64,000 nucleotides of DNA, taken from the NCBI GenBank assembly GCA_030431525.1, contig JAUIJC010000026.1:1-64000 (forward strand), in the 5' to 3' direction. A program made the position numbers and the translations under genes. The stretch comes from Bacteroidia bacterium (GTDB lineage: Bacteria; Bacteroidota; Bacteroidia; Cytophagales; JAAEPT01). The notes below the pieces were generated by a model. The model did not search any database, was not told the DNA's origin, and saw only the letters and a list, made by a program, of their open reading frames with translations. Positions 1 to 64,000 of the stretch are shown piece by piece; position 1 is the first letter of the stretch, and the number at the start of each line of letters is the position of its first letter.

Positions 1-104
1 TATTCGGTCAAAACCCAATAGATTTTATCTTCTTGAAAAAAAACAAAATTTCAGGGGAAGCATTCATATATGCCTCTCCTGAAAAGTTTTGAACACGAGT
101 GGTG

Positions 105-166
105 TAAAACCCGACGCTACGGAGCAGGGCTTGAAGACCCACTATTGTCCATAGCGTCGGGTTTTA
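105..166. repeat. Inverted repeat downstream of the peroxidase gene
   Basis: Two perfect 15-base arms (105-119 and 152-166, taaaacccgacgcta and its complement) face each other across a 32-base spacer. The right arm can also pair with the adjacent acccgacg at 168-175, giving an alternative smaller hairpin. The element lies just past the 3' end of the minus-strand peroxidase gene and could help end its transcript, but it lacks a clear T-run. The first 100 bases of the window hold no gene. Confidence 0.7.
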
Positions 167-185
167 TACCCGACGAAAATCGGAA

Positions 186-2117
186 TCAATATTCCCCCCC
201 AGCAACCCGCTCATTCAATGAATCCACAGGAAATGCTGGCAACTTTTTAGGGCGACCACGCAAGCCAGAAGTATCCGTGAGAGATTTCATAAACGCAATC
301 ATGGCTGATTTCTCTTCTTTTGTCAAGTTCAATTTGTCTTCGGGAAGCGTTTGGTCTGGCACGTCAAGGCCCATGCCTTTTCCACCGCCATTGTTATAGA
401 ATTCCATCACTTCCTCCAAAGTGCTCAGCCCACCGTTGTGCATGTAAGGTGCAGTAAGCTCGGCATTTCGGATGGTTGGGGTCTTGAACATAAACTCTAA
501 GGCTGGGTGCTGGTCCTGTGCGACAAAAATGGAACCTCGGCCACGGTCTGGGTCCAAAACCAGTGAGTCCATAGCAACGGGAACCCCTAAGATTTCTCCC
601 TCAGTGTCGGTGTAATACGGAGGAACAGTGCCATTAAAAATTGGCGCAAAATGGCAGGTGCCACATCCAGCTTTTCCCATAAAGAGGTTGAACCCATGGC
701 GAACCTGTTCGTCAATCTCATTGGTTTCTCCACGCATGTATTGGTCAAAAGGAGCGTTGAGGGCGGTCAGGCTACGTACGTAGGAAGCCACCGATTCTTG
801 GATAGTGATAGGGTTCACGGCCCGCTCATCATGATAGGTTGGGAAGGCGTTTTTGAACAGCTGAATGTATTCTGGGCTTTTGCGAAGCTTCTCGCTGATT
901 TCGTTCAGGTCGGTGTTGAACTCCTCTGGGCTGACCACCACGTGTACCATTTGTTCCTCAAGGTTTTCCGCGCGCATATCATGGAAAAAGGAGGACTGGA
1001 AGGCGCAGTTAATCAGCGTAGGAGAATTCCGCTTTACACGACTTTCATTGCCAAAGGCCATGCTTTTCGTTTCTCCGTCAGTGAAGCCCAATTCAGGTTT
1101 GTGGCAGGAAGCGCAAGAGCGTTTGCCGTCTGAGGACATGACTGGGTCAAAGAACAGCATTTGTCCCAAATCCGCTGAGGCTTCGGCTTGCTCGCCTGTT
1201 TTATAACGGGAATGGTAAAGGGGATTCAGGAAGTCCTCGTCGAAGAGGTTTCTCGACTGGTAGTTAAATGGCAGGTTTCGGGTGCCTATCTCGTCAATGG
1301 TTTCAAATCCTGTGGCTTTGTGAAGGTCCAAAAGTGAGGCGTAGAGAGGCATGGTGCCTTCACGCAGAAATGCCATGCGGTCGAAGCTGTCAAAGTCTTG
1401 TCCGTCCAATTGATTCATGCAGTGCTGAATCTGCTTGGAGACATTTTTCATTTGGTCAGTCGTTGGCAGAAAGGCGCTGTAATTGGCCAAATCTTTCTCC
1501 ATAACTGAGAGGGCGATTTTGGCCTCTTCCAAAGAAAGTTGAAGGACTGGACTATCAAAGCCTGTGATGCCAAGCGTAGAGATGCGAATCAGTTCTGAGC
1601 GGTTGGCCTCAAACACCTCTCGGCTTTCAAGGTGGAGCTTGTTCCATTGTTTTTGCCACTCGATCACGCTTTTTTCCACCAAGAGACATTCCTGTACGAT
1701 AGTCGCATAATCGACGGAATCTTCGGCTAACAATTCTTCAATGACCTGAAGGCTGTGTGGCGTTGAAACGTCGGCACGTTTCACATCGGTTTTGATGATT
1801 GGAATGTTCGCCCCGATAATGTCCTTTTCAAGGGCTGGAGAAAAATAGCCGATGTAGGCTTCCATCTGCTTGTAGCGGGCGCGCGCCACAATCAGTTTTT
1901 GGTTAATGCTTTTTGCAGATTTTTCCTTTTCCGCTACTTTTTTCAAACGGCTAAGGTCTTTTTTAAAATCCTCAATGCAATTGGAAACGCGTGTTTTGAT
2001 AGCACCAGTGGTGGCAGGTTTTGACTTATTGGAAGTGAATAAAATCCCGAGGGAGGAGATAAGGCCTAAAAGGCAAATCGCTTTTAGAATATGTTTTTTA
2101 AGGAAAGATTGTTTCAT
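186..2117 (-). CDS. Di-haem cytochrome c peroxidase family protein with long N-terminal extension
   Basis: This 643-residue protein has a membrane or signal segment (about residues 10-28), a helical extension of about 260 residues, then a bacterial di-haem cytochrome c peroxidase/MauG domain. Two c-type haem motifs are visible: CASCH (C335, C338, H339) and CGTCH (C485, C488, H489). The family reduces hydrogen peroxide in the periplasm, or performs related oxidations, with electrons from cytochromes or quinols. Classical members have about 330-350 residues, so the N-terminal half is extra; it looks helical and I do not recognise it. The ATG at 2117 starts directly with a lysine-rich signal-like segment. 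The gene stands alone. The exact substrate is unknown. Confidence 0.9.
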   Translation of the reverse strand: MKQSFLKKHILKAICLLGLISSLGILFTSNKSKPATTGAIKTRVSNCIEDFKKDLSRLKKVAEKEKSAKSINQKLIVARARYKQMEAYIGYFSPALEKDIIGANIPIIKTDVKRADVSTPHSLQVIEELLAEDSVDYATIVQECLLVEKSVIEWQKQWNKLHLESREVFEANRSELIRISTLGITGFDSPVLQLSLEEAKIALSVMEKDLANYSAFLPTTDQMKNVSKQIQHCMNQLDGQDFDSFDRMAFLREGTMPLYASLLDLHKATGFETIDEIGTRNLPFNYQSRNLFDEDFLNPLYHSRYKTGEQAEASADLGQMLFFDPVMSSDGKRSCASCHKPELGFTDGETKSMAFGNESRVKRNSPTLINCAFQSSFFHDMRAENLEEQMVHVVVSPEEFNTDLNEISEKLRKSPEYIQLFKNAFPTYHDERAVNPITIQESVASYVRSLTALNAPFDQYMRGETNEIDEQVRHGFNLFMGKAGCGTCHFAPIFNGTVPPYYTDTEGEILGVPVAMDSLVLDPDRGRGSIFVAQDQHPALEFMFKTPTIRNAELTAPYMHNGGLSTLEEVMEFYNNGGGKGMGLDVPDQTLPEDKLNLTKEEKSAMIAFMKSLTDTSGLRGRPKKLPAFPVDSLNERVAGGEY

Positions 2118-2138
2118 CGTATTGTGGTATTGGAATTA

Positions 2139-2205
2139 GGACACAAGAAGGTGTGCATTGATGATTTCAAAGCGTCTTGATACTGGAATCTTACTACTTG
2201 TGTCC
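2139..2205. repeat. Inverted repeat between peroxidase and PhoX-like genes
   Basis: The ends ggacacaag (2139-2147) and cttgtgtcc (2197-2205) are perfect complements. The inner sequence cttgatac...tactacttgtgtc resembles the right arm of the palindrome at 11281-11348, so both may belong to one dispersed family. Confidence 0.5.
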
Positions 2206-2240
2206 TTTGTTATTCAAATCTGAATCAGTCTAAAAAGTGG

Positions 2241-2276
2241 AAAAACAGTCAAGCCTAATGAAGGCCTGACTGTTTG
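2241..2276 (-). terminator. Probable terminator of the PhoX-like gene
   Basis: Read on the minus strand, an imperfect hairpin with AAACAGTCAGGCCT as left arm and AGGCTTGACTGTTTTT as right arm ends in a T-run, about 20 bases after the stop codon of the PhoX-like gene. Confidence 0.75.
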
Positions 2277-2297
2277 AAAATATTGGCTTGGGAAGCC

Positions 2298-4133
2298 TTA
2301 TTTAATAATAAGCTTTTTCACGTCGCCTTCAATGGTTTGAAGGAAGTAAGTTCCTTTATCCAAAGAAGAAATGTCAACTTGGTTGGTGTTGCGCTGAACC
2401 AAAAGGCGCTGACCATCCGCACCGTAGATAGACACATCAGTTACTTTGTTGATGTAAACCACACGGCTGGCAGGGTTTGGATATACATTGAAACCCTCGC
2501 TGTCGTCCATGTCTTCTACTGAAGTGATTTTTTCCAAGTACTCTTCAAAACCAGTTACTGCCAAAGTAACAGAGTGGTTGAAAGGCTCAGTGTTAGTAGT
2601 GGCTGGGTGCTGGATGTTTACGAAGTAAGTGTTGCCGTCAGGAGTGAAACGACCACCAGTAAGCTCACAACCGCTTGGGCCAACCATCAAACGAATCAAG
2701 TCAGAAACAGCGTATTCCTTGCCAGCAACGTCGCCAGTGATGTCCAAGAAGTAAGCTTCGTTCATCACGTTAGTGAACTGTGATGGGTTAGCTGGAAGAC
2801 CGCTTGGGTTCATGTCCTCGTTGATGGCCAAGTAAGTGCGACCACCGATAGTACCGATAGTCAAACCGTCAGGAGAAGAAAGGTGGTTGCCAGTAGGAAC
2901 GTCACCGCTCAACTCGCCTCCGCCTTCAATCAAAACCTCCATTTTGTCGGTCATTGGGTCGAAACGAAGAATACGACCGAAGATGTCGTCAGCCTTTCCG
3001 TCGTTGTCATCGTCCAAAACGGCCAAGTGGTTTACCAAAGAACCACCTTTAGCGATAGCGCCAGAAGCGTCGAATTGCTTACCACGACCAGTTTCAGTGA
3101 TGTAAACGAAATCATCGTTACCGTCTACCCATTCCAAACGCATGAAGATGGTAGCGCCTTTGGCCAAAGCCTCAGTTTGCGCGTTCATCATGGTCTCCAT
3201 GTCCATGTCCAAAGCCATCCACTCACCAGACTCGCCATCGGCGCTCTGCTTGTAAGCGTAAAGCTGTCCTTTGCTGAAATCACGAGCCTGCTCGGCTACA
3301 AACTTGAAGAATACAGAACCGCTGGAGTTGTCGTCGGTCAAGTAAACAGTCTTCTCGTCGTTGGCAATCCAACCACCTTCGTGGTCGAAACGGCCCATGT
3401 TGTAGTTCTTGCGAACAGCCTTGGCAGTGGCTGGATCAATCTCCACCATCCACTGGAAGTTCTCGTGCTTCTTCAAAGTGATGTCAGCTGACTCACCGTT
3501 GAAAGAAGTAAGTTTCACGTCGCTGGTGTCAGAGAAACCTCCAACAGCACCGTCGTAAGTGTAATCCATTCCGAATTCGTGAGGCTTGTTAATAGCAGCA
3601 TTGCTGAAGAAGATGCCCCACTCTTCAGCGGTGAACACCTGTCCCCATGGCGACTGGATACCACCACAGTTAGCGGCTGTACCACCTACCTCAGAGAAGT
3701 CAACGTTGCGGTATTTGTGGCCATTTTCGTCCTCAACTACAGACCAGTTGCCAGTCTCAGCATCTTGGTGAACAGTGAAGATGGTCATGCCACCACCATC
3801 GCCCAAGATGGCGTCGTTGTTCATGCGCTCGTGGTTTACGATCACATAACCAGAGTCGCTACGGCCGTCGATTGGAACGAAAGCAGTGAAATCCTGCCAT
3901 TCTTTAGAAGCAGAAGATTGATCAGAATGGGCGTCATAAACCATGTCCACACCACCAGTAAGCAACACTTGGTAGCGGATAGGAGATTCAGGGATAATAA
4001 CCTCGGTTGGGTCAGAAGGGTACGCTTGGCTGTCGTACATGTTCACGTCCAAAGGAGGGAAAGGAGCGTCTTGTGCTTGTGCCGAATAAATGCCCAAACC
4101 AGCAAGGAGCGTAGCCAGATAAATCTTTTTCAT
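2298..4133 (-). CDS. PhoX-like (DUF839) secreted protein with T9SS sorting domain
   Basis: The 611-residue product has a Sec signal peptide ending at AQA (about residue 20). Most of it resembles the PhoX/DUF839 beta-propeller family, whose characterised members are calcium/iron-dependent alkaline phosphatases; recognisable blocks are IVNHERMN, GGTAANCGGIQSPWG and HLSSPDGL. The last 75 or so residues (NVYPNPASRVVYI to the end) are a type A T9SS C-terminal sorting domain, so the protein is probably exported to the cell surface or medium. Classical PhoX uses Tat; this one has a Sec-type leader, normal for T9SS cargo. A -7-like box (TAGGTTTG, 4160-4167 on the minus strand) lies 27 bases upstream without a clear -33 element. 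Phosphatase activity is inferred from the family only. Confidence 0.85.
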   Translation of the reverse strand: MKKIYLATLLAGLGIYSAQAQDAPFPPLDVNMYDSQAYPSDPTEVIIPESPIRYQVLLTGGVDMVYDAHSDQSSASKEWQDFTAFVPIDGRSDSGYVIVNHERMNNDAILGDGGGMTIFTVHQDAETGNWSVVEDENGHKYRNVDFSEVGGTAANCGGIQSPWGQVFTAEEWGIFFSNAAINKPHEFGMDYTYDGAVGGFSDTSDVKLTSFNGESADITLKKHENFQWMVEIDPATAKAVRKNYNMGRFDHEGGWIANDEKTVYLTDDNSSGSVFFKFVAEQARDFSKGQLYAYKQSADGESGEWMALDMDMETMMNAQTEALAKGATIFMRLEWVDGNDDFVYITETGRGKQFDASGAIAKGGSLVNHLAVLDDDNDGKADDIFGRILRFDPMTDKMEVLIEGGGELSGDVPTGNHLSSPDGLTIGTIGGRTYLAINEDMNPSGLPANPSQFTNVMNEAYFLDITGDVAGKEYAVSDLIRLMVGPSGCELTGGRFTPDGNTYFVNIQHPATTNTEPFNHSVTLAVTGFEEYLEKITSVEDMDDSEGFNVYPNPASRVVYINKVTDVSIYGADGQRLLVQRNTNQVDISSLDKGTYFLQTIEGDVKKLIIK

Positions 4134-4455
4134 TTTTGGGGTTGGTTAATTATTACTGGCAAACCTATCGCTCTGAGCTTATGGCTGGGTTTTCCGCAGT
4201 TTATGTTATTGTTTCTTACATGGGTTATTTGTGAAGTATGTTTGAACATTTAATGGTGATATGACCAATTGTATTTTTGCAATGAGATGGGTAATCTGTT
4301 TTGTATTAGGTGGTTATAGGTGTTCTTTATTGTAAAGTAGGCGGTAACATTTATTATTTATAATCATTAAAAACATCATCAGGTTTTGAAAACATGCAGG
4401 GGTGGGGTGATGTTGGAATTTGGGGGAAATGGAAGGAAATGTCTGAAGGACTTTT

Positions 4456-4735
4456 GGGGGGGTGGACATCAATATTGTTACTTTAAGGATGGAAATTTCC
4501 AAACTCTGGGTCAACCCCACCTCTGTCCTCCCCTTAAAAAGGGGAGGAGAAAGCATCAGTCCATAGTGTGAAAACCATAATTGGCAGGAGTTCCCTGTAA
4601 CATTCTCCTCCCCTTGGATAAGGGGGGACATGAAACAGGAGTTTTCATGGGCCAGATTTGAAGGAAGAGAGGTGGGGTCGAATCCTCGTGTGTCCTCCCA
4701 TCACATTTCGGGCAGACACACAGGACTGCCCCTAC
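4456..4735. repeat. MITE-like dispersed repeat, copy 1 (long form)
   Basis: The 690-base gap between the PhoX-like and OmpA-anchored genes has no credible gene; it is filled largely by this element. It shares ordered blocks with 63099-63260: a left end ggtggacatcaatattgtt, hairpins built on cctcccctt/aaggggagg, ccccacctctgtcctcccc, and a right end ggcagacacacagg-ctgcccctac (4711-4735). Copy 1 holds an extra stretch of about 100 bases in the middle. Short translatable frames across it are artefacts. Confidence 0.65.
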
Positions 4736-4824
4736 ATGAGAGGAATTCAACAAAAAAGTTATCAAAGAAAGGTGACCATTCTTATAAATTGGCATTAAAC
4801 ACAAAACCACTTTATTCTTTAGAA

Positions 4825-6147
4825 ATGAAAAGCATCATTTTTTCGATTACTATTATCTTGATTTTTAGCTTTAATCTGACAGCTCAAGAGTCTGAAATAC
4901 AGGTTTTCCCACAGGATAGTGGGCAATACTCAGGGGAGAAAATCATTCACGGCCTTGTCTCCGTTGGGGTTGAAATCATAGCCGTTGAAACAAACTTCAG
5001 CCCCGACAGCCATGTGATGGGATTCTTTGTTGATTCCGCACGGTATATGGGAATTGGGGAAGGGATGATTCTTTCCACGGGAATTGTCGATAATGTAAAC
5101 AGAGAAAATACGGACGAGTTTTATACTTCCTTTGAGTTTGATTCCGACAGTATCCTAAATGCCCCACCAACTCTTATTGAAAACTCAAATAGCATTGATT
5201 CAAAACCCAAGTTTTTTCTGGTGAGGTTCTTCCACAACCTCTTCAAGAAAAAGGGAAATGAGGTAGAAGGGATGAATGCTGGGGCGAATGAAGTATTTAC
5301 TCCTTATGATTCCAGTAATGTCTTTGCAAATGTTGCCTCTGGTTGGGTGAAGGAGGGAGATGCGGATTTGAGCAATGAGGTGAAAGGCCTAAAAACCTTT
5401 GATGCCCGCGTGATTGACATCACCTTTATTCCGCAAGCGGACACGATTTATTACCGCTATGTTTTTGCTTCAGAGGAGTACGACGAATATGTCTGTTCCC
5501 AGTTCAATGATGTGTTCGCTTTTTACCTTTATAAGGAGGGAGGGAAGAAAAAGAATGTGGCCTTGGTGCCTAATGAGAATGTCCCTGTCAGCATAAATAC
5601 CGTGAATAACGGCAATCCTGCCAATCCCTATTGTGAAAAGTCAAACTCGCATTTGTACCAACGAAATAATGGGAAACAGCATCTGCTCTACGATGGCTTC
5701 ACCAAGGTGTTGGACATTCGGGAAAGAGTAACGGCGGGTAAAGAATACCATATCAAAATCACGATTGCCGATGCCTCGGATGGTTTGTATGATTCGGCTG
5801 TGCTTTTGGAGAATGGGAGCATCTTCTCCTATCATGAGTCTTTCGAGGTCTATTTTGAAAAGAATAGCTTTGAGACCAATGATTCGGTTAAACTGAAGTT
5901 GATTCTGGAAAAGCTTCAAAAATATCCAAATAGCAAGATTCAGCTTATCGGCCATTCCGATAAGTCAGGTTCCGCTGATTATAATCTCAGGCTTTCGAAA
6001 AAGCGCGTGAAGGAAATTAGAAAGTATCTTCTTTCTAATGGAATTGAAAAAGAGCGAATTATGGAAACCTACAAAGGCGAGTCAATGCCAAGGTATAAGG
6101 AGGATGAGAAGAATAGGAGGGTTGAGGTTTTTATTACTAGGGGGTGA
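4825..6147 (+). CDS. Choice-of-anchor L domain protein with OmpA-like C-terminus
   Basis: I place the start at the ATG at 4825, because a signal peptide (MKSIIFSITIILIFSFNLTA, cut after TAQ) begins there; upstream in-frame codons fall in the repeat. The 440-residue product has a choice-of-anchor L region (about residues 25-330), with the landmark FASEEYDEYVCSQFNDVFAF and the block GNPANPYCEKS. A C-terminal OmpA/MotB-like peptidoglycan-binding domain follows (about 340-440), with IQLIGHSDKSG, LRLSKKRV and NRRVEVFI. It should be secreted and anchored in the periplasm or outer membrane. An adhesin or scaffold role is inferred. It ends tail to tail with the next gene, overlapping by 11 bases. Confidence 0.85.
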   Translation: MKSIIFSITIILIFSFNLTAQESEIQVFPQDSGQYSGEKIIHGLVSVGVEIIAVETNFSPDSHVMGFFVDSARYMGIGEGMILSTGIVDNVNRENTDEFYTSFEFDSDSILNAPPTLIENSNSIDSKPKFFLVRFFHNLFKKKGNEVEGMNAGANEVFTPYDSSNVFANVASGWVKEGDADLSNEVKGLKTFDARVIDITFIPQADTIYYRYVFASEEYDEYVCSQFNDVFAFYLYKEGGKKKNVALVPNENVPVSINTVNNGNPANPYCEKSNSHLYQRNNGKQHLLYDGFTKVLDIRERVTAGKEYHIKITIADASDGLYDSAVLLENGSIFSYHESFEVYFEKNSFETNDSVKLKLILEKLQKYPNSKIQLIGHSDKSGSADYNLRLSKKRVKEIRKYLLSNGIEKERIMETYKGESMPRYKEDEKNRRVEVFITRG

Positions 6148-6529
6148 TTTCTTCAGCGCCAATTACTACGACTTCAATTCCATGTTTTTCAGCAAGTTCT
6201 TCCATAAGAAGATCGCGTTTGCCACAAATAGCTACACTTTTAATACTTCTTGGATTTAATTTTTCGATGAGAAATTTACTGAAATAAGCCTGCCCAAGGA
6301 GGTACATTCCAAGTCTACTTGCTTTCGTTTGAATAATGATAACGTCTTTGCCTTCAATGTCATAAGTACGTTCATTATGGATTTCATTTTTCTCATTTAA
6401 AACAATCAAACCATCCATGAGTCTACGGCCTCTGTCTGGTCCCATTTTCACGGCAATAAATTCCTCAATCAGTAGTCCACCAACCTGTTCCCAATATTTG
6501 CGTGTTCGCCACGTCTCGTGTTTGCTCAT
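6137..6529 (-). CDS. Small protein with possible PD-(D/E)XK nuclease-like fold
   Basis: A 130-residue cytoplasmic protein (an ATG at 6553 would add eight residues). I do not recognise the family. The pattern EEF (about residue 20), RRLMDGLIVL (D about 39) and VIIIQTKA (Q-T-K about 66-68), with strands and helices between, resembles the E...D...(E/Q)xK arrangement of restriction-endonuclease-fold proteins. There is no signal peptide or membrane segment. It converges on the OmpA-anchored gene and stands alone, so neighbours give no hint. The nuclease idea is weak and needs structure prediction. Confidence 0.6.
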   Translation of the reverse strand: MSKHETWRTRKYWEQVGGLLIEEFIAVKMGPDRGRRLMDGLIVLNEKNEIHNERTYDIEGKDVIIIQTKASRLGMYLLGQAYFSKFLIEKLNPRSIKSVAICGKRDLLMEELAEKHGIEVVVIGAEEITP

Positions 6530-6604
6530 AATGTAGGCTTTTTGCTCTTGCAAGATAACCGTTTAGGTTCCCTTAAAGGTTCGACATATTTTCATTTATT
6601 CTCC

Positions 6605-6636
6605 TTGTTTCTTAGAGAACCAATCCTCTACCTTTG
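6605..6636 (+). promoter_or_regulatory. Bacteroidota-type promoter of the cobalamin operon
   Basis: A -33 element TTG (6605-6607) and a -7 box TACCTTTG (6629-6636), which matches TAnnTTTG exactly, are separated by 21 bases. Transcription would begin near 6643, immediately before the riboswitch. Confidence 0.7.
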
Positions 6637-6644
6637 CCCCCGCA

Positions 6645-6816
6645 AATGGTTTCCGTCCCCGCTCGGGGCAACGGAATTAAAAGGGAATCCGGTGCAAATC
6701 CGGAACTATCCCCGTAGCTGTAAGCTCTTGTAACAGCCGTTCGATCCTCTTGCCACTGTCCGCGTTTTAGGCGGATGGGAAGGCCCGAACGGTGGAGTAA
6801 GTCAGAAGACCTGCCT
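6645..6816 (+). promoter_or_regulatory. Cobalamin riboswitch
   Basis: The leader has the hallmarks of the adenosylcobalamin/B12 aptamer in order: ttaaaagggaatccggtgc (6678-6696), aaatccgg with ccccgtagctgtaa (6697-6723), a gccactg block, gggaaggc, and the B12 box aagtcagaagacctgcc (6799-6815). About 160 bases of expression platform separate it from the btuB start at 6979; ggtggaaaggcagg (about 6840-6853) could compete with the B12 box region. When cobalamin binds it should repress the downstream salvage operon. Confidence 0.95.
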
Positions 6817-6978
6817 TTGTGTGTTTATTCAGGCTTTCGGTGGAAAGGCAGGAATTGAGACAAGCAGTTTGCCCCATTTTCTCTGACATACCGGTTACTT
6901 AGGGACTCAGGCTTCAGGCGCGTCTTCATTCCCCGCACACAATCGAAAGCTCATCGGTTCACCAATTTACATTGACCA

Positions 6979-8874
6979 ATGAGCAAAAGATTTACTCTCG
7001 CGGGATTACTGGCATTATCGGCTGGTGTATCCTACGCTCAACACGACACGACCGACTATTCGGTCAACCTTGAAGAAACTGTAATCACAGTTTCCAAAAT
7101 CCCACTTCCTTCACGTAGTACGGCCAAGCCGACGCGCATCATCGGTCCCGATGAGATTGCCCGCAACCAAGGCAAGGACTTGGCGCAATTGCTGGAGGCT
7201 CAAACGGGCATCAGCGTGAACGGTGCGAACAGCAATCCAGGCAAGGACAAGAGTATTTTCTTGCGAGGAGCGTCCAGCGCCTACCTGTTGATTTTGGTGG
7301 ATGGCATTCCAGTAAATGACCCATCGGGCATCGGTTCGCATTTTGACATCCGTTTGTTGCCTTTGGAGCAAATCGAAAGGATTGAGATTCTGCCAGGAAG
7401 CCAATCGGCGCTGTATGGTTCAGATGCCATGGGTGGTGTCATCAACATCATCACCAAGAAGGCCTCCAAGAAAGGTGTGGGCTTGTCAGGCGGAGCGTCC
7501 TTTGGTTCGTTCAACAGTTCCTCTGCCAATGTGAATGTTTCTGGTAGCCACAAGAAGTTCGATTATGTGGTGGGCTACCAATATGATTTCACGGAGGGCA
7601 TCAGCGAAGCGCTGGATACGACCAGTGAGCAGTCTTTCGACAAGGATGGTTTTATTCGCCATTCCTCCCAAATCAAATTGGGCTACCAACCAGTGAAGAA
7701 TCTGCGCATCCAGCCCTTTATACGATGGTCGGATTTTGATGGAAATTATGATGCGGGCGCCTATTCCGATGCGCCAAACACGTATTCTTCGACCTTCCTC
7801 AACCCAGGGCTTCGGGCAAACTACAAGCGTAAAGACCTGTCCATCATCTTGGGGTATAATTACAACAAGACGGACAGGACATACCGCAACGCTTACGGAG
7901 ATTCCTTCTACAAGGGGCGTTCTCATCAAACGGACTTGTTGGTGTCTCATCCCATTGGCAAGCACCTGATTTTGTCGGGTGGATTGTATGTTCAGCAAAC
8001 TCAAATGCTGGATACAAATGCCACGGTGAAAAACCCTGAGAACAGCGTGATTAGCCCGTATGTGAGCGGTATCCTCAAGGGTTGGAAGAATTTCAACGTG
8101 GAGGTGGATTACCGCCTGACCAATCACAGCGCCTACGGGAACAACTCCTTGTTCACTTTTGCGCCAGCCTATTACATCACGGATAATTTGAAAGCTTTTG
8201 CTTCCTACGGTACGGGCTTCAAGGCGCCTTCCTTGAGCAATTTGTACGGCCAATGGGGACCAAATGAAAACTTGAAGCCACAGCGAAGCCAGACCTTGGA
8301 AGGAGGCCTGCGCTATAAAACCAGTGGTCAGCGAAGCATTGAATTGCAGGCTACGGTGTTCAAGCGGAAGGTCAAGGATGTCATCATCTATACCTTTTCT
8401 AATGGCTATTTGAACCAAGACCTTCAGCATGACCACGGACTGGAGTTGGACGCCACCTTTAACCCAACCGATAATATTCAGATTAGGGGAGGCTATGCCT
8501 ATGTGACGGGAGAGGTTTCTACAAAAAATGCCCTTGAAGCGGATACGTCATATTACAACCTGATTCGCCGTCCGAAACACTCATGGTCGCTTGGTGTGCG
8601 CTACCAGCCAAGCAAGCTGGTAGAGTTTTCTGTGAATACCCGCTACATCGGTGACCGCACCGACTATGCCTACAATCCAGTGACCTTTTCCAACGATGAG
8701 GTTCAGCTGGATGCCTATTTCTTGTTGGATGTTTATGCGCAATACCGTGTAAAGGACTCAGGTTTGGTCTTGTTCGGTCAGCTGAATAACCTGCTCGGCC
8801 AAACCATCATTGAGGCAAATGGTTATACGGGATTGGGCACCACGGCCAAACTGGGCTTGCGCTTTGATTTGTAA
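6979..8874 (+). CDS. btuB: TonB-dependent outer-membrane corrinoid receptor (BtuB-like)
   Basis: A 631-residue TonB-dependent receptor with a signal peptide (cut near SYAQ, residue 21), a TonB-box-like EETVITVSK (about 32-40), a plug domain (about 48-160, with FLRGASSAYLLILVDGIPV and GSDAMGGVINIITK), and a 22-strand-type barrel ending in an aromatic/leucine residue (LRFDL). It moves corrinoids across the outer membrane using TonB energy. The assignment to cobalamin rests on the riboswitch directly upstream and the cob genes downstream; length is close to E. coli BtuB (about 600). It is the first gene of the operon, about 160 bases after the riboswitch. Confidence 0.93.
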   Translation: MSKRFTLAGLLALSAGVSYAQHDTTDYSVNLEETVITVSKIPLPSRSTAKPTRIIGPDEIARNQGKDLAQLLEAQTGISVNGANSNPGKDKSIFLRGASSAYLLILVDGIPVNDPSGIGSHFDIRLLPLEQIERIEILPGSQSALYGSDAMGGVINIITKKASKKGVGLSGGASFGSFNSSSANVNVSGSHKKFDYVVGYQYDFTEGISEALDTTSEQSFDKDGFIRHSSQIKLGYQPVKNLRIQPFIRWSDFDGNYDAGAYSDAPNTYSSTFLNPGLRANYKRKDLSIILGYNYNKTDRTYRNAYGDSFYKGRSHQTDLLVSHPIGKHLILSGGLYVQQTQMLDTNATVKNPENSVISPYVSGILKGWKNFNVEVDYRLTNHSAYGNNSLFTFAPAYYITDNLKAFASYGTGFKAPSLSNLYGQWGPNENLKPQRSQTLEGGLRYKTSGQRSIELQATVFKRKVKDVIIYTFSNGYLNQDLQHDHGLELDATFNPTDNIQIRGGYAYVTGEVSTKNALEADTSYYNLIRRPKHSWSLGVRYQPSKLVEFSVNTRYIGDRTDYAYNPVTFSNDEVQLDAYFLLDVYAQYRVKDSGLVLFGQLNNLLGQTIIEANGYTGLGTTAKLGLRFDL

Positions 8875-8930
8875 CTCAAAGTCTAACGGAGAATTTTCTG
8901 AAAGTAGTTATTGGTTAGGAACCACAGAGG

Positions 8931-9030
8931 ACACAGAGGAATGGAGGAAAAGAGACTCCCATCCTCAAGACAGGTTGTGTTTTGAGCCTAAGGGGCCTCC
9001 TTTTCTCCTTTCCTCTGTGCGCTCTGTGGT
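8931..9030. repeat. CCACAGAG-type inverted repeat, copy 1
   Basis: The ends accacagaggacacagagg and cctctgtgcgctctgtggt form an imperfect inverted repeat around a variable middle. Related elements lie at 30177-30240, 39836-39920 and 61081-61192. Just outside, ctgaaagtagtta (about 8898-8910) and cagaaagtagtca (about 9044-9056) form an imperfect direct repeat, possibly a target duplication. It sits inside the cobalamin operon, between btuB and the DUF6580 gene. Confidence 0.7.
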
Positions 9031-9082
9031 CCATTTACCTATTCAGAAAGTAGTCAATGTCTAAACTCTAAAGTCTCATAAA

Positions 9083-9688
9083 ATGAAAAACACCCTCAAC
9101 TTCCGCTTCCTCACCTTGGTCGCCATCATCCTCGTTGCAGGAATCATTCGCCTTTTGGCCGTTAATGACAGCTTGGGACCAATGTCCCAGTACACCATCA
9201 TTGGGGCAATGGCCTTGTTTTCTGGCGCCTATTTCCAACACAAAGGAAAATCCTTTGCCACACCATTGGCCATATTGCTGGTCAGCGATGTTGTGCTGAT
9301 GCAAACGGTTTACAGCAAGTTCCAGTCGGGACTGTTGTATGACGGTTGGTACTGGACTTATGGTTCATTCTTTATCATGGTGGCCTTTAGCCGTTGGATG
9401 CTCAGAAAAGTGACTGTTTCCCGTTTCTTGGGAAGCGCCGTTGGTACCGCCGTGATTCATTTGCTGGTGTCCAACTTTGGCGTTTGGATTCAAGGTGGAT
9501 GCACCGATGCACTGACTGGTCAGCCATACACCATGGATTTGGAAGGCCTGCTCCGTTGCTATTACATGGCACTTCCCTACATGAAAAACATGATGGTGGG
9601 CAACCTTGTTTGGGGCACCGTTTTGTTTGGCGGATTCGCCTTGGCGCAACGACGTTTTGAGGTGCTAAAACCAGCGGTTGTCAAATGA
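9083..9688 (+). CDS. DUF6580-type membrane protein, putative corrinoid transport component
   Basis: A 201-residue hydrophobic protein with about five membrane segments (roughly residues 8-25, 38-55, 60-75, 90-108, 112-130 and a last one near 170-190). It resembles the DUF6580 putative transport family, whose size and topology recall S components of ECF-type vitamin transporters. Its position between btuB and a BtuF-like gene in a riboswitch-controlled operon suggests inner-membrane passage of corrinoids, particularly as no btuC/btuD genes are present here. It overlaps the next gene by ATGA, so the two are translationally coupled. The transport role is inferred. Confidence 0.8.
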   Translation: MKNTLNFRFLTLVAIILVAGIIRLLAVNDSLGPMSQYTIIGAMALFSGAYFQHKGKSFATPLAILLVSDVVLMQTVYSKFQSGLLYDGWYWTYGSFFIMVAFSRWMLRKVTVSRFLGSAVGTAVIHLLVSNFGVWIQGGCTDALTGQPYTMDLEGLLRCYYMALPYMKNMMVGNLVWGTVLFGGFALAQRRFEVLKPAVVK

Positions 9689-10620
9689 TTGTATGCTCAT
9701 TTTTGCCTGCGACCACGCAGATGATTTACGATATGGGCTTACAGGAATTCCTTCATGGCATCACCTTCGAATGTCCGAAGAAAGCCTTGGAGGAAAAGCC
9801 GAAAGTGGTGCGTTGTGTGTTGGAGGGAAAGGATTATTCCAGCGAGGAGATTGACCGTATCTTTTCGGCCAGCAAGGCTGAGGGGCGAAGCCTTTACTTT
9901 GTGGAGGATGATTTGTTGGAGTCCATCGCTCCAGACCTCATCTTTACGCAAGATGTCTGCGAGGTTTGTCAGATTGATACGGCCTGCACTTCCACGGCTG
10001 TGGCCAAGTTGAGCAAGGCTCCCAAGCTTGTGCCGTTGAATCCCGACGGTTTGCAGGATGTCTTTTCCATGGCCATGACCATTGCCAAGGAAATGGGCCA
10101 AGAGGAAAAAGGCTATGCCTATTTGGCCAAGTTGCAGGCTCGTTTGGATAAGGTGACTGACACCTTGCGGAAGCATCAGGCACCCCAGCGACGAGTGAGT
10201 CTGTTGGAATGGATTCAGCCCATTTACAATTGCGGGCATTGGATTCCAGACCAAATTGCGTTGGCGGGTGGTGTGGACATGCTTTCCAATCCCAGTGGAG
10301 ACAGCATTGTTACCTCTTGGGAAAAGATTCGACGCTATAATCCTGAGGTGCTGGTCATTGCCCCATGTGGGTTCAATACTGAGCGCGCCAAGCAGGAGAT
10401 TGAATTGTTGACAAATAAAATAGGATGGAACGACCTCAAGGCTGTACGGCAAGGTCGCGTGTTCTTGGCTGATTTTGACCTGTTCACGCAACCGAGCGCC
10501 AGTACCTTGGTGGATGGGATTGAGCTCTTGGCCACCCTGTTTCATCCTGAAATTTTCGAGTTGCCCGAGCATTTGAGCCACAAGGTGGTCTCATTGGCGG
10601 AGGCAAAAATTCTTGATTGA
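9685..10620 (+). CDS. BtuF-like corrinoid-binding protein without signal peptide
   Basis: A 311-residue member of the COG0614/TroA-like substrate-binding family. Typical blocks are CSFLPATTQMIYDMGL at the very start, IAPDLIFTQDVCEVC, LLEWIQPIYNCGHWIPDQIALAGG, and a C-terminal lobe with RVFLADFDLFTQPS. BtuF proteins normally carry a signal peptide or lipobox. Here the first strand of the fold begins at residue 1, and the start overlaps the upstream stop, so no leader can be added: the protein should stay in the cytoplasm. The CEVC..DTAC cysteines are typical of this leaderless subgroup. It may bind corrinoids inside the cell or dock on the DUF6580 protein. Confidence 0.85.
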   Translation: MIVCSFLPATTQMIYDMGLQEFLHGITFECPKKALEEKPKVVRCVLEGKDYSSEEIDRIFSASKAEGRSLYFVEDDLLESIAPDLIFTQDVCEVCQIDTACTSTAVAKLSKAPKLVPLNPDGLQDVFSMAMTIAKEMGQEEKGYAYLAKLQARLDKVTDTLRKHQAPQRRVSLLEWIQPIYNCGHWIPDQIALAGGVDMLSNPSGDSIVTSWEKIRRYNPEVLVIAPCGFNTERAKQEIELLTNKIGWNDLKAVRQGRVFLADFDLFTQPSASTLVDGIELLATLFHPEIFELPEHLSHKVVSLAEAKILD

Positions 10621-11270
10621 TGAAAAAGAAATGTTTGGTGTCTTGGAGCGGAGGCAAGGACAGTTGCTTGGCCATGTTAAAGGCCATGCGCCAAGGCTAT
10701 CAGCCTGTGGGCCTATTGAATATGATGAATGAGAACGGCGAGGTTTCCCGTTCTCATGCCATTCCCAAAGCGGTGTTGGAGGCACAGGCAAGGGCTGTCG
10801 GTCTTCCCGTATTCACCCAGCCAGCGACATGGGGGGAATATGAAAAGCATTATGTCGCCTTGCTCCAAGAGCTGAAGGACCGCTATGGTTTTGGCCATGT
10901 GGTGTTCGGTGATATTGACTTGGAGCCACATCGCGAATGGGAGGAGAAAGTCACCTCGGCAGTAGGCACTGAGGCGGTTTTGCCACTTTGGCAGAAAGGC
11001 CGAAAGGACTTGGTTTTGGAGATGATTGATGAGGGGTTTGAGGCGGTCATCGTTTCATGCAACACCCAAATGGGCGAGGATTTTTTGGGGCGAACCATTG
11101 ACCGTGACCTCATTGATGAATTGGAGGCCATGGGCGTGGATGCTTGTGGCGAGAATGGCGAGTTCCATACGTTGGTGGTGAATGCGCCAATGTTCAAGGA
11201 AGCTGTTCCTGTGCAGTTCGGCAAGAAGCTCGTGCATGAGCATTACTGTTTTATTGAGATGCGTCTTTGA
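10620..11270 (+). CDS. Dph6-like PP-loop ATPase (diphthine-ammonia ligase family)
   Basis: A 216-residue protein of the COG2102/Dph6 adenine-nucleotide alpha-hydrolase family. It has the N-terminal PP-loop SWSGGKDS (about residues 8-15) that binds ATP and, later, GDIDLEPHREWEE and the family's C-terminal block GENGEFHTLV. The eukaryotic/archaeal relative forms an amide by activating a carboxylate with ATP; bacteria lack diphthamide. I use the ATG at 10620, which overlaps the upstream TGA (TGATG); a TTG one codon earlier is less likely. Its place in a riboswitch-controlled cobalamin operon suggests ATP-dependent amidation or aminopropanol attachment on a corrinoid, but this is inference. Confidence 0.85.
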   Translation: MKKKCLVSWSGGKDSCLAMLKAMRQGYQPVGLLNMMNENGEVSRSHAIPKAVLEAQARAVGLPVFTQPATWGEYEKHYVALLQELKDRYGFGHVVFGDIDLEPHREWEEKVTSAVGTEAVLPLWQKGRKDLVLEMIDEGFEAVIVSCNTQMGEDFLGRTIDRDLIDELEAMGVDACGENGEFHTLVVNAPMFKEAVPVQFGKKLVHEHYCFIEMRL

Positions 11271-11280
11271 GAGAGGTAGT

Positions 11281-11348
11281 AAGTAGCAGGTATCAAGTAG
11301 CAAGATTAGCCAAGGTGGGAAAGTCATGATACTTGATACCTGCTACTT
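11281..11348. repeat. Long palindrome inside the cobalamin operon
   Basis: Two perfect 19-base arms (11281-11299 and 11330-11348, aagtagcaggtatcaagta and complement) enclose a 30-base spacer. It fills the only sizeable gap between the PP-loop gene and cobU and could act as an mRNA-stabilising hairpin or attenuator. Its sequence recalls the repeat at 2139-2205. Confidence 0.75.
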
Positions 11349-11363
11349 GTGTCTCCCCAAAAA

Positions 11364-11873
11364 ATGAAAAAACTAATCTACATCACCGGCGGGGCCCGCT
11401 CCGGAAAGAGCAGTTTCGCGCAGGAAATGGCCCTTGGGTTTTCCGATAATCCCGTCTATCTGGCCACGGCCAAAAAATGGGATGGTGATTTCCAGAAACG
11501 CATCGACCGCCATGTGGCTGACCGTGACGAGCGCTGGACGAACATGGAAGAGGAGCGTTATCCTTCTCGGTTGGACTTGGAAGGCAGGGTGGTGATGCTC
11601 GATTGCGTGACTCTTTGGCTCACGAATATTTTCTTGGATTTGAACCACGAGGTCGAGGAATCTTTGGAGGCTTTCAAAAAGGAGATTGATGCCCTGTGCG
11701 AGAAGGAGGCGACATTGATTATTGTGTCCAATGAAATTGGAATGGGCGTTCATGCCGAAACACCGATTGGCCGAAAGTTTACCGATTTGCAAGGCTGGGC
11801 TAATCAATATGTTGCCCGAAAAGCGGACGAAGCTTATTTGATGGTATCGGGTTTATCCCAAAAACTGAAATAA
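11364..11873 (+). CDS. cobU: Adenosylcobinamide kinase / adenosylcobinamide-phosphate guanylyltransferase
   Basis: A 169-residue CobU/CobP enzyme, close to the usual 170-180. It phosphorylates adenosylcobinamide and adds GMP, giving adenosylcobinamide-GDP. Visible motifs are the P-loop GGARSGKS (about residues 8-15), AKKWDGDFQKRIDRHVADR with the histidine that receives GMP in the family, the strand VMLDCVTLWLTN, and IIVSNEIGMGVHAE. The ATG at 11364 gives a normal N-terminus; an upstream GTG would add five residues inside the palindrome. It is followed four bases later by cobT. Confidence 0.95.
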   Translation: MKKLIYITGGARSGKSSFAQEMALGFSDNPVYLATAKKWDGDFQKRIDRHVADRDERWTNMEEERYPSRLDLEGRVVMLDCVTLWLTNIFLDLNHEVEESLEAFKKEIDALCEKEATLIIVSNEIGMGVHAETPIGRKFTDLQGWANQYVARKADEAYLMVSGLSQKLK

Positions 11874-11877
11874 AACC

Positions 11878-12894
11878 ATGAGTGATTTTCAAGAGAAACT
11901 CGCCCAGAAAATTGACACCAAGACCAAACCATTGGGCGCTTTGGGGCAATTGGAAGAGGTGGCCGAAAAGGTGGCAACAGTACAAGGAAAATTGTCCCCA
12001 GAACTTCTGAATCCGCATATCGTGGTTTTTGCTGGTGACCATGGTTTGGCCAAAGAAGGCGTGAGCGCCTATCCCGCTGAGGTGACACCACAAATGGTGC
12101 TCAACTTTGTACGTGGCGGAGCTGGCATCAATGTTTTTTGCCGTCAAAATGGGTTGACCCTGAAGGTGGTGGACGCCGGAGTGAATTTCGCTTTTGATGA
12201 CATTGACCAATTGGAACATCGCAAAGTGGGCTTCGGAACGCGAAATTCCGTGGAGCAAAAGGCGATGACTTCCTTTGAGTTCAGGGAATGCTTTGAGCAC
12301 GGCATTGAGATTGTGCGCGACTTGAAAGCGCAGGGATGCAATGTGCTTGGTTTTGGGGAGATGGGGATTGGAAACACTTCGGCATCTGCCTTGTTGATGC
12401 ATCGTTTGTTGGACCTGCCTTTGGAGGAATGTGTGGGACGAGGTACAGGTCTCGATGATGAAGGTTTCAAGGCCAAGCTTGAAATCTTGGAGAAAGTCGC
12501 TCAACGGCATGCAACCATTGAAGACCCTCTGGAAGTGATGCAAGCTTTTGGTGGATTTGAGATGGCCATGATGATGGGTGCCATGGTGGAGGCCTATGAA
12601 CAGGGAATGTTGCTGTTGGTGGATGGATTTATCTCGACTGCCGTATTCCTTTGCGCCGTCAAATTCCGTCCAGAAGTTCAAAGAAATGCGCTGTTCTCTC
12701 ATCTATCTGACGAGAGTGGACATAAGAAAATGCTGGATGCCCTTGGCGAAAAACCGCTCTTGTCTTTGAATCTGCGGTTGGGCGAGGGGACTGGATGTGC
12801 TTTGGCTTATCCTATCGTTCAAAGTGCGGTAGCTTTCTTGAATGAGATGGCCAGTTTCCAAGAGGCTGGTGTCAGCGAAAAGGTGGAGGTATGA
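11878..12894 (+). CDS. cobT: Nicotinate-nucleotide:dimethylbenzimidazole phosphoribosyltransferase
   Basis: A 338-residue CobT, close to the family norm of about 350. It converts dimethylbenzimidazole and nicotinate mononucleotide into alpha-ribazole phosphate, the precursor of the lower ligand. Landmarks are KPLGALGQLE (residues 18-27), VFAGDHGLAKEGVSAYP, GEMGIGNTSASA, and the C-terminal LRLGEGTGCALA containing the catalytic glutamate. It overlaps cobS by ATGA. There is no bluB or other dimethylbenzimidazole synthesis gene here, so the base is presumably made elsewhere or scavenged. Confidence 0.96.
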   Translation: MSDFQEKLAQKIDTKTKPLGALGQLEEVAEKVATVQGKLSPELLNPHIVVFAGDHGLAKEGVSAYPAEVTPQMVLNFVRGGAGINVFCRQNGLTLKVVDAGVNFAFDDIDQLEHRKVGFGTRNSVEQKAMTSFEFRECFEHGIEIVRDLKAQGCNVLGFGEMGIGNTSASALLMHRLLDLPLEECVGRGTGLDDEGFKAKLEILEKVAQRHATIEDPLEVMQAFGGFEMAMMMGAMVEAYEQGMLLLVDGFISTAVFLCAVKFRPEVQRNALFSHLSDESGHKKMLDALGEKPLLSLNLRLGEGTGCALAYPIVQSAVAFLNEMASFQEAGVSEKVEV

Positions 12895-13682
12895 GAAAGG
12901 AGCTTCACATCTTTTTTACCGCTTTGATGTTCTACACAAGGATTCCCTGTCCGAAATGGGTGGGCCATGACCCTGAATATTTGAACAAAGCCACCCGTTA
13001 TTTGCCGTTTATCGGCTGGATTGTTGGGGGACTTTCCGCCACAACTTTTTTATTGGCGGATGCATTTTTCACTTCCATTACGGCCTTACTTCTTTCATTG
13101 GGAGTTTCCGTGTTGACGACGGGCGCCTTCCATGAGGACGGCTTTGCCGATGTGTGTGACGGTTTTGGTGGGGGATGGACCAAGGAGAAAATCCTAACCA
13201 TCATGAAGGATAGCCGAGTGGGAACTTACGGCGCGGTGGGCTTGCTGATTCTTTTTGGACTGAAACTTTCCTTGCTCCATGAACTGCTTTCCGATGGAGA
13301 AATGGACCGTTTGGGAATCTTGCTCTTGTTTGTCAGTGCTCATGCTTGGAGCCGATTTTCAGCAACGCTATTTATCGCCACCGATGAATATGTTCGGGAA
13401 GATGCGCTGTCCAAGGCCAAGCCCGTGGCCAAGGAGGTTTCCCATTCTTGGTTGATGGTCGCTTTTTGTTTTGCACTGATGCCCTTGGCCTATTGGGCCT
13501 ATCACGCAGGGAATTTCTATCTCCTGCTTTTGCCCATTCCATTATTTGTCGCCAAGTATTTCTTGGGGCGCTATTTCCGAAAATGGATTGGAGGCTACAC
13601 GGGAGACTGCCTTGGGGCCACCCAACAAGTCACTGAGGTGTGTTTTTATATGGCCACGGCACTGCTATGGAACTTTATCTGA
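12891..13682 (+). CDS. cobS: Adenosylcobinamide-GDP ribazoletransferase (cobalamin synthase)
   Basis: A 263-residue integral membrane enzyme with about six hydrophobic segments. It joins adenosylcobinamide-GDP and alpha-ribazole (phosphate) to make adenosylcobalamin (phosphate). Family signatures are FYTRIPCP (about 15-22), FHEDGFADVCDGFGGG (metal-binding acidic cluster), MKDSRVGTYG and GGYTGDCLGATQQ near the C-terminus. Its start overlaps the cobT stop by four bases and its end overlaps cobC by 16 bases, so the three proteins are probably made in a coupled way. Confidence 0.96.
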   Translation: MRKELHIFFTALMFYTRIPCPKWVGHDPEYLNKATRYLPFIGWIVGGLSATTFLLADAFFTSITALLLSLGVSVLTTGAFHEDGFADVCDGFGGGWTKEKILTIMKDSRVGTYGAVGLLILFGLKLSLLHELLSDGEMDRLGILLLFVSAHAWSRFSATLFIATDEYVREDALSKAKPVAKEVSHSWLMVAFCFALMPLAYWAYHAGNFYLLLLPIPLFVAKYFLGRYFRKWIGGYTGDCLGATQQVTEVCFYMATALLWNFI

Positions 13683-14182
13683 TTCGTCACACCCAGCCTT
13701 TGGTGGAGAAAGGAATTTGCTATGGCCAAACAGATTTGGACTTGGCGCCCGATTTCCAAGCGCATTTCGAGGCTGTTCGTAATCAGCTTCCCATAATCCC
13801 TCAAAAAGTGATTTCCAGTCCGCTATCCCGTTGCCGAAAACTGGCAGAGCATCTTCATCCCGAAGTTCATTTAGATGAGCGACTGATGGAACTCCATTTC
13901 GGAGACTGGGAAATGAAGGCTTGGAATGACATCCCGATGATGGAATTGGAACCTTGGATGGCGGATTATTACCGAACAGCTCCACCCAATGGCGAGTCCC
14001 TGTTTCAATTGGAACAACGTATTACGGCCTTTTTGGTTGAGCTAAAAGCGCAGGATTTGAAATCCGTTGCCGTTGTCGCTCATGGCGGACCAATTCGTGT
14101 GATGATGGGCTTGTTGAATGACTTGCCGGTGGAAAAATGGATGGGGCAGAAGGTGGAGTTTGGGGAGGTAGTAAGGATATGA
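13667..14182 (+). CDS. cobC: Alpha-ribazole phosphatase-like histidine phosphatase
   Basis: A 171-residue histidine phosphatase superfamily protein with the catalytic RHTQ (about residues 7-10) and the second histidine in VVAHGGPIRV (about 140). CobC removes the phosphate from alpha-ribazole phosphate or adenosylcobalamin phosphate. I chose the ATG at 13667 (MELYLIRH), 16 bases inside cobS, because histidine phosphatases start close to the RH motif; a start at 13640 would add nine unconserved residues. It is the last gene of the operon; the following gene is on the other strand. Another small phosphatase role is possible, but the position argues for CobC. Confidence 0.9.
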   Translation: MELYLIRHTQPLVEKGICYGQTDLDLAPDFQAHFEAVRNQLPIIPQKVISSPLSRCRKLAEHLHPEVHLDERLMELHFGDWEMKAWNDIPMMELEPWMADYYRTAPPNGESLFQLEQRITAFLVELKAQDLKSVAVVAHGGPIRVMMGLLNDLPVEKWMGQKVEFGEVVRI

Positions 14183-14192
14183 GCGGTGGGAA

Positions 14193-14654
14193 TCAGTCCT
14201 CACTGATAAAACAACAAAACAGGATTTTTTCCTGATTGATGAAAACGATGCTGATATCAAAAGTGTGAGGGGTCAGGGGATTCCATCCTCCACCATTTTT
14301 TGATTTCCAGTGATTCGACGACCTATTGGAATAGCAATAAGTGTTGTTTTCTTGGAATCCTTCCAAAAGTGTTTGATGAAACTTTTGGGCGATTTCTGGT
14401 GGAGTGATGCGTGTCGATGAATAGGCGATGTCAAACTCAATGGCATTGAGTAACAGCTCCGAACAGTCAGAAAAACTAAAGGAACGCCACTTGTCGCCCA
14501 GTGGTGTATAATCTTCCGAAGCACAAATTTCATCAAGGACCTGAAATCGGTTTTTCTCTACCGAAAGGTCAAGGCCTTCGGGAAAGAGGATGGAGGCTTC
14601 TCCCCATACGTATTCCTCCATGCCCAATTCATCGGAAATCTCACGTTTTTTCAT
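14193..14654 (-). CDS. Hypothetical protein
   Basis: A 153-residue soluble protein that I do not recognise. It is acidic, has several cysteines towards the C-terminus (ILFCCFISED) and no signal peptide or membrane segment. It lies seven bases downstream of the methyltransferase gene on the same strand, so the two are probably co-transcribed. It converges with cobC, ending 10 bases past it. Confidence 0.7.
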   Translation of the reverse strand: MKKREISDELGMEEYVWGEASILFPEGLDLSVEKNRFQVLDEICASEDYTPLGDKWRSFSFSDCSELLLNAIEFDIAYSSTRITPPEIAQKFHQTLLEGFQENNTYCYSNRSSNHWKSKNGGGWNPLTPHTFDISIVFINQEKILFCCFISED

Positions 14655-14661
14655 GTGGTGT

Positions 14662-15231
14662 TCACTTCTTCCTTGCTATGACAACAATAGAATTACCCTT
14701 CTCAAATTCCTTGTATTCCTCAATCAATAGCACCTCAAAGTTGGGAGCGTAAAAACCTTTGAGCTCCTCGATGTCATGGTAGTTGACAAACATGCCTTTG
14801 AAGCTTTCCTCGCCCTTTCCTTTCCAATAGGAATGGCAAATGACACCCTTGGGTAGCAGAACTTGCTGTTGACGGAGGAGAGAGGCTTTCAGTTCTTCAT
14901 CCGAAAGATGGAAAAGCACCTTGTTGGCGTAGATGCCTTCAAAGTTCTTATTGGTGTCCAAAGTGATGGCATCCAGTTCAAGGAATTCCCCTTTGGGAAA
15001 GCTTTCCTTAAGATGGCGTAAAAACTCTAGGCTATTGTCCGAGCCTGTGACCCTGAAGTCTTGCTGAAGAATGTTCCAATCCGTGCCTGGTCCTGAGCCC
15101 AGTTCCAAAATGGAGGATTGGGGTTTCAGGAAGGTTTTAAACTTTTCAATGAGCCCCTTGCTGTTCACATCCTTAGCCATTTGGATGTATTCCTGGACGG
15201 AGTCTTTGGTGTGGTAGTAGCCTTTTGACAT
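14662..15231 (-). CDS. Class I SAM-dependent methyltransferase
   Basis: A 189-residue methyltransferase. The SAM-binding glycine motif is LELGSGPGTD (about residues 42-51), the acidic residue after strand 2 is in VTGSDNS, and motif LELDAITL follows. The substrate cannot be predicted: many proteins of this type modify small molecules. It is followed by the hypothetical gene at 14193 with a seven-base gap. Confidence 0.85.
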   Translation of the reverse strand: MSKGYYHTKDSVQEYIQMAKDVNSKGLIEKFKTFLKPQSSILELGSGPGTDWNILQQDFRVTGSDNSLEFLRHLKESFPKGEFLELDAITLDTNKNFEGIYANKVLFHLSDEELKASLLRQQQVLLPKGVICHSYWKGKGEESFKGMFVNYHDIEELKGFYAPNFEVLLIEEYKEFEKGNSIVVIARKK

Positions 15232-15243
15232 GGAATGTATGAA

Positions 15244-15321
15244 TCAATTTGTTTCCTCTTTTAATAACGCAATCACAGTGATCTCTGGTTGGATGCCCAC
15301 CCAACCGGGAAGCCATGGAAA
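15244..15321 (-). pseudogene. Relic of a metallophosphoesterase 3' end
   Basis: Translated on the minus strand with one missing base allowed, this stretch reads FHGFP/GWVGIQPEITVI followed by a short tail and a stop. That closely matches the C-terminus of the intact metallophosphoesterase at 16172 (FHGFPGRVGIHPEITVI). Similarity begins abruptly at 15321, five bases from the stop codon of the CPBP gene. It is therefore a leftover of a second copy or paralogue, cut off by the CPBP gene. Confidence 0.75.
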
Positions 15322-15325
15322 CTTT

Positions 15326-16084
15326 TCAATTGATCATGGGTTCGATGATTATCATTATGACATGAGCAAATATGTGAACCAAAAAGGCGCTTTCAAGTCC
15401 TTTTTTCCAATAAAGCCAACCAAATATTATCCCTCCAATGGTATTTCCGACTATTAAATATGTCAGTAATCCTGTCGACGGATTTTCTATGGCTTGCAGT
15501 GCAACTGGAAAGTGTCCAAGTGTAAAAAATAAGGCCGCAAATACTATCCCTGTCCAATACACAATTGGTTCCGTGCCATTAAAGACTTTTGAGGCTATCC
15601 AAACAATTAAGGTCATCAGCCCATAGCGCATAAGAATTTCCTCAGTTAACCCTCCGTATAAAAATCTGGTTGCTAATGTGGGTTTTAAGGATTCTCCTAG
15701 TTCTAAAAATTCTGCAGGTAAAATAGGGTTGAATAGAAGGCTAACAATGCATAATAATATCCCTGCTAATATGCCTCCAAAAACCCCATATTTTAATAGT
15801 GGTAAAACATTGAAATCGACATTGTTAATGCCAACCAATCTTTCAATTAACGGTATTTTGAGATTTACTTTTTGATGAAGAAGAGTCCCAATAGTTACAG
15901 CAATCATCAACATTATCGTTGGGTTGATTAATGTCAACAGCTTTATTTGCTGGGAAGTGAATTTTTCCTTTAAAACTTCTTCCGCTTCTGGCGGAAGAGG
16001 GATCTCCATGGTTAGCAAGGATAGGATTCCGATTGCCCCTAATCCAAGTAGGATTAACCCCAAGAGTACTTGTTTATTCCTCAT
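15326..16084 (-). CDS. CPBP-family intramembrane metalloprotease
   Basis: A 252-residue membrane protein with about seven hydrophobic segments and the CPBP (Abi/CAAX protease) motifs: GLTEEILMRYG (EExxR, about residue 145), FTLGHFP and HIFAHV. Members cleave membrane-bound or prenylated substrates or process peptides; the target here is unknown. The gene is more AT-rich than its neighbours and lies between an intact metallophosphoesterase 3' end and a relic of the same sequence, suggesting insertion. Confidence 0.88.
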   Translation of the reverse strand: MRNKQVLLGLILLGLGAIGILSLLTMEIPLPPEAEEVLKEKFTSQQIKLLTLINPTIMLMIAVTIGTLLHQKVNLKIPLIERLVGINNVDFNVLPLLKYGVFGGILAGILLCIVSLLFNPILPAEFLELGESLKPTLATRFLYGGLTEEILMRYGLMTLIVWIASKVFNGTEPIVYWTGIVFAALFFTLGHFPVALQAIENPSTGLLTYLIVGNTIGGIIFGWLYWKKGLESAFLVHIFAHVIMIIIEPMIN

Positions 16085-16171
16085 TTTTTAAGATTGATTC
16101 TTATGGCTGTGAGCTATCAGTTGTAAACACCTTGATGGATGATTGCTTCAGTTACTTTTAGCCTACCGGAT

Positions 16172-17407
16172 CTATCCCTTTTTCAGTGTAATCACCGTAA
16201 TCTCAGGATGGATGCCCACTCTTCCTGGAAAGCCATGGAAACCGAATCCGCGATTCACATAAAGGTATTGTCCCGCTTTTTCGTAGAGGCCAGCCCAGTG
16301 CTTGTAGATGTATTTGATGGGGCTCCATTTGAAGCCGAACAGCTCGATGCCGAACTGCAGGCCGTGGGTGTGACCCGATAGGGTGAGCTGAATCAAGGAA
16401 GGGTAGGGAATGACTTGAGCATTCCAATGAGAGGGGTCGTGGGAGAGAAGGATTTTGAAGGCTTCATTGGGTACGTCAGACATGGCTTGCTTGAGGTCGC
16501 CGTGCTTGGTGAAGCCTCGCTCCCCCCAGTTTTCTACGCCGACCAATTGAATGGATTGGCCGTCTTTTTCGATGGTGACGGACTCATTGAGCAGGAGTTT
16601 GAAACCAATTTTTGGGTGCAGGTCTTTGACGTCCTGTAGGTTTTGCATTTTGGCTTCTTGGCTTGGCCAAGGCACGTAGTCACCGTAATCGTGGTTGCCC
16701 AAGATGGAGAACTTGCCAAAGGGTGCTTTTAGTTTTGCAAAGGCCTCAATCCAGTGGTCCATTTCAGTAGCCTTGTTATTCACCAAATCGCCTGTGAAAA
16801 CCATCAAGTCGCTGTTTTGGGCATTGGCCATTTCGATGCCTTTTTGCACCTCTGGACGGTCATCAAAACTGCCCGAGTGAATATCTGATAATTGGGTGAT
16901 GGTGAATCCGTCGAAGGCATCTGGCAAATCAGGAAATGAGAGGGTAACACGATGTGTTTTGAAGCGGTATTTTCCTCGGGTCATACCATGAACAATCCCA
17001 AAAAAGGTGAAGAGGCCAAGGGCCAAGGCGATTTGGTCGTAGAGGGGGGCGCGATCAGTGGAGAATAGTTCGTCTCCAAAGCTTGCCATCGTTAGCAGTT
17101 TGTTGATCGCAAAACGCCCAAAGCGCCAGATATCCTCAAGCAATAGCAAGAAGGCGATGAGTAGCTGTGGGACAATGAACATTGTGGAAAGCCCCACAAC
17201 TCGGCGTGTGTGTTTGGCAGGAAGGCTTCTTCCGCCAGCCATTTGATAAATGATGATGGCCAAAAGAAGGATTCCACAAAGCGTCCAGTAGGCGATGGAG
17301 AGTCCTGTGCTCCAAGTGGGGGGAAGCTCTGAACAGGCGGATTGCACGCCCTTGAACACGTAATAGTCGATTAGTGTAAGAATCACTAAAAGTGGGATAA
17401 TGCGCAT
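16172..17407 (-). CDS. Membrane-anchored metallophosphoesterase (YkuE/YaeI-like)
   Basis: A 411-residue protein with four N-terminal hydrophobic segments (about residues 2-150), then a calcineurin-like phosphoesterase domain. Metal-binding motifs appear in order: LSDIHSG, FTGDLVN, LGNHDYG, LLSHDPSH and LSGHTHG. This subgroup includes enzymes acting on UDP-diacylglucosamine-like or lipid pyrophosphate substrates at the membrane face, but the substrate cannot be assigned. I start at the ATG at 17407 (MRIIPLL), right before the first membrane segment; an upstream TTG would add 13 residues. Confidence 0.88.
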   Translation of the reverse strand: MRIIPLLVILTLIDYYVFKGVQSACSELPPTWSTGLSIAYWTLCGILLLAIIIYQMAGGRSLPAKHTRRVVGLSTMFIVPQLLIAFLLLLEDIWRFGRFAINKLLTMASFGDELFSTDRAPLYDQIALALGLFTFFGIVHGMTRGKYRFKTHRVTLSFPDLPDAFDGFTITQLSDIHSGSFDDRPEVQKGIEMANAQNSDLMVFTGDLVNNKATEMDHWIEAFAKLKAPFGKFSILGNHDYGDYVPWPSQEAKMQNLQDVKDLHPKIGFKLLLNESVTIEKDGQSIQLVGVENWGERGFTKHGDLKQAMSDVPNEAFKILLSHDPSHWNAQVIPYPSLIQLTLSGHTHGLQFGIELFGFKWSPIKYIYKHWAGLYEKAGQYLYVNRGFGFHGFPGRVGIHPEITVITLKKG

Positions 17408-17435
17408 TGTAGGATATTTGAAATTGGGGATATGG

Positions 17436-17465
17436 CGTAGAGACAAGGCAGTGCCTTGTGGCTAC
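17436..17465. repeat. Short GACAAGGCA palindrome, copy 1
   Basis: The sequence gtagagacaaggca faces gtgccttgtggctac, giving a compact palindrome upstream of the metallophosphoesterase gene. A related palindrome lies at 19993-20020. Confidence 0.6.
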
Positions 17466-17562
17466 TAATTACTACTAATTAATGAGTTTTTGGTACTTAA
17501 ATCCTTCTGAAAACACCATTAGAAGCCCACTAGCGTTGAAATCTTGAACAAGAGTGTAGGTT

Positions 17563-18102
17563 ATGCAAACAGCAACGCAACTCGGAAGGGTCTTGGATTT
17601 TGGGGCGACTGGCATGTGGTGGGAAATCACCCATTCCAAAGAAGATACAAACGGGGAATATTTTGAGGTGCTCAATGTTATTGAGCCTGGTTTTGGAGGG
17701 CCTCCATTACATATGCACCCAATGGCCGAGGAAAGTTATGAGGTGATTGAAGGCTTTTTAGATGTTTATGTGAATGGTGAATGGCGCAAGCTTGGCCCAG
17801 GGGAGAAGGCCGTAGTTCCAAAAGGAATGTCCCATACCTTGCGAAATCCATACAGAGACGCTGTGCGCATGATTAATATTCACCGTCCAGCCTTGGACAT
17901 CGAGCATTTCTTTCGAAGGATGCATTCCCTGGTGGCGCAGGGCAAATTGACCCTACCGCCAAAAAATCTGGGTGCTGTCATTCGATTATCCATGTTATTC
18001 ACGGCCCATGAGAATGAAATCAAGTCGGTGGTGCCATCACAATGGGTGATGAAGGTGTTGGCTTTTATCGGTAAGGTTTTCGGCTATCGATTGCCAGATT
18101 AA
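17563..18102 (+). CDS. Cupin-domain protein
   Basis: A 179-residue protein with a single cupin fold in its first 110 residues: GGPPLHMHPMAEESYEVIEG carries the two histidines and the glutamate that usually bind a metal, and the second motif is near GMSHTLRNP. The C-terminal 60 residues are helical and partly hydrophobic. Cupins of this type may be dioxygenases, isomerases or binding proteins, so no reaction can be named. It converges on the TPR lipoprotein gene, with a shared terminator between. Confidence 0.85.
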   Translation: MQTATQLGRVLDFGATGMWWEITHSKEDTNGEYFEVLNVIEPGFGGPPLHMHPMAEESYEVIEGFLDVYVNGEWRKLGPGEKAVVPKGMSHTLRNPYRDAVRMINIHRPALDIEHFFRRMHSLVAQGKLTLPPKNLGAVIRLSMLFTAHENEIKSVVPSQWVMKVLAFIGKVFGYRLPD

Positions 18103-18105
18103 GAA

Positions 18106-18142
18106 AATCCCACCTCCATCTTCCAAAGACAGAGGTGGGATT
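18106..18142. terminator. Bidirectional terminator between cupin and TPR genes
   Basis: An 11-base perfect stem (aatcccacctc at 18106-18116 with gaggtgggatt at 18132-18142) lies between two convergent genes and ends in T-rich DNA on each strand. Confidence 0.75.
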
Positions 18143-18147
18143 GTTTG

Positions 18148-19905
18148 CTATTTCAATCGTGAAGAATTGATCTCCACATCGGCATACTGCCAGCTTTTTA
18201 GAAATTGCTGTTGCGTTGTTTTCAATTGTTCTTGGTCGTCCAATTTTTCGTAGGCGATTTCCATTCCCTTCAGCGCCCAACCGTTGTTCGGCCAGTTTTT
18301 CAGATCGTCTTGATAGGTTTGGATGGCCTCTTCATACTGCCCCGCTTCCAGTTGTACCGCTCCCAAATGATGCCGAACAGAAAAGAACCAATCTGGCGGT
18401 TCATTGTATTTGAGTTGTGTTTCAATGTCCACGGCCTTGGTCAGGAATTCCACGCTTTTTTGATAGTTGCCCATGCTCGCCTGAATTTCCCCAGCAAGCA
18501 CATTTTGAGCAATTTCCACCACCATGGAAATCGGATTCACCTCCCAAATGGTCATGTGTTGTAGGCTGGTGTCCTTTGCAGTTTCTTTCAGTAATTCAAG
18601 TTCCTTTTCAGCCTCTTCGGTTTGACCTTTTGCCAACAGCGCCATTCCTCGGGCATAATGGCGAATGGCTTTTGGGTAGGCCAAGGTGCTGTCTGCGAGC
18701 TCCCATTCTAGGACTTTGTCCCACTGCCCGAATTTCAAATAAACGTGATAAGGAATTAGGTAATAATGTTGGAGGGTGGCGAACTCTGGTGCTTTCATCA
18801 ACTCTCGGTTCATGTTTTCGGAGAGAAGGTCAGCGGATTCCAAGGCCCACTGACTGTTGCCCTCGAGGGTGGCCGTGGCGGACAGGAAATGGTAATTGTG
18901 GGGCACATATCCCAAGGGGTAAATTCCCTTGGCATAACAACGTGCCAGGTAGAGGCTGTCAACTTCAACAGCCTTAACATTGGCCACTGATCCACGGTGG
19001 TAATGTCCCGTACGGATGTACACATGAGAGGGCATATGCATCAAATGGCCAGAGCCTGGAACGAGTCCTTGGTCGAAAAGCTTTGCGCTAAACAGCCCTT
19101 TTTGAGGATATTTTGAGGCCTCAACGGCATGCATATATAAGTGATTCGCCCCTGGATGAAGGGAATCAATGGCAAGGGTGGAGTCAAGAATGTTTAGGAT
19201 TTTGGGGGTCCAAGGCATGGCGTTTCGCTCGTGGTTCCAAAGGTCCCAAGGGTGCATATCCATCAAGGCCTCGGCGTAGAAGGTGCCTACGTCCGCATTT
19301 TCAGGGAATGTTTGGAAAACAGCTTTCAGAGCATCAGCATAGGCGCTGTCCAAGGCATGGCGGTTTTCAGGTGGATTTTCAGCGTATCGATGGGCCATGG
19401 CCTGAATCAAGACCTGTTCAATTTCTGTGGTGTTTTCGGATAGCTCAAGTGCTTTTTGTGAGGCTTGATAGGCCTTTTCAAAGTTGTCCTTTTCCATGCC
19501 TGCGTTGTAGTTCGGGCCCAACACATATGCATAGCCCCAATGGCACATGGCGCAAGTGGAATCCTCGCGGATGGCTTGGTAGAATGATCTGGCGGATTCT
19601 GCGTGATTAAAGCCGTAAGCCAAGACCAGCCCTTGATTGAAATAACGTTGAGCTAAGGAGTCTTCCGTGGTAATCGGAAAGGAATAAACATCCAGACCTT
19701 CGAAAAGTGGAGCCTTCTTATCAGACGCATACCAACTCGAGTCGCTTGCAACAGGTGAGCAAATAGGAACTGGCGGTGTAATATTGATTAAGGCGGGCCT
19801 TTGTGGTTTGGCTGGGCTGGTGTTAGAAGGTTTTTGGCGATCTGAGTTATTGCCACAGCTTGTCAAAAGGGCGATCCAGACAAGTAAAAAAATGGATTGT
19901 CGCAT
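18148..19905 (-). CDS. TPR-repeat lipoprotein with a CxxCH motif
   Basis: A 585-residue predicted lipoprotein: signal peptide with lipobox LLTSCG (lipidated cysteine about residue 17), a proline-rich linker, then TPR-type helical repeats through most of the protein (clear examples near 75-130 and 500-570). A CAMCHWGYAYVLGPN segment (about residue 114) matches the c-type haem-binding pattern CxxCH, though it lies in a helix-repeat context where it may be a conserved structural feature. I use the ATG at 19905 because it leads straight into the signal peptide. The protein probably sits in the periplasm or outer membrane and binds other proteins; its function is unknown. Confidence 0.82.
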   Translation of the reverse strand: MRQSIFLLVWIALLTSCGNNSDRQKPSNTSPAKPQRPALINITPPVPICSPVASDSSWYASDKKAPLFEGLDVYSFPITTEDSLAQRYFNQGLVLAYGFNHAESARSFYQAIREDSTCAMCHWGYAYVLGPNYNAGMEKDNFEKAYQASQKALELSENTTEIEQVLIQAMAHRYAENPPENRHALDSAYADALKAVFQTFPENADVGTFYAEALMDMHPWDLWNHERNAMPWTPKILNILDSTLAIDSLHPGANHLYMHAVEASKYPQKGLFSAKLFDQGLVPGSGHLMHMPSHVYIRTGHYHRGSVANVKAVEVDSLYLARCYAKGIYPLGYVPHNYHFLSATATLEGNSQWALESADLLSENMNRELMKAPEFATLQHYYLIPYHVYLKFGQWDKVLEWELADSTLAYPKAIRHYARGMALLAKGQTEEAEKELELLKETAKDTSLQHMTIWEVNPISMVVEIAQNVLAGEIQASMGNYQKSVEFLTKAVDIETQLKYNEPPDWFFSVRHHLGAVQLEAGQYEEAIQTYQDDLKNWPNNGWALKGMEIAYEKLDDQEQLKTTQQQFLKSWQYADVEINSSRLK

Positions 19906-19992
19906 GGTCAAAAAAAGTTTGCGGTAGAGCCAATGGCATCGCCTTGGCTAAAAAGTAATCTGGGAACAGGATGCCACCGTTTTTATAATGGG

Positions 19993-20020
19993 TGGAGACA
20001 AGGCAATGCCTTTGTCTCTA
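19993..20020. repeat. Short GACAAGGCA palindrome, copy 2
   Basis: The element tggagacaaggca faces tgcctttgtctcta, near the palindrome found at 17436-17465. It lies in the gap upstream of the TPR gene. Confidence 0.6.
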
Positions 20021-20079
20021 CGGAAAAATACCCTTCAAGATGAGAAATTTCCTTTTGAAATTGTCAATGGATGGGAATG

Positions 20080-20109
20080 AAAAAAGCCACCCCGTTTGAG
20101 GTGGCTTTG
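20080..20109 (-). terminator. Terminator of the T9SS repeat-protein gene
   Basis: On the minus strand AAAGCCACC and GGTGGCTTTTTT form a hairpin ending in a T-run, about 20 bases after the stop codon. Confidence 0.8.
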
Positions 20110-20130
20110 ATAATTAAAAATGAGAGTGAT

Positions 20131-21570
20131 TTACTGCTTCACCAGTTTTTCGTTCAATACCTGACCGTTTGAGGTCTTCGCCTGAATCATATAAACTCCT
20201 GCTTCCAAATCCTCTACGGAGAAAGCTTCTCCAGCCTGAACATCCGTAGTCATCAGAATTTCACCTGACAAGTTGGAAATGCTCAACTCCAAGTTGCCTT
20301 CATAGCCTTCAAACTCAATGGTTGTTTGGTTGGAAGTTGGGTTAGGGTAGAGCTTTGAGTCAGATGATAGGGCGTCTGAAATGGAAGTGACTTTGGAGTC
20401 GAATGGGACGTAGGTGAGGGTAAGGGTCATATCTTCCTCCCAAGTCATGTTCGTCTCATCATATAGGGAAATTTCAATAGAAAGAAGCTTGCTCTTAACA
20501 TAAAATTCGTCCTCAAATTCCTCTCTCCAATCGTCCCACATTGCAATGGATTCCCAGCTTACAGTTTCATCATATAAAAGGTCGTATTTAGCAATTAATT
20601 CCCATGAGTCATTGCCAGTCCCTTCTTCAATAATTTCAGAGATGAGGTTACCATCATCGTCATAGCTCATGGTGTAGCGCTCTTCTCCACGCCAAGCATC
20701 ATTTACCCAAATGAATTCAGTGTAAGTAAGCTCGTTACCTTCTCCATCAAATGTGGAACTGAATTTTTCGTCTTCATTCCAATCATTATCATACCAATAA
20801 TAATCAATGCCTTCGATTAAATTCCCTTGGGCATCATAGGTGTAGGTGTTTTTGTCGGATTGGTCCCATTGGTCAAGACTATATTTACCAGAATATCTGG
20901 TTTGCTCAGTTTCTTGGCCGGAAGCGTTGTATGAGGTTTCATACTTATAATTTTTCAACCAAATATTTTCATCGGTATCCCATTCATAATTTGCCTCTGT
21001 TACGACTTGTCCATTTTGATCATAGGAAAAATCGGTTTTATCAGAAAAGACATATTCAGTACCTTCCCAGCCGTAGTAAGTTTCTGAAGTCTTTAAGCCA
21101 TTTTCATACGTGTATTCCATTTTGGAATCTTGTGCATAATGGTCTCCCTCCCAAGAAAAGTTTGTCTCCAAGGTTAACAAACCATTCTCATAAGTGTATT
21201 CTGATTTTCCTTCTGGAATGGAATCAGCCTCATCAAAGTAAAGCACTTCAATAGAAGATAGCTTTCCATTGCTGTATGTAAATACTGTTTTTCCGTCTTT
21301 CACCCATGTTGTTCCATCCAAAAACAAAAAGGTTTCGCTAAGGATGTTACCCTCTTCATCATAAGTGAATTCATATTTTTCATCAAAAATTTCAATACTC
21401 ACTACTTGATCAGTGTAGCTTTCTGCAACACGATGATGCGCGCTTTGTTTTTTAGGAAAGTGTGGTTTGTGCTTATCCTTCAAAGCAGCTTTGAATTTTG
21501 AAGGGCCAGCCGCAATAGCACTGGTAGCTACCAACAAGGCAGCCGATAAGAGTGTAAAAATCCTTTTCAT
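20131..21570 (-). CDS. Secreted YD/RHS-like repeat protein with T9SS sorting domain
   Basis: A 479-residue protein with a signal peptide (about 1-20), then some nine degenerate repeats of about 35-40 residues with the theme Y-T-Y-D-x-x-G-x-L-x-x-E (for example YTYDAQGNLIEGIDYYW and MSYDDDGNLISEI), reminiscent of YD/RHS repeats. It closes with a T9SS type A domain (KLYPNPTSNQTTIEF to KLVKQ). It should be displayed on the surface or released. A good promoter (21593-21623) and terminator (20080-20109) bracket it as a single-gene unit. Function unknown. Confidence 0.85.
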   Translation of the reverse strand: MKRIFTLLSAALLVATSAIAAGPSKFKAALKDKHKPHFPKKQSAHHRVAESYTDQVVSIEIFDEKYEFTYDEEGNILSETFLFLDGTTWVKDGKTVFTYSNGKLSSIEVLYFDEADSIPEGKSEYTYENGLLTLETNFSWEGDHYAQDSKMEYTYENGLKTSETYYGWEGTEYVFSDKTDFSYDQNGQVVTEANYEWDTDENIWLKNYKYETSYNASGQETEQTRYSGKYSLDQWDQSDKNTYTYDAQGNLIEGIDYYWYDNDWNEDEKFSSTFDGEGNELTYTEFIWVNDAWRGEERYTMSYDDDGNLISEIIEEGTGNDSWELIAKYDLLYDETVSWESIAMWDDWREEFEDEFYVKSKLLSIEISLYDETNMTWEEDMTLTLTYVPFDSKVTSISDALSSDSKLYPNPTSNQTTIEFEGYEGNLELSISNLSGEILMTTDVQAGEAFSVEDLEAGVYMIQAKTSNGQVLNEKLVKQ

Positions 21571-21592
21571 AAGAAATGTTTAAAATTTGATT

Positions 21593-21623
21593 CAAATGTA
21601 GGGAATGTGAGTTTTCTGCCAAA
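21593..21623 (-). promoter_or_regulatory. Bacteroidota-type promoter of the T9SS repeat protein
   Basis: On the minus strand, TTTG (21620-21623) and TACATTTG (21593-21600) are separated by exactly 19 bases, matching TTTG-N19-TAnnTTTG. The start codon is 23 bases downstream of the -7 box. Confidence 0.75.
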
Positions 21624-21684
21624 AAATACGGGGCATGAAAAAGCCCCATCAGAGTGGGGCGTTTCTGTTATTCAGCATATAGGT

Positions 21685-21912
21685 TTAATGCTGGTGGTGA
21701 TGGTGATGATGTTCCTCATTCGAACAGGTACTAATGCCGAAAGGCGCATAGAGCGGACAGAAACCTGTGAGGGATGTGAGGGTGAAAACCACGGCAATCA
21801 CCATAAGAATCGTTCCGACGGTTCCTTGGATACCAATGACATAAAGCATCAAAATGGTGAACGCGATGGACCCACGTACAATTCTGTCCGTTTTGCCCAT
21901 ATTCTGTTTCAT
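21685..21912 (-). CDS. DUF2892/YgaP-like small membrane protein with histidine tail
   Basis: A 75-residue protein with two membrane helices (about 12-30 and 33-52) and the DUF2892 pattern N-x-G-x-x-D-R-x-x-R at the start and TGFCPLYAPFGISTC near the end. It terminates in NEEHHHHHHQH, a natural histidine run likely to bind transition metals. DUF2892 domains often accompany rhodaneses or metal and sulfur homeostasis genes; none is adjacent. It is probably co-transcribed with the 31-residue membrane peptide gene upstream. Confidence 0.85.
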   Translation of the reverse strand: MKQNMGKTDRIVRGSIAFTILMLYVIGIQGTVGTILMVIAVVFTLTSLTGFCPLYAPFGISTCSNEEHHHHHHQH

Positions 21913-21928
21913 AACGGCTAATGCTTGA

Positions 21929-22024
21929 TTAGGTCAATTGTTGAAATAAGAGCACGGCTCCAACGATAATGAGCAAGCAAAGCAGACAAACCAACAAAAG
22001 GGTTATAGCCTTTTTTGTGTTCAT
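21929..22024 (-). CDS. 31-residue single-span membrane peptide
   Basis: An ATG at 22024 opens a short frame, MNTKKAITLL...FQQLT, that is almost entirely one hydrophobic helix with a positively charged N-terminus. It ends 16 bases before the DUF2892 gene on the same strand. I do not recognise it. The clean helix and operon-like position make it more credible than a random frame, but homologues would be needed to confirm it. Confidence 0.5.
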   Translation of the reverse strand: MNTKKAITLLLVCLLCLLIIVGAVLLFQQLT

Positions 22025-22119
22025 AGCAGATTCGGCGGAATGCCGTTTTCCCTTGCTTAGTCAACGTTTTTTAGCGATGAAAAGTGTAAGCATTTCTGCT
22101 TTTCGGCGACCACTTATGG

Positions 22120-22785
22120 TTATGGAATGGAGATATGTTCGCCCTTGCCGTCAAACTTTGGACTGACCCCAAACATCAGGTCCACAAACACCTTGGCCCT
22201 TGCGAATTTCTCACGGATTTGGGTTTTGATGCCATAGCGGTTGCTCACTTCTTGGGCGTTGAAGCCAATGGCCTCAATGTCATTGTGCCGAGCCAAGTAG
22301 ATTGCCCGTTTGTTGTGGAAAGGCTGGGAGATGATGGTGATTTCCTTTTGCTTGAAGATGTTTTTGCAACGGACTACAGAGTCCAATGTTCGGAAGCCTG
22401 CATAATCTAAGAAGATCCGTTTTTCGGGAATCCCACGTTTCATCAAATCTTCCTTCATGGTTGTGGGCTCATCATAATCTTTTCGACTGTTGTCGCCACT
22501 GATTAGGACATAATCAATTTTTCCAGCCTTGAAAAGTTTGACCGTGGCGTCGATGCGGTATTGGTAGTATTTATTGATCCAGCGGTTCTTGATAAATTTT
22601 CCTGTGCCTAAAAGGAGTCCAACTTTGTTCTTGGGAATGTTTTGGACGTTGCTGTAGGTGAACTGGCTTTGTGATTCAATTTTTTGATTCGACCAAAAAA
22701 GGAATAGACATGCAAAGGCTGTAAGGAGTGTTCCAGCAAAAAATAGTCGTTTGATAAATTTCAAAATGCTGACTTTTGAGGCCAT
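22120..22785 (-). CDS. SanA/YdcF-like DUF218 membrane protein
   Basis: A 221-residue protein with one N-terminal membrane helix (about 13-32) and a DUF218 domain. Typical blocks are VGLLLGTGKFI, YQYRIDATVKLFKAGKIDYVLISGDNSR, EDLMKRGIPEKRIFLDYAGFRTLDSVVR and IISQPFHNKRAIYLA, the hallmarks of SanA (vancomycin-sensitivity protein). SanA is linked to the envelope barrier, but its reaction is uncertain. The gene lies divergently from the HMG-CoA lyase gene. Confidence 0.88.
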   Translation of the reverse strand: MASKVSILKFIKRLFFAGTLLTAFACLFLFWSNQKIESQSQFTYSNVQNIPKNKVGLLLGTGKFIKNRWINKYYQYRIDATVKLFKAGKIDYVLISGDNSRKDYDEPTTMKEDLMKRGIPEKRIFLDYAGFRTLDSVVRCKNIFKQKEITIISQPFHNKRAIYLARHNDIEAIGFNAQEVSNRYGIKTQIREKFARAKVFVDLMFGVSPKFDGKGEHISIP

Positions 22786-22856
22786 GGAATTTTAGGGGAT
22801 TAAAACGTAGAAAGGAGGTGTACGTTAAAGGTAAGTAGGAAAACTTTTTTCATGCC

Positions 22857-23708
22857 ATGATTATCACTGAATGTCCGCGCGATGCCATGCAGGGAATCAA
22901 AGATTTTATCCCTACCTCAACAAAGGTGTCCTATTTGAATGCATTACTCAAGGTTGGTTTTGATGTACTTGACTTTGGCAGTTTTGTGTCCCCAAAGGCG
23001 GTTCCCCAAATGCGAGATACGGCTGATGTTTTGGCCCAATTGGATCTGTCTTCCACCAAAACCAAACTGCTGGCCATAGTCGCCAATTTGCGGGGAGCAG
23101 AGGAAGCGCTTGAGTATTCAGAAATTTCATATTTGGGTTTTCCTTTGTCCGTTTCCGAGACTTTTCAGCTTCGTAACACGAATAAGAGTATTGAAGAAGC
23201 TTTGAAAACGGTGGAAGTCATTCAGGATAAATGCGTGCAGAAGGGAAAGAATATAGTGGTATATCTTTCTATGGCCTTCGGCAATCCTTATGGCGAGCAC
23301 TTTGAGGCAAGTCAAGTGGCTGTCTTGACCCAGAAGTTGGAAAAAATGGGCGTTGGAATTGTTGCCCTTTCAGATACTGTTGGGACCGCAAATGCTGATT
23401 CCCTTAAGAATCTTTATTCGTTGGTGGTTCCTGAGTTTTCGGGAATCCAGTTTGGGGTCCATCTTCATACACGGCCAGAGCAGGCTGAGGCAAAGGTCAA
23501 ATTGCTTTATGAGCTTGGTTGTGAGCGAATTGATGTGGCTATGAAAGGTTTTGGAGGTTGCCCGATGGCCAAGGATGAGCTAGTCGGGAACTTGCCAACA
23601 GAAGTATTGGTTGAGTTTCTAAGAGAGAAAGGGGAGTTGGGAAGCCTTTCTTACAAGGCATTTGAGGACGCATTTTTGGAGACGGGCAAGGTGTTTTTGC
23701 AAGCTTAG
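22857..23708 (+). CDS. Hydroxymethylglutaryl-CoA lyase
   Basis: A 283-residue TIM-barrel enzyme of the HMGL-like family, close to the normal 300. It should split HMG-CoA into acetyl-CoA and acetoacetate, the last step of leucine breakdown. Visible sites are TECPRDAMQG (residues 4-13; the catalytic RD and Q), SFVSPKAVPQM, SDTVGTA, VHLHTR (metal-binding histidines) and the signature GGCPMA with the catalytic cysteine (about residue 238). N-terminal variation (CPRDAMQ rather than GPRDGLQ) is seen in this Bacteroidota subgroup. It is followed by lhgO, which has its own possible promoter. Confidence 0.9.
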   Translation: MIITECPRDAMQGIKDFIPTSTKVSYLNALLKVGFDVLDFGSFVSPKAVPQMRDTADVLAQLDLSSTKTKLLAIVANLRGAEEALEYSEISYLGFPLSVSETFQLRNTNKSIEEALKTVEVIQDKCVQKGKNIVVYLSMAFGNPYGEHFEASQVAVLTQKLEKMGVGIVALSDTVGTANADSLKNLYSLVVPEFSGIQFGVHLHTRPEQAEAKVKLLYELGCERIDVAMKGFGGCPMAKDELVGNLPTEVLVEFLREKGELGSLSYKAFEDAFLETGKVFLQA

Positions 23709-23733
23709 GGCATAGACAGCCAATCAAAGAAGG

Positions 23734-23760
23734 TTTGTCGGCTAAAAAATTGTAAATTTG
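23734..23760 (+). promoter_or_regulatory. Possible promoter of lhgO
   Basis: TTTG (23734-23737) and an exact TAnnTTTG match TAAATTTG (23753-23760) lie 15 bases apart, shorter than the usual 19-21. Transcription would begin only about 20 bases before the start codon at 23784. Confidence 0.45.
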
Positions 23761-23783
23761 CACCGCCATATTACCATCGTGTT

Positions 23784-25004
23784 ATGACGGTCGAAAATCA
23801 AGTTTACGATATAGCTGTAGTTGGAGGAGGGATTGTAGGGGCGGCTTCCGCATATAAGATTCAAAAGAAATTTCCGGATTTGAAAGTCATCCTTTTCGAG
23901 AAGGAGGATGAACTTGCTGCCCACCAAACGGGCCATAATTCGGGAGTGATTCACTCAGGACTTTATTATCGTCCGGGTTCCTATCGTGCGAAAAATTGTG
24001 TGGCAGGCCGACGCGAGTTGGTGAAGTTTGCTCAAGAGCACAAGGTTGATCACGACGTGTGCGGAAAGGTGGTGGTAGCCACCAATGAAAGTGAGCTTCC
24101 TTACCTCGACAAGATTTTTCAGAATGGCTTGGCCAATGACACCGAAGGCATTGAGAAGATTGATGCTGCCAAGGTCAAGGAGATTGAGCCATTCGTGGAG
24201 GGGGTTGCTGGAATTTATGTTCCATGCACAGGCATCATCGATTTTGTGGGTGCCACCAACAAGATGGCTGAATTGATGCTAGGCATCAACCCTGAGAGCA
24301 AGGTCATGCTCGGAACGGAAATCAAAGGTTTCCAAAAGGGAGATACCCAACTATTACATACCAACAAAGGGGATTTCAAGGCAAAACGCCTTGTGTTCTG
24401 TGGTGGTCTTCAGTCGGACCGTTTGGCCAAAAAAGATGACATCAAGTTGGACATGCAAATCGTAGGTTTCCGTGGTGACTACTACGAGCTTGCTGAGCAT
24501 GCCAAGCACAAGGTGAAGAACCTGATTTATCCTGTGCCTAATCCAGCTTTTCCATTCTTGGGTGTTCATTTTACCCGCATGGTGAACGGTGAAATTGAAT
24601 GTGGACCGAACGCCGTATTTACCTTCAAGCGTGAAGGCTACGGCAAATTGGATTTTGATGCCCGTGATTCTGCCAAGGCTTTGACTTATGGCGGTACATG
24701 GAAGCTCTTTCGGAAGCATTGGCGCTTTGGACTGGACGAGTATAAGCGTGCTTTCTCCAAGCGTTTGTTCTTGGAGCGCCTCCGTGGTTTGATTCCGAGT
24801 TTGGAAATGGATGATCTAGTGCCGGGACGTGCAGGTGTTCGTGCAATGGCGCTCGGTCCAGACGGTGAAATCATTGATGATTTCAAGATTGAATACAAAG
24901 AAGGTTCAATTCACGTATTGAATGCGCCTTCTCCAGCGGCGACTTCAGCCTTGGCAATCGGTGAGTCTGTCAGCGAGATGGCTAAAAAACATTTTGGGCT
25001 TTAA
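23784..25004 (+). CDS. lhgO: L-2-hydroxyglutarate oxidase
   Basis: A 406-residue FAD-dependent oxidoreductase of the DAO family, the usual LhgO length. It oxidises L-2-hydroxyglutarate to 2-oxoglutarate, passing electrons to the membrane quinone pool or oxygen. The FAD-binding motif is VVGGGIVGAASA (about residues 10-21); other family blocks are HQTGHNSGVIHSGLYYRPGS, CGGLQSDRLA, VPNPAFPFLGVHFTR and RAGVRAMALGPDGEI. A bidirectional terminator follows it. Confidence 0.93.
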   Translation: MTVENQVYDIAVVGGGIVGAASAYKIQKKFPDLKVILFEKEDELAAHQTGHNSGVIHSGLYYRPGSYRAKNCVAGRRELVKFAQEHKVDHDVCGKVVVATNESELPYLDKIFQNGLANDTEGIEKIDAAKVKEIEPFVEGVAGIYVPCTGIIDFVGATNKMAELMLGINPESKVMLGTEIKGFQKGDTQLLHTNKGDFKAKRLVFCGGLQSDRLAKKDDIKLDMQIVGFRGDYYELAEHAKHKVKNLIYPVPNPAFPFLGVHFTRMVNGEIECGPNAVFTFKREGYGKLDFDARDSAKALTYGGTWKLFRKHWRFGLDEYKRAFSKRLFLERLRGLIPSLEMDDLVPGRAGVRAMALGPDGEIIDDFKIEYKEGSIHVLNAPSPAATSALAIGESVSEMAKKHFGL

Positions 25005-25023
25005 TACAGCTCAAAGCGCATAA

Positions 25024-25062
25024 AAATCCCCGACAGGTTTCGACTTGTCGGGGTTTATTTTT
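25024..25062. terminator. Bidirectional terminator after lhgO
   Basis: The hairpin atccccgaca/tgtcggggttt is followed by a T-run on the plus strand and preceded by an A-run, so it can end both lhgO and the convergent endonuclease gene. Confidence 0.85.
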
Positions 25063-25848
25063 TTAGAGGATTTCCTCCCAAGCTTCTTTGTGTAATTCTC
25101 CTTCCAATTTTTCTTCGAGAGAATCTGGTAAGGCTGAGAAAAAGTCTAATTCTGTCATGGCCTCAATGGCATCCACACGCTGGGCGTAGTCCAATGGCTC
25201 GCCCTCGCATTTTTTGTTCGGGAAGATAAAGCCGATCATTTTTATCTCAGGTTCTGAATAGTCCAACACAATTTTGTAGTAATGCGAGGGGACGCTCACC
25301 TTGTTTCTGCCGATGCGCTTCTCAATTTTGTTGAGGATGGGGCCTGTGATGATGTACAGGTGTTTGTCGTTCATGGCTTGGTCCCGAAGGTCTTCTTCCA
25401 GCTCGCGCCAAATGCCACGGTTTAGCGCCGGAGCCTGAGGACAAATATTGCTCATGTAGAAGGTTTCCTCCATGGCTGTCTGGTTGATCTTCATATCTCC
25501 AGCAGGAACCATGTGTCCTCGGTCATAGCCCGAACGGGTGTAATCTCGTGGATGAGCCGAAAGGGGAACAGCAGGGTCAGGGTCGAAGTCGTTGTGACGC
25601 TTGGTTCTTCCTCTGCGGATATTTTTTGAGGTCAATTCGTATGCCACCCATTCTGGCAAATGGTGTTCGTCCCGAAAGGATAAGGAATAGTAGGTGTGAT
25701 GCACCTCATGGCCTTTTCCATGTGTCGGAAGGTAAAGGAACTCTTTGGGGTGATCTTTTTCTTGGCTCTCCTTTGAGGAGGAGCCTTTTCGTTTACAGCT
25801 GGAAAATGCCAGTAGCGAAAGAAGAAGGACTATGGCTGTTTTATTCAT
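25063..25848 (-). CDS. DNA/RNA non-specific endonuclease (NUC family) lipoprotein
   Basis: A 261-residue secreted nuclease. The signal peptide ends in a lipobox (LAFSSC, cysteine about residue 18). The beta-beta-alpha-Me NUC domain has the active-site motif DRGHMVPAGDM (about residues 108-118), NMSNICPQ-type residues (FYMSNICPQ) and LEEDLRDQA. It probably degrades extracellular or periplasmic nucleic acids for nutrition or defence against free DNA. Located between lhgO (convergent) and the tRNA-Asp cluster. Confidence 0.92.
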   Translation of the reverse strand: MNKTAIVLLLSLLAFSSCKRKGSSSKESQEKDHPKEFLYLPTHGKGHEVHHTYYSLSFRDEHHLPEWVAYELTSKNIRRGRTKRHNDFDPDPAVPLSAHPRDYTRSGYDRGHMVPAGDMKINQTAMEETFYMSNICPQAPALNRGIWRELEEDLRDQAMNDKHLYIITGPILNKIEKRIGRNKVSVPSHYYKIVLDYSEPEIKMIGFIFPNKKCEGEPLDYAQRVDAIEAMTELDFFSALPDSLEEKLEGELHKEAWEEIL

Positions 25849-25891
25849 ATTGATAAGTATCTCATAGAGATAGATAAACCCTTAAAAATAG

Positions 25892-25922
25892 AAAAAGCCC
25901 TTGAGAAAATCTCAAGGGCTTT
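25892..25922 (-). terminator. Terminator of the tRNA-Asp cluster
   Basis: On the minus strand AAAGCCCTTGAGA and TCTCAAGGGCTTTTTC form a strong hairpin with a T-run, immediately after the last tRNA gene. Confidence 0.88.
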
Positions 25923-25924
25923 AG

Positions 25925-25998
25925 CGGTGTGGACGGGACTTGAACCCGCGACCTCCGGCGTGACAGGCCGGCATTCTAACCAACTGAACTACCACACC
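25925..25998 (-). tRNA. tRNA-Asp (GTC), third in the transcript
   Basis: A 74-base cloverleaf with anticodon loop CTGTCAC (anticodon GTC), T-loop GGTTCAAGTC, and acceptor GGTGTGG pairing with CCACACC plus discriminator G. No CCA is encoded. Its acceptor stem differs from the other two copies by one compensated base pair (T-A instead of C-G). Confidence 0.96.
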
Positions 25999-26029
25999 GT
26001 CCGTAAAGACGGCTTTTGTTATCACTTTG

Positions 26030-26103
26030 CGGTGCGGACGGGACTTGAACCCGCGACCTCCGGCGTGACAGGCCGGCATTCTAACCAACTGAACTACCGC
26101 ACC
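26030..26103 (-). tRNA. tRNA-Asp (GTC), second in the transcript
   Basis: A 74-base cloverleaf identical to the next copy in its body, acceptor GGTGCGG/CCGCACC, anticodon GTC, CCA not encoded. Confidence 0.96.
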
Positions 26104-26125
26104 AGCAATGAGTGAGAGTGGTTAG

Positions 26126-26199
26126 CGGTGCGGACGGGACTTGAACCCGCGACCTCCGGCGTGACAGGCCGGCATTCTAACCAACTGAACTACCGCACC
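26126..26199 (-). tRNA. tRNA-Asp (GTC), first in the transcript
   Basis: A 74-base cloverleaf, acceptor GGTGCGG/CCGCACC, anticodon GTC, CCA not encoded. The three genes are spaced by 22 and 31 bases and are likely one transcript. Confidence 0.96.
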
Positions 26200-26324
26200 A
26201 TGGTTTAAACCGTTGCTCTCTCGCTCAATTGCTACGCAAAGGTAAGGGCAAATTTGATTTCTGCAAAACAAGTACAAGCTTAATTTTTGGTTAAGAATCG
26301 TGCTTTAATGTAAATGATTGACCC

Positions 26325-26852
26325 TTAGCTGTTAGTGGATGTAACTTTTTTGAAGATTTTTTTAAGTTGGTTGTAGTCGCCCTCCCCGAAGGCCACCAGA
26401 GTGACTTGTTCGAGTTGGGGGTGTTGACTCAATTCTTCAAGCACGGTGTTGATGGCAATGGTGGATGCCTCATGAAATGGAAAGCCAAATGCGCCGGTGC
26501 TGATGGATGGGAAGGCCACAGTACGGAGGTTATTCTCCACAGCTAGTTCGAGACTCTTGCGATAGCAAGAAGCCAACAGTTCCCGTTCATTCCTTTCACT
26601 ACCGTACCATACAGGTCCTACGGTATGGATGACAAAGTCAGCAGGAAGGTTAAATCCTGAGGTGATTTTGGCTTCCCCAGTTCGACAGCCATTCAGTGGG
26701 CGACAGGCTTCGAGCAATTGGGGGCCAGCCTTGCGGTGTATCGCGCCGTCAACGCCTCCGCCACCCATTAGGGTGCTGTTTCCAGCATTGACGATGGCGT
26801 CCACCTCCAAGGTGGTGATGTCCGCTTGTATGATGTGTAGACGTGGTTCCAT
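26325..26852 (-). CDS. Macro-domain protein (ADP-ribose / O-acetyl-ADP-ribose processing)
   Basis: A 175-residue single macro domain. Family motifs are VDAIVNAGNSTLMGGGGVDGAIHR (ligand loop, about residues 16-39), VIHTVGPVWYG and FPSISTGAFGFP (second loop). Proteins of this type (YmdB-like) remove acetyl groups from O-acetyl-ADP-ribose or reverse ADP-ribosylation. The start at 26852 follows a terminator hairpin; an earlier in-frame start would fall inside that hairpin. Confidence 0.92.
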   Translation of the reverse strand: MEPRLHIIQADITTLEVDAIVNAGNSTLMGGGGVDGAIHRKAGPQLLEACRPLNGCRTGEAKITSGFNLPADFVIHTVGPVWYGSERNERELLASCYRKSLELAVENNLRTVAFPSISTGAFGFPFHEASTIAINTVLEELSQHPQLEQVTLVAFGEGDYNQLKKIFKKVTSTNS

Positions 26853-26905
26853 AAAAAAAGGAGTTGGAGCGTTAAGGTTAACCCCACGCTCCAACTCCTT
26901 TGCCT
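26853..26905 (-). terminator. Terminator of the SerC-like aminotransferase gene
   Basis: A 16-base near-perfect stem (AAAGGAGTTGGAGCGT with ACGCTCCAACTCCTTT) followed by a T-run on the minus strand, located directly between the aminotransferase stop and the macro-domain start. Confidence 0.88.
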
Positions 26906-26925
26906 TAAACGTTTTTGTTTACTGC

Positions 26926-28008
26926 TTACTTGTAGTTCTTCAACGCCTCAACCAGCTTTTCAATTACTTCTACGGAATGCGCAGGGAAATTGGCGATACG
27001 CACTTGGTCAAGTTTGTGGGCGCCATAGCCAGAACCGATGTTCAGGTCGAATTGCGCCAAATATTTGTTCAAGTCACCTGCTGGTACCGTAGTATTGGCA
27101 ACTACAACAGTCTTGGAGCGGTGCTCAGGCTTTTCAACGGCCTCAGTGAACAATGGGCTCTCAGCGATAAAGTCGTGCAGAAGGGTAGACTTCTTTTCGT
27201 TTTCGGCACGCAAGGTGTCAATGCCTTTATCGAGCATCGCCTTACAAACGCGACCTAAAACGTAGATGCCCAATGCGTTTGGCGTGCATGGGTTTTGATA
27301 TTCCTGCGCCTTGGCGAATAATTCTGGAAGTGCGTGGTGAGGACCAATCAAAACACCTTTCTCTTCTTGGCTTTTGGCTTTCGCCAAACAGCGGTCGTTC
27401 ACCAACCATACGCCCAAGCCAGCAGGCATACCGAAACACTTTTGAACGGAGAAGAACGCCGTGTCAATCTTGCTGAAGTCAAAGGCAGGAATTGGGAGTG
27501 AAGATACCACGTCAACAGCTACCAAAGCCTCAGGATTTTTCTCGCTGATGCTGTAAATGTCTTTCAACGGAACATTCACCCCAGAGCTTGTCTCGTTTTG
27601 AGTGAAGCAGATGACCTCTGTGTCTGCTGGGATTTCAGCTTGGCTCACGTCAAAACCCTCTCCGAAAGGAGCAGAGAAGTTGATGGCCTCCTTACCGCTG
27701 TCTTTGGAATAGCTGTAGAATTTCTTGGAGAATGAGCCATTTGTGAAATGGAAGCTCTTTTTGTCTACCAAGTTTTTGACAATGCGCTCCCAAGCTTCTG
27801 TGGCCGATGGCAAGAATACCACCTCGTAGTTGTCAGGAAGGTCGATCAATTTCCTGAGGTTGTCGGCGGTTTCTTTGTAAATGTCCTTGAACGCTTGGCT
27901 ACGATGGGAAATACTGCACACGTCTTGTGCCAAGGCATCTTGAATGAACCGGTCAATTCCAGGATAGAGTTGCGAAGGACCTGGGCCAAAGAATGTAGTC
28001 TTGCTCAT
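26926..28008 (-). CDS. serC: SerC-like phosphoserine aminotransferase (class V)
   Basis: A 360-residue PLP enzyme with the SerC length. Landmarks are GPGPSQLYPG (residues 8-17), SISHRSQAF, LPSATEAWERIV (phosphate-binding), VDVVSSLPI and FSVQKCFGMPAG, whose lysine should carry PLP; HKLDQVRIANFP closes the small domain. It should transfer an amino group between glutamate and 3-phosphohydroxypyruvate in serine synthesis. serA is not adjacent, so another class V transaminase role cannot be excluded. Confidence 0.85.
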   Translation of the reverse strand: MSKTTFFGPGPSQLYPGIDRFIQDALAQDVCSISHRSQAFKDIYKETADNLRKLIDLPDNYEVVFLPSATEAWERIVKNLVDKKSFHFTNGSFSKKFYSYSKDSGKEAINFSAPFGEGFDVSQAEIPADTEVICFTQNETSSGVNVPLKDIYSISEKNPEALVAVDVVSSLPIPAFDFSKIDTAFFSVQKCFGMPAGLGVWLVNDRCLAKAKSQEEKGVLIGPHHALPELFAKAQEYQNPCTPNALGIYVLGRVCKAMLDKGIDTLRAENEKKSTLLHDFIAESPLFTEAVEKPEHRSKTVVVANTTVPAGDLNKYLAQFDLNIGSGYGAHKLDQVRIANFPAHSVEVIEKLVEALKNYK

Positions 28009-28165
28009 TGCGAGGTTTCTGTTCTAATACTTACAAGTTGGAAAGTGTGGGCAAGGGTTCCTGCCGTGCTCACTTCCCAACGGGAAAGAAATGATTCGCA
28101 AAAATCGCCAATCTAAAGCATAGAAAAAAAGGCTAATTTTAACATCGAAAACTACATTCCATTCT

Positions 28166-30142
28166 ATGCGATTCATTTTGCTTTTAAGTCTTTTTATTCC
28201 CGTCCTGTCTTGGGCGCAATATACCGTTACCTATTATCCAGATTCTGTTGTTCAGTCGGAGGGTTTGTTGGTGGATAGTCTCGAAGAGGGGATTTGGAAA
28301 TTCTATTATGAGGATGGAACGCTCAAGGAGGAATTGAGTCTTTCGGAAGGTATTTACCACGGAAGGCAGTTCACCTTCTATCCAAATGGCAATTTGATGC
28401 AGGCCTTGGATTATGAGGACGGCATTGAAAACGGTCTTTGGTTGGAGTGTTATTCTAATGGAGATACCGCTACGCTGGGATACATGTTTGTAGGGGAGGA
28501 GAACGGTTTTTGGCGTGAATATTTTCCAAGCGGAGTGGTCAAGGCGTTGAAGTTTTATGACAATGGAAAGCGTGTTGGTACTTGGGAAACATACTATGGA
28601 AATGAGCAGTTGGCCTCACGTTTAGTTTACAATGAAGAAGGACACCTTGATGGAAAATTGAAACGCTACTCTTTCCGTGGCAATCTGTTGATGGAGGAGA
28701 ATTATGCCAGTGGCGTTCTACAAGGCAAATATTCAGAGTACACCGAAGAAGGCTTGCCTTTGGTGAAGGGCTATTATGAGCAGGATGTTCGGGATAGTCT
28801 TTGGAGCTTTTACAATGAGGATGGGCAACTCATTTCTCAAGGGAATTATGCCTCAGGGTTGAAGGAAGGGGATTGGAAATATTTCCATGGCAATGGAAAG
28901 GATTTGCAAACGGCTACTTATGAAGAAGGTCGCCTTGTGGCTTTGAGTGATATTTTCGACCCGAAGGGAAACAAGTTGAAGAAGGGTTCTTTCAAGAAAG
29001 GGAAGGGTATTCGGAATTATTACTATCCAGATGGTCAGCTTTCCGCTGAAGTGCCTTACAAAAACGGCTTGGAAGAAGGTTTGGGTAAATCCTATTATGA
29101 AAATGGGGTAGTGAAAAGCATTGTGCCTTATGTGGATGGCAAGCAGGAAGGAGAGTTGTTGGAGTTCAGCCCAAGTGGGAATATGATTGCCGTGACCAAT
29201 TATGAGAATGATGCGGAGAACGGTGATTTTGTAGAGTTCTATGAGTCGGGTGACACGGCGGTGATTGGGTATTTCCAAGAGGGATTGGAGGACAGCTTGT
29301 GGTTGGAGTTTTATGAGAATGGCAAATTGTTGAGTGAGGGCTATTACTTTGAGGGCGAGCCAACAGGGGTTTGGTATGAGTATTACGACAACGGGAAGTT
29401 GGGCGCCGAAGGCGAATATGTGGAGGGCAAGCAACAGGGCTTGTGGAAGACCTATGATAAGTCTGGTTATGTCCGCACCATCGGATACTTTGATTTAGGT
29501 TTGAAGGAGGGTTATTGGCGCAGTTTCCATGACGATTCCACCCTCTACATGGAAGGCTTTTTTGTGGATGGTCTTGAGGATGGTGAATGGGTGATTTATT
29601 ATGAGTCTGGGGAAGTTGAATCCAAGGGCTTTTATACCGCTGGTTTGGAAGCGGGAGAGTGGCAGGAGTTTTATGAGAATGGCCAGCTTTCCGCCAAGGG
29701 TGGTTATGAAGATGGAAGGGAGTCTGGCGAATGGGTGACTTATTACCAGAACGGAGTCCTTCTAAGAAAAGAGGAATATGCTGAGGGTAGGCTGATGAAT
29801 GTTTCTGAGGCCAAGGATAGTACTGGAAAAGTATTGGATTCGGGAACCCTAAAGGATGGCAACGGGAAGTTGACTAGCTATTATGGCAATGGTTTGAAGT
29901 CAGCTGAGGGCGAATACAAGGATGGGCTTCAGTCTGGAATGTGGATTTATTATCATCCAAATGCCCAAAAATCAGGTGAGGGGGAAATGGAATTTGGGAT
30001 GCGCCAAGGGCCTTGGAAGTTTTATGACAAGAATGGAAAGCTTGAGGCTGAAGGCGAATATTTGGATGATGAGCTGTTTGGGGAATGGCAGTTTTATCGC
30101 CCGAATGGAAGCTTGAAGGAGACAAAGAACTTTGGCAGGTAA
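28166..30142 (+). CDS. YwqK/MORN-2 repeat secreted protein (large)
   Basis: A 658-residue protein with a signal peptide (about 1-17, cut after SWA) followed by about 25 repeats of 22-24 residues of the MORN-2/YwqK type. The pattern is W-x-x-Y-Y-E-N-G-x-L-x-x-E-G-x-Y-x-x-G-x-x-x-G, for example WYEYYDNGKLGAEGEYVEGK. Such repeats form long beta-solenoid-like surfaces; databases often label them an antitoxin, which is not supported here because there is no toxin partner and the protein is exported. No T9SS sorting domain is seen. It is followed by a smaller paralogue. Confidence 0.88.
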   Translation: MRFILLLSLFIPVLSWAQYTVTYYPDSVVQSEGLLVDSLEEGIWKFYYEDGTLKEELSLSEGIYHGRQFTFYPNGNLMQALDYEDGIENGLWLECYSNGDTATLGYMFVGEENGFWREYFPSGVVKALKFYDNGKRVGTWETYYGNEQLASRLVYNEEGHLDGKLKRYSFRGNLLMEENYASGVLQGKYSEYTEEGLPLVKGYYEQDVRDSLWSFYNEDGQLISQGNYASGLKEGDWKYFHGNGKDLQTATYEEGRLVALSDIFDPKGNKLKKGSFKKGKGIRNYYYPDGQLSAEVPYKNGLEEGLGKSYYENGVVKSIVPYVDGKQEGELLEFSPSGNMIAVTNYENDAENGDFVEFYESGDTAVIGYFQEGLEDSLWLEFYENGKLLSEGYYFEGEPTGVWYEYYDNGKLGAEGEYVEGKQQGLWKTYDKSGYVRTIGYFDLGLKEGYWRSFHDDSTLYMEGFFVDGLEDGEWVIYYESGEVESKGFYTAGLEAGEWQEFYENGQLSAKGGYEDGRESGEWVTYYQNGVLLRKEEYAEGRLMNVSEAKDSTGKVLDSGTLKDGNGKLTSYYGNGLKSAEGEYKDGLQSGMWIYYHPNAQKSGEGEMEFGMRQGPWKFYDKNGKLEAEGEYLDDELFGEWQFYRPNGSLKETKNFGR

Positions 30143-30176
30143 ACCAGAGATTTTTTTAGAAAATAAACGGTCAAGT

Positions 30177-30240
30177 ACCACAGAGGGAACAGAGGAAGTG
30201 AGGAATAAGAGGTCTCCATTTCTCTGTGCCTTCTTTGGTT
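30177..30240. repeat. CCACAGAG-type inverted repeat, copy 2
   Basis: A short form (accacagagggaacagagg and ctctgtgccttctttggt) of the family also at 8931, 39836 and 61081. It separates the two YwqK-repeat genes. Confidence 0.65.
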
Positions 30241-30250
30241 AAATACTACC

Positions 30251-30883
30251 ATGAACAAATCGGTCTTTTTGTGTTGGCTTTTGAGCTTTTTCTTCCTGTT
30301 GGCACTGGATGGAATTGCTCAGGACACCATTCGTACTTATTACGAAGATGGAACGCTTCGTTCTGAAGGAGTGGAAATTGCTGGGGCAAAGGATGGACTT
30401 TGGAAACACTTTTATCCTTCTGGCCAGTTGAATGCAGAGTACAATTATGTGGAAGGTGGATTGACAGGAGAGGCAAGGCAATTTTTTGAAAATGGCAAGC
30501 TAAAGGCCAAGGAGTATTTTGAAGACGATGTCCTTCAGGATAGCGCTTTTTATTACCATGAAAATGGCACCTTGAAACGCGCTGGTAGGTATGATGCCGA
30601 CCTTTATGCTGGTGAGTGGAAAACCTATTATGAGGATGGAACCCTAAAGAATAAAGGCAGTTACGTCAATGGCAGGCCTGAAGGGGAGTGGCAGTTTTAT
30701 TCCGAAAAAGGAAAATTGAAATTTAGAGGGCCATATCAAAAAGGTAAGAAGGAAGGCCATTGGTATTTTTATGACAAGAGGGGAAGGTTGCAATCCGAGG
30801 GGGAATACGCAAATGATGAGCAGGTTGGAGAGTGGAAGGAATACGGCTGGTTAGCCCGCATTTTTAAGAGAGCCAAGCGCTAA
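30251..30883 (+). CDS. YwqK/MORN-2 repeat secreted protein (small)
   Basis: A 210-residue paralogue of the preceding protein: a signal peptide (cut near IAQD, residue 24) and about seven repeats (for example WKTYYEDGTLKNKGSYVNG). Its C-terminus is basic (RIFKRAKR). It probably arose by local duplication and shares the larger protein's location. It ends in a four-base overlap with the convergent BamA-like gene. Confidence 0.87.
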   Translation: MNKSVFLCWLLSFFFLLALDGIAQDTIRTYYEDGTLRSEGVEIAGAKDGLWKHFYPSGQLNAEYNYVEGGLTGEARQFFENGKLKAKEYFEDDVLQDSAFYYHENGTLKRAGRYDADLYAGEWKTYYEDGTLKNKGSYVNGRPEGEWQFYSEKGKLKFRGPYQKGKKEGHWYFYDKRGRLQSEGEYANDEQVGEWKEYGWLARIFKRAKR

Positions 30884-32373
30884 AATGCCCCTCCCAAATG
30901 GAAAAAGAAGCCATGAATGCCCTTTTTGTTTGTCACTGAGTATTCCAGTCTCAGGACAGCATCATAATAGGAGATGATATCAATTCCAATTCCATTGCCC
31001 CAGAGAAAACTGTTTTTCAGAATATTGCCTGTGGCTTCTACGGTTAAGTCATTCGATTGGCTGTCAATGACGTATCCCAAGTCCGAAAATCCTTTCAGGT
31101 AAATGGCAAGAGGCACAGTTCGAAACTCCTTTACTGGGAAAAAGTTAAAGTGTAGGGTGGTTTTAAAGAGCCTTCGTCGAAGTTCATTTCTGCTCAACAG
31201 GTAGTGTTGGCCATCAACGACTTGCAATTCAAATCCACGCACCAAGTCCTCATCATAGCCAAGTCCCTGACTGATGAAATAGGGGAGTTTATTAGGCAGG
31301 CTAAATTGCCCCGATACTTTGGTCGCAAAGTAGTAGTGTTTGCTCAACTGCCAGAAACGCCCAAATTTTCCGTAAGCGCGGAATGCATCCAAATCCCCGA
31401 ATACTCCTAAGCCATATTTTGTGAAGCCTGCCTCAATATTTTTTCCTTTCAGCGGGTAATAGTGGATGTCACGTCTATCCCAAGAAATGGAATATGAAAA
31501 GGTTAAGAAATGCACATCGGTCCGTCCGTCTAAGAAATAATTGGGATTCAAGATGGCAATGGAATCTTGGACGTGCTGATAATTGAAACCCAATGAGAAA
31601 AGGTGCTTGGTGTAAAGACGCTGGCGTTTCGTAATGGATAAGCCAGTGAATAGCCGTGTTTTTACCACGTCTTCGTTTTCCCAATATTTGAGCTTGTCGT
31701 TGCCAGTGGTGAAGGCTACGGCCTTTTGGGTGGCGTAGGTCGTTTTAAAACCCAATCCAGTTGTTTGTTTTTTATTGATGTTTGGCAGGATGTATTCCAA
31801 TTCATATTTATCAGTGAACCCACCTTGCAATACAATTTTTAACCGCTCGTTTCGTCCCCGAAAATTCTCATGCCTGAATCGGATGCCGAAGTTGATTCGG
31901 CTGAGGCTCATGTTGTTTTGGTTGATCCATTCATTGAAGTTGCGGTCCGCTAACTCCAAAATGGGCATGGGGAAAATGTACCATTCTTCTTTTACATGAA
32001 TAGCCACGCGACAGTGATTGCCGTTGATGCTATCCGCCTTGATATTAGTTGTAACAAACAGACCTGTATTAAAAACTTGGTTTCTGTTTCGTTTGAATGT
32101 GTGGCTTGTATCCGCGATGAAAAGGGTGTCACCCTCCTTAAAATCCAGTTCCCTGAAGATGATTCTATTGATGGTTCGGCGGTTTCCAGTGATGGAAATA
32201 CTGTCCACGATCAGCATCCCAAGACGCTCAGATGTGCTGTCTGGTTGAAGGCTGGTATTCTCTGATTCTTCTGTTTTTTCAGGCCCACTCTCAAGCACGG
32301 CGGTTTCCTGTCCCATCCCTTTGAGGGAGCTGAGGAAAATCATTGCCAATATGAATAAAGTGGTGAGGCGCAT
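30880..32373 (-). CDS. BamA/TamA-family outer-membrane barrel with one POTRA domain
   Basis: A 497-residue outer-membrane protein: signal peptide (about 1-22), a low-complexity linker, one POTRA-like domain (about 50-130, LIVDSISITGNRRTINRIIFREL), then a 16-strand Omp85-type barrel ending in FFFHLGGAF. The conserved barrel feature VRGFELQVVDGQ includes the RGF/RGY lid motif. BamA itself has five POTRAs and about 800 residues, so this is a short accessory member (TamA-like or a lipid or protein export barrel). The ATG at 32373 follows an alternative TTG by one codon. Confidence 0.85.
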   Translation of the reverse strand: MRLTTLFILAMIFLSSLKGMGQETAVLESGPEKTEESENTSLQPDSTSERLGMLIVDSISITGNRRTINRIIFRELDFKEGDTLFIADTSHTFKRNRNQVFNTGLFVTTNIKADSINGNHCRVAIHVKEEWYIFPMPILELADRNFNEWINQNNMSLSRINFGIRFRHENFRGRNERLKIVLQGGFTDKYELEYILPNINKKQTTGLGFKTTYATQKAVAFTTGNDKLKYWENEDVVKTRLFTGLSITKRQRLYTKHLFSLGFNYQHVQDSIAILNPNYFLDGRTDVHFLTFSYSISWDRRDIHYYPLKGKNIEAGFTKYGLGVFGDLDAFRAYGKFGRFWQLSKHYYFATKVSGQFSLPNKLPYFISQGLGYDEDLVRGFELQVVDGQHYLLSRNELRRRLFKTTLHFNFFPVKEFRTVPLAIYLKGFSDLGYVIDSQSNDLTVEATGNILKNSFLWGNGIGIDIISYYDAVLRLEYSVTNKKGIHGFFFHLGGAF

Positions 32374-32682
32374 CAACAGGGGGAATCTATTCTTGGGTAA
32401 AGGTTAGGGGTATAGGATATTGATTTAGGGTTAATTCGTTGATTTTTAGAATAAAGGATGTAAAGTTCTGAAATATGTAATTGCCTTGTCGAAAAAAAAC
32501 AAAAACAAAAGTCAGAATTTTGGTTTCACTTACCAAAAATGGTACATTGGAAGACGGTTTTGATGAGTTATAAAGCTCAAGTTTTTCTTTTTGATGGCTT
32601 CATACATACAGTTGTCAGTTCAAAATCAAAGTATTCACGGGTTTACCCGTTCATGTGAAATTATTAAACTTTTGTGACGCCG

Positions 32683-34596
32683 ATGGCTACTAGGATTCGC
32701 ACATTTGAAGAATACCGTGCCGAGTACGAGCGCAGTGTGAAGGACCCTGAGGGGTTCTGGGCAGAGCAGGCCGAGACCTTTGTCTGGAGGAAAAAATGGG
32801 ACAAGGTGCTTGAGTGGGACCAATTTGAAGGTCCTAAGGTTGATTGGTTCAAGAATGGCAAGTTGAACATTTCGGAAAACTGCTTGGACCGTCACTTGGA
32901 AACTCGTGGTGATAAACCAGCAATCATTTGGGAACCTAATGAACCAAATGAGGAGGCTGTTACTCTTACATACAAGCAGTTGCACGCAAAAGTTTGTGAG
33001 TTTGCTAATGTTTTGGAGGCCAAAGGTGTAAAGAAAGGCGACCGCGTTTGCCTCTATATGCCAATGATTCCAGAATTGGCCATCGCCTGTTTGGCTTGCG
33101 CCCGTATTGGTGCGGTTCATTCGGTGGTGTTTGCAGGCTTTTCTTCCACAGCCCTCGCTGATCGTATTAACGACGCTCAGGCGAAGGTGGTTGTAACTTC
33201 TGACGGAAACTTCCGTGGTGCGAAGAACATCGCTGTGAAGGCTGTAGTGGATCAAGCTGTTGCTAACTGTGATTGTGTAGATACCGTAATCGTTTCACAA
33301 CGTACTGGTATCGACATCGAAATGGTTGACGGCCGTGACTTCTGGTGGCACGAGGAGGTATCCAAGGTTTCTGACAAACACGAGGCTGTTGAGGTGGATT
33401 CTGAGGACATGCTCTTCATCCTTTACACTTCTGGTTCCACAGGAACTCCAAAAGGTGTGGTGCATACCACAGGTGGTTACATGGTGTACACCGACTACAC
33501 TTTCCGCAATGCTTTTCAGTATGAGGAAAATGACGTGTATTGGTGTACTGCAGATATTGGCTGGATTACTGGCCACTCTTACATCATCTACGGTCCGTTG
33601 CTTGCCGGCGCGACTTCGTTGATGTTCGAAGGTGTTCCTACTTACCCAGACGCAGGTCGTTTTTGGGAAGTGTGTGAAAAGCACAAAGTGAACATTTTCT
33701 ACACGGCTCCAACAGCTATCCGCGCCTTGATGGCCTACGGAACGGAGTTCGTTGAGAAATATGACCTTTCTTCCATTAAAGCTCTTGGTTCAGTAGGTGA
33801 GCCTATCAACGAGGAAGCTTGGGAATGGTATCATAAAAACATTGGTGCAGGTAAGTGCCCAATCGTTGATACTTACTGGCAGACAGAGACTGCTGGTTTC
33901 TTGATCGCTCCTTTGGCGGGCATCACCAAAGAGAAGCCAGCACACGCTACCTTGCCAATGCCGGGTATTCAGTTGGCCATCATGGACAACGAGGGTAATG
34001 AAATTGAGGGCAACGATGTGGAGGGTAACCTTTGTATCAAATTCCCATGGCCTTCAATCCTTCGCACGACTTATGGTGATCATGAGCGTTGCAAGAATAC
34101 TTATTTCAGCACCTATCCTAATAAATACTTCACTGGTGACGGCTGTCGTCGTGATGAGGATGGTTACTACCGTATCACAGGCCGTGTGGATGACGTAATC
34201 AACGTTTCTGGTCACCGTATGGGTACCGCTGAGGTTGAGAACGCCATTAACGAGCATCCAAATGTAGTGGAGTCTGCTGTTGTAGGTTTCCCGCATGAGA
34301 TCAAAGGCCAAGGTATCTACGCTTATGTCATTTGTGATGCTAAGCCAGAGAACGAGGAGGCCTTCCGTGCTGAGGTGTTGAAAATCATCACAAAGGAGAT
34401 TGGTCCAATTGCTAAGCCAGACAAGATTCAGGTGGTAAGTGGTTTGCCAAAAACACGTTCTGGAAAAATCATGCGTCGTATTCTTCGCAAGGTTGCAGAA
34501 GGTGATGCGACTAACATGGGTGATACTTCTACACTGCTTGATCCATCTATTGTAGATGAGATTATCGAAGGTGCTTTGGTGCCTGTGAAGCAGTAA
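32683..34596 (+). CDS. acs: Acetyl-CoA synthetase
   Basis: A 637-residue AMP-forming acetate:CoA ligase, normal length. It makes acetyl-CoA from acetate, ATP and CoA. Motifs are YTSGSTGTPKGVVHTTGGY (ATP binding), DTYWQTETAG, GDGCRRDEDGYYRITGRVDDVINVSGHRMGTAE and the C-terminal KTRSGKIMRRI, whose lysine is the usual acetylation control site. The ATG at 32683 is preferred to a GTG three codons earlier. The 309-base upstream gap has no gene; it holds a small palindrome, acgggtttacccgt (32637-32650). Confidence 0.96.
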   Translation: MATRIRTFEEYRAEYERSVKDPEGFWAEQAETFVWRKKWDKVLEWDQFEGPKVDWFKNGKLNISENCLDRHLETRGDKPAIIWEPNEPNEEAVTLTYKQLHAKVCEFANVLEAKGVKKGDRVCLYMPMIPELAIACLACARIGAVHSVVFAGFSSTALADRINDAQAKVVVTSDGNFRGAKNIAVKAVVDQAVANCDCVDTVIVSQRTGIDIEMVDGRDFWWHEEVSKVSDKHEAVEVDSEDMLFILYTSGSTGTPKGVVHTTGGYMVYTDYTFRNAFQYEENDVYWCTADIGWITGHSYIIYGPLLAGATSLMFEGVPTYPDAGRFWEVCEKHKVNIFYTAPTAIRALMAYGTEFVEKYDLSSIKALGSVGEPINEEAWEWYHKNIGAGKCPIVDTYWQTETAGFLIAPLAGITKEKPAHATLPMPGIQLAIMDNEGNEIEGNDVEGNLCIKFPWPSILRTTYGDHERCKNTYFSTYPNKYFTGDGCRRDEDGYYRITGRVDDVINVSGHRMGTAEVENAINEHPNVVESAVVGFPHEIKGQGIYAYVICDAKPENEEAFRAEVLKIITKEIGPIAKPDKIQVVSGLPKTRSGKIMRRILRKVAEGDATNMGDTSTLLDPSIVDEIIEGALVPVKQ

Positions 34597-34616
34597 TTCG
34601 AGTTTTACTCATAAAG

Positions 34617-34653
34617 AAAGCCCTTGGAAGCAGATGTTTCCAAGGGCTTTTTT
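34617..34653 (+). terminator. Terminator of the acetyl-CoA synthetase gene
   Basis: The stem aaagcccttggaa/ttccaagggcttt followed by a T-run lies 20 bases after the stop codon. It also ends close to the convergent gene at 34657. Confidence 0.9.
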
Positions 34654-34656
34654 CGT

Positions 34657-35301
34657 TTATCGGATGTCTTTGCGTTTATGCATTTGCTTATAGCCAGTAG
34701 GGAACTGTTTCCGAGCTTTTTTTAGCTCTTTTTCATCCATGTTGTCATCCTGTTTCCGTTCCCGTTTTAGGTGTTTTGTTTTTTTGATAAAGTTTTTGAA
34801 GGCATAGTCGCATTGTTCGGGTTGCTCTTGAGCACAGTAGAAATCATTGGTTTTTGTGTTCCGGACATAAATCCAGTAAAGATATTCCTCCTTTTCTGCA
34901 TAATTTTCTATAAAACCATATTTATCCTCTCTCTCTTTGAAAAGGATGTAAGGCTCCTTGACATAAACAATTTCGTATTTGTAGTTAGGAGCTTTCTCTC
35001 CTTCGGTCAGAATTGTTAATTGAAAAGGATAACGTTTAAAGCGCCGGAGCAAAGAGAGATTGATTGTCTTTGCATAAGCTTCTTTTTCTGAGCTTGACAG
35101 ATAGACATAGGCCCTTTCCTCTGGAAGATCCTTGGGCAGTGAGGTGAACAAGACTTTTTCTCCAAAGGGTGGGGCAGAGGCACTAGTTTGGCTACTGTCG
35201 GGATTTGTTTTGAGGCTATCTGGGCCATAGCTGTCAGAAGCCCGTGCTTTGGAAAAGTGAACCCCAAAGAGTATTGCTGCTAAAATCAGGAGTTTTCTCA
35301 T
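34657..35301 (-). CDS. Hypothetical secreted protein
   Basis: A 214-residue protein with a signal peptide (cut near ARAS, residue 22). I do not recognise the family. The middle (about 60-170) is rich in aromatic and charged residues (IVYVKEPYILFKERED, YLYWIYVRNTK). The C-terminus is very basic (KKTKHLKRERKQ... KQMHKRKDIR), unlike a sorting domain. Two cysteines (CAQEQPEQC) could form a disulfide. Neighbouring genes give no functional context. Confidence 0.75.
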   Translation of the reverse strand: MRKLLILAAILFGVHFSKARASDSYGPDSLKTNPDSSQTSASAPPFGEKVLFTSLPKDLPEERAYVYLSSSEKEAYAKTINLSLLRRFKRYPFQLTILTEGEKAPNYKYEIVYVKEPYILFKEREDKYGFIENYAEKEEYLYWIYVRNTKTNDFYCAQEQPEQCDYAFKNFIKKTKHLKRERKQDDNMDEKELKKARKQFPTGYKQMHKRKDIR

Positions 35302-35417
35302 AACGATTCATTCCACTGGTTCAGTGGAGAAACGTCATAGGGTTACAGGTATTGACTACTTTTCGATAGGTGATTTATTCTTATCGGAGAACCCTTCCTT
35401 TTAGAGAATGACAGGTT

Positions 35418-36197
35418 TTAAAACCCTTCAAGTCCCAATCCAAACAGGGCAAAATCAAACTTCACTGGGTCGTTTTTGTCCAAAGCCTTCAGGTTGTCAG
35501 TAAGCTCAACGGTAGCTTTCCAGTCGGATTGTTTCCTTTCCAAGAGGCTAAGTTTTCTTGCCACTCGTTCTACGTGAACATCCAATGGGCAAAGGAGTTG
35601 GGACGGTTGGATTCGCTTCCAAAGCCCAAAATCTACTCCGTTGTTGTCATCCCTTACCATCCAACGCAAGAACATGTTAAGTCGTTTGCAGGCCGACTTC
35701 CGTTCTGGGGTAGCCACGTGTTTTCGTGTGCGTTGTGGGGCATCTTCTAAGCTGAAAAAAAGCGTATGGAAGGCGCTAAGTCCAGCCTCTAAATTTTCGT
35801 CCGTAGAATTGACTCCTTGAAGAAAGGCATCTTCCAAACTTTCATGTTCACTGTAGAAGTGCTTGAAGAAGCTAAGGAAATACAGGGTGTCTGTATCGTT
35901 GAAAGTCCGGTGCTTGAAATTGAGAAATGGCTTTAGGTCAGATTCCTCATGGTTCAGGATAAAGTCATAAGGCGCATCATCCATCAAGGCGAGAAGCTGT
36001 TCGCATTTGTTGATGATGGTTTTGCGTTGGCCCCAAGCCAGCATAGAGGCCCAAAAGCCCATGATTTCGATGTCTTGCAAGGAGGAGAAACGGTGGGGGA
36101 TACTGATAGGATCGTCAGAAATGAAATCGGGCTGGTTATATGTTTCGTATTTGGTGTTGAGCAGGTCAATGACCTCTTGGGATAATGTGGTGTTCAT
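35418..36197 (-). CDS. TIGR02757 (DUF2400) family protein
   Basis: A 259-residue cytoplasmic protein that matches the TIGR02757/DUF2400 family, common in Bacteroidota and Epsilonproteobacteria. Family blocks are MGFWASMLAWGQRKTIINKCEQL, RKSACKRLNMFLRWMVR and DVHVERVARKLSLL. The last two resemble the helix-hairpin-helix DNA glycosylase fold, but catalytic residues are not evident and the function is unknown. Confidence 0.88.
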   Translation of the reverse strand: MNTTLSQEVIDLLNTKYETYNQPDFISDDPISIPHRFSSLQDIEIMGFWASMLAWGQRKTIINKCEQLLALMDDAPYDFILNHEESDLKPFLNFKHRTFNDTDTLYFLSFFKHFYSEHESLEDAFLQGVNSTDENLEAGLSAFHTLFFSLEDAPQRTRKHVATPERKSACKRLNMFLRWMVRDDNNGVDFGLWKRIQPSQLLCPLDVHVERVARKLSLLERKQSDWKATVELTDNLKALDKNDPVKFDFALFGLGLEGF

Positions 36198-36214
36198 TTG
36201 AAATGGGTTGTAAT

Positions 36215-36254
36215 AAAAATGGGCTTGAAACCGTCATTTGGTCACAAGCCCATT
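36215..36254 (-). terminator. Probable terminator downstream of the LysM gene
   Basis: On the minus strand AATGGGCTTG and CAAGCCCATTTTTATT form a hairpin with a T-run, located between repeat copy A and the TIGR02757 gene. Confidence 0.7.
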
Positions 36255-36286
36255 CATCATGTTTTGAAGTAGTGAAATTAAGTAGG

Positions 36287-36392
36287 CTGTCACCTGCCAA
36301 CAGCCGGAGGCTTTGGCAGTGTGAATTTCCCCACAGCATCTTTTTTCATGCCACACTGCCAAAGCTTTCAGCAGGTGACAAGAACAAAGACG
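36287..36392. repeat. CACCTGCCAACAGC hairpin element, copy A
   Basis: Composite element with two inverted cores: ctgtcacctgccaacagcc...ctttggcagtgtgaat (36287-36326) and ccacactgccaaagctttcagcaggtga (36351-36378). The second core is flanked by 14-base arms (36337-36350 and 36379-36392) that pair at 11 of 14 positions. Other copies: 49831, 50791, 60967. Confidence 0.8.
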
Positions 36393-36410
36393 CTTTCAAA
36401 ATTCAGGAAA

Positions 36411-37451
36411 TCAGTGGCGTGGTGGATACACCAGCTTCGCTTGGAACTCGGTGGGATTGGTAACCCCGAGCAGTTCAAATATTCTTTTGTTTGCCCTCAA
36501 GATATATGGGTCTCCTTGAGGTGAGCGTCCCATAACTCTGCCGTAAACCACCTTGTCGTTGTCAGGATTATGGATTTCAATCACCGCCCCAATCGGTAAG
36601 GTCGGGTGCAGACAGTAGCTAAATGGCGGGTTGGGATTGTATTTTGTTTCTTCCGTCAATCGGATGGTGCCCGATTGGTTGGTGTGCTTGAACTTCTTGT
36701 AATTGGAAGGCGAAGGCAGGTTTTCGTTCCTCAGATTCGCCCGCTCACGTTTTGGGGTAGAAGTTGTATTTGTGCGGCTCGATGATGAACTACTTCCTGA
36801 AGCACTGAGTTTAAGACGCTGTCCTACTTCAAGGCTGTTGCTGGAAAGGTTGTTCCATTTTTTGATGTCATTGACTGAAACACCGTGCTGTCTTGAAACT
36901 GCATAAAGGGTTTCTCCCTTTTTAACCGTGTGGTACTTTGCCGAGGAGTTAGTAGTAGCGTGTGAAGTTGTGGTAGTAGTGCTTCCACTTGGTTTTTTCA
37001 CGACCAATCGTTGTCCCACCTCAAGGTTATTGCCTGAGAGTTTGTTCCAAGCTTTGATGTCATTGACCGATACCCCGTATTTTCTGGAAACAGCATACAG
37101 TGTTTCCCCAGATTTTACAGTGTGGTATTGAGAGGATGATGAATTGGAGGAAGTATTTGTGCTCGCAGGAAGTACCTTTTTCGGGATGTTGATGACCTGT
37201 CCTGCTTGAAGTCCGCCCATGCTTGGGTTGGCTTTCTTAATGTCATCCACAGAAACCCCGTATTTCCTTGAAATCGCATATAAGGTTTCACCTTTGGCTA
37301 CCTTATGTTTGAGGTAATTCCCATCCAATACGGTTTGAGGACCAAATGCATAATGCCCAAAACTTGGGGTGCCAAGACTTCCAAAAAGTGTGCACAGGGC
37401 AAGGATAGATTTGAGGGTAGTGGATTTTATAGGGCTCATATACATCAGCAT
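36411..37451 (-). CDS. LysM protein with RlpA-like C-terminal domain
   Basis: A 346-residue exported protein: a signal-like hydrophobic segment (about 12-30), three LysM peptidoglycan-binding repeats (about 45-90, 107-152 and 171-215; e.g. HTVKSGETLYAVSRKYGVSVNDIKAWN), a serine/threonine-rich linker, and a C-terminal domain (about 255-346) that resembles the double-psi barrel of RlpA-like proteins (AVIEIHNPDNDKVVYGRVMG). The catalytic aspartate of MltA/RlpA enzymes is not obvious, so it may only bind the wall. The ATG may be at 37451, 37445 or 37439. It overlaps the upstream gene by seven bases. Confidence 0.85.
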   Translation of the reverse strand: MLMYMSPIKSTTLKSILALCTLFGSLGTPSFGHYAFGPQTVLDGNYLKHKVAKGETLYAISRKYGVSVDDIKKANPSMGGLQAGQVINIPKKVLPASTNTSSNSSSSQYHTVKSGETLYAVSRKYGVSVNDIKAWNKLSGNNLEVGQRLVVKKPSGSTTTTTSHATTNSSAKYHTVKKGETLYAVSRQHGVSVNDIKKWNNLSSNSLEVGQRLKLSASGSSSSSSRTNTTSTPKRERANLRNENLPSPSNYKKFKHTNQSGTIRLTEETKYNPNPPFSYCLHPTLPIGAVIEIHNPDNDKVVYGRVMGRSPQGDPYILRANKRIFELLGVTNPTEFQAKLVYPPRH

Positions 37452-38218
37452 TTCAGGGCGACCAAGGTGTTTTTTTCCTTCACGAAAAGGACAAGATCGT
37501 CAAACAGGTAAAAAGTGTCCAAGCCAATTCCAGGAAGCTCGCTTCCAATAAGGTCTTGGAAACAGATGTCGCCGTTTTGGTCAAGGATAAGTAAATAATT
37601 ATCAAGGGTTTTTTCCCCAGTACAAAGATAATAAGAAATGAAGATAAGCCCCTTGTGTTCAAGGTACTCAGCTCCAGCACTTATGTCTAAATCTTGGCTT
37701 CCTTTAATGAAGGTGGCTACGGTTTCAAAATGAGGGCTTTCAGGAAGGTATTGCCGAGGAAAGGAAAGCCTGGAAGGAGCGGATGGGAAGGAAGTATTTG
37801 TTCCCTCATTTCCGTCCCATGACAGTTGATGGATTTCTCCCTCTTCGTCCTTGGCTTGAATTTGCCCATTTTTCAACTCCGAAAAGCTCAAGTCCTCACG
37901 TTGCCATAGCGGAGCAAAGGTTTCAGCTTCATAGCAATAGATGCCTGAATGCACTGGGGTTTGTTCGTCCACATAGCCATGGAGGAGGATTCTTTTGTCA
38001 AAGACAGTTTCCAAGCCAGTCCACCATGTTTCCTCAGAAGGCTCATGGTTGGCTAACAGTTTTCCTTCCTTCAAATCAATGGAATGGAAGTCTGTTTGGT
38101 AGGTTTCTCCATTTCGGCATTCGATGACCAAGAGTTGGTTGGCTTCATCAAGGGCTTGTTTCCAAATAATGTTTTCAAAGCTGAGGGAGAAATGTTCGGT
38201 CATGGCCAAGCGAGACAT
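37445..38218 (-). CDS. Hypothetical protein, resembling DUF4905
   Basis: A 257-residue soluble protein, beta-rich, with repeated short strands ending in acidic turns (e.g. LLVIECRNGETYQTDFHSIDL), suggesting a propeller-like fold. It resembles the Bacteroidota DUF4905 group. No signal peptide. The start could be the ATG at 38203. It overlaps the LysM gene by seven bases and is probably co-transcribed with it. Confidence 0.7.
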   Translation of the reverse strand: MSRLAMTEHFSLSFENIIWKQALDEANQLLVIECRNGETYQTDFHSIDLKEGKLLANHEPSEETWWTGLETVFDKRILLHGYVDEQTPVHSGIYCYEAETFAPLWQREDLSFSELKNGQIQAKDEEGEIHQLSWDGNEGTNTSFPSAPSRLSFPRQYLPESPHFETVATFIKGSQDLDISAGAEYLEHKGLIFISYYLCTGEKTLDNYLLILDQNGDICFQDLIGSELPGIGLDTFYLFDDLVLFVKEKNTLVALKC

Positions 38219-38247
38219 GGACCAACGGCAAGAATACTACTTACTGC

Positions 38248-38359
38248 GTAGCGACGCTTTGAAAGCGTCGAGACCAAGACGACGAAGTCGGCTTGAGATA
38301 CGCTGCCACCGTAATTTGCCAAAGGCAAATTAGTTTCGACGCTTTCAAAGCGTCGCTAC
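38248..38359. repeat. Long inverted repeat with internal palindrome
   Basis: Perfect 24-base arms (38248-38271 and 38336-38359; gtagcgacgctttgaaagcgtcga and complement), each itself palindromic around gacgctttgaaagcgtc, flank a 64-base interior that contains a second palindrome, taatttgccaaaggcaaatta (38312-38332). It lies between divergent genes and could be a small non-autonomous mobile element or a structured RNA. The gacgct motif recalls the repeat at 105-166. Confidence 0.8.
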
Positions 38360-38469
38360 GAGAGTATGGAACTCCCCGGATTTTTCTTGCTATTGTCCTG
38401 TGGAGCAGGAAATGGTGTTTACTTCCTGACGAATTTACGATATTGCTGACCAAAGACCGATGAGCTTTT

Positions 38470-39786
38470 ATGAAATCCCTTTTTCTATTCCTGATTAGCC
38501 TATTCTCTTCCTTGACGCTTTTTGCCAAGGATACCGTTTTGGTGGTGGACATTAAGCGTGGTATTGATCCCGTTAGTGACCGTCAAACCTCTCTGGCTCT
38601 GAGTCATGCACGCGAGATAAATGCGGATTATGTCATCATTAACATGGATACCTACGGCGGAGGCGTGCTGGAGGCTGACAGCATTCGAACACGAATTCTG
38701 GAGTTTGAGAAGCCGATTTACGTCTTTATTAACAAAAATGCGGGTTCGGCGGGATCTCTCATTTCCATTGCTTGCGACAGTATTTATATGGCGCCAGGTT
38801 CCAGCTTTGGTGCATCAACGGTGGTTAACCAATCGGGTGAGGTGGTTCCTGAAAAGTACCAGTCCTTTATGCGCTCCAAGATGCGAGCTACGGCTGAGGC
38901 TAATAATCGTGACCCGAAGATTGCCGAGGGTATGGTTGGTCTCTATTTGGGAACGGATAGCGCTACCGTCATTGCCTTTACGCCAAAGGAAGCTATTGAT
39001 AATGGCTATTGTGAAGGGCAGGTTGAATCTGTTGAGGACATTTTGGAGAAGAATGGGATAACCGATTATACAATTGTGAGGTATGAGCCAGACGGAACCG
39101 AAAAGGTGGTGTCTTTTTTCCTGAATCCAGTGGTGAAGTCTATTCTCCTATTAGCGATAATGGGAGGACTCTATTTCGAGATGCAAACGCCAGGGGTCGG
39201 TTTTCCTTTGATCTTGGCCATGATTGCGCTCACACTCTATTTTATCCCAGACTATTTGCACGGCATGCTCGCCAATTGGGAGATTCTCCTATTCTTCGTT
39301 GGGTTGGCGCTCTTGGCCTTGGAGATATTTGTAATCCCAGGTTTTGGGGTCGCAGGAATATCTGGTATCACCCTCATTTTCGCTTCCCTGCTCTTATCCA
39401 TGGTGCGAAATGATGTGTTCGATTTTGAGTTTGTAGCAGGAGAGGAGCTTCTCAGAGCTTTTGGAGTTGTGTCGGTTGGAGTTTTGGGCAGTAGCCTTCT
39501 AATCATTTTTGGAGGGATGGGTTTGGTACAGAGTCGTGCCTTCAAAAGGCTGACCGTCCAGCAAACCATTGAGCAAAATGCCTCCCATATCCGTAAACCA
39601 AAAGGAGAGCAAAGTTTTGTGGGGATGGAAGGTGAGGCTTACACGGTATTAAGACCTGGAGGAAAGATCATGTTGGGTGAAAGGATTTTTGATGCTTCTA
39701 CCCGAGGGGAATATGTGCAGAAAGGGACCAAAGTGAAGGTGATTGAAGACCAAGGTGTCGAGTTAAAAGTAAGGGCAATTAGCTAA
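38470..39786 (+). CDS. NfeD-family membrane serine protease (ClpP class)
   Basis: A 438-residue protein: signal peptide (about 1-19), a ClpP-like serine protease domain (about 20-215) with NMDTYGGGV and the catalytic serine in NKNAGSAGS (S93), four or five membrane helices (about 217-365) and a C-terminal NfeD OB-fold domain (about 385-438, GMEGEAYTVLRPGGKI...KGTKVKVIE). Long NfeD proteins act with stomatin-like proteins in membrane quality control. No stomatin gene is adjacent. Confidence 0.92.
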   Translation: MKSLFLFLISLFSSLTLFAKDTVLVVDIKRGIDPVSDRQTSLALSHAREINADYVIINMDTYGGGVLEADSIRTRILEFEKPIYVFINKNAGSAGSLISIACDSIYMAPGSSFGASTVVNQSGEVVPEKYQSFMRSKMRATAEANNRDPKIAEGMVGLYLGTDSATVIAFTPKEAIDNGYCEGQVESVEDILEKNGITDYTIVRYEPDGTEKVVSFFLNPVVKSILLLAIMGGLYFEMQTPGVGFPLILAMIALTLYFIPDYLHGMLANWEILLFFVGLALLALEIFVIPGFGVAGISGITLIFASLLLSMVRNDVFDFEFVAGEELLRAFGVVSVGVLGSSLLIIFGGMGLVQSRAFKRLTVQQTIEQNASHIRKPKGEQSFVGMEGEAYTVLRPGGKIMLGERIFDASTRGEYVQKGTKVKVIEDQGVELKVRAIS

Positions 39787-39835
39787 TGTTAGAGATAAGG
39801 ATTGTAGGTCAGGTTTGATTGTTTAACCACAGAGA

Positions 39836-39920
39836 TTGGGAGAAAAATAGAGGAGATGGAGACAGATGTCTCTGAAAAATGTAAAGCTCCTTTACTCAAT
39901 TCCTCAGTGACCTCTGTGGT
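39836..39920. repeat. CCACAGAG-type inverted repeat, copy 3
   Basis: The ends aaccacagag and ctctgtggt match the family seen at 8931, 30177 and 61081. It fills the gap between the NfeD and kdsB genes. Confidence 0.6.
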
Positions 39921-39971
39921 CAAAGAAAACTCAGTTTCCTGCAATTCTTAAACCTCTCAAATCATTTATAC

Positions 39972-40718
39972 ATGGAAAGTGTTATTGGGATTATCCCATC
40001 TCGTTATGCCTCGACAAGGCTCCCAGGCAAACCAATGTTAGATATTGGGGGGAAGACGATGATTCAGCGTGTTTATGAGCAGTGTAAAAAAGCTAAGCAC
40101 CTGAGTCGTGTTATTGTGGCCACCGACAGTGCCTTAATCTATGAGCATGTCAAAGATTTTGGTGGTGAGGTAGTGATGACGGCTGAGGATCATGAGTCAG
40201 GGACGAGTCGTTGTTGGGAGGCGTTCTGCGAAGCCCAAAGTACAGCTAAAAATATCATCAATATTCAGGGTGATGAGCCATTCATCCAGCCTGAGCAGAT
40301 TGATGCCTTGGCGGAATGTCTGTTGGATCCCCATGCTCAAATTGCTACGCTGATCAAGCGCATTGAGGACGAGGAAACGCTTTTTGATACCAGTAAGCCG
40401 AAGGTGGTTTGTGACAAGAAAGGCTTCGCTTTGTACTTTAGCCGTGCAACTATTCCTTTTGTTCGCGATAGTCTGGAATCCCAATGGATTCACAAACATA
40501 AGTTCTACAAACATATTGGTATTTATGCCTACCGTTCAACGGTATTGGAAGAGCTAGTGAACTTGGGGCATAGCACCTTGGAAACCGCCGAGCAGTTGGA
40601 GCAACTGGCTTGGTTGGAAAATGGCTATCGGGTGAAGGTGGCTGAAACTGACCATGAATCCATTGGTATTGATACCGAACATGATCTACAGCGCGTGAAG
40701 GCGATGGGGTTGTTTTAA
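39972..40718 (+). CDS. kdsB: CMP-KDO synthetase (3-deoxy-manno-octulosonate cytidylyltransferase)
   Basis: A 248-residue cytidylyltransferase of standard length. It activates KDO with CTP for lipopolysaccharide core synthesis. The N-terminal motif IPSRYASTRLPGKPM (residues 8-22), NIQGDEPFIQPEQID and HIGIYAYR are diagnostic. A strong terminator follows, so the gene closes the block before the AT-rich accessory island. Confidence 0.95.
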   Translation: MESVIGIIPSRYASTRLPGKPMLDIGGKTMIQRVYEQCKKAKHLSRVIVATDSALIYEHVKDFGGEVVMTAEDHESGTSRCWEAFCEAQSTAKNIINIQGDEPFIQPEQIDALAECLLDPHAQIATLIKRIEDEETLFDTSKPKVVCDKKGFALYFSRATIPFVRDSLESQWIHKHKFYKHIGIYAYRSTVLEELVNLGHSTLETAEQLEQLAWLENGYRVKVAETDHESIGIDTEHDLQRVKAMGLF

Positions 40719-40724
40719 AAAAGT

Positions 40725-40756
40725 AAAAGCGGGCTTAGAGGCCCGCTTTTGTTTTT
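40725..40756 (+). terminator. Terminator of kdsB
   Basis: A perfect 10-base stem (aaaagcgggc/gcccgctttt) with a six-base loop, followed by a T-run, seven bases after the stop codon. Confidence 0.92.
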
Positions 40757-40777
40757 CTGTATAAAAACTGGACGGAT

Positions 40778-40851
40778 TTGGTGCAAATAACGGTTCGTGT
40801 AATTTCCGTGACGAAGTGGTCGCAAGGCATGGACAATTACACCATGTTAGC
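40778..40851 (-). other. attC-like imperfect palindrome, site 1
   Basis: ttggtgc (40778-40784) precedes TAAC (40788-40791), a five-base spacer, GTGTAATT (40797-40804), a 30-base middle, AATTACAC (40835-40842), a three-base spacer and GTTA (40846-40849). Paired inner and outer boxes with unpaired spacers are the architecture of integron attC sites, though the boxes match the RYYYAAC/GTTRRRY consensus only partly. It lies eight bases past the 3' end of the Mrr-like frame. Confidence 0.45.
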
Positions 40852-40858
40852 ATCAGTT

Positions 40859-41624
40859 TTAATTTTCACTATTGAAGCCTATAAATTCATATAAAATTGG
40901 AATCTCTACATTATCAACTCCAAGTTTTTCTTTTAGACATGTATCCACTATTAAGTCCCCATCAATAAGAATTATAGTACGAAAACCCGTTTTAGGCATA
41001 GCTTCTTTTTTTAGCTTCTTGGGAAAAAGCATGAGATGTAACTATAATTCCTGTATCAGCTTCATCAGTATTACCTCTTACTCTTTGAATTTCATCAGCT
41101 CCTATCTTTTTGCTCTTCCAATGTTTAGCGGAAACAATTGCTCTGCTATTCAATATTCCTCTTTCATATGAACAGATAGCATCTTTTCCTCCATCTCTTG
41201 TGGATTGTGTTATCTCAATATTTGTAAATCCAAGTGCCGAAAGAACTTGAGTCAGAAAAGAGGATTCAAATTCTTGCCAAGTCAAATCACTAATAGCCTT
41301 TTTTAATTCAGACCGAACATTCTCATTAATCTTATCAATTACAAGAGGAACATCCTGAGATTCTGTTTTTTTAATTTGCTTGTTAGGCAAGGATTGGGAT
41401 GCGATACTAATAGTTCCATGTGTATCTGTATTGAAACGTTTAGGCCTTCCCCTTCCCTCTCTCGTTTTATTGTCAACTCTAACAGTCGATGAAACAATTG
41501 AAGAACTAAAAAAGTCATTAAGACTTTGCCCCTCTCGCTCTGCCAATTCCCTATGAATTTCAGCTACTCGCATCTCTCCTGCATTAGAGTTAATTATATC
41601 AAAAATTGTATCGGCTCTATTCAT
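40859..41624 (-). pseudogene. Mrr-type restriction endonuclease, frameshifted
   Basis: The open frame (stop near 40992) gives 210 residues: an N-terminal winged-helix-like region (about 1-45), a linker, and an Mrr catalytic domain (about 115-210) with FESSFLTQVLSALGF, DGGKDAI and IVSAKHWKSKK, the D...(Q/E)xK-type active site with SAKHW in place of QCK. It ends early at SQEAKKRSYA. If one A of the A7 run (T7 on the plus strand, 40996-41002) is skipped, the frame continues as EAKKEAMPKTGFRTIILIDG and on to a stop at 40859, the normal Mrr C-terminus, for about 254 residues. This may be a true mutation, slippage-controlled expression or a sequence error. AT-rich and flanked by attC-like sites. 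Confidence 0.8.
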
Positions 41625-41639
41625 AAGACTATTTATTAA

Positions 41640-41694
41640 TTGGTGCTAACGCCTCATGTAAGCGTAGTGCGATATTTTCAAGTATGAGTTAAGT
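41640..41694 (-). other. attC-like imperfect palindrome, site 2
   Basis: The same entry sequence ttggtgc (41640-41646) is followed by TAAC (41647-41650), a short spacer, CTCAT (41653-41657), a 26-base middle, ATGA and GTTAAGT (41688-41694). On the minus strand the outer box ACTTAAC fits RYYYAAC exactly. The inner pairing is weaker than in site 1. The site lies just upstream of the Mrr gene, in the same orientation as site 1. Confidence 0.35.
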
Positions 41695-41708
41695 TCTTGA
41701 TAAGAAAA

Positions 41709-41768
41709 GTTAAAGCCAAAGTGATGATTATATTTTTTGTTATACAATTGTTTCACTTTGGCTTTAAC
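41709..41768. terminator. Hairpin downstream of the STAND gene
   Basis: Perfect 16-base arms (gttaaagccaaagtga at 41709-41724, complement at 41753-41768) enclose a 28-base AT-rich loop. It may end the STAND transcript; a T-run directly after the stem is missing. The rest of the 280-base gap (41625-41904) holds the attC-like site 2 and no gene. Confidence 0.5.
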
Positions 41769-41904
41769 GACCTTGCAGATACCAGTAAGTATTAAATAAC
41801 AGGGGAGCATTACGTCTTACATATTGTTGTATGCCGTTTTTCTTATGTCGGTTTGAGCGTGCAGTAGGTTTTGAAGATTTTTGGTGAGTTTCATATACGA
41901 GTGT

Positions 41905-44900
41905 TTATTTACGTCTTAAAGTGAAATCCCCGTTAATTTTCCCTTCAGAATCAATTGTGTACGCCCCACTAATTTCAACTCTTCCAAGTGAGGAAGGATT
42001 ATTCCAATCACCTGTAATTTGCTTTTCACCCAATATTGTAAAAACAACATCAAGATCATTTTCACCCAAAAAATCTTGAAACTTTTGTTTATTAATTAAT
42101 AACCCTTTATTCCCTTCATCCCATACAGAAGGATCAAAAGCCACTATTCCTCCTGTTTCATCGTACAAGTACCCTTCACGCTCACCAAAGTTTAACTTCA
42201 TACTTTTAGCAATAAAACTACTTGGTAGAGTAATGGATAATCCTTCATCCATTGAGCAATCATAATCACCACTTTCTTTTAAGAAGTTTTCTGCTGTCAC
42301 CCTAATTTTCGCACTGACTTTTCCTTCTGTTTTTTGATATGAGGGATTATAGGTCTCCTCATAACTGTAGTAAGGTTGCCTTGTATACTCAAATGCAGGA
42401 GCCCAATAACTCTCGCCTAAGAAATATTCATATCTGTCGCTTGACTCAGGCATCCATCGTCCCATAAAATCTTGCTCTTTCGCCCATTGAAAAAAAGCTT
42501 TCTTTTTTGACTTTTTTACTATGTAGCTTCTTAATTGAATCCAGATGTTTTTCTTAGGAGTTCCGTATTCATCTTCTCCAAATAGTTTCTCTTCCCTCCA
42601 ATTAAAATTCCCTTCTAGTTTCATCCATATATTACCATTATTATCAGCAATCTGAATAAGTTCGTGAATACGAGGTATGTTGTCATCTTGGGTCATCCAT
42701 TCTTCATCTGTCAATGAAGAGTTTATACTAGCGTCAATTTGAAATACATCTTTAAATTGAGGTAGTGGAATATTTTTATTACTCCTTATAAGTATACTAG
42801 GATCAATATCTCTTCTGAATTTATCATGCCAAGGCCCCTGACATATACTGTATCCATCTTGGTTGAATTGGACTTTATATTCAAAATTATCTGTTAAGCG
42901 AGCTAGAAACTCATGCAATGCAATCCATTGGTACTTTTTCCCTATTCTTTCCTTTTTGTTTGTTTCGCGGCCAATACCAGAACTTCTTCGAATGTAAGTA
43001 TCAAATTGCCCAAATCGTTCAATACTCCATCCTAAATCAAATACTTTTTTAAGAATCAGTCTTTGTAAAATTGACAAATCAAAAGATTGATTATCATCAG
43101 CCTTTTTTGTTGAATTTGAAATTAGATACTGATTAATAGATTGATTAAAAAGCGTTTGCTTTTCTCCATCTAAAGAGTCTAATAAATTTGATTTAAACTT
43201 TTCAATATCATTTTCAAGAGATGTAATAAGTTCAGGTGATAATAAGTCATTTCCCGTTTCAAGTTGATCTTTGAAAAAACTCTCATACTTCAACATTTTC
43301 TCATAAGCATTAAATAACTCCTTGTTTTTCCTGTTTAAGCTGGCTTTGAACTCCACATAACTCTGCTGTTCCCTCACATTGTTATTCGTCCAATTGGTAG
43401 AACCTGTATTAGTTCCTATTATGTACCTCGAGAAGTCCTCAAAACCTGTGATAGAATCTATCATGTGTGATTTTGTCCACTCGATTTGAGACAACTCTTT
43501 TTTATCTTCAAATCCATATTTTTTAGCTTCTTCTTCTGAAATAGCTTCTACCCAATCACTATTATATGGAGGTCTAATATTATCAACAGTGATATTCAAC
43601 TCAATATTCAGGTGCAATGCTCTTTCTATACAATTTCTGGCATAATCTCTCAGCAAAAAGTGAATTGGTGGATTGTTCTCTGCAAAAACCAAATCATAAA
43701 CTTTTTGAGCTATAATTTTTACAGCCTCTAGATCGCTATTCAGCATTGTACATCCGTATGCTACTGCATATAGCCTTTCGGAAACATAGAGATCATTCAC
43801 ATTATGAAATTTCTCTAACAGATCAACCAACGTAGTAGTTCTATTTTTCAACAGCTTCACCAAAGCTTTGGTTACATCATCTCTTAAAAAACGATTTGAT
43901 GTTGTTAAAAACCAAGAAAGAATAGTTGCAGATAGCAATAAAGCCTCATCACTAATGTGCGTTTTATCGTCTTCTGACCATGCCCATTCAACATAACTAT
44001 CAATTATACTATTGTCTTGATACCAATTGAAAATTGGTATTGTCCATTTATAGTCGCGTTCTGCAATTGACAAGTCCCATAATACCTTATGCAAATAAGA
44101 AGCATTATAGATATGTTCTGGGTCTGAAGCAACAGTGAGAAGAACATTTAAAAATAGTGAATGATAATCAACACCATTTTCACCTAAACTTTTCCTATAA
44201 ACATCATTTTTCTCTTCATTAATTGCTTCATACTTACGCCATATAAGGCTTTCAAAAAACGATTGTACAATAATGTCATGAGATTTTACTTCTGGAAAAT
44301 ATTCATATAGCTCTTTACCAAACCGTTCTGGTACAAGTATAGATAAAGCCTGAATTTCAGTTTGATAATACCAAAGCTTATCTTCCGTGAAGACGTGTTT
44401 GAAATCTTCACTTTCGAAACTCTCTTCTGTAAAAAAATTAAGCAGGTAATTACCTTTTAAGAAATCGCCAAACCGTTCGTATGCAAACTCAACACTATCA
44501 ACCCAGTTATTTGAAAGTTCATCAAACTGCATACTTTCCAATAATACCCCTTCTGAAATCATGTGAAATAAAAGAGAATTACTCCAGCCTCTAGCTACAA
44601 CAATTTCTTGACAAAGTTTATGGGCTTTTGGTCTGAGAGCACTTCTACTTCGTTCCTTTAGAAAAAGCTCTGCAAATTTTTTGAGCGATAAAGAAAGAGG
44701 GTTCAATTTAGGGTCTTCATCAATTTTTTCGCAAATGGCTATGTTTTTCTGTTCAATAAATAAATCAAAAACGGCAGAGAATTTCTGAGCTCCTTTCGGA
44801 AGTCTATGATAACCTTTTTGTGAAAATGCTTGACAAAATGTCTTTAAAAATAAGGGGTTACTAAATTCGGTATCCAAAATTGGTACGCTAAATAACTCAA

Positions 44901-46497
44901 TCTTATAATAATTAAAATACTCTTTTACTGCTCCATAAATCTGTCCCTCAAATCCTCTATGGGGCAATTCCAAGATTGTTTTTTCATCTATTAAGTTCTT
45001 TTCAATAATGTGTTCATCAAAAGGACTTCTAACACTAACAACTAAACCAATCCAAGGGTATTCTTTGATATCTGCTATGAACCGAGCAATATGATTTTTC
45101 CAAAGTTCCTTTCCTGCTCCTTCATTCAAAGCATCAACAACAATCAAACACCGTTTATTTTTTTCTTTCCCCAGCTCATTAAGTTGTTCTAAAAATGCTT
45201 TTTTGGAATACTCTTTTAGCTCAAGAAGAGAAAGTATCTGACCCCAAGGATCCGATAAATTAAAATGCTGACCAAATATCATAAGAGTAGGTATCCCTAA
45301 TGCTATTCTTTCAACACTAATATCACAAAGTAAATGGGTCTTTCCTTGTCCTGCTTTTCCTTTCAACAATAAAAAAGGTGTGTTGGACAATTCGGCTACC
45401 AATCCATCGCTATAATCTCTCAGTTTCAGAATTAGACTTAGAAGTTCCCGTAAATAATGCTCTTGATTACTGTACTTACTATTTTTTTCTTCTCCCTTTC
45501 CAAGGTCTATTAACTTAAAATACTGTTCATCGATGACCTTATAGCAATTGGAACAAACCTCACTAATAGTATCCCATTTTATTGACTGGTCAATAGGGAC
45601 TGAAAATATTTCAAAGTACTCTTTCCATAGTTCTTCAAGAGCATTTTCAATATTTGTTTGAATAGATGTAATATCATTTCCACCCTCACCATAGAACTTA
45701 ATATCTTGAGATCGTTTTTTTATTTCTTCGAAAAGCCCTGTAACCTGTTCTTCAAAATCTTTGTTTCGTGCTAAAGCATTAAAATATTTGTTGTAATCTA
45801 ATTCTACGTTTGCTTCACGAGTGTATCTCGGTCCAGCATTACTTATTATACCTTTCGAATGTTCTAAGAACCAATTTCGACTTAATGGTTTATTATCATA
45901 TTTTTCAGGGTCAATTTCAACGGGAATGTCATTTTGCTTTAAAAAGGAATAGACTTTTTCTATACTTATCGCTCCTAGACACCGATGTAGCTGCCATAAT
46001 AATATAGCGAATACATTACCATTTTCATCAAAAACAGGAGCTCCAGAAAAACCAGAATATTCCGTTGAAGGATTAAAATCATTGCATCGTAAATCTGTAT
46101 CAAAATCGGATAAGTCATTTGGTCTAGGACGTGTAATTGTTCCCATTAGGTTTTCGCCACCTAATTGACCACTTTCAGTATTTGGAAAACCAAAAGAATA
46201 CCATTTTTCTTCACTATGAATGGGACACTTTAAAAGTGTTAATGGGTCTATATTCAACTCTTCTTTCAATTTCAAAATAGCCAAATCCAATTCTCCTTCA
46301 AATTGTACTATTTCGACCTCATGTTCCTCTGTCAAGTCATTAATAAATGATATATGAATTTGTTCATTTTCTTTCCTTGATTTCCTTACCACATGAGCAG
46401 CTGTTAAAATCAAATCATTCCCAATGTAAAAACCTGTGCCTTTATCTCTCGATAAAATCTTGCAAATTGAATCTTGATGCGTATTACTGTTTTCCAT
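41905..46497 (-). CDS. Trypsin-like protease / STAND NTPase fusion, Avs1-like anti-phage effector
   Basis: A 1530-residue protein with an N-terminal trypsin-like domain (about 1-195): H35 in LTAAHVV, D71 in GELDLAIL and S151 in GFSGAPVFD form a complete catalytic triad. A STAND/NACHT-like NTPase follows (about 370-620): Walker A LKGKAGQGKTH (K386) and Walker B CLIVVDALNEG (D455, E459). The remaining 900 residues are alpha-helical at first and end in a beta-rich tail, expected to sense a phage protein. With the MBL-fold gene immediately upstream (stop and ATG abut), the set equals the parts of type I AVAST (Avs1a MBL hydrolase, Avs1b protease, Avs1c STAND), with b and c apparently fused. Strongly AT-rich. 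Type assignment is by domain content only. Confidence 0.85.
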   Translation of the reverse strand: MENSNTHQDSICKILSRDKGTGFYIGNDLILTAAHVVRKSRKENEQIHISFINDLTEEHEVEIVQFEGELDLAILKLKEELNIDPLTLLKCPIHSEEKWYSFGFPNTESGQLGGENLMGTITRPRPNDLSDFDTDLRCNDFNPSTEYSGFSGAPVFDENGNVFAILLWQLHRCLGAISIEKVYSFLKQNDIPVEIDPEKYDNKPLSRNWFLEHSKGIISNAGPRYTREANVELDYNKYFNALARNKDFEEQVTGLFEEIKKRSQDIKFYGEGGNDITSIQTNIENALEELWKEYFEIFSVPIDQSIKWDTISEVCSNCYKVIDEQYFKLIDLGKGEEKNSKYSNQEHYLRELLSLILKLRDYSDGLVAELSNTPFLLLKGKAGQGKTHLLCDISVERIALGIPTLMIFGQHFNLSDPWGQILSLLELKEYSKKAFLEQLNELGKEKNKRCLIVVDALNEGAGKELWKNHIARFIADIKEYPWIGLVVSVRSPFDEHIIEKNLIDEKTILELPHRGFEGQIYGAVKEYFNYYKIELFSVPILDTEFSNPLFLKTFCQAFSQKGYHRLPKGAQKFSAVFDLFIEQKNIAICEKIDEDPKLNPLSLSLKKFAELFLKERSRSALRPKAHKLCQEIVVARGWSNSLLFHMISEGVLLESMQFDELSNNWVDSVEFAYERFGDFLKGNYLLNFFTEESFESEDFKHVFTEDKLWYYQTEIQALSILVPERFGKELYEYFPEVKSHDIIVQSFFESLIWRKYEAINEEKNDVYRKSLGENGVDYHSLFLNVLLTVASDPEHIYNASYLHKVLWDLSIAERDYKWTIPIFNWYQDNSIIDSYVEWAWSEDDKTHISDEALLLSATILSWFLTTSNRFLRDDVTKALVKLLKNRTTTLVDLLEKFHNVNDLYVSERLYAVAYGCTMLNSDLEAVKIIAQKVYDLVFAENNPPIHFLLRDYARNCIERALHLNIELNITVDNIRPPYNSDWVEAISEEEAKKYGFEDKKELSQIEWTKSHMIDSITGFEDFSRYIIGTNTGSTNWTNNNVREQQSYVEFKASLNRKNKELFNAYEKMLKYESFFKDQLETGNDLLSPELITSLENDIEKFKSNLLDSLDGEKQTLFNQSINQYLISNSTKKADDNQSFDLSILQRLILKKVFDLGWSIERFGQFDTYIRRSSGIGRETNKKERIGKKYQWIALHEFLARLTDNFEYKVQFNQDGYSICQGPWHDKFRRDIDPSILIRSNKNIPLPQFKDVFQIDASINSSLTDEEWMTQDDNIPRIHELIQIADNNGNIWMKLEGNFNWREEKLFGEDEYGTPKKNIWIQLRSYIVKKSKKKAFFQWAKEQDFMGRWMPESSDRYEYFLGESYWAPAFEYTRQPYYSYEETYNPSYQKTEGKVSAKIRVTAENFLKESGDYDCSMDEGLSITLPSSFIAKSMKLNFGEREGYLYDETGGIVAFDPSVWDEGNKGLLINKQKFQDFLGENDLDVVFTILGEKQITGDWNNPSSLGRVEISGAYTIDSEGKINGDFTLRRK

Positions 46498-47724
46498 TTA
46501 GATTTGAATTTCGGTTGCTACTTCCAACGAGTATTTATAATGATTTTTTAATGCTTCATCCTCAAATAATTCGATTATATGAGGCAAAGAATAATTCATA
46601 TAAATAGTTCTTTCAAAGACCTTTTTAGGTATAGGTCTATTGATTATTCTTGCTATTGTTTCTTTATCAGGATGTTTATGCCCTCTTGGATGTTTTCCAT
46701 TAGTAGAGATTAGAAACTTTTGGCTATCAATAAGCTTTAATAGATTGGGACTAGTATTACCTTGAGCTCCATGATGAGAAATTTTTATAGCATCAAACCA
46801 AAGAGGTGTTTCTGTACATAAAGGGTAAAGTTTTTTTAATTGTTCTTCAATTATCTCGGAGTGTGAATCTGCCAAGAATAGATACTGATGCTCTTTTGAT
46901 TTTAAGATGAATGCGATGGAGCTACCGTTCGCTACTGAATTATCCGGTGAGTAATTATCAGAAGAGGACAATTCTTCAACGTCTTGAATTGATAGTTTAC
47001 ATTCAGAAGAAATCGACTCTTCTTGAATTTTTATTAAATCAGACTCCAGTTTTTGAGCATAAAACTCAAAAGCATCATCAAATATATCATCTTCAGGTAC
47101 GTTATCGATATTTAATAACTCTTCAATTTTATCTTCAAATTCAGATTCTAGATTTTCTAATTTTTTATGGTTTGGAGATAAAAGTATTATAGACACGTCT
47201 GGTGCTATTGATATTTCCTGCTTATTATCAATACTAATAGCTAAATCATTAAAGTCCTTGTTCCAATTATAGTTTTGCTCCAGAATTTTACTCCCTAGTC
47301 TAATAGCTTGTTTTGCTCCAATCTCCTTTTCTTCACTTTCATTTGATGTAGTTTTATTACATTCAGCCATAAAGGCCTCTGTCTTCAACCTATCCTTTGC
47401 TGATAAGCTTTTACTATTCCTTTTTTTAAACTGTAAATGCCTGTAAGAGTTATGCCAAATTTGATTTATTGATACAATTTCAGAGTTTGTCGCTCCATTT
47501 TCTTCGAGAAACTTACTTGCACTTTGAATATGATCATTATCATAGTGTGTAATAATAAATCTATCCAGGTTATCGATCTCTTTAAGTTTTTCCTTTATGT
47601 CTTTAAAGCCAAAACCACAATCAATTAATAGATTGACTTTTTTCTCTTTACTTGAATTAACCCTTATCAGTAAAGTATCTCCATAACTTGCAGGAAACAT
47701 GGTGATTTTCTCTTTCTCTTCCAT
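46498..47724 (-). CDS. MBL-fold metallohydrolase, Avs1a-like
   Basis: A 408-residue cytoplasmic metallo-beta-lactamase-fold protein, similar to the ComEC/Rec2 hydrolase branch. Metal motifs are THYDNDH (H60, D62, D64, H65), FLADSH and ISHHGAQG, followed by STNGKHPRGHKHP. An acidic, helical insertion (about 120-265) interrupts the fold. Its stop codon directly touches the start of the protease/STAND gene, so the two are co-expressed. In type I AVAST systems an MBL hydrolase is encoded with a protease and a STAND protein. AT-rich, unlike the surrounding genome. Confidence 0.85.
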   Translation of the reverse strand: MEEKEKITMFPASYGDTLLIRVNSSKEKKVNLLIDCGFGFKDIKEKLKEIDNLDRFIITHYDNDHIQSASKFLEENGATNSEIVSINQIWHNSYRHLQFKKRNSKSLSAKDRLKTEAFMAECNKTTSNESEEKEIGAKQAIRLGSKILEQNYNWNKDFNDLAISIDNKQEISIAPDVSIILLSPNHKKLENLESEFEDKIEELLNIDNVPEDDIFDDAFEFYAQKLESDLIKIQEESISSECKLSIQDVEELSSSDNYSPDNSVANGSSIAFILKSKEHQYLFLADSHSEIIEEQLKKLYPLCTETPLWFDAIKISHHGAQGNTSPNLLKLIDSQKFLISTNGKHPRGHKHPDKETIARIINRPIPKKVFERTIYMNYSLPHIIELFEDEALKNHYKYSLEVATEIQI

Positions 47725-47773
47725 ATTCTTAAAAATAATCTTATCAGTGGTGTGGTTGGCTTACACACCGAAT

Positions 47774-47828
47774 GGCATACAACAGTTGTATAAACGCCAC
47801 TATGGCGTTTAGCCACCCTTATATATGG
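47774..47828. repeat. Island-edge motif and palindrome
   Basis: ggcatacaaca (47774-47784) is the exact complement of tgttgtatgcc (41825-41835) at the other end of the Avs1-like pair, so the two genes lie between 11-base inverted copies. Beside it, taaacgcca-cta-tggcgttta forms a nine-base-stem palindrome (about 47792-47812). Further on, gtgtttatac occurs twice (near 47880 and 47897). Confidence 0.45.
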
Positions 47829-47924
47829 CCCTTTGAATATAGCTCCAATGGGGCCATGAGCAATTTTTTCAGGAAAAGTGGTGTTTATACGACTGGTGTT
47901 TATACTTCAAGTATCAAAATCCGC

Positions 47925-49802
47925 TTACCGAACCATCAACCTCTCCACCTTTTTCTGCCCATCCTTTACCATCTCAACTAAATACATTCCAGCCTTAAGT
48001 TCTGGAAGAGTAGTCTGCGTTTCACCATTGAGTTGGTCTGAAAAGAGGATTCGGCCCTCAAGGTCATAGACGGTGATTTGGTCAAGTTCTTCGTTGAAAT
48101 GAAGGTTTTGACCGTCCAATGGGTTCGGGAAAAGTGTGAAGTTGGATTCGGAGAATGAAGGGTCTTCTACGCTAACGATTTCCTCACCGAAGCTGGGCCT
48201 TAGCATCAGCGCACCAGAAATGGCATTTTCACCTGTACCGATAAAGTCTTGGTTCCAGCCTCCTCCAAGGTTTGCGTAGATGTTATTTACCCCATTGCTG
48301 TTGTTGTCAAAGCCAACCAAAAGTCGCCTGTTGGAGTTTTGCTCGTAGCCCACGTAAATCGGTCCAGCCTCTAAATCTAACGGCTCACTGAACTCGAATC
48401 GCTGGAATCCATCACGCATATCCGAGTAGGTGAGGTTGGTGAAGATCGTGGCAATCACTTCAGTAGTGGTGGCATTGTCAACGCCTTCCAGTGTTTTCCA
48501 GACACGGAGGTTGAGGTTTTGTCCTTCAAGGTCAAAGCCGATTTTTGGGAAGTAGATTTCAAGGGCATACAGCTGGTCGCTGGTCAGTAGTTCGTATTTG
48601 ACTGCCAGCAAGCCATAACCCACCATGCCGAAACCAGTCTCTGCCGTTCCATCATCGTAGGCGAAGTAATTATCAATGACATGGGTGTTGGAAACGGCAT
48701 CATTGCTTGGGAAGTTATCCAGCTTGTCACCACCAATATTGAAGGAGTTTTCAAGGACTAAACGCTCTTGTCCTGAAATGGCCTGCAGGTTATTGACAAT
48801 GCCGTTCACATCTGGCGAATAGCTGATGTCAAAGACTTCTTTTGGCTGAATAAAGCCACCGTTTGGTACTTGTGTCTGCGTAACGTCCAATTCCAAACCA
48901 CTCACGAGTTCCCGCACGATGATGCTTGAGTCACCAACAATGGTGAGGGAGTCACTGAGGTTGACGTATTGGCAACCAACGCTGTCGTTTAGGAAAGTGC
49001 TTGGGGATACCCAAAACTGCTTTGAAGGAACGGCTCTGTAGCCGTTGAGCAGGGAAGAAGGAATGTTCTGGAAGGCGAAGTCCTGAATGTTTGTCTTTGT
49101 CCTGTTGGAGTCCAAGTAAACGTAGTCAACGTTCCAAAGGTCGCGGTTGCCTGTCACCAATCCTGTTGACCTAAATTGGAATTGGAATCCGCCATGCAGA
49201 TAAATGGGGTCGGTGATGTTGATGAACTTGAAATTGAATACGGCAAATTCAGCTGAATCAATGGTTGCCTCCTCCGTATCATCAGCAGGCCAAACCTGAT
49301 TCCACACGCTGTCCTGATCTAAAAAATAAAGGCTGAGATTGCTATTGTCTCGTGGTTGAAGTGCATCGTCAATGCCACCCTTTTGCCAATAGAAACTTAG
49401 GGCGATGTCATTGCCTTGGCTGAGGTCAATGGGCTTGGAGGTAAGGCTGTCAGTGGCGCCTTGAATATTAGTAACAGCCGTTGGAGAGTCTTCGACAAAA
49501 TTATAAGGCTGACCTGTAGCATCCAGTCCATCAAAAGAAGCGACATGGTAACTTGGTGGATTTACGCCCAAATCTTCATTCACAAATACGCCACCCGAGG
49601 CTTCCCAAAGCCCACTTTGTGGATTCCCTGTATAGGTCGAAAACTCATCCAAAAAGGGGAGGGAAAGGGTGTCGCCGTCAGCAGCAATACGCATGGACGC
49701 GGCTGGAGCTTGCTGTCGGTTTTGGTCACCACCCAAAGGCACGATGATGATTTGTGCACTGAGTTGAAAGGAGAACAAGAAAAGCAGAGGTAAAAAGCGC
49801 AT
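47925..49802 (-). CDS. Large T9SS-secreted protein
   Basis: A 625-residue protein: signal peptide (cut near LSAQ, residue 17), a beta-rich body without catalytic motifs that I can recognise (FDGLDATGQPY and SKPIDLSQGNDIALSFYWQKGG resemble lectin-like or MAM-like folds of surface proteins), and a T9SS type A sorting domain (FTLFPNPLDGQNLHF to VERLMVR, about 545-625). It lies last in the minus-strand series mrp-nfu-ddl-PASTA, though repeat copy B separates it from the PASTA gene. Confidence 0.85.
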   Translation of the reverse strand: MRFLPLLFLFSFQLSAQIIIVPLGGDQNRQQAPAASMRIAADGDTLSLPFLDEFSTYTGNPQSGLWEASGGVFVNEDLGVNPPSYHVASFDGLDATGQPYNFVEDSPTAVTNIQGATDSLTSKPIDLSQGNDIALSFYWQKGGIDDALQPRDNSNLSLYFLDQDSVWNQVWPADDTEEATIDSAEFAVFNFKFINITDPIYLHGGFQFQFRSTGLVTGNRDLWNVDYVYLDSNRTKTNIQDFAFQNIPSSLLNGYRAVPSKQFWVSPSTFLNDSVGCQYVNLSDSLTIVGDSSIIVRELVSGLELDVTQTQVPNGGFIQPKEVFDISYSPDVNGIVNNLQAISGQERLVLENSFNIGGDKLDNFPSNDAVSNTHVIDNYFAYDDGTAETGFGMVGYGLLAVKYELLTSDQLYALEIYFPKIGFDLEGQNLNLRVWKTLEGVDNATTTEVIATIFTNLTYSDMRDGFQRFEFSEPLDLEAGPIYVGYEQNSNRRLLVGFDNNSNGVNNIYANLGGGWNQDFIGTGENAISGALMLRPSFGEEIVSVEDPSFSESNFTLFPNPLDGQNLHFNEELDQITVYDLEGRILFSDQLNGETQTTLPELKAGMYLVEMVKDGQKKVERLMVR

Positions 49803-49830
49803 TTGTTCTGAGGGTTAAATATTTCCAGGA

Positions 49831-49963
49831 GTTACGCAGCACTGTTTTTCATATCACCTGCCAACAGCTGAAAGCTTTGGCAGTGTGGTATGAAAAACAG
49901 TGCTGTGGATAAAATTCACACTGCCAAAGCCTCCGGCTGTTGGCAGGTGACAGCCTGCGTAAC
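49831..49963. repeat. CACCTGCCAACAGC hairpin element, copy B
   Basis: Outer ends gttacgcag/ctgcgtaac pair perfectly. Inside are two inverted cores. The first (49854-49888) has perfect 14-base arms cactgtttttcata (49840-49853) and tatgaaaaacagtg (49889-49902); the second (49915-49951) reads cacactgccaaagcctccggctgttggcaggtg in two pieces. It fills the gap between the T9SS and PASTA genes. Confidence 0.88.
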
Positions 49964-49973
49964 TTCAGATAAT

Positions 49974-50007
49974 TAGACCTGACAGAAAAGGCTTACTGTC
50001 AGGTCTT
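49974..50007. terminator. Hairpin after the PASTA gene
   Basis: agacctgacag and ctgtcaggtct form an 11-base perfect stem 24 bases after the PASTA stop codon. The T-rich tail is on the plus strand side, so termination of the minus-strand transcript would be imperfect. Confidence 0.5.
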
Positions 50008-50030
50008 TATATAATGTTTTGGGAAAGAGA

Positions 50031-50714
50031 TTATTCCTCTGGATCGAGTTCCAGCATTTCTTCCAGTGAATCTTCAGGCTCTTGGGTTGCTGATTTTCCG
50101 TTACCCGCCAACAGGGTGACTGGTGTACCCAATGGAATTTCATCTCCCACTTTTACTGTATCCCCATTGATCAAACAGGCATGTACCCAATCCTTGTAAG
50201 GGCTTTCGATGCGTTGCACACCTGCAAAACCAAGCTTTAGTTTTTTCAGGTTATTACGAGCCTCCATCAGGTTGGTCTCCGTGATTTTCAGCTTTGTGGA
50301 GAAGGTTACAGTCGGTATTTCCTGAACGTTAATGGTCAGGTAAATGCGACGATCCTCTTTCACTTTGGAATCACCCTTTGGTGTCTGCACGATGACTGCG
50401 CCAGGCTTGTGCTTGGCAGAATAGTTGGTGTCGTTCACCTCATAGCGAAGCTTGGCTTCCTCCAATGTTTTGATGGCTTCCTCCACGTTCATATCCTCCA
50501 CATCTGGAACGGTGATTTCCTGACCGTGGCGGGTGGTTTCAGGAAGGATTTTGTTCAATCCAAACCAGATAAGGCCAACAGCCACTCCCACGACAATGAG
50601 AAGGTTGAGGATAACCAACAGGCATCCCTTCAGGTTGAAGGAGAACAGCAACGACTTTTTTTCCTTTTGTTCTTCTTGCTGTTCTGGTTGTGGCTGATTG
50701 GTTTCTTGTTCCAT
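50031..50714 (-). CDS. PASTA-domain membrane protein
   Basis: A 227-residue protein: a short Q/E/K-rich cytoplasmic part, one membrane helix (about residues 34-54), and PASTA domains facing the periplasm (about 70-140, ITVPDVEDMNVEEAIKTLEEA; a second, about 145-205, LMEARNNLKKLKLGF). PASTA domains bind peptidoglycan stem peptides or muropeptides. There is no kinase domain. Next to the D-Ala-D-Ala ligase gene it likely has a cell-wall role. I start at the ATG at 50714; an upstream frame adds 16 residues that overlap intergenic DNA. Confidence 0.87.
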   Translation of the reverse strand: MEQETNQPQPEQQEEQKEKKSLLFSFNLKGCLLVILNLLIVVGVAVGLIWFGLNKILPETTRHGQEITVPDVEDMNVEEAIKTLEEAKLRYEVNDTNYSAKHKPGAVIVQTPKGDSKVKEDRRIYLTINVQEIPTVTFSTKLKITETNLMEARNNLKKLKLGFAGVQRIESPYKDWVHACLINGDTVKVGDEIPLGTPVTLLAGNGKSATQEPEDSLEEMLELDPEE

Positions 50715-50790
50715 AGAATAAAAGAGGTGTAAGAATATTTGGGTCTTTTGTATCAAGTACAAAGTATTATGTACAATGAACCTTTCAATT

Positions 50791-50948
50791 GGTTAATCAC
50801 TGAATTTACGCAAGCTGTCACCTGCCAACAGCCAGAAGCTTTGGCAGTGTGAATCTTTCCACAAAGCTGTTTATCATACCACACTGCCAAAGCTTTTAGC
50901 TGTTGGCAGGTGATATGATAAACAGCTCTGCGTAATTCCAGTTAATCC
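50791..50948. repeat. CACCTGCCAACAGC hairpin element, copy C
   Basis: Outer ends ggttaatcactgaatttacgca and tgcgtaattccagttaatcc are imperfect complements. The second core (50879-50913) has perfect 14-base arms agctgtttatcata (50865-50878) and tatgataaacagct (50914-50927). Outside lie further related halves, tgtatcaagtac and gtacatgataca. Confidence 0.88.
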
Positions 50949-50974
50949 TTGTACATGATACATTGTACAATTTC

Positions 50975-53647
50975 TTAGTTTTTTGCCACTCGCTGTTCAC
51001 CAAAGTCCAAAATGGCGTCGATGAAATCATAAGGCTTGTAGCCGTTCAAAGCGCATTGGTGGAAAATGGCCGTGGCAGGAGTCATTCCTGGTAAGGAGTT
51101 GATCTCGATGATGATGGTTTCAACTTTTCCATCGTCCCAGATGCGAACAAAGGCGTCTGTTCGGCAATAGCCTTCAACATTGAGGAGACGAGCCGTTTTT
51201 TCCAGCACCTTTTTCACTTCGGTGGAAATACGAACTTGTTCCTCCTTGTTAAAGGAATAGCGTGGAGGTGTGATGTTTTGTCCCTCGCCAGCCAAGAACT
51301 TCTCTTCCAAGGAAAGTACATCGCCAGTGGCCAAGGCTTCTGAAGGTTCGAACATTTCGTATTGGAGCTCGCCCTGTTCATTGTAGGAAGTGATGAGTCC
51401 TCCAGTGATCTCCAAGAAATGACTGGCATTTCCTTTTTGGATCATCTCCTCAATGAGAATATAAGATTTGGCTGGGAACTCTTCGTTTTCCTGAATTTGA
51501 AGGAATTTGGCCTCGTCTTCGGAAAGCGTGCTGGTGTTTCTGAAGGAGAGGGTAGCAAAAGCCTCCAATTCCTCGCGGTTGTGAATTTTCTTTACGCCAG
51601 AGCTACAGCCGTCATCCGCAGGTTTTGCAATGATCGGGTAATCGAAGTTGTCCTCAATTTCTGAGACAATGACACTTCGGTTAGCTGCCCAATCGTCCTT
51701 GAGAATCAGGCGATGCTTGGCCACCAAAATTCCATTCTGGTGAAGGATTTCATTGGTTTCGTACTTGTTGATGGTTTTCTGAGAGCTTTCAACTCCAGAA
51801 CCATTGTAAGGCAACTTGTACTGGTCCAAGTATTTCTGCACTGAGCCGTCTTCACCTGGTCGGCCGTGGAGGGCGATGAATACCTCGTCCACAATTTTGG
51901 CGAGTTCTTCGTAAGTGACCCGCTCAGGTTTAGTCAGTGGATTACCTGCATAAGTGGAGGTAATGCCTTTGGCTTTTTCAGCGATTTCGAGAAGCACAGG
52001 GTGTTTTTCTCCCTTTTCATCGATTTTCGCTTTGATGTCATCGGCATTGTCCTTCAGCATGATGTTTACTGGAATGACATGCAAAATATGCTCATCCTCA
52101 TCGCCAGAGAGGAAAATTGGCAAAGCCTCATACTTTCCAGAGGAGGAAAGCTTCTCATAAATATTTCGTCCGCTCTCCACCGAAATGTGGCGCTCCGAGG
52201 AGAATCCGCCCATGATTACAGCCACCTTTTTCTTTTCGGCGGTGTGTTTATTCAGGGCGGTAATGGAACTATCGAGCTGGTTCAGCAACTTCCGCAATTG
52301 GAAATTGTTCTTGCCTGTTCGCAGTCTTGCGACCAAGGAAGTGCGAATCAAGTAGCTTAGGAACTGAGATGGATTGAGTCCAATTTCCGCCGCTTGGTGG
52401 AAGAAGAAAGAGGACGGCAACATGCCCGAAGTGGTGTTCGGGTCATTCAAGAATATTTCTCCCTCATCGGTGATAAAGCCATCCAGACGCGCATAAACGT
52501 CAAAGAAAAGTGACTTGTACAGGGTCTCACAAGCTGAGCGAATGGCATTGATTTGCTCGGTAGGAAGCCCTATTGGCGTCACCTTGCGGCTCATGCCTGG
52601 GAGATACTTCGAACGGTAATCGAAGAAGTCTTTGATTTTGATGATTTGGGTAGGAGGTAGCGCAATGGGTTCGCCATCGGTGCCTTCCACCACAATGCAG
52701 GAAAATTCTTGTCCCTTGATAAAGGCTTCAAAGAGAATTTCCTCTTCACCCTCCAAGTTTTCCAAGAGCACGCTTTCCTCATTTTGAAGAGCGTTCAAAT
52801 ACTCAAGGAGTTCATGTGGGTGATAAATTACTTTTTCGCCAATCGATACAGGCAAGCCAATGCCTTCGCGCAAATCAGTCAGGCTTCGGATGAAAGCTTT
52901 ACGCTCCTCGTTGGGGATGTTCTGCCAGCGGTTGAGGTCGATTTCCTCCAAGAAGAAAGCGCGGTTCACAGCCTTTTCGAAAGCTGTTAAATCGGCGTTT
53001 TCCAAAATGGTAATGCCAATGGAGGAACCTTGGTGCGGTGCTTTGATGACAATTGGAAGTCCCAATTCAGCTACCATTTTATCCATCAAGGCCTGCTTGT
53101 CTACGTTTGGATTTAACCAAGCGGAGCGCTTGAGCATGCCGTTATTCGGACGTGGAAAACCAGCGTTTTCCATCAGTCCTTTTTGGACGGACTTGTCAAT
53201 GCCAATGGCAGAAGGCAAAATCCCTGAGCCTGTGTATGGAATATGCAACCATTCCAAGAGCCCTTGGATATTTCCGTCCTCACCGTATGGGCCGTGAAGC
53301 GCCAAGAAGGCAAAGTCAATAAGTTTTGGCAGCTCTTCCATAGCCAATGGTTGGCCAATGGATTTCAGCAACTCGTCCTCTTGGGAAGGACTGAGTTCGC
53401 CCAATGATTCCCTGTAAATCTGGAAATCGGTGTTTGGTTGGTGTTGGGCAGGGGGGAAGAAATCCCTGATGGTACCCTTATAGATGAAATGCCAGTCGAG
53501 AAGGACAAGTTTGCCTGTGCTATCTACAAAAATGGGGATGGCTTCGAACAGTTCCTTATTTAGGTTGTCATATACTGTCCGTCCTCCAGCAAAGGAGATT
53601 TCCCGTTCGCGGGATTGGCCACCGAAAAATATTCCGACTTTAATCAT
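50975..53647 (-). CDS. Double-length D-alanine--D-alanine ligase (tandem Ddl domains)
   Basis: An 890-residue protein made of two complete ATP-grasp Ddl units, each about 400-450 residues where a normal Ddl has about 320-350. Unit 1 (about 1-475) has GGQSREREISFAGG, HGPYGEDGNIQG, PHQGSSIGI and DYRSKYLPG, but its metal site reads FLNDPNTTSGM rather than the canonical E-x-N. Unit 2 (about 480-890) has GGFSSERHISVESG, HGRPGEDGSVQ, DDGCSSGV and the canonical IIEINSLPGMT. Ddl makes D-Ala-D-Ala for peptidoglycan. Here unit 2 may be the catalytic half, or both may act. The ATG at 53647 begins right before the first motif. Confidence 0.9.
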   Translation of the reverse strand: MIKVGIFFGGQSREREISFAGGRTVYDNLNKELFEAIPIFVDSTGKLVLLDWHFIYKGTIRDFFPPAQHQPNTDFQIYRESLGELSPSQEDELLKSIGQPLAMEELPKLIDFAFLALHGPYGEDGNIQGLLEWLHIPYTGSGILPSAIGIDKSVQKGLMENAGFPRPNNGMLKRSAWLNPNVDKQALMDKMVAELGLPIVIKAPHQGSSIGITILENADLTAFEKAVNRAFFLEEIDLNRWQNIPNEERKAFIRSLTDLREGIGLPVSIGEKVIYHPHELLEYLNALQNEESVLLENLEGEEEILFEAFIKGQEFSCIVVEGTDGEPIALPPTQIIKIKDFFDYRSKYLPGMSRKVTPIGLPTEQINAIRSACETLYKSLFFDVYARLDGFITDEGEIFLNDPNTTSGMLPSSFFFHQAAEIGLNPSQFLSYLIRTSLVARLRTGKNNFQLRKLLNQLDSSITALNKHTAEKKKVAVIMGGFSSERHISVESGRNIYEKLSSSGKYEALPIFLSGDEDEHILHVIPVNIMLKDNADDIKAKIDEKGEKHPVLLEIAEKAKGITSTYAGNPLTKPERVTYEELAKIVDEVFIALHGRPGEDGSVQKYLDQYKLPYNGSGVESSQKTINKYETNEILHQNGILVAKHRLILKDDWAANRSVIVSEIEDNFDYPIIAKPADDGCSSGVKKIHNREELEAFATLSFRNTSTLSEDEAKFLQIQENEEFPAKSYILIEEMIQKGNASHFLEITGGLITSYNEQGELQYEMFEPSEALATGDVLSLEEKFLAGEGQNITPPRYSFNKEEQVRISTEVKKVLEKTARLLNVEGYCRTDAFVRIWDDGKVETIIIEINSLPGMTPATAIFHQCALNGYKPYDFIDAILDFGEQRVAKN

Positions 53648-53725
53648 AGGTTCAGGGTCTCGAAGTATTGGGTACAAAGCCATTTTTAAGCAGTGTGCTT
53701 AAGAAGTGGGCTGTACGGAATACAA

Positions 53726-54007
53726 TCAGGCATTTGTGATGTTCACCGCCTCTACGCTAACAACTTCAGGTACCTCTTTTTTGATGGCTTCCTGAATGCC
53801 TGCCTTGAAGGTCATGGCCGACATTGGGCAGTCGCCACAAGAGCCCAAAAGCTCCAAGGTAACACGCATGTCTTCGGTAACTTCCAAGACGCGGACATCA
53901 CCGCCGTCGGCTTTCAAGTATGGACGGATGCTGTCCAATGCCTTGTCAATCTTTTCGTGTAAACGTTCCAAATCGCTCACTTCTTGTCTATTTAAAAGTG
54001 TTGTCAT
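53726..54007 (-). CDS. NifU-like (Nfu) iron-sulfur scaffold protein
   Basis: A 93-residue Nfu-domain protein. The CGDCPMS motif (C59, C62 or near) binds a transient Fe-S cluster, and IRPYLKADGGDVRVLEV is the usual opening of the domain. It delivers Fe-S clusters to client enzymes. It follows mrp, another Fe-S carrier, after a 50-base gap that contains a strong hairpin. Confidence 0.95.
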   Translation of the reverse strand: MTTLLNRQEVSDLERLHEKIDKALDSIRPYLKADGGDVRVLEVTEDMRVTLELLGSCGDCPMSAMTFKAGIQEAIKKEVPEVVSVEAVNITNA

Positions 54008-54019
54008 TAAATAATTGTT

Positions 54020-54051
54020 CCCGCCTTACCCAAGTTGTTGGGTAAGGCGGG
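54020..54051. promoter_or_regulatory. Strong intercistronic hairpin between mrp and nfu
   Basis: A perfect 14-base GC-rich stem (cccgccttacccaa/ttgggtaaggcggg) with a four-base loop fills the space between mrp and nfu. On the minus strand it is followed by AACAATTA, not a T-run, so it is more likely an RNA-stabilising or processing element, or an attenuator, than a full terminator. Confidence 0.65.
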
Positions 54052-54057
54052 CAATGC

Positions 54058-55146
54058 TTATTGTACTGGAACAGCCTTGCTGGCCTGTTGCGTTGAGTTT
54101 CGGATGGCTACTTGGCGAGCAAGTTGTTCAGCCAGTTCTCTGAAGGATTCGCCAGTCACATCTTCCTTCAGTACAGCAGGGACGCCTTTATCCCCGCAAA
54201 CGCGAATACCTTGAACCAATGGGATTTCGCCCAAGAAAGGAACATCATTCATGGCAGACAAGCGCTTTCCGCCGTCACGACCAAAGATGTAGTACTTGTT
54301 ATCTGGAAGTTCCTCAGGAGTAAAGTAGGCCATGTTTTCTACCACGCCCAAGACTGGAACATTGATTTGTTCCTGTTTGAACATGGCCAAACCTTTTTCA
54401 GCATCCGCCAAGGCCACTTTCTGTGGTGTGGTGACAATGATAGCTCCCGTGATTGGAAGGGACTGTACCAACGTCAGGTGAATATCGCTTGTGCCCGGAG
54501 GCAAATCAATTAACATGTAGTCGAGCTCGCCCCACTTACAATCGCCAATAAACTGGCGGATAGCAGAGCTGGCCATTGGTCCACGCCAAACAACGGCGCT
54601 TCCCGGAGGAGTGAGGAACCCGATGGACATTACCTCCACGCCATAGCGCTGGACAGGCAATAACCAGTTTTTTCCGTCTTCTTCGGACATGCCAATTTTT
54701 TGGTCCTCAATGCCGAACATCACTGGCTGAGAAGGGCCGTGGATGTCTGCGTCGAGGATGCCGACTTTGGCTCCGGCTTGTGCCAAGGCTACAGCCAAGT
54801 TACTTGTAACGGTAGATTTACCAACGCCACCTTTACCAGAGGCAACAGCAATGAAGTTCTTAACCTTAGGAAGATTTGGACCAAGGTTGGTCAAAGAGGA
54901 AGTAACGTTGGCGGTAATGTTAATGTCAACCTCTGCTTGGGCGTCAACCAGATTGTGAATGGCCTCAATGCAATTGTTTTTAATGACGTTCTTCATTGGG
55001 CAGGCCGGTGTGGTCAGCTCCAAGGTGAAGGCGACTTTATTGCCTTCAATCGTAACGTCCTTAATCATGTTGAGGCTAACCAAATCTTTTTTGATGTCTG
55101 GATCATCAACAGTGGATAACGCTTTCAGTATCTGCTCAGTAGTCAT
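54058..55146 (-). CDS. Mrp/NBP35 family Fe-S carrier ATPase
   Basis: A 362-residue Mrp (ApbC) protein: an N-terminal DUF59/MIP18-like domain (about 1-85), then a P-loop ATPase domain with the deviant Walker A GKGGVGKSTV (about residue 107), GILDADIHGPSQP and LIDLPPGTSD. It binds and transfers [4Fe-4S] clusters. The CxxC of the C-terminal domain that many Mrp proteins carry is not seen here. An upstream in-frame extension of 52 residues begins inside the terminator at 55275 and is not conserved; the ATG at 55146 is normal. Confidence 0.93.
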   Translation of the reverse strand: MTTEQILKALSTVDDPDIKKDLVSLNMIKDVTIEGNKVAFTLELTTPACPMKNVIKNNCIEAIHNLVDAQAEVDINITANVTSSLTNLGPNLPKVKNFIAVASGKGGVGKSTVTSNLAVALAQAGAKVGILDADIHGPSQPVMFGIEDQKIGMSEEDGKNWLLPVQRYGVEVMSIGFLTPPGSAVVWRGPMASSAIRQFIGDCKWGELDYMLIDLPPGTSDIHLTLVQSLPITGAIIVTTPQKVALADAEKGLAMFKQEQINVPVLGVVENMAYFTPEELPDNKYYIFGRDGGKRLSAMNDVPFLGEIPLVQGIRVCGDKGVPAVLKEDVTGESFRELAEQLARQVAIRNSTQQASKAVPVQ

Positions 55147-55274
55147 GGCAAAGGAGAGGTTGTTTTGACGGTTTGGATGTAAGAAATCCAAACGAGCTCG
55201 CAATATACAAAAATGGTCGCTCAAGTGTCTCGGCTTGCTGTTAGAAACAAAACCTCCTCCGGAAAAGTTTGGAC

Positions 55275-55310
55275 ACAAAAAAACCCTTGGGGAAAATCCC
55301 AAGGGTTCTC
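55275..55310 (-). terminator. Terminator of the TM2-domain gene
   Basis: On the minus strand AACCCTTGGGA and TCCCCAAGGGTTTTTTT form a hairpin followed by a T-run, about 20 bases after the stop codon of the TM2 gene. Confidence 0.88.
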
Positions 55311-55330
55311 AATGCTAAATCTGAAGGCGA

Positions 55331-55564
55331 TTACTTGTTAGCAATCACTTTGCCGTCGCCGTCAGTGAATTTGCCAAGGGCAATCATGATAAGGTCGATC
55401 AAAGACCAGATGCCGAATCCACCAAGAGTCAAAAACTGGAAAATACCAGTACCAACTTTACCTGCGTAAAAACGGTGTACACCCAATGGTCCTGCAACAA
55501 GGGCAAGAATCAAAACAACGGTCCAATCCTTCTCGCTTTTTTCGATAGCTACTTGTTCGCTCAT
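55331..55564 (-). CDS. TM2-domain membrane protein
   Basis: A 77-residue protein with two membrane helices joined by a short acidic/aromatic loop (GPLGVHRFYAGKVGTGIFQFLTLGG to DLIMIALGKFTD), the TM2 domain. TM2 proteins are widespread in bacteria and of unknown function. It has its own promoter and terminator, so it is a single-gene unit. Confidence 0.93.
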   Translation of the reverse strand: MSEQVAIEKSEKDWTVVLILALVAGPLGVHRFYAGKVGTGIFQFLTLGGFGIWSLIDLIMIALGKFTDGDGKVIANK

Positions 55565-55596
55565 TTTTCAAAAGTTTTTTGTGAAAAGTTAAAGCT

Positions 55597-55629
55597 CAAA
55601 TGTACGGCTGTTAATGCGGGATTATCAAA
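55597..55629 (-). promoter_or_regulatory. Bacteroidota-type promoter of the TM2 gene
   Basis: On the minus strand TTTG (55626-55629), 21 bases, then TACATTTG (55597-55604): a full match to TTTG-N19..21-TAnnTTTG, 33 bases upstream of the start codon. Confidence 0.78.
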
Positions 55630-55652
55630 GCTTTTGTGTGAAAAATATATTA

Positions 55653-56282
55653 TCAGATTGCTTGGTCTTCGTAAAATTCCTCTAATGAAGCGATTTTTTC
55701 AGGCACTTTCCAGAGTTGCGTTTTTGCTATAAAATCGTGTGGAAGAAGACGTTGTGTTGTTAGTCTTGATACAAAAATGAAAGCCAAAGCCACTGCCAAA
55801 ATCCCATTTCCTTGGAAGTAGTAAGCAGCCAAAGCCATTGGTGCAACTTTAACAATATTTCTGATTAGAGAGCTAATCCAACTAAAGGACTCCCCATCTT
55901 TTTGGTCACCAACCTTGATGTCAAAAAGGTGTTTTCCCAATGTTTTTTGGCGTAAACCCTCAGCTATAAGACTATAAACCCCGCAGATGATTAAGGCATA
56001 AGTTTGCACGAAATAGAAGTCGTAGCTAAACACCCCTTCACGGTTATGGAGCCAGTCGGCATATTGGTTGACATAATATTTTAACTGCCCAGTCTGAAAG
56101 ATGTACACGATTCCAAAAAAGGTGAACACCGCATTTACCGTGAACCAATCAAAGGCAAAGGCCATGGCGCGGGTAGCCACGGGTACTGAAGCGAGGGACT
56201 TTTTCTTGAAGAACGTTACACCAGTGTAAACCAAGAGGAAGACGGCGGCGATGCCGATGGCGACTTGCAAGTAAGGTATCAT
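55653..56282 (-). CDS. RDD-family membrane protein
   Basis: A 209-residue protein with about five hydrophobic segments and RDD signatures: ATRAMAFAFDWFTVNA (the R..D..D-like motif in the first helix), EGLRQKTLGKHLFDIKV, and ISSLIRNIVKVAPM. RDD proteins are membrane proteins sometimes linked to ion transport. The ATG at 56282 is the first one before the initial membrane helix. A -7-like TATCTTTG box lies at 56305-56312 on the minus strand. It is divergent from the Lrp/AsnC gene. Confidence 0.88.
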   Translation of the reverse strand: MIPYLQVAIGIAAVFLLVYTGVTFFKKKSLASVPVATRAMAFAFDWFTVNAVFTFFGIVYIFQTGQLKYYVNQYADWLHNREGVFSYDFYFVQTYALIICGVYSLIAEGLRQKTLGKHLFDIKVGDQKDGESFSWISSLIRNIVKVAPMALAAYYFQGNGILAVALAFIFVSRLTTQRLLPHDFIAKTQLWKVPEKIASLEEFYEDQAI

Positions 56283-56357
56283 GAGATAGGGATGATATTC
56301 CAAACAAAGATACGGCGGAATTGCCGTAATTTGGACTGAAGCTAAAATTCCTTGCGT

Positions 56358-56810
56358 ATGACCCTCGATGAAATCGACCACAAAATCATTTCCCTATTGC
56401 AGGAGGATGCCCAACGGCCATACACTGAAATTGCGGAGCGGGTCTGTGTTTCTCCAGGTACAGTCCACGTTCGGATGCGGAAATTGAAGCAATCGGGAAT
56501 CGTTACGGGCTCTACGCTCAAGCTTGATTATTCAAAACTGGGTTATGACATCAAGGCCTTTTTGGGTATCTATTTGGAGAAAAGCGGGCTTTATGATGAT
56601 GTCGTAGACCAGTTGCGCGACATTCCTGAGATTTTGTCTATTGATTACACCACGGGAGATTACAGCATTTTTGTGAAAATCATTTGCCGAGATACCAATC
56701 ATTTGAGGGAGGTGCTCCACGACAAAATCCAGCAAGTCAGGGGAATTGACCGCACGGAAACCATTATTTCCTTGGAGGAAACCTTGGATCGAGAGGTGAA
56801 ACTGGATTAA
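56358..56810 (+). CDS. Lrp/AsnC-family transcriptional regulator
   Basis: A 150-residue regulator: an N-terminal helix-turn-helix (about 5-60, LDEIDHKIISLLQEDAQRPYTEIAERV) and a C-terminal RAM ligand-binding domain (about 65-145). Such proteins respond to amino acids and regulate nearby and distant genes. It is divergent from the RDD gene, with a shared 75-base upstream region, and overlaps the convergent porP-like gene by four bases. I use the ATG at 56358, two codons inside a TTG start. Confidence 0.93.
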   Translation: MTLDEIDHKIISLLQEDAQRPYTEIAERVCVSPGTVHVRMRKLKQSGIVTGSTLKLDYSKLGYDIKAFLGIYLEKSGLYDDVVDQLRDIPEILSIDYTTGDYSIFVKIICRDTNHLREVLHDKIQQVRGIDRTETIISLEETLDREVKLD

Positions 56811-57694
56811 ATCCCAACGTTAAGGGTCAGCTCCAAGGAAGGAATTTGAATCACTGGTGAATTCGAGAATGGAGCAAAATAGGACATGCCAATGCCTGTA
56901 GCCTTCGTGAATCGTGTTTTTGTTTTTACCCCCACATAGCCCATCATGCCTTGCTCATGGTGGTAGCCAAGCCCCAACTGAAATAGGTCTTTGAAAGCGC
57001 CAATGGCTTGCAGGGCCAGTTCGTTCCTCACTCCATTTGAATGGATGCGGTAGTAAACAAATGGCGTCAGCGAGTAGGTCGGATTCAACTGAAAGCTGTA
57101 GCTACCATAGGCCAAATAATTAGAAGAGGCTGTATAGGTGGCTATGATGGGGCGCAGCTCAGGAGAGGTGATTTGGTTGATGGCAAAGCCAGCCCGCATT
57201 TTTTTGGAGTAGAGGACAATACCCAAATTCATGTCGAAGGCCGATGCTGAATTATTTGTGGTCGAGGTATTTCCCTGATTATTCATGCTGATGACTCCCA
57301 CACCAATTCCTCCAGAGAGCAGGTATTCTTCCGACAGTTTTAGCTGTCCTGTATAAGTCAGGTTCGCCCAAGTTTCTTGGATCAAGGGGCCATTGTTATT
57401 CGTCAGAAAAGAGCCTCCAAGTACATGACTGAAACTTTCCTGCCTATTAGGCTGTCCCAACTTAAGTGCCCCGTTGAAAGCTTGGGTGGACACTTTTTTC
57501 ATGGCACCCACATAGGAGAAATTTCCAAAAACTACATTTGCCTTCAGGTCGTTCATCTCTCGTTCCGCAGGGTTTTGGAACGCCATGGTGAAAAATCCTT
57601 GGTTGAAGAGTCTGGGAATGAGGTAGTAATCCTGGGCCAGAGACGCATGGCCGCAACAAAGTATCAGAATCAATATGAAAAGACGTCTCCTCAC
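56807..57694 (-). CDS. PorP/SprF-family type IX secretion membrane protein
   Basis: A 295-residue outer-membrane barrel protein with signal peptide (cut at SLAQ, about residue 20). It begins QDYYLIPRLFNQGFFTMAFQNPA, typical of PorP/SprF proteins, and continues as alternating strands (GGSFLTNNNGPLIQETW, SGGIGVGVISMNNQ, YVGVKTKTRF). PorP/SprF members are needed for export or anchoring of particular T9SS substrates, especially those with type B sorting domains. It is divergent from an ECF sigma/anti-sigma pair whose last two proteins carry type-B-like domains, implying a functional link. Confidence 0.9.
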   Translation of the reverse strand: MRRRLFILILILCCGHASLAQDYYLIPRLFNQGFFTMAFQNPAEREMNDLKANVVFGNFSYVGAMKKVSTQAFNGALKLGQPNRQESFSHVLGGSFLTNNNGPLIQETWANLTYTGQLKLSEEYLLSGGIGVGVISMNNQGNTSTTNNSASAFDMNLGIVLYSKKMRAGFAINQITSPELRPIIATYTASSNYLAYGSYSFQLNPTYSLTPFVYYRIHSNGVRNELALQAIGAFKDLFQLGLGYHHEQGMMGYVGVKTKTRFTKATGIGMSYFAPFSNSPVIQIPSLELTLNVGI

Positions 57695-57903
57695 TGGGGA
57701 TTTTTATGTTGAAGTTAGGCCAACATTAAGCGGAATTTAAATGTTCTCGTAAAATCTTATTTTTTTTGGAATAAATCGCACTCTAGTACGCTTGTAAGTC
57801 TTTATGTTATTTTCGTCTATAATTGTATTCGGGACTTACTTTGAACCTCTCTGGGCTATGTATGGTTGTGGGGAGGGAATAATAGGAGTGGAAAAATCAG
57901 CGG

Positions 57904-58473
57904 ATGGATAACTATTCGGAACAAAAGGTACTGGCCATGTTGGAGGCGGGCGAGGTCAATCAGGCCATCGCCTTGCTCTATAAGCATGAGCTTCCCAAAA
58001 TCATACGCTATGTACAAAAGAACAGCGGAAATGAGGATGATGCCTTCGATGTATTTCAGGAAGCTGTTTTAGTCCTGCACCAAGAGGTGACGAAGGGGAA
58101 TCTTGACCTGAAGGTTGGCGGGTTTTTGTACACCGTCAGCAGGAATGTGTGGTTAAATACCTTGAAGAAACGCTCCAAGGAGCTCTTAAGTGATGAAGTG
58201 AGGGACACAGAGCCTAGCAAAGTGGAGTTCCTCTCGGATATGATGGAAGTTGAGAAAAAAAGGGTGCTGGACAAGGTTTTTTCGATGCTTTCGGAAAAAT
58301 GTCAAAAAATTTTGCACCTAACCGTTTACCAAAGCATATCCATGGAGGATGTTGCAGAAAGGATGGGGTACGCCACGGCAAACACTGCCAAGACGGCGAA
58401 CTATCAGTGTAAGCAACAATTGATGAAAGTGGTAAAGGACAATAAGGAGGCGTTGGACTTTTTGTTAAGGTAA
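57904..58473 (+). CDS. ECF-type RNA polymerase sigma factor
   Basis: A 189-residue sigma-70 family factor of ECF size. Sigma region 2 spans about 25-95 (KIIRYVQKNSGNEDDAFDVFQEAVLVL and FLYTVSRNVWLN) and region 4 spans about 125-180 (VFSMLSEKCQKILHLTVYQSISMEDVAERMGY). It is followed 27 bases later by an anti-sigma-like gene, the usual arrangement in which the anti-sigma factor holds it at the membrane. The upstream region holds a weak -7-like sequence but no clear ECF promoter. Confidence 0.93.
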   Translation: MDNYSEQKVLAMLEAGEVNQAIALLYKHELPKIIRYVQKNSGNEDDAFDVFQEAVLVLHQEVTKGNLDLKVGGFLYTVSRNVWLNTLKKRSKELLSDEVRDTEPSKVEFLSDMMEVEKKRVLDKVFSMLSEKCQKILHLTVYQSISMEDVAERMGYATANTAKTANYQCKQQLMKVVKDNKEALDFLLR

Positions 58474-58500
58474 CTGAAGCGTTTAAACGGGGTTGGAATT

Positions 58501-59637
58501 ATGAAGGAAGAGTATCGCATTTTGGAATTGATAGACCATTACCTTTCAGGACAGCTGGAAGGAGAGGCCTTACATAGCTTTGAGCAAAGAATGCAAGCGG
58601 ATCAGGCTTTCCGTGAGCAGGTGGAGGTTCAGCAAATGACTAACAATTTGCTGGCGGTGAAGGAGCAATTGCCTTTGATGGAGGAAATGCAACGCTTGCG
58701 CAAGAAGTCACAGTTCCGCAAAAAAACTATTCGTTATGGAATGGTTGCAGGCGGGATTGGCCTTGGTCTTGCTACTTTTTTGTTTTTGAACGACGGAAAT
58801 TCTCCACAGGGTCCAGATTCGGATTCCCTTGTGGTGGTTCAAGAAACCAAGACGCCAGACAGACAGCCATCAAGTGAAACCCAGTCTCCTTCGAAAGAAG
58901 TTGTAAAGGAGGAAGAAGCTGACATGCCTACTTCCAAAGCTCCACAAAAGGAGACTGAGAATAAGCAGACTCAAGCAAAAGAGACAAAGGAAGAAACACA
59001 AAAGGAAGTAGCTGTTGACTCATTGCCTGAGACCTCCAAACGAGATATTAACAAAGAAGAAATTGCGGAAAAGAAGGAAGCTCGCAAGGAAGATGATGTC
59101 GTGGTGACAAAGGAAGCTGTTGTTGATTGTGATGAGGTTACTATTGAGGTTCCATTCGAAGTGGCCAATACTTGTCAGGGTGAAGCGACAGGAAGCATAG
59201 AAGTTTTTCCAAAAGAAATTCAAGGTGGGCGTTTACCTTACGAATTCTCTCTTGATAGTAAGGAGAAGTTCACGGATAGAACGCAATTCGAGGACTTGGC
59301 CAAAGGAGAGCACCGCTTGTTTGTCAGAGATGGACAGGGTTGTGTGAAGGAGGTCTTGCCAAAGCCTCATATCTTTGCACAACGTTGCGCTCCAGAAGTG
59401 GCATTTAACCCATCCTTCGGGGAAACTTGGCAGGTTCCAGTACCTGAAGGCCAGCAGGGAGATCTGCAAATTATGACCGCCTCTGGCGATAAGGTTTACG
59501 AAACCGCTGTGTTTGAAGGAGATGAGTGGGATGGTCGAAGCTCAAGCGGTGAAGAACTTAAAGCGGGTTATTATTTGTTCCAACTCAAGCTATCGGACGG
59601 TAAACTGATTCAAGGAGGAATCACTATCATCCGTTAA
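58501..59637 (+). CDS. Membrane anti-sigma-like protein with SprB-like repeat and T9SS type-B-like C-terminus
   Basis: A 378-residue protein of unusual architecture. Residues 1-75 are cytoplasmic and helical (LELIDHYLSGQLEGEALHSFEQRM), like the sigma-binding part of anti-sigma factors. A membrane helix spans about 77-97. A 110-residue low-complexity K/E/T/Q linker crosses the periplasm. Then comes a SprB-like beta repeat (about 215-285, TCQGEATGSIEV and LPYEFSLDS...LFVRDGQGC). A domain like the gliding-motility/type B T9SS C-terminus closes it (about 300-378, AFNPSFGETW to WDGRSSSGEELKAGYYLFQLKLSDGK). No signal peptide. It could sense secretion or surface state and release the sigma factor. 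The function is inferred. Confidence 0.88.
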   Translation: MKEEYRILELIDHYLSGQLEGEALHSFEQRMQADQAFREQVEVQQMTNNLLAVKEQLPLMEEMQRLRKKSQFRKKTIRYGMVAGGIGLGLATFLFLNDGNSPQGPDSDSLVVVQETKTPDRQPSSETQSPSKEVVKEEEADMPTSKAPQKETENKQTQAKETKEETQKEVAVDSLPETSKRDINKEEIAEKKEARKEDDVVVTKEAVVDCDEVTIEVPFEVANTCQGEATGSIEVFPKEIQGGRLPYEFSLDSKEKFTDRTQFEDLAKGEHRLFVRDGQGCVKEVLPKPHIFAQRCAPEVAFNPSFGETWQVPVPEGQQGDLQIMTASGDKVYETAVFEGDEWDGRSSSGEELKAGYYLFQLKLSDGKLIQGGITIIR

Positions 59638-59644
59638 TGATTTG

Positions 59645-60727
59645 ATGAAACTCATTTATTCCATATTGATTTTATTCTTGGGTTTTTCGCCCTCGGCACT
59701 TCGTGCCCAAGAAGTTTTTGAGATACCTGACTCAGCATTCAGAGGAATGTTGGATTACTATTGGCCAGAATCATTTAATGAAGATGGCTTGATGTATGTG
59801 GATTCTGCCGTCAAGATAAACGGCAATATTCTCTATCATGCTGGTGATATTCTTTCGTTCGAAGGTCTCCAATATTTTCCTTTGCTAGAGGGGCTTACGG
59901 TTCGTGGAAGTAAAGTAGAGGTCTTCGATTATCCATTGCCAAGCATGTATCACATTGACCTTAGAGATAATAAGCTGAAGGTTTTTGAGGTGAGTGGTTT
60001 GTCTCCCAGTTTGGAATTGGCTTATGTGCAAGGGAACGAACTAGAATATGTTCCAGACCTATCAGGTTTTGAAGTTTTGCGTAGCGCAGATTTTTCTAAC
60101 AACAGGTTGACCTTTGAGGATATTGTACCTGTTTACCCTTGGGGGCAGGATACAGCCTTTGATAGGTTTCTCACGGTATTTCCCCAAAAAAGGATAGTCT
60201 TGGAGGATTCCATCGTGGGAACCATTGGCTATGAGGCCACCATTTCATTGGGTGTTGATGAAAATGTTTCAGGCAATGTCTATGAATGGTATAAGGACAG
60301 CGTGTTCTTCACCACAACTGATGAAAACAAACTTGTCTTTGAGGAATTGACAGAGGAGGACGCTGGCGATTATTTCTGTAGAATCACCAATACAGCCATT
60401 CCAGATAGCAATGCTTTTTTGACTACCGAGGTGGTTCGCTTGTCCGCAGAGGCTTCTGACGAAAGCGATTTCCTTTTGGAAAGTGACGTTGATCCATACG
60501 AGCAAAATCTTGAGTTCTCTCCAGACGGGGATGGCATCAATGACAGGTTCTACTTGCCCTATGAGGGCTCTGCAAAAATATTGAGCATGGCGGGTGTTCC
60601 CGTAAAAACATTATCTCTTCCAGCATTTTGGGATGGAACCGATAATAATGGTGCATTCCTTCCAACTGGATACTACTACATTCAGGTCAATGATGGGCAG
60701 TTAGTGCCAATCACGATCTTCCGATAA
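59645..60727 (+). CDS. LRR/Ig-like secreted protein with T9SS type B domain
   Basis: A 360-residue exported protein: signal peptide (cut near LRAQ, residue 22), a leucine-rich-repeat-like region (about 60-150), an Ig-like domain (about 185-265; EWYKDSVFFTT and DAGDYFCRITN), and a type B T9SS C-terminus (about 285-360, FSPDGDGINDRFY to GYYYIQVNDGQ). It starts five bases after the anti-sigma gene ends, so the two are one transcript. It is a plausible partner or ligand of the anti-sigma protein's outer domains and of the PorP/SprF protein. Confidence 0.9.
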   Translation: MKLIYSILILFLGFSPSALRAQEVFEIPDSAFRGMLDYYWPESFNEDGLMYVDSAVKINGNILYHAGDILSFEGLQYFPLLEGLTVRGSKVEVFDYPLPSMYHIDLRDNKLKVFEVSGLSPSLELAYVQGNELEYVPDLSGFEVLRSADFSNNRLTFEDIVPVYPWGQDTAFDRFLTVFPQKRIVLEDSIVGTIGYEATISLGVDENVSGNVYEWYKDSVFFTTTDENKLVFEELTEEDAGDYFCRITNTAIPDSNAFLTTEVVRLSAEASDESDFLLESDVDPYEQNLEFSPDGDGINDRFYLPYEGSAKILSMAGVPVKTLSLPAFWDGTDNNGAFLPTGYYYIQVNDGQLVPITIFR

Positions 60728-60768
60728 ACAAAAGAGAAATAATAATCTGAATCACAAAGGCATCGTTA

Positions 60769-60849
60769 TTTTGTTCGTTGTTCGGAACATGTTGATGCAG
60801 GGATAGCCGTAGCTATCGCAAATCAAGATGTTTCGAACAACGGGCAAAA
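60769..60849 (+). repeat. Long imperfect hairpin downstream of the sigma operon
   Basis: Arms of nearly 40 bases (ttttgttcgttgttcggaac... and ...gtttcgaacaacgggcaaaa) close on the perfect tip ggatagc-cgta-gctatc. The 517-base gap 60728-61244 has no gene; it contains this hairpin, the terminator at 60917, hairpin copy D and CCACAGAG copy 4. Confidence 0.75.
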
Positions 60850-60916
60850 GAACAAGCCGACTGATTTAGCTTATTGTTTCTCTTTGGCTAAGAATGGGGA
60901 ATGGGTGTTTTTGAAT

Positions 60917-60951
60917 AAGGCGTTATGGCTTCTGCTATAACGCCTTTTCTT
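60917..60951 (+). terminator. Terminator-like hairpin
   Basis: aaggcgttat and ataacgcctt form a stem ending in a T-rich tail (ttctttttg), about 190 bases after the LRR/Ig gene. It may terminate a long 3' UTR that includes the preceding hairpin, or a small RNA. Confidence 0.7.
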
Positions 60952-60966
60952 TTTGAGTTTAAAAAC

Positions 60967-61027
60967 GTTGTGGTTCATTTCACCTGCCAACAGCTGAAAG
61001 CTTTGGCAGTGTGAAATGAACCACAAC
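60967..61027. repeat. CACCTGCCAACAGC hairpin element, copy D (single core)
   Basis: Perfect 17-base arms (gttgtggttcatttcac at 60967-60983, complement at 61011-61027) flank the core cctgccaacagctgaaag-ctttggcag. Only one core is present. The 14 outer bases of the arms differ from those of the other copies. Confidence 0.88.
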
Positions 61028-61080
61028 ACTTAAGAGAAAATCACATTGCCAATAGACAACTTTCCGAATACGGTAGATGT

Positions 61081-61192
61081 ACCACAGAGTTCACAGAGTA
61101 AAGGAGAAAAAGAGGCCTCTTACTCTCAAAACGCCATTGTTTTTATAGAATGGGGGGCTCTGTGTCCTCTATTCCTCTGAATTCTCTGTGGT
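61081..61192. repeat. CCACAGAG-type inverted repeat, copy 4
   Basis: accacagagttcacagag and ctctgaattctctgtggt form the outer ends around a variable middle. Same family as 8931, 30177 and 39836. Confidence 0.7.
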
Positions 61193-61244
61193 TTTTTACC
61201 AATAATTCCATTCATAAAGTTCTCTAATGTACAATGGCTAATTT

Positions 61245-63065
61245 CTAAGCCTCAGAAATCGCCTCCGCGCTCTGTTTTAAAGTATAAAGCAGGAAGAACT
61301 CATTGGAGAGGTCCAAGCCGAATTGCCCGTTGATAAAGGAAACGTATTGTCCGAGAATCGGCCATTTCTCTTGTATCCACGGATGGCTTTGAAGTTCAGT
61401 GTTGACCTTGAAGTCTTGCGGAGGCATGAACTTACCTTGCGTCTGTAAAGCATCTAAATCAGTTTTTGCTTGCCTACAGGTATCCCGCCACCAGATTAGG
61501 TTAGGCTCGTCTGCATCAAGCTCATCATCCTCTAAACAGCCCCAGAGATAATCATAATAGCCGATGAACATGTCTTTGTTCATGTCGAAGGATTCCTCCA
61601 AACCAGTCAGCAGGTTTTCCTTGAAACTCTCACCGTTTTCTTGCCCTTGAGAAGCCAAATCAATGGTTTCTTCAAGCAACTGCCCAAAGAACTCCTCAGC
61701 CTCCAGTCGGCCTAAGCCCATGGAATGCGCCAAGGTGATTTGCAATCCAATCACAAGGTTGATGGCAGTCTCAGGATTCCAGCCTTCGCCTTTGGCCACA
61801 AATTGATGGTAGGCGATTTGACTGGTAACATCCAACAGCTCCGCACTCACTTTGTGTGCGTTTTCCGAACCAAGGTTGAAGAGGTAATAGTCGTTGATGC
61901 TTTGGGGTTGTTCTCCAAATGATGCTTCAAAGGATGGCTTCAAGAAATGCTCGGTATTAAAGCTATTCGTTTTCAGGAACAGCAATAGCTCATTCTTGTC
62001 GGCGCCAGTGCGCGTAAAGATGAACTTATCGATATGCCCTTGAGCCAAGGTTTCCTCAATCCATGCATGAAGCTTTTCCTCAAAGAAGCCTCGGAAGTCT
62101 TCAGTCTTGATGGTTGCGAAAACCCAATGCTTGGAGAAAAGCGCAGGATGTTGGTTCTCTTGGGTAGGAGCGTTCTCTGAAATGACCTCATGGACAGCAT
62201 CCAACAAAGAATGCTTTCCAGCGGAGTCAAAGACAAGTTGCCAAATCAACACACCACCCGTTCTTTCAATCGCCAACTTGGTTTTCTCCTTAATGGACGG
62301 GATGCCATTGTAGTAAACGGTGTGGTCTGGCGTCAGGTCAATTTGGTCCAACGATGAAGCCTCAGGATGATGCTTGAGAATATCCTCATAGGTCATAAAT
62401 CCTGCAGAAGCTGGCTTGGTGTAGGGGTTGAAGTTGTAGCCATAAAATGGCAGTCCAACATTCAGCTTTTCCGTAGGGATTCCCTTTTGGCCATTCCAAT
62501 AATTGATGTGTTCCTCTACCGTGTTTAAAGTCGAGTGCGGACCACGCTTTTCAGGTGCCCAATGTCCCGTCTCATCGTAGGACATCATGTTGATGAAATC
62601 GAAATGGGTCAAGGCGCCATCACTGATTTTCTCGGCGTTCCAAAGGGCTACGGCACCAGAAATCTCCATTCCATGCTTTTGGGTTATACCCGCCAAATCA
62701 GCCACGAATGCCTCGTAATCAGGTCCGATATTCTCGCCTTCCAAGTCCACGTCAATGCCGTCCAATTTGAATTGCAATAGGAACCGTTCAATCTTTTCGA
62801 GGAATGCGGGGCGATGAGCATCACTTTGGAGCTGTTTCCAGCGCGGGCCTTCCACGATGGCTCCTCCAAGCGACATCATCACTTTGGTATTATTGTCATG
62901 AGCCAATTCTACCACCTGATGCAGGTTGTCGGTAGGACCCAGATTGCCTTTATCATCCAACGGATTGATAAAGGCAATGACTAAATGAGTGATTTTATCG
63001 AAAGGAATGCTTCGGGCATTTTCCAAAAAGCCTCCCCAGTTGGGTAAATATCCAATTACTCTCAT
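61245..63065 (-). CDS. GH18 chitinase-like protein without signal peptide, fused to a novel C-terminal region
   Basis: A 606-residue protein. Residues 1-290 form a glycoside hydrolase family 18 barrel: MSLGGA and the full catalytic motif DGIDVDLE (D102 to E109, E109 the acid), then MMSYDETGHW and WQLVFDS. The C-terminal 300 residues are helical and unrecognised, with VIGLQITLAHSMGLGRLEAEEFFGQLL and IGYYDYLWGC. The same type of region occurs in the neighbouring gene at 63275. No signal peptide is present, as the barrel starts at residue 2, so it acts in the cytoplasm or leaves by a contractile or other leaderless route. It should cleave beta-1,4-N-acetylglucosamine polymers. Confidence 0.88.
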   Translation of the reverse strand: MRVIGYLPNWGGFLENARSIPFDKITHLVIAFINPLDDKGNLGPTDNLHQVVELAHDNNTKVMMSLGGAIVEGPRWKQLQSDAHRPAFLEKIERFLLQFKLDGIDVDLEGENIGPDYEAFVADLAGITQKHGMEISGAVALWNAEKISDGALTHFDFINMMSYDETGHWAPEKRGPHSTLNTVEEHINYWNGQKGIPTEKLNVGLPFYGYNFNPYTKPASAGFMTYEDILKHHPEASSLDQIDLTPDHTVYYNGIPSIKEKTKLAIERTGGVLIWQLVFDSAGKHSLLDAVHEVISENAPTQENQHPALFSKHWVFATIKTEDFRGFFEEKLHAWIEETLAQGHIDKFIFTRTGADKNELLLFLKTNSFNTEHFLKPSFEASFGEQPQSINDYYLFNLGSENAHKVSAELLDVTSQIAYHQFVAKGEGWNPETAINLVIGLQITLAHSMGLGRLEAEEFFGQLLEETIDLASQGQENGESFKENLLTGLEESFDMNKDMFIGYYDYLWGCLEDDELDADEPNLIWWRDTCRQAKTDLDALQTQGKFMPPQDFKVNTELQSHPWIQEKWPILGQYVSFINGQFGLDLSNEFFLLYTLKQSAEAISEA

Positions 63066-63098
63066 AGATGAAATCTTTGCGAATGGGTTTTTTTCCCT

Positions 63099-63260
63099 GT
63101 AGGGGCGGACCTCAATACTGTTGCTTTAAGCTCAAGATTTCGATCCCACCTCATGTCCTCCCCTTGGATAAGGGGAGGACAGAGGTGGGGTTGACCCAGA
63201 GTTGCTGGTACCCATGTGTCCACCCATAGCATTTGGGCAGACACACAGGTCTGCCCCTAC
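63099..63260. repeat. MITE-like dispersed repeat, copy 2
   Basis: A 162-base element with terminal inverted repeats gtaggggcggac (63099-63110) and gtctgcccctac (63249-63260; one mismatch when paired). Inside, cctccccttggataaggggagg forms a hairpin. It shares ordered blocks with 4456-4735. It occupies the gap between the two paralogous genes. Confidence 0.75.
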
Positions 63261-63274
63261 AACAGACACAGCGT

Positions 63275-64000
63275 TTAGTGCGTCATAGTCTCAAGGCTCC
63301 TCCTCAAGGTGTAATAAAGCACCAAAACGAAGTCTGGTCCATGAAGCAACTGGTGGTTGATGAAATCGGAATAGACCTCATACTGCTCCCATTTTTCAAG
63401 AGTGGATTCAGGGATTGGTCCGCCCTTGTAATTGATGTTATTGTCGCAAGGGTAGAGGCGGTCTTGTTCCTTCATTTCAAGATGAACCAAGGCACCTTTC
63501 TGACAGGCTTCCACCCATTGGTTCAACCATGGCTCGTCAAAGCTTTCGCCTTCTTCCACCATGTCAAGGATGTATTCGCAGTAGCCCACCAAGTTTGCCT
63601 TCTGCTCTTGGAAGTTGTTTTCCAGACTTTTCTTGAAGGCTTTTTGCCATACAGAAGCATCGCCATCGGCGCTTTTGTCCAAATCGAGTAGGGCGAACTG
63701 AGCGCCAAACTTATAGTCGAAATATTGGAAAAGCTCATCAAGAGAAAGACCCGCCGATTGCATCAATGTCAAGTGCATTGGAATACCAGCTTCCACGGCG
63801 GACTCAATTTCCCATTCCTCGCCAGCGCCAACCAATTGTGAGGCCACAGAGGAACATGCCGAAAGCAATACCTCCGACACATTTGGTGTATGATTTTGGG
63901 TGATGTAGTGGAAAATGAAAAAGTCGCATACATCGTCCACCGCCTTGCCATCAGCAATGTTTTCCCGCTTGGCCCAAGCCTCCAAAGCAGGGATAAATTC
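63275..64000 (-). CDS. Paralogue of the GH18 protein's C-terminal region (cut by window edge)
   Basis: The frame is open to the window end on its 5' side (EFIPALEAWAKREN... begins at the edge), so only the last 241 residues are seen. They are helical and align loosely with the C-terminal half of the preceding protein: GIPMHLTLMQSAGLSLDELFQYFDYKFG matches the block around VIGLQITLAHSMGLGRLEAEEFFGQ, and LVGYCEYILDMVEE matches FIGYYDYLWGCLED. The missing N-terminus may also be an enzyme domain. No signal peptide can be judged. It is not a full gene in this window. Confidence 0.7.
   Translation of the reverse strand, partial: EFIPALEAWAKRENIADGKAVDDVCDFFIFHYITQNHTPNVSEVLLSACSSVASQLVGAGEEWEIESAVEAGIPMHLTLMQSAGLSLDELFQYFDYKFGAQFALLDLDKSADGDASVWQKAFKKSLENNFQEQKANLVGYCEYILDMVEEGESFDEPWLNQWVEACQKGALVHLEMKEQDRLYPCDNNINYKGGPIPESTLEKWEQYEVYSDFINHQLLHGPDFVLVLYYTLRRSLETMTH

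Follow-up and report, generated by a model that had tools for sequence, protein, structure and literature searches.

A candidate carrier-linked anti-sigma surface signalling cassette in a member of the Cytophagales

Within a 64,000-nucleotide stretch of a Bacteroidia bacterium genome (GCA_030431525.1, contig JAUIJC010000026.1, positions 1 to 64,000, hereafter the window), four neighbouring genes encode a PorP/SprF-family outer-membrane barrel, a divergently transcribed ECF sigma factor, a membrane anti-sigma ending in SprB-like and type B-like (CHU_C) domains, and a LRR/Ig secreted protein with a type B-like C-terminus (Table 1). The preliminary description, made from the sequence alone, had reported these four genes, and this observation is confirmed, being further strengthened by the family data presented below.

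Table 1. Features of the four-gene locus, with positions in the window
Positions	Strand	Feature	Supporting observations
56807..57694	-	PorP/SprF-family outer-membrane barrel (295 aa), signal peptide, 14 predicted strands, last strand ending at residue 294 of 295 (no C-tail)	PF11751 E=3e-24 (86.4 bits, gathering cut-off 22.3); TIGR03519 below its cut-off (70.5 of 90.55 bits); AlphaFold2 pTM 0.71; best solved-structure matches chain F of two T9SS translocon entries (read as PorV; top match E=2e-9), then FadL
57695..57903	.	Divergent intergenic region between barrel and sigma; expected promoters of both	Position
57904..58473	+	ECF sigma factor (189 aa)	Sigma70_r2 E=4e-7 and sigma70-ECF superfamily TIGR02937 2.3e-15, both above cut-off; region 4 weak in Pfam
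58501..59637	+	Membrane anti-sigma with type B-like C-terminus (378 aa)	Immediately downstream of sigma (overlapping or within a few bases of it in most homologues); N-terminal region matches anti-sigma models NF052375 and NF010501 in some homologues
58501..58716	+	Residues 1-72: helical N-terminal domain, presumed sigma-binding	AlphaFold2 helices 3-15, 21-33, 35-72
58738..58788	+	Residues 80-96: single inner-membrane helix	Hydropathy 1.9 (family median 2.09); positive flank on the N-terminal side in 53/63 homologues
58789..59127	+	Residues 97-209: disordered polar periplasmic tether	pLDDT below 50 for 70-207
59128..59388	+	Residues 210-296: SprB-like Ig domain with four conserved Cys	Cys 210/225/281/296 at 90% or more in the family alignment; lineages with two Cys keep a pair 70 apart, pointing to C1-C3 and C2-C4 bonds
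59389..59634	+	Residues 297-378: type B-like (CHU_C) domain lacking the DGDG motif	CHU_C 25.1 bits
59642..60727	+	LRR/Ig secreted protein with type B-like C-terminus that has an SPDGDGINDRF motif (361 aa), presumed cargo of the barrel; more likely start the ATG one codon on, at 59645	Ig_2 4e-5 and CHU_C 9e-4, both below cut-off; homologous cargo carry LRR_4 up to 5e-24 and CHU_C up to 5e-8; signal peptide by eye

Taken alone, the C-terminal reading of the anti-sigma was marginal, since it scored just under the curated CHU_C cut-off of 27 bits and only weakly for SprB (E=0.03), and its TIGR04131 score was also under the cut-off. Across 40 homologues, however, 32 matched CHU_C (best 2.5e-10), 26 SprB (best 4e-8) and 18 the type B model TIGR04131 (best 3e-7) at a threshold of 0.01; profile scores leave the assignment of the window's own protein to these models undecided. 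In addition, the family profile found the very C-terminus of GhpA, a solved Aureispira surface adhesin, at E=8.7e-35. AlphaFold2 predicted an Ig-like domain at residues 219-285 and a four-strand sheet at residues 319-377, which is how type B CTDs are described (PMC12618676). A fold search with the full anti-sigma model returned only generic Ig matches, with TM-scores of at most 0.21 to the query, although GhpA and PorU were among the first four. The distance from the membrane segment to the first conserved Cys is ~113 residues in the window and 87-133 residues in the family, with 70% polar composition. No Sec signal peptide was found, in this protein or in the family, the internal helix at residues 80-96 in the window's protein being the only membrane segment.

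The anti-sigma belongs to a large family present in four families of Cytophagales, with 1-13 full-length copies in the nine genomes checked. Among 63 full-length homologues, a sigma gene was found beside 62 and a PorP beside 61, while 61 had a related secreted protein within 6 kb, and all four genes recurred together at 12 further loci. Chance co-location was rejected, as roughly 2% would be expected from PorP density (20 per 4.4 Mb). A phylum-wide scan listed no full-length homologue outside the order in the genomes sampled, the matches in other orders covering only the SprB/CHU_C part or only the N-terminus. Within genome contigs, a first protein-based scan found nothing and a first alignment was too diverse to scan with, whereas a closer subset gave six named loci. 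The presence of a T9SS was of no use as a discriminating criterion, SprA being found in 367/390 genomes of the order.

Two departures from this arrangement were observed. The second copy in the same genome has its sigma/anti-sigma pair and its barrel/cargo pair on different contigs (contigs C13 and C14 of this genome do not overlap at their ends), and one Sporocytophaga variant has an anti-sigma that lost the type B-like domain. In the latter cassette, the PorP belongs to the ordinary clade.

The cassette barrels are themselves distinctive. In the tree, 72 cassette barrels, including that of the window, formed a clade (100/100) from which 27 of 28 other PorPs were excluded. The window's barrel is a PorP/SprF protein by PF11751 but a divergent branch by TIGR03519, and is predicted to fold as a 14-strand carrier like PorV. 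It lacks the periplasmic Cys-bearing C-tail that links gliding-type PorP/SprF to GldK (PMC12635249); a Cys in the last 40 residues occurred in 8/59 cassette barrels against 14/24 others (p=7e-5). Likewise, the acidic DGDG-type motif of type B signals ([DN]xDG) was absent in 63/63 anti-sigmas, a different conserved motif (FNPxxGExW) standing in its place, but was kept in 32/46 cassette cargo (p=6e-17, the sequences not being independent). The LRR protein has the signal peptide, type B-like end and nearby PorP gene of a type B cargo, although its CHU_C score is under cut-off in the window.

Sequence divergence was then compared between parts of the cassette. PorP distance tracked the anti-sigma C-terminal part and the cargo C-terminal part after allowing for sigma (partial r 0.58 and 0.61), while sigma tracked the N-terminal more than the C-terminal part after allowing for PorP (0.27 and 0.09). 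Copies duplicate and diverge as units (within-genome r 0.5-0.8, p about 0.0005-0.001), and within genomes PorP tracked the N- and C-terminal parts equally. Since all four genes travel together, co-divergence alone cannot separate contact between C-terminal domain and barrel from common inheritance, and is only suggestive. The anti-sigma and cargo share the SprB-like plus CHU_C module, with cargo being hit by the anti-sigma profile down to 1e-44, but matched anti-sigma and cargo C-termini were barely more alike than unmatched ones (20.9% against 20.2%, p=0.02), too weak a difference to be used as proof of a shared carrier.

These results partly support the interpretation of the preliminary description, in which a tethered mimic of a secretion signal lets the anti-sigma read T9SS occupancy or cargo binding and pass it to the sigma factor. 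That description had set out in advance two outcomes that would count against it, and neither was encountered: homologues are almost always beside a PorP and a type B-like protein, and the C-terminal domain matches type B/CHU_C profiles in the family and is predicted to fold as the sheet described for type B domains, so that a domain unrelated to type B was rejected. The proposed tethering without a signal peptide holds in the family, and the term mimic gains support from the replaced DGDG motif. By contrast, binding of this domain to this barrel, and T9SS occupancy as the signal, stay inferences, and the paralogue expansion (up to 13 per genome) together with a more freely evolving LRR region of the cargo fit ligand sensing at the surface at least as well.

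We favour, with moderate confidence only, a cell-surface signalling cassette built from type IX secretion parts. In this view, the anti-sigma would hold the ECF sigma in the cytoplasm, cross the inner membrane once, reach across the periplasm on a ~105-residue tether, and dock its SprB-like plus type B-like end on the dedicated, tail-less PorP/SprF carrier, which would also secrete the LRR protein and hold it on the cell surface. A change of the carrier-LRR complex, through loading of the carrier or a ligand caught by the LRR protein, would alter the docked domain, the pull or cleavage of the tether would free the sigma, and the sigma would transcribe its own operon (sigma, anti-sigma, LRR protein). 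Our analysis establishes the gene content, its conservation, the topology, the domain homology, the dedicated barrel clade and the loss of the secretion motif, whereas the docking, the nature and direction of the signal, the release step and the autoregulation are inferred; no interaction has been shown, no complex was modelled, and binding and inhibition of the sigma by the anti-sigma were not assayed. The reading agrees with reports that type B substrates stay bound to their own PorP/SprF carrier (PMC9143113, PMC12618676, PMC12635249), and with the Sporocytophaga cassette in which an ordinary-clade PorP coincides with loss of the type B-like domain, while the second sigma/anti-sigma pair of the same genome, not beside a barrel, the barely greater likeness of matched anti-sigma and cargo C-termini, and the promoter motif described below, not clear in the window, argue against it.

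Other readings appear less likely. The anti-sigma could act as an export-backlog sensor, as in the preliminary description, its domain staying in the periplasm and competing with unsecreted cargo for carrier or translocon, with secretion load as the signal and cargo supply as the response. The domain does resemble a tag fixed in the inner membrane without signal peptide, and lacks a motif needed for secretion of SprB, for which each of five motifs is required (PMC12618676). Nevertheless, up to 13 divergent cassettes per cell, each with its own barrel and LRR protein, suit many specific receptors better than one load sensor; all genomes have one T9SS (SprA once or twice), and about 30% of cassette cargo also lack the strict DGDG motif, whose absence need not mean no export. 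About as unlikely is that the anti-sigma end is itself carried out through the translocon and held on the surface by the barrel, the protein spanning both membranes: the module shared with real cargo, the long tether, sufficient when stretched, and the precedent of Dma1/2 of Bacteroides, which span both membranes with a tether and a C-terminal barrel (PMC13088901), speak for it, but the DGDG motif is missing and a T9SS substrate still fixed in the inner membrane is, to our knowledge, unprecedented.

Least likely is an ordinary sigma/anti-sigma control of an adhesin operon, in which the C-terminal Ig domains are a borrowed periplasmic sensor that never touches the barrel and linkage reflects co-regulation only. 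Genes of an operon are indeed expected to be co-inherited, CHU_C and SprB domains are common in these genomes, and a working-looking copy without the C-terminal domain exists. However, the barrel belongs to a clade of its own tied to this anti-sigma, the domain is kept with a private motif in all 63 full-length homologues, the one variant without it has a different barrel clade, and other anti-sigmas of the same genome with a similar N-terminus have neither this domain nor a PorP.

A more far-reaching possibility, less likely than not, is a separate class of trans-envelope signalling, each cell running up to a dozen parallel surface receptors in which a T9SS carrier barrel doubles as signal transducer, holding an exported LRR sensor outside and, by a tethered copy of the secretion tag, the anti-sigma inside, with the tag end possibly threaded to the surface so that one polypeptide runs from sigma factor to cell exterior.

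Signalling across the cell surface through sigma/anti-sigma pairs is known, and the closest design is the Dma (dual membrane-spanning anti-sigma) family of Bacteroides thetaiotaomicron (PMC13088901), also from Bacteroidota, with an ECF sigma gene beside it, an N-terminal anti-sigma domain, one membrane helix, a long disordered tether and an end part meant for the outer membrane. Dma, however, has its C-terminal beta-barrel fused and is not reported with a cassette cargo of T9SS, whereas here the barrel is a separate gene and the anti-sigma ends in two Ig-like domains; the protein is not a Dma and works like one at most. In FecI/FecR/FecA-type signalling (PMC9249621), an outer-membrane barrel, an inner-membrane anti-sigma and an ECF sigma are also encoded together and pass an outside signal to sigma, but such a system was rejected here, no FecR domain or TonB-dependent receptor being matched by Pfam in the anti-sigma or barrel, and the barrel being a T9SS-type carrier. 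Type B cargo with cognate carriers (PMC12618676, PMC9143113) likewise lie next to a PorP/SprF gene, but here the carrier forms its own clade, mostly lacks Cys in the C-tail, is divergent rather than downstream, and is tied to sigma/anti-sigma. In the PorA-PorXY-SigP pathway of Porphyromonas gingivalis (PMC7712824), a T9SS CTD protein at the surface affects an ECF sigma, but through a two-component system, PorA being a soluble exported CTD protein that interacts with PorV, with no anti-sigma bearing a CTD. The RsgI/sigma-I system of Clostridium thermocellum (PMC12203970) has several paralogous anti-sigmas, each with its own outer sensor, for polymer sensing, but in a Gram-positive organism without outer membrane and with unrelated domains. 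Our searches of open-licence literature, which did not extend to subscription papers, turned up no report of an anti-sigma with a type B domain.

If correct, this reading would join two fields kept apart so far, namely type IX secretion, where PorP/SprF proteins are known only as carriers and anchors of type B cargo, and sigma/anti-sigma signalling, where Bacteroidota are known for FecR/SusC and Dma designs. It would give a function to a whole PorP clade, explain the many CHU_C-bearing paralogues in Cytophaga and Sporocytophaga, and offer a candidate for how contact-dependent cellulose degraders feel surfaces or polymers, Cytophaga hutchinsonii having five cassettes and working genetics. Finally, the region before sigma was examined for a shared promoter element: a GTTAC-N16-TGTA motif, not convincingly present in the window, was found 35-40 nt before sigma in many homologues, on the forward strand only, with 16 perfect occurrences against 0.15 in shuffles.

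The four genes singled out as a module in the preliminary description are present in the window, with a PorP/SprF barrel gene read leftwards and, divergently and in this order, an ECF sigma, an anti-sigma and an LRR/Ig secreted protein, confirming that observation. Pfam supports the barrel (PF11751, 3e-24) and the sigma (Sigma70_r2, 4e-7), while the tag-like ends of the two other proteins are just under or under curated cut-offs when taken alone. The coordinates of these genes and of the other features considered below are compiled in the following table.

Coordinates of the cassette genes in the window, of related loci and of neighbouring features
Locus	Coordinates	Strand	Feature
Window	56807-57694	-	PorP/SprF barrel
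Window	57904-58473	+	ECF sigma
Window	58501-59637	+	Anti-sigma
Window	59642-60727	+	LRR/Ig secreted protein
Window	41905-46497 and 46498-47724		1530-aa protein with a trypsin-like domain at its N-terminus, adjoining a metallo-beta-lactamase-fold protein
Window	61245-63065 and 63275-64000		GH18 protein and neighbouring protein without Pfam match
L010 (own genome, contig C14)	291-2004		Second sigma/anti-sigma pair
L148 (own genome, contig C13)	649-2764		Cassette-clade barrel plus short secreted protein
L011 (own genome)	6186-7688		Other ECF sigma/anti-sigma pair
L012 (own genome)	4779-6868		Other ECF sigma/anti-sigma pair
L154 (Sporocytophaga MAG G191)	8066-8365 and 7627-8052		Anti-sigma in two frames
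L155 (G191)	8750-9109 and 7995-8480		Anti-sigma in two frames
L165 (G191)	6211-6663 and 6668-7339		Anti-sigma in two frames

Searches with the anti-sigma recovered one full-length paralogue in its own genome, one in the second genome of its family and dozens in 390 genomes of its order, the full-length members being held by four families (labelled f1, f5, f16 and f20). A census in nine genomes gave 1-13 essentially full-length copies each. The genomes examined include Cytophaga aurantiaca DSM 3654 (G016, whose contig C42 is NZ_KB903662.1), two Sporocytophaga MAGs (G102 and G191) and, by inference, C. hutchinsonii (G075), in which the position of SprA at 32.7 kb fits the tag CHU_0029 (PMC7906972).

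Conservation of the neighbourhood, which had been set in advance as a criterion for or against the module, was examined by retrieving the flanks of 63 full-length homologues and classing their neighbours by iterated profiles. The sigma is directly upstream in 62 (the missing one being at a contig end), a PorP is present in 61 (57 divergent, 4 on the same strand), and a secreted protein sharing the SprB-like/CHU_C end lies within 6 kb in 61, directly downstream in 48. The exceptions are a contig end (locus L074), locus L042, where the cargo would lie off the contig, and the C14 copy of the window's own genome. Many of these loci are from related genomes and are not independent counts, but they span four families and many paralogous lineages at 22-34% identity. 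Twelve further cassettes from the same genomes are complete, two of them with a broken anti-sigma frame; anti-sigmas broken into two frames occur in several copies in one Sporocytophaga MAG (G191), representing pseudogenes or sequencing errors. By comparison, with 20 PorP genes in the 4.4 Mb genome, about 2% of random places would have one within 2 kb.

A tree of 72 cassette PorPs and 28 other PorPs from G075, the window's own genome (G000) and the variant loci placed the cassette barrels in one clade (100/100), with 27 of the 28 others outside. The only other PorP inside this clade is that of contig C13 of the window's own genome, beside a short secreted protein with a cassette-like end. The second sigma/anti-sigma pair of this genome, on C14, has no barrel beside it and is followed by a terminator-like hairpin. 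The ends of the two contigs do not overlap. The simplest reading is one cassette split in two, its halves now apart. The window barrel is predicted as 14 strands ending one residue before the stop, and its best solved matches are 8gl6_F and 6h3i_F, barrel chains of T9SS translocon structures that we take to be PorV, followed by FadL. Cassette barrels rarely have Cys in their last 40 residues (8/59 against 14/24 for the others), whereas in SprF such a tail links to GldK (PMC12635249).

The anti-sigma comprises a helical N-terminus, one membrane helix with the positive side inwards, a tether of 87-133 polar residues, an Ig-like SprB domain with four conserved Cys and a predicted four-strand C-terminal sheet. 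Fully stretched, ~105 residues would reach about 37 nm (at 0.35 nm each), enough to cross the periplasm, but the relaxed chain would be much shorter, and we infer that docking at the outer membrane would put it under tension. The end domain keeps W343-x-G345 and the G-Y/G motifs of type B signals but never the [DN]xDG motif, present in 32/46 cassette cargo, in place of which stands FNPxxGExW. In F. johnsoniae each of five type B motifs is needed for secretion with SprF (PMC12618676), and this systematic replacement, rather than decay, points to a changed role. Other ECF sigma/anti-sigma pairs of the window's own genome (loci L011 and L012) have a similar anti-sigma N-terminus but different periplasmic parts, with no PorP seen nearby.

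Distance matrices of PorP, cargo C-terminus, anti-sigma C-terminus and sigma correlate at 0.81-0.92. After allowing for sigma, PorP still tracks the anti-sigma C-terminus (0.58) and the cargo C-terminus (0.61), and after allowing for PorP, sigma tracks the anti-sigma N-terminus (0.27) but hardly its C-terminus (0.09). This is the pattern expected if the N-terminus meets sigma and the C-terminus meets the barrel, but the contrast vanishes within single genomes and is considered suggestive only. It does show that the genes duplicate and diverge as a unit.

In addition, four orthologous Sporocytophaga loci (L151-L154) display a natural swap, in which sigma is followed by an anti-sigma that stops after the SprB-like domain (244-246 aa; broken into two frames in L154), then by a canonical type B protein (TPNGDNINDEW) and an ordinary-clade PorP. 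Although this is one evolutionary event, loss of the type B-like end goes with exchange of the barrel, as expected if the end fits only the dedicated barrel.

Before sigma, usually 35-50 nt upstream of its start, many loci (e.g. L045, L054, L093 and L094) carry a GTTAC-N16-TGTA motif, with 16 perfect cases in 66 regions against 0.15 in shuffles, and 2 on the reverse strand. The exact form was picked from the same data and orthologues repeat, making the count optimistic, but the strand and position bias are nonetheless clear. The motif is not clear in the window itself. We read it as the promoter of the sigma operon, probably read by its own sigma, which is an inference.

Type B substrates are known to remain bound to their own PorP/SprF carrier (PMC9143113, PMC12635249). 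In the view proposed here, the carrier would have two clients with related ends, an exported LRR protein and a tethered, non-exported one that is the anti-sigma, and its state could thus be read by the anti-sigma and passed to sigma. While the conserved cassette, its dedicated barrel clade, its divergence as a unit and the motif replacement are observed, this reading of the carrier's state is inferred. The state may be loading, as proposed in the preliminary description, or a ligand on the LRR protein; we lean slightly towards the latter, which is favoured by the many divergent copies in polymer degraders. The earlier interpretation is partly supported.

The nearest design is that of Dma, which combines an anti-sigma domain, a helix, a disordered tether and a fused barrel (PMC13088901). 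No report of an anti-sigma of the present type was found in the open-licence literature, subscription journals not being covered. The cassette differs from Dma in having the barrel as a separate T9SS-type carrier with an exported client, and FecR/TonB parts are absent.

Elsewhere in the window, the C-terminal part of a GH18 protein looks, by eye, related to the neighbouring protein without Pfam match, suggesting a possible repeat or carrier domain. Finally, the adjoining genes for the protein with a trypsin-like domain and the metallo-beta-lactamase-fold protein are reminiscent of conflict-type gene pairs.
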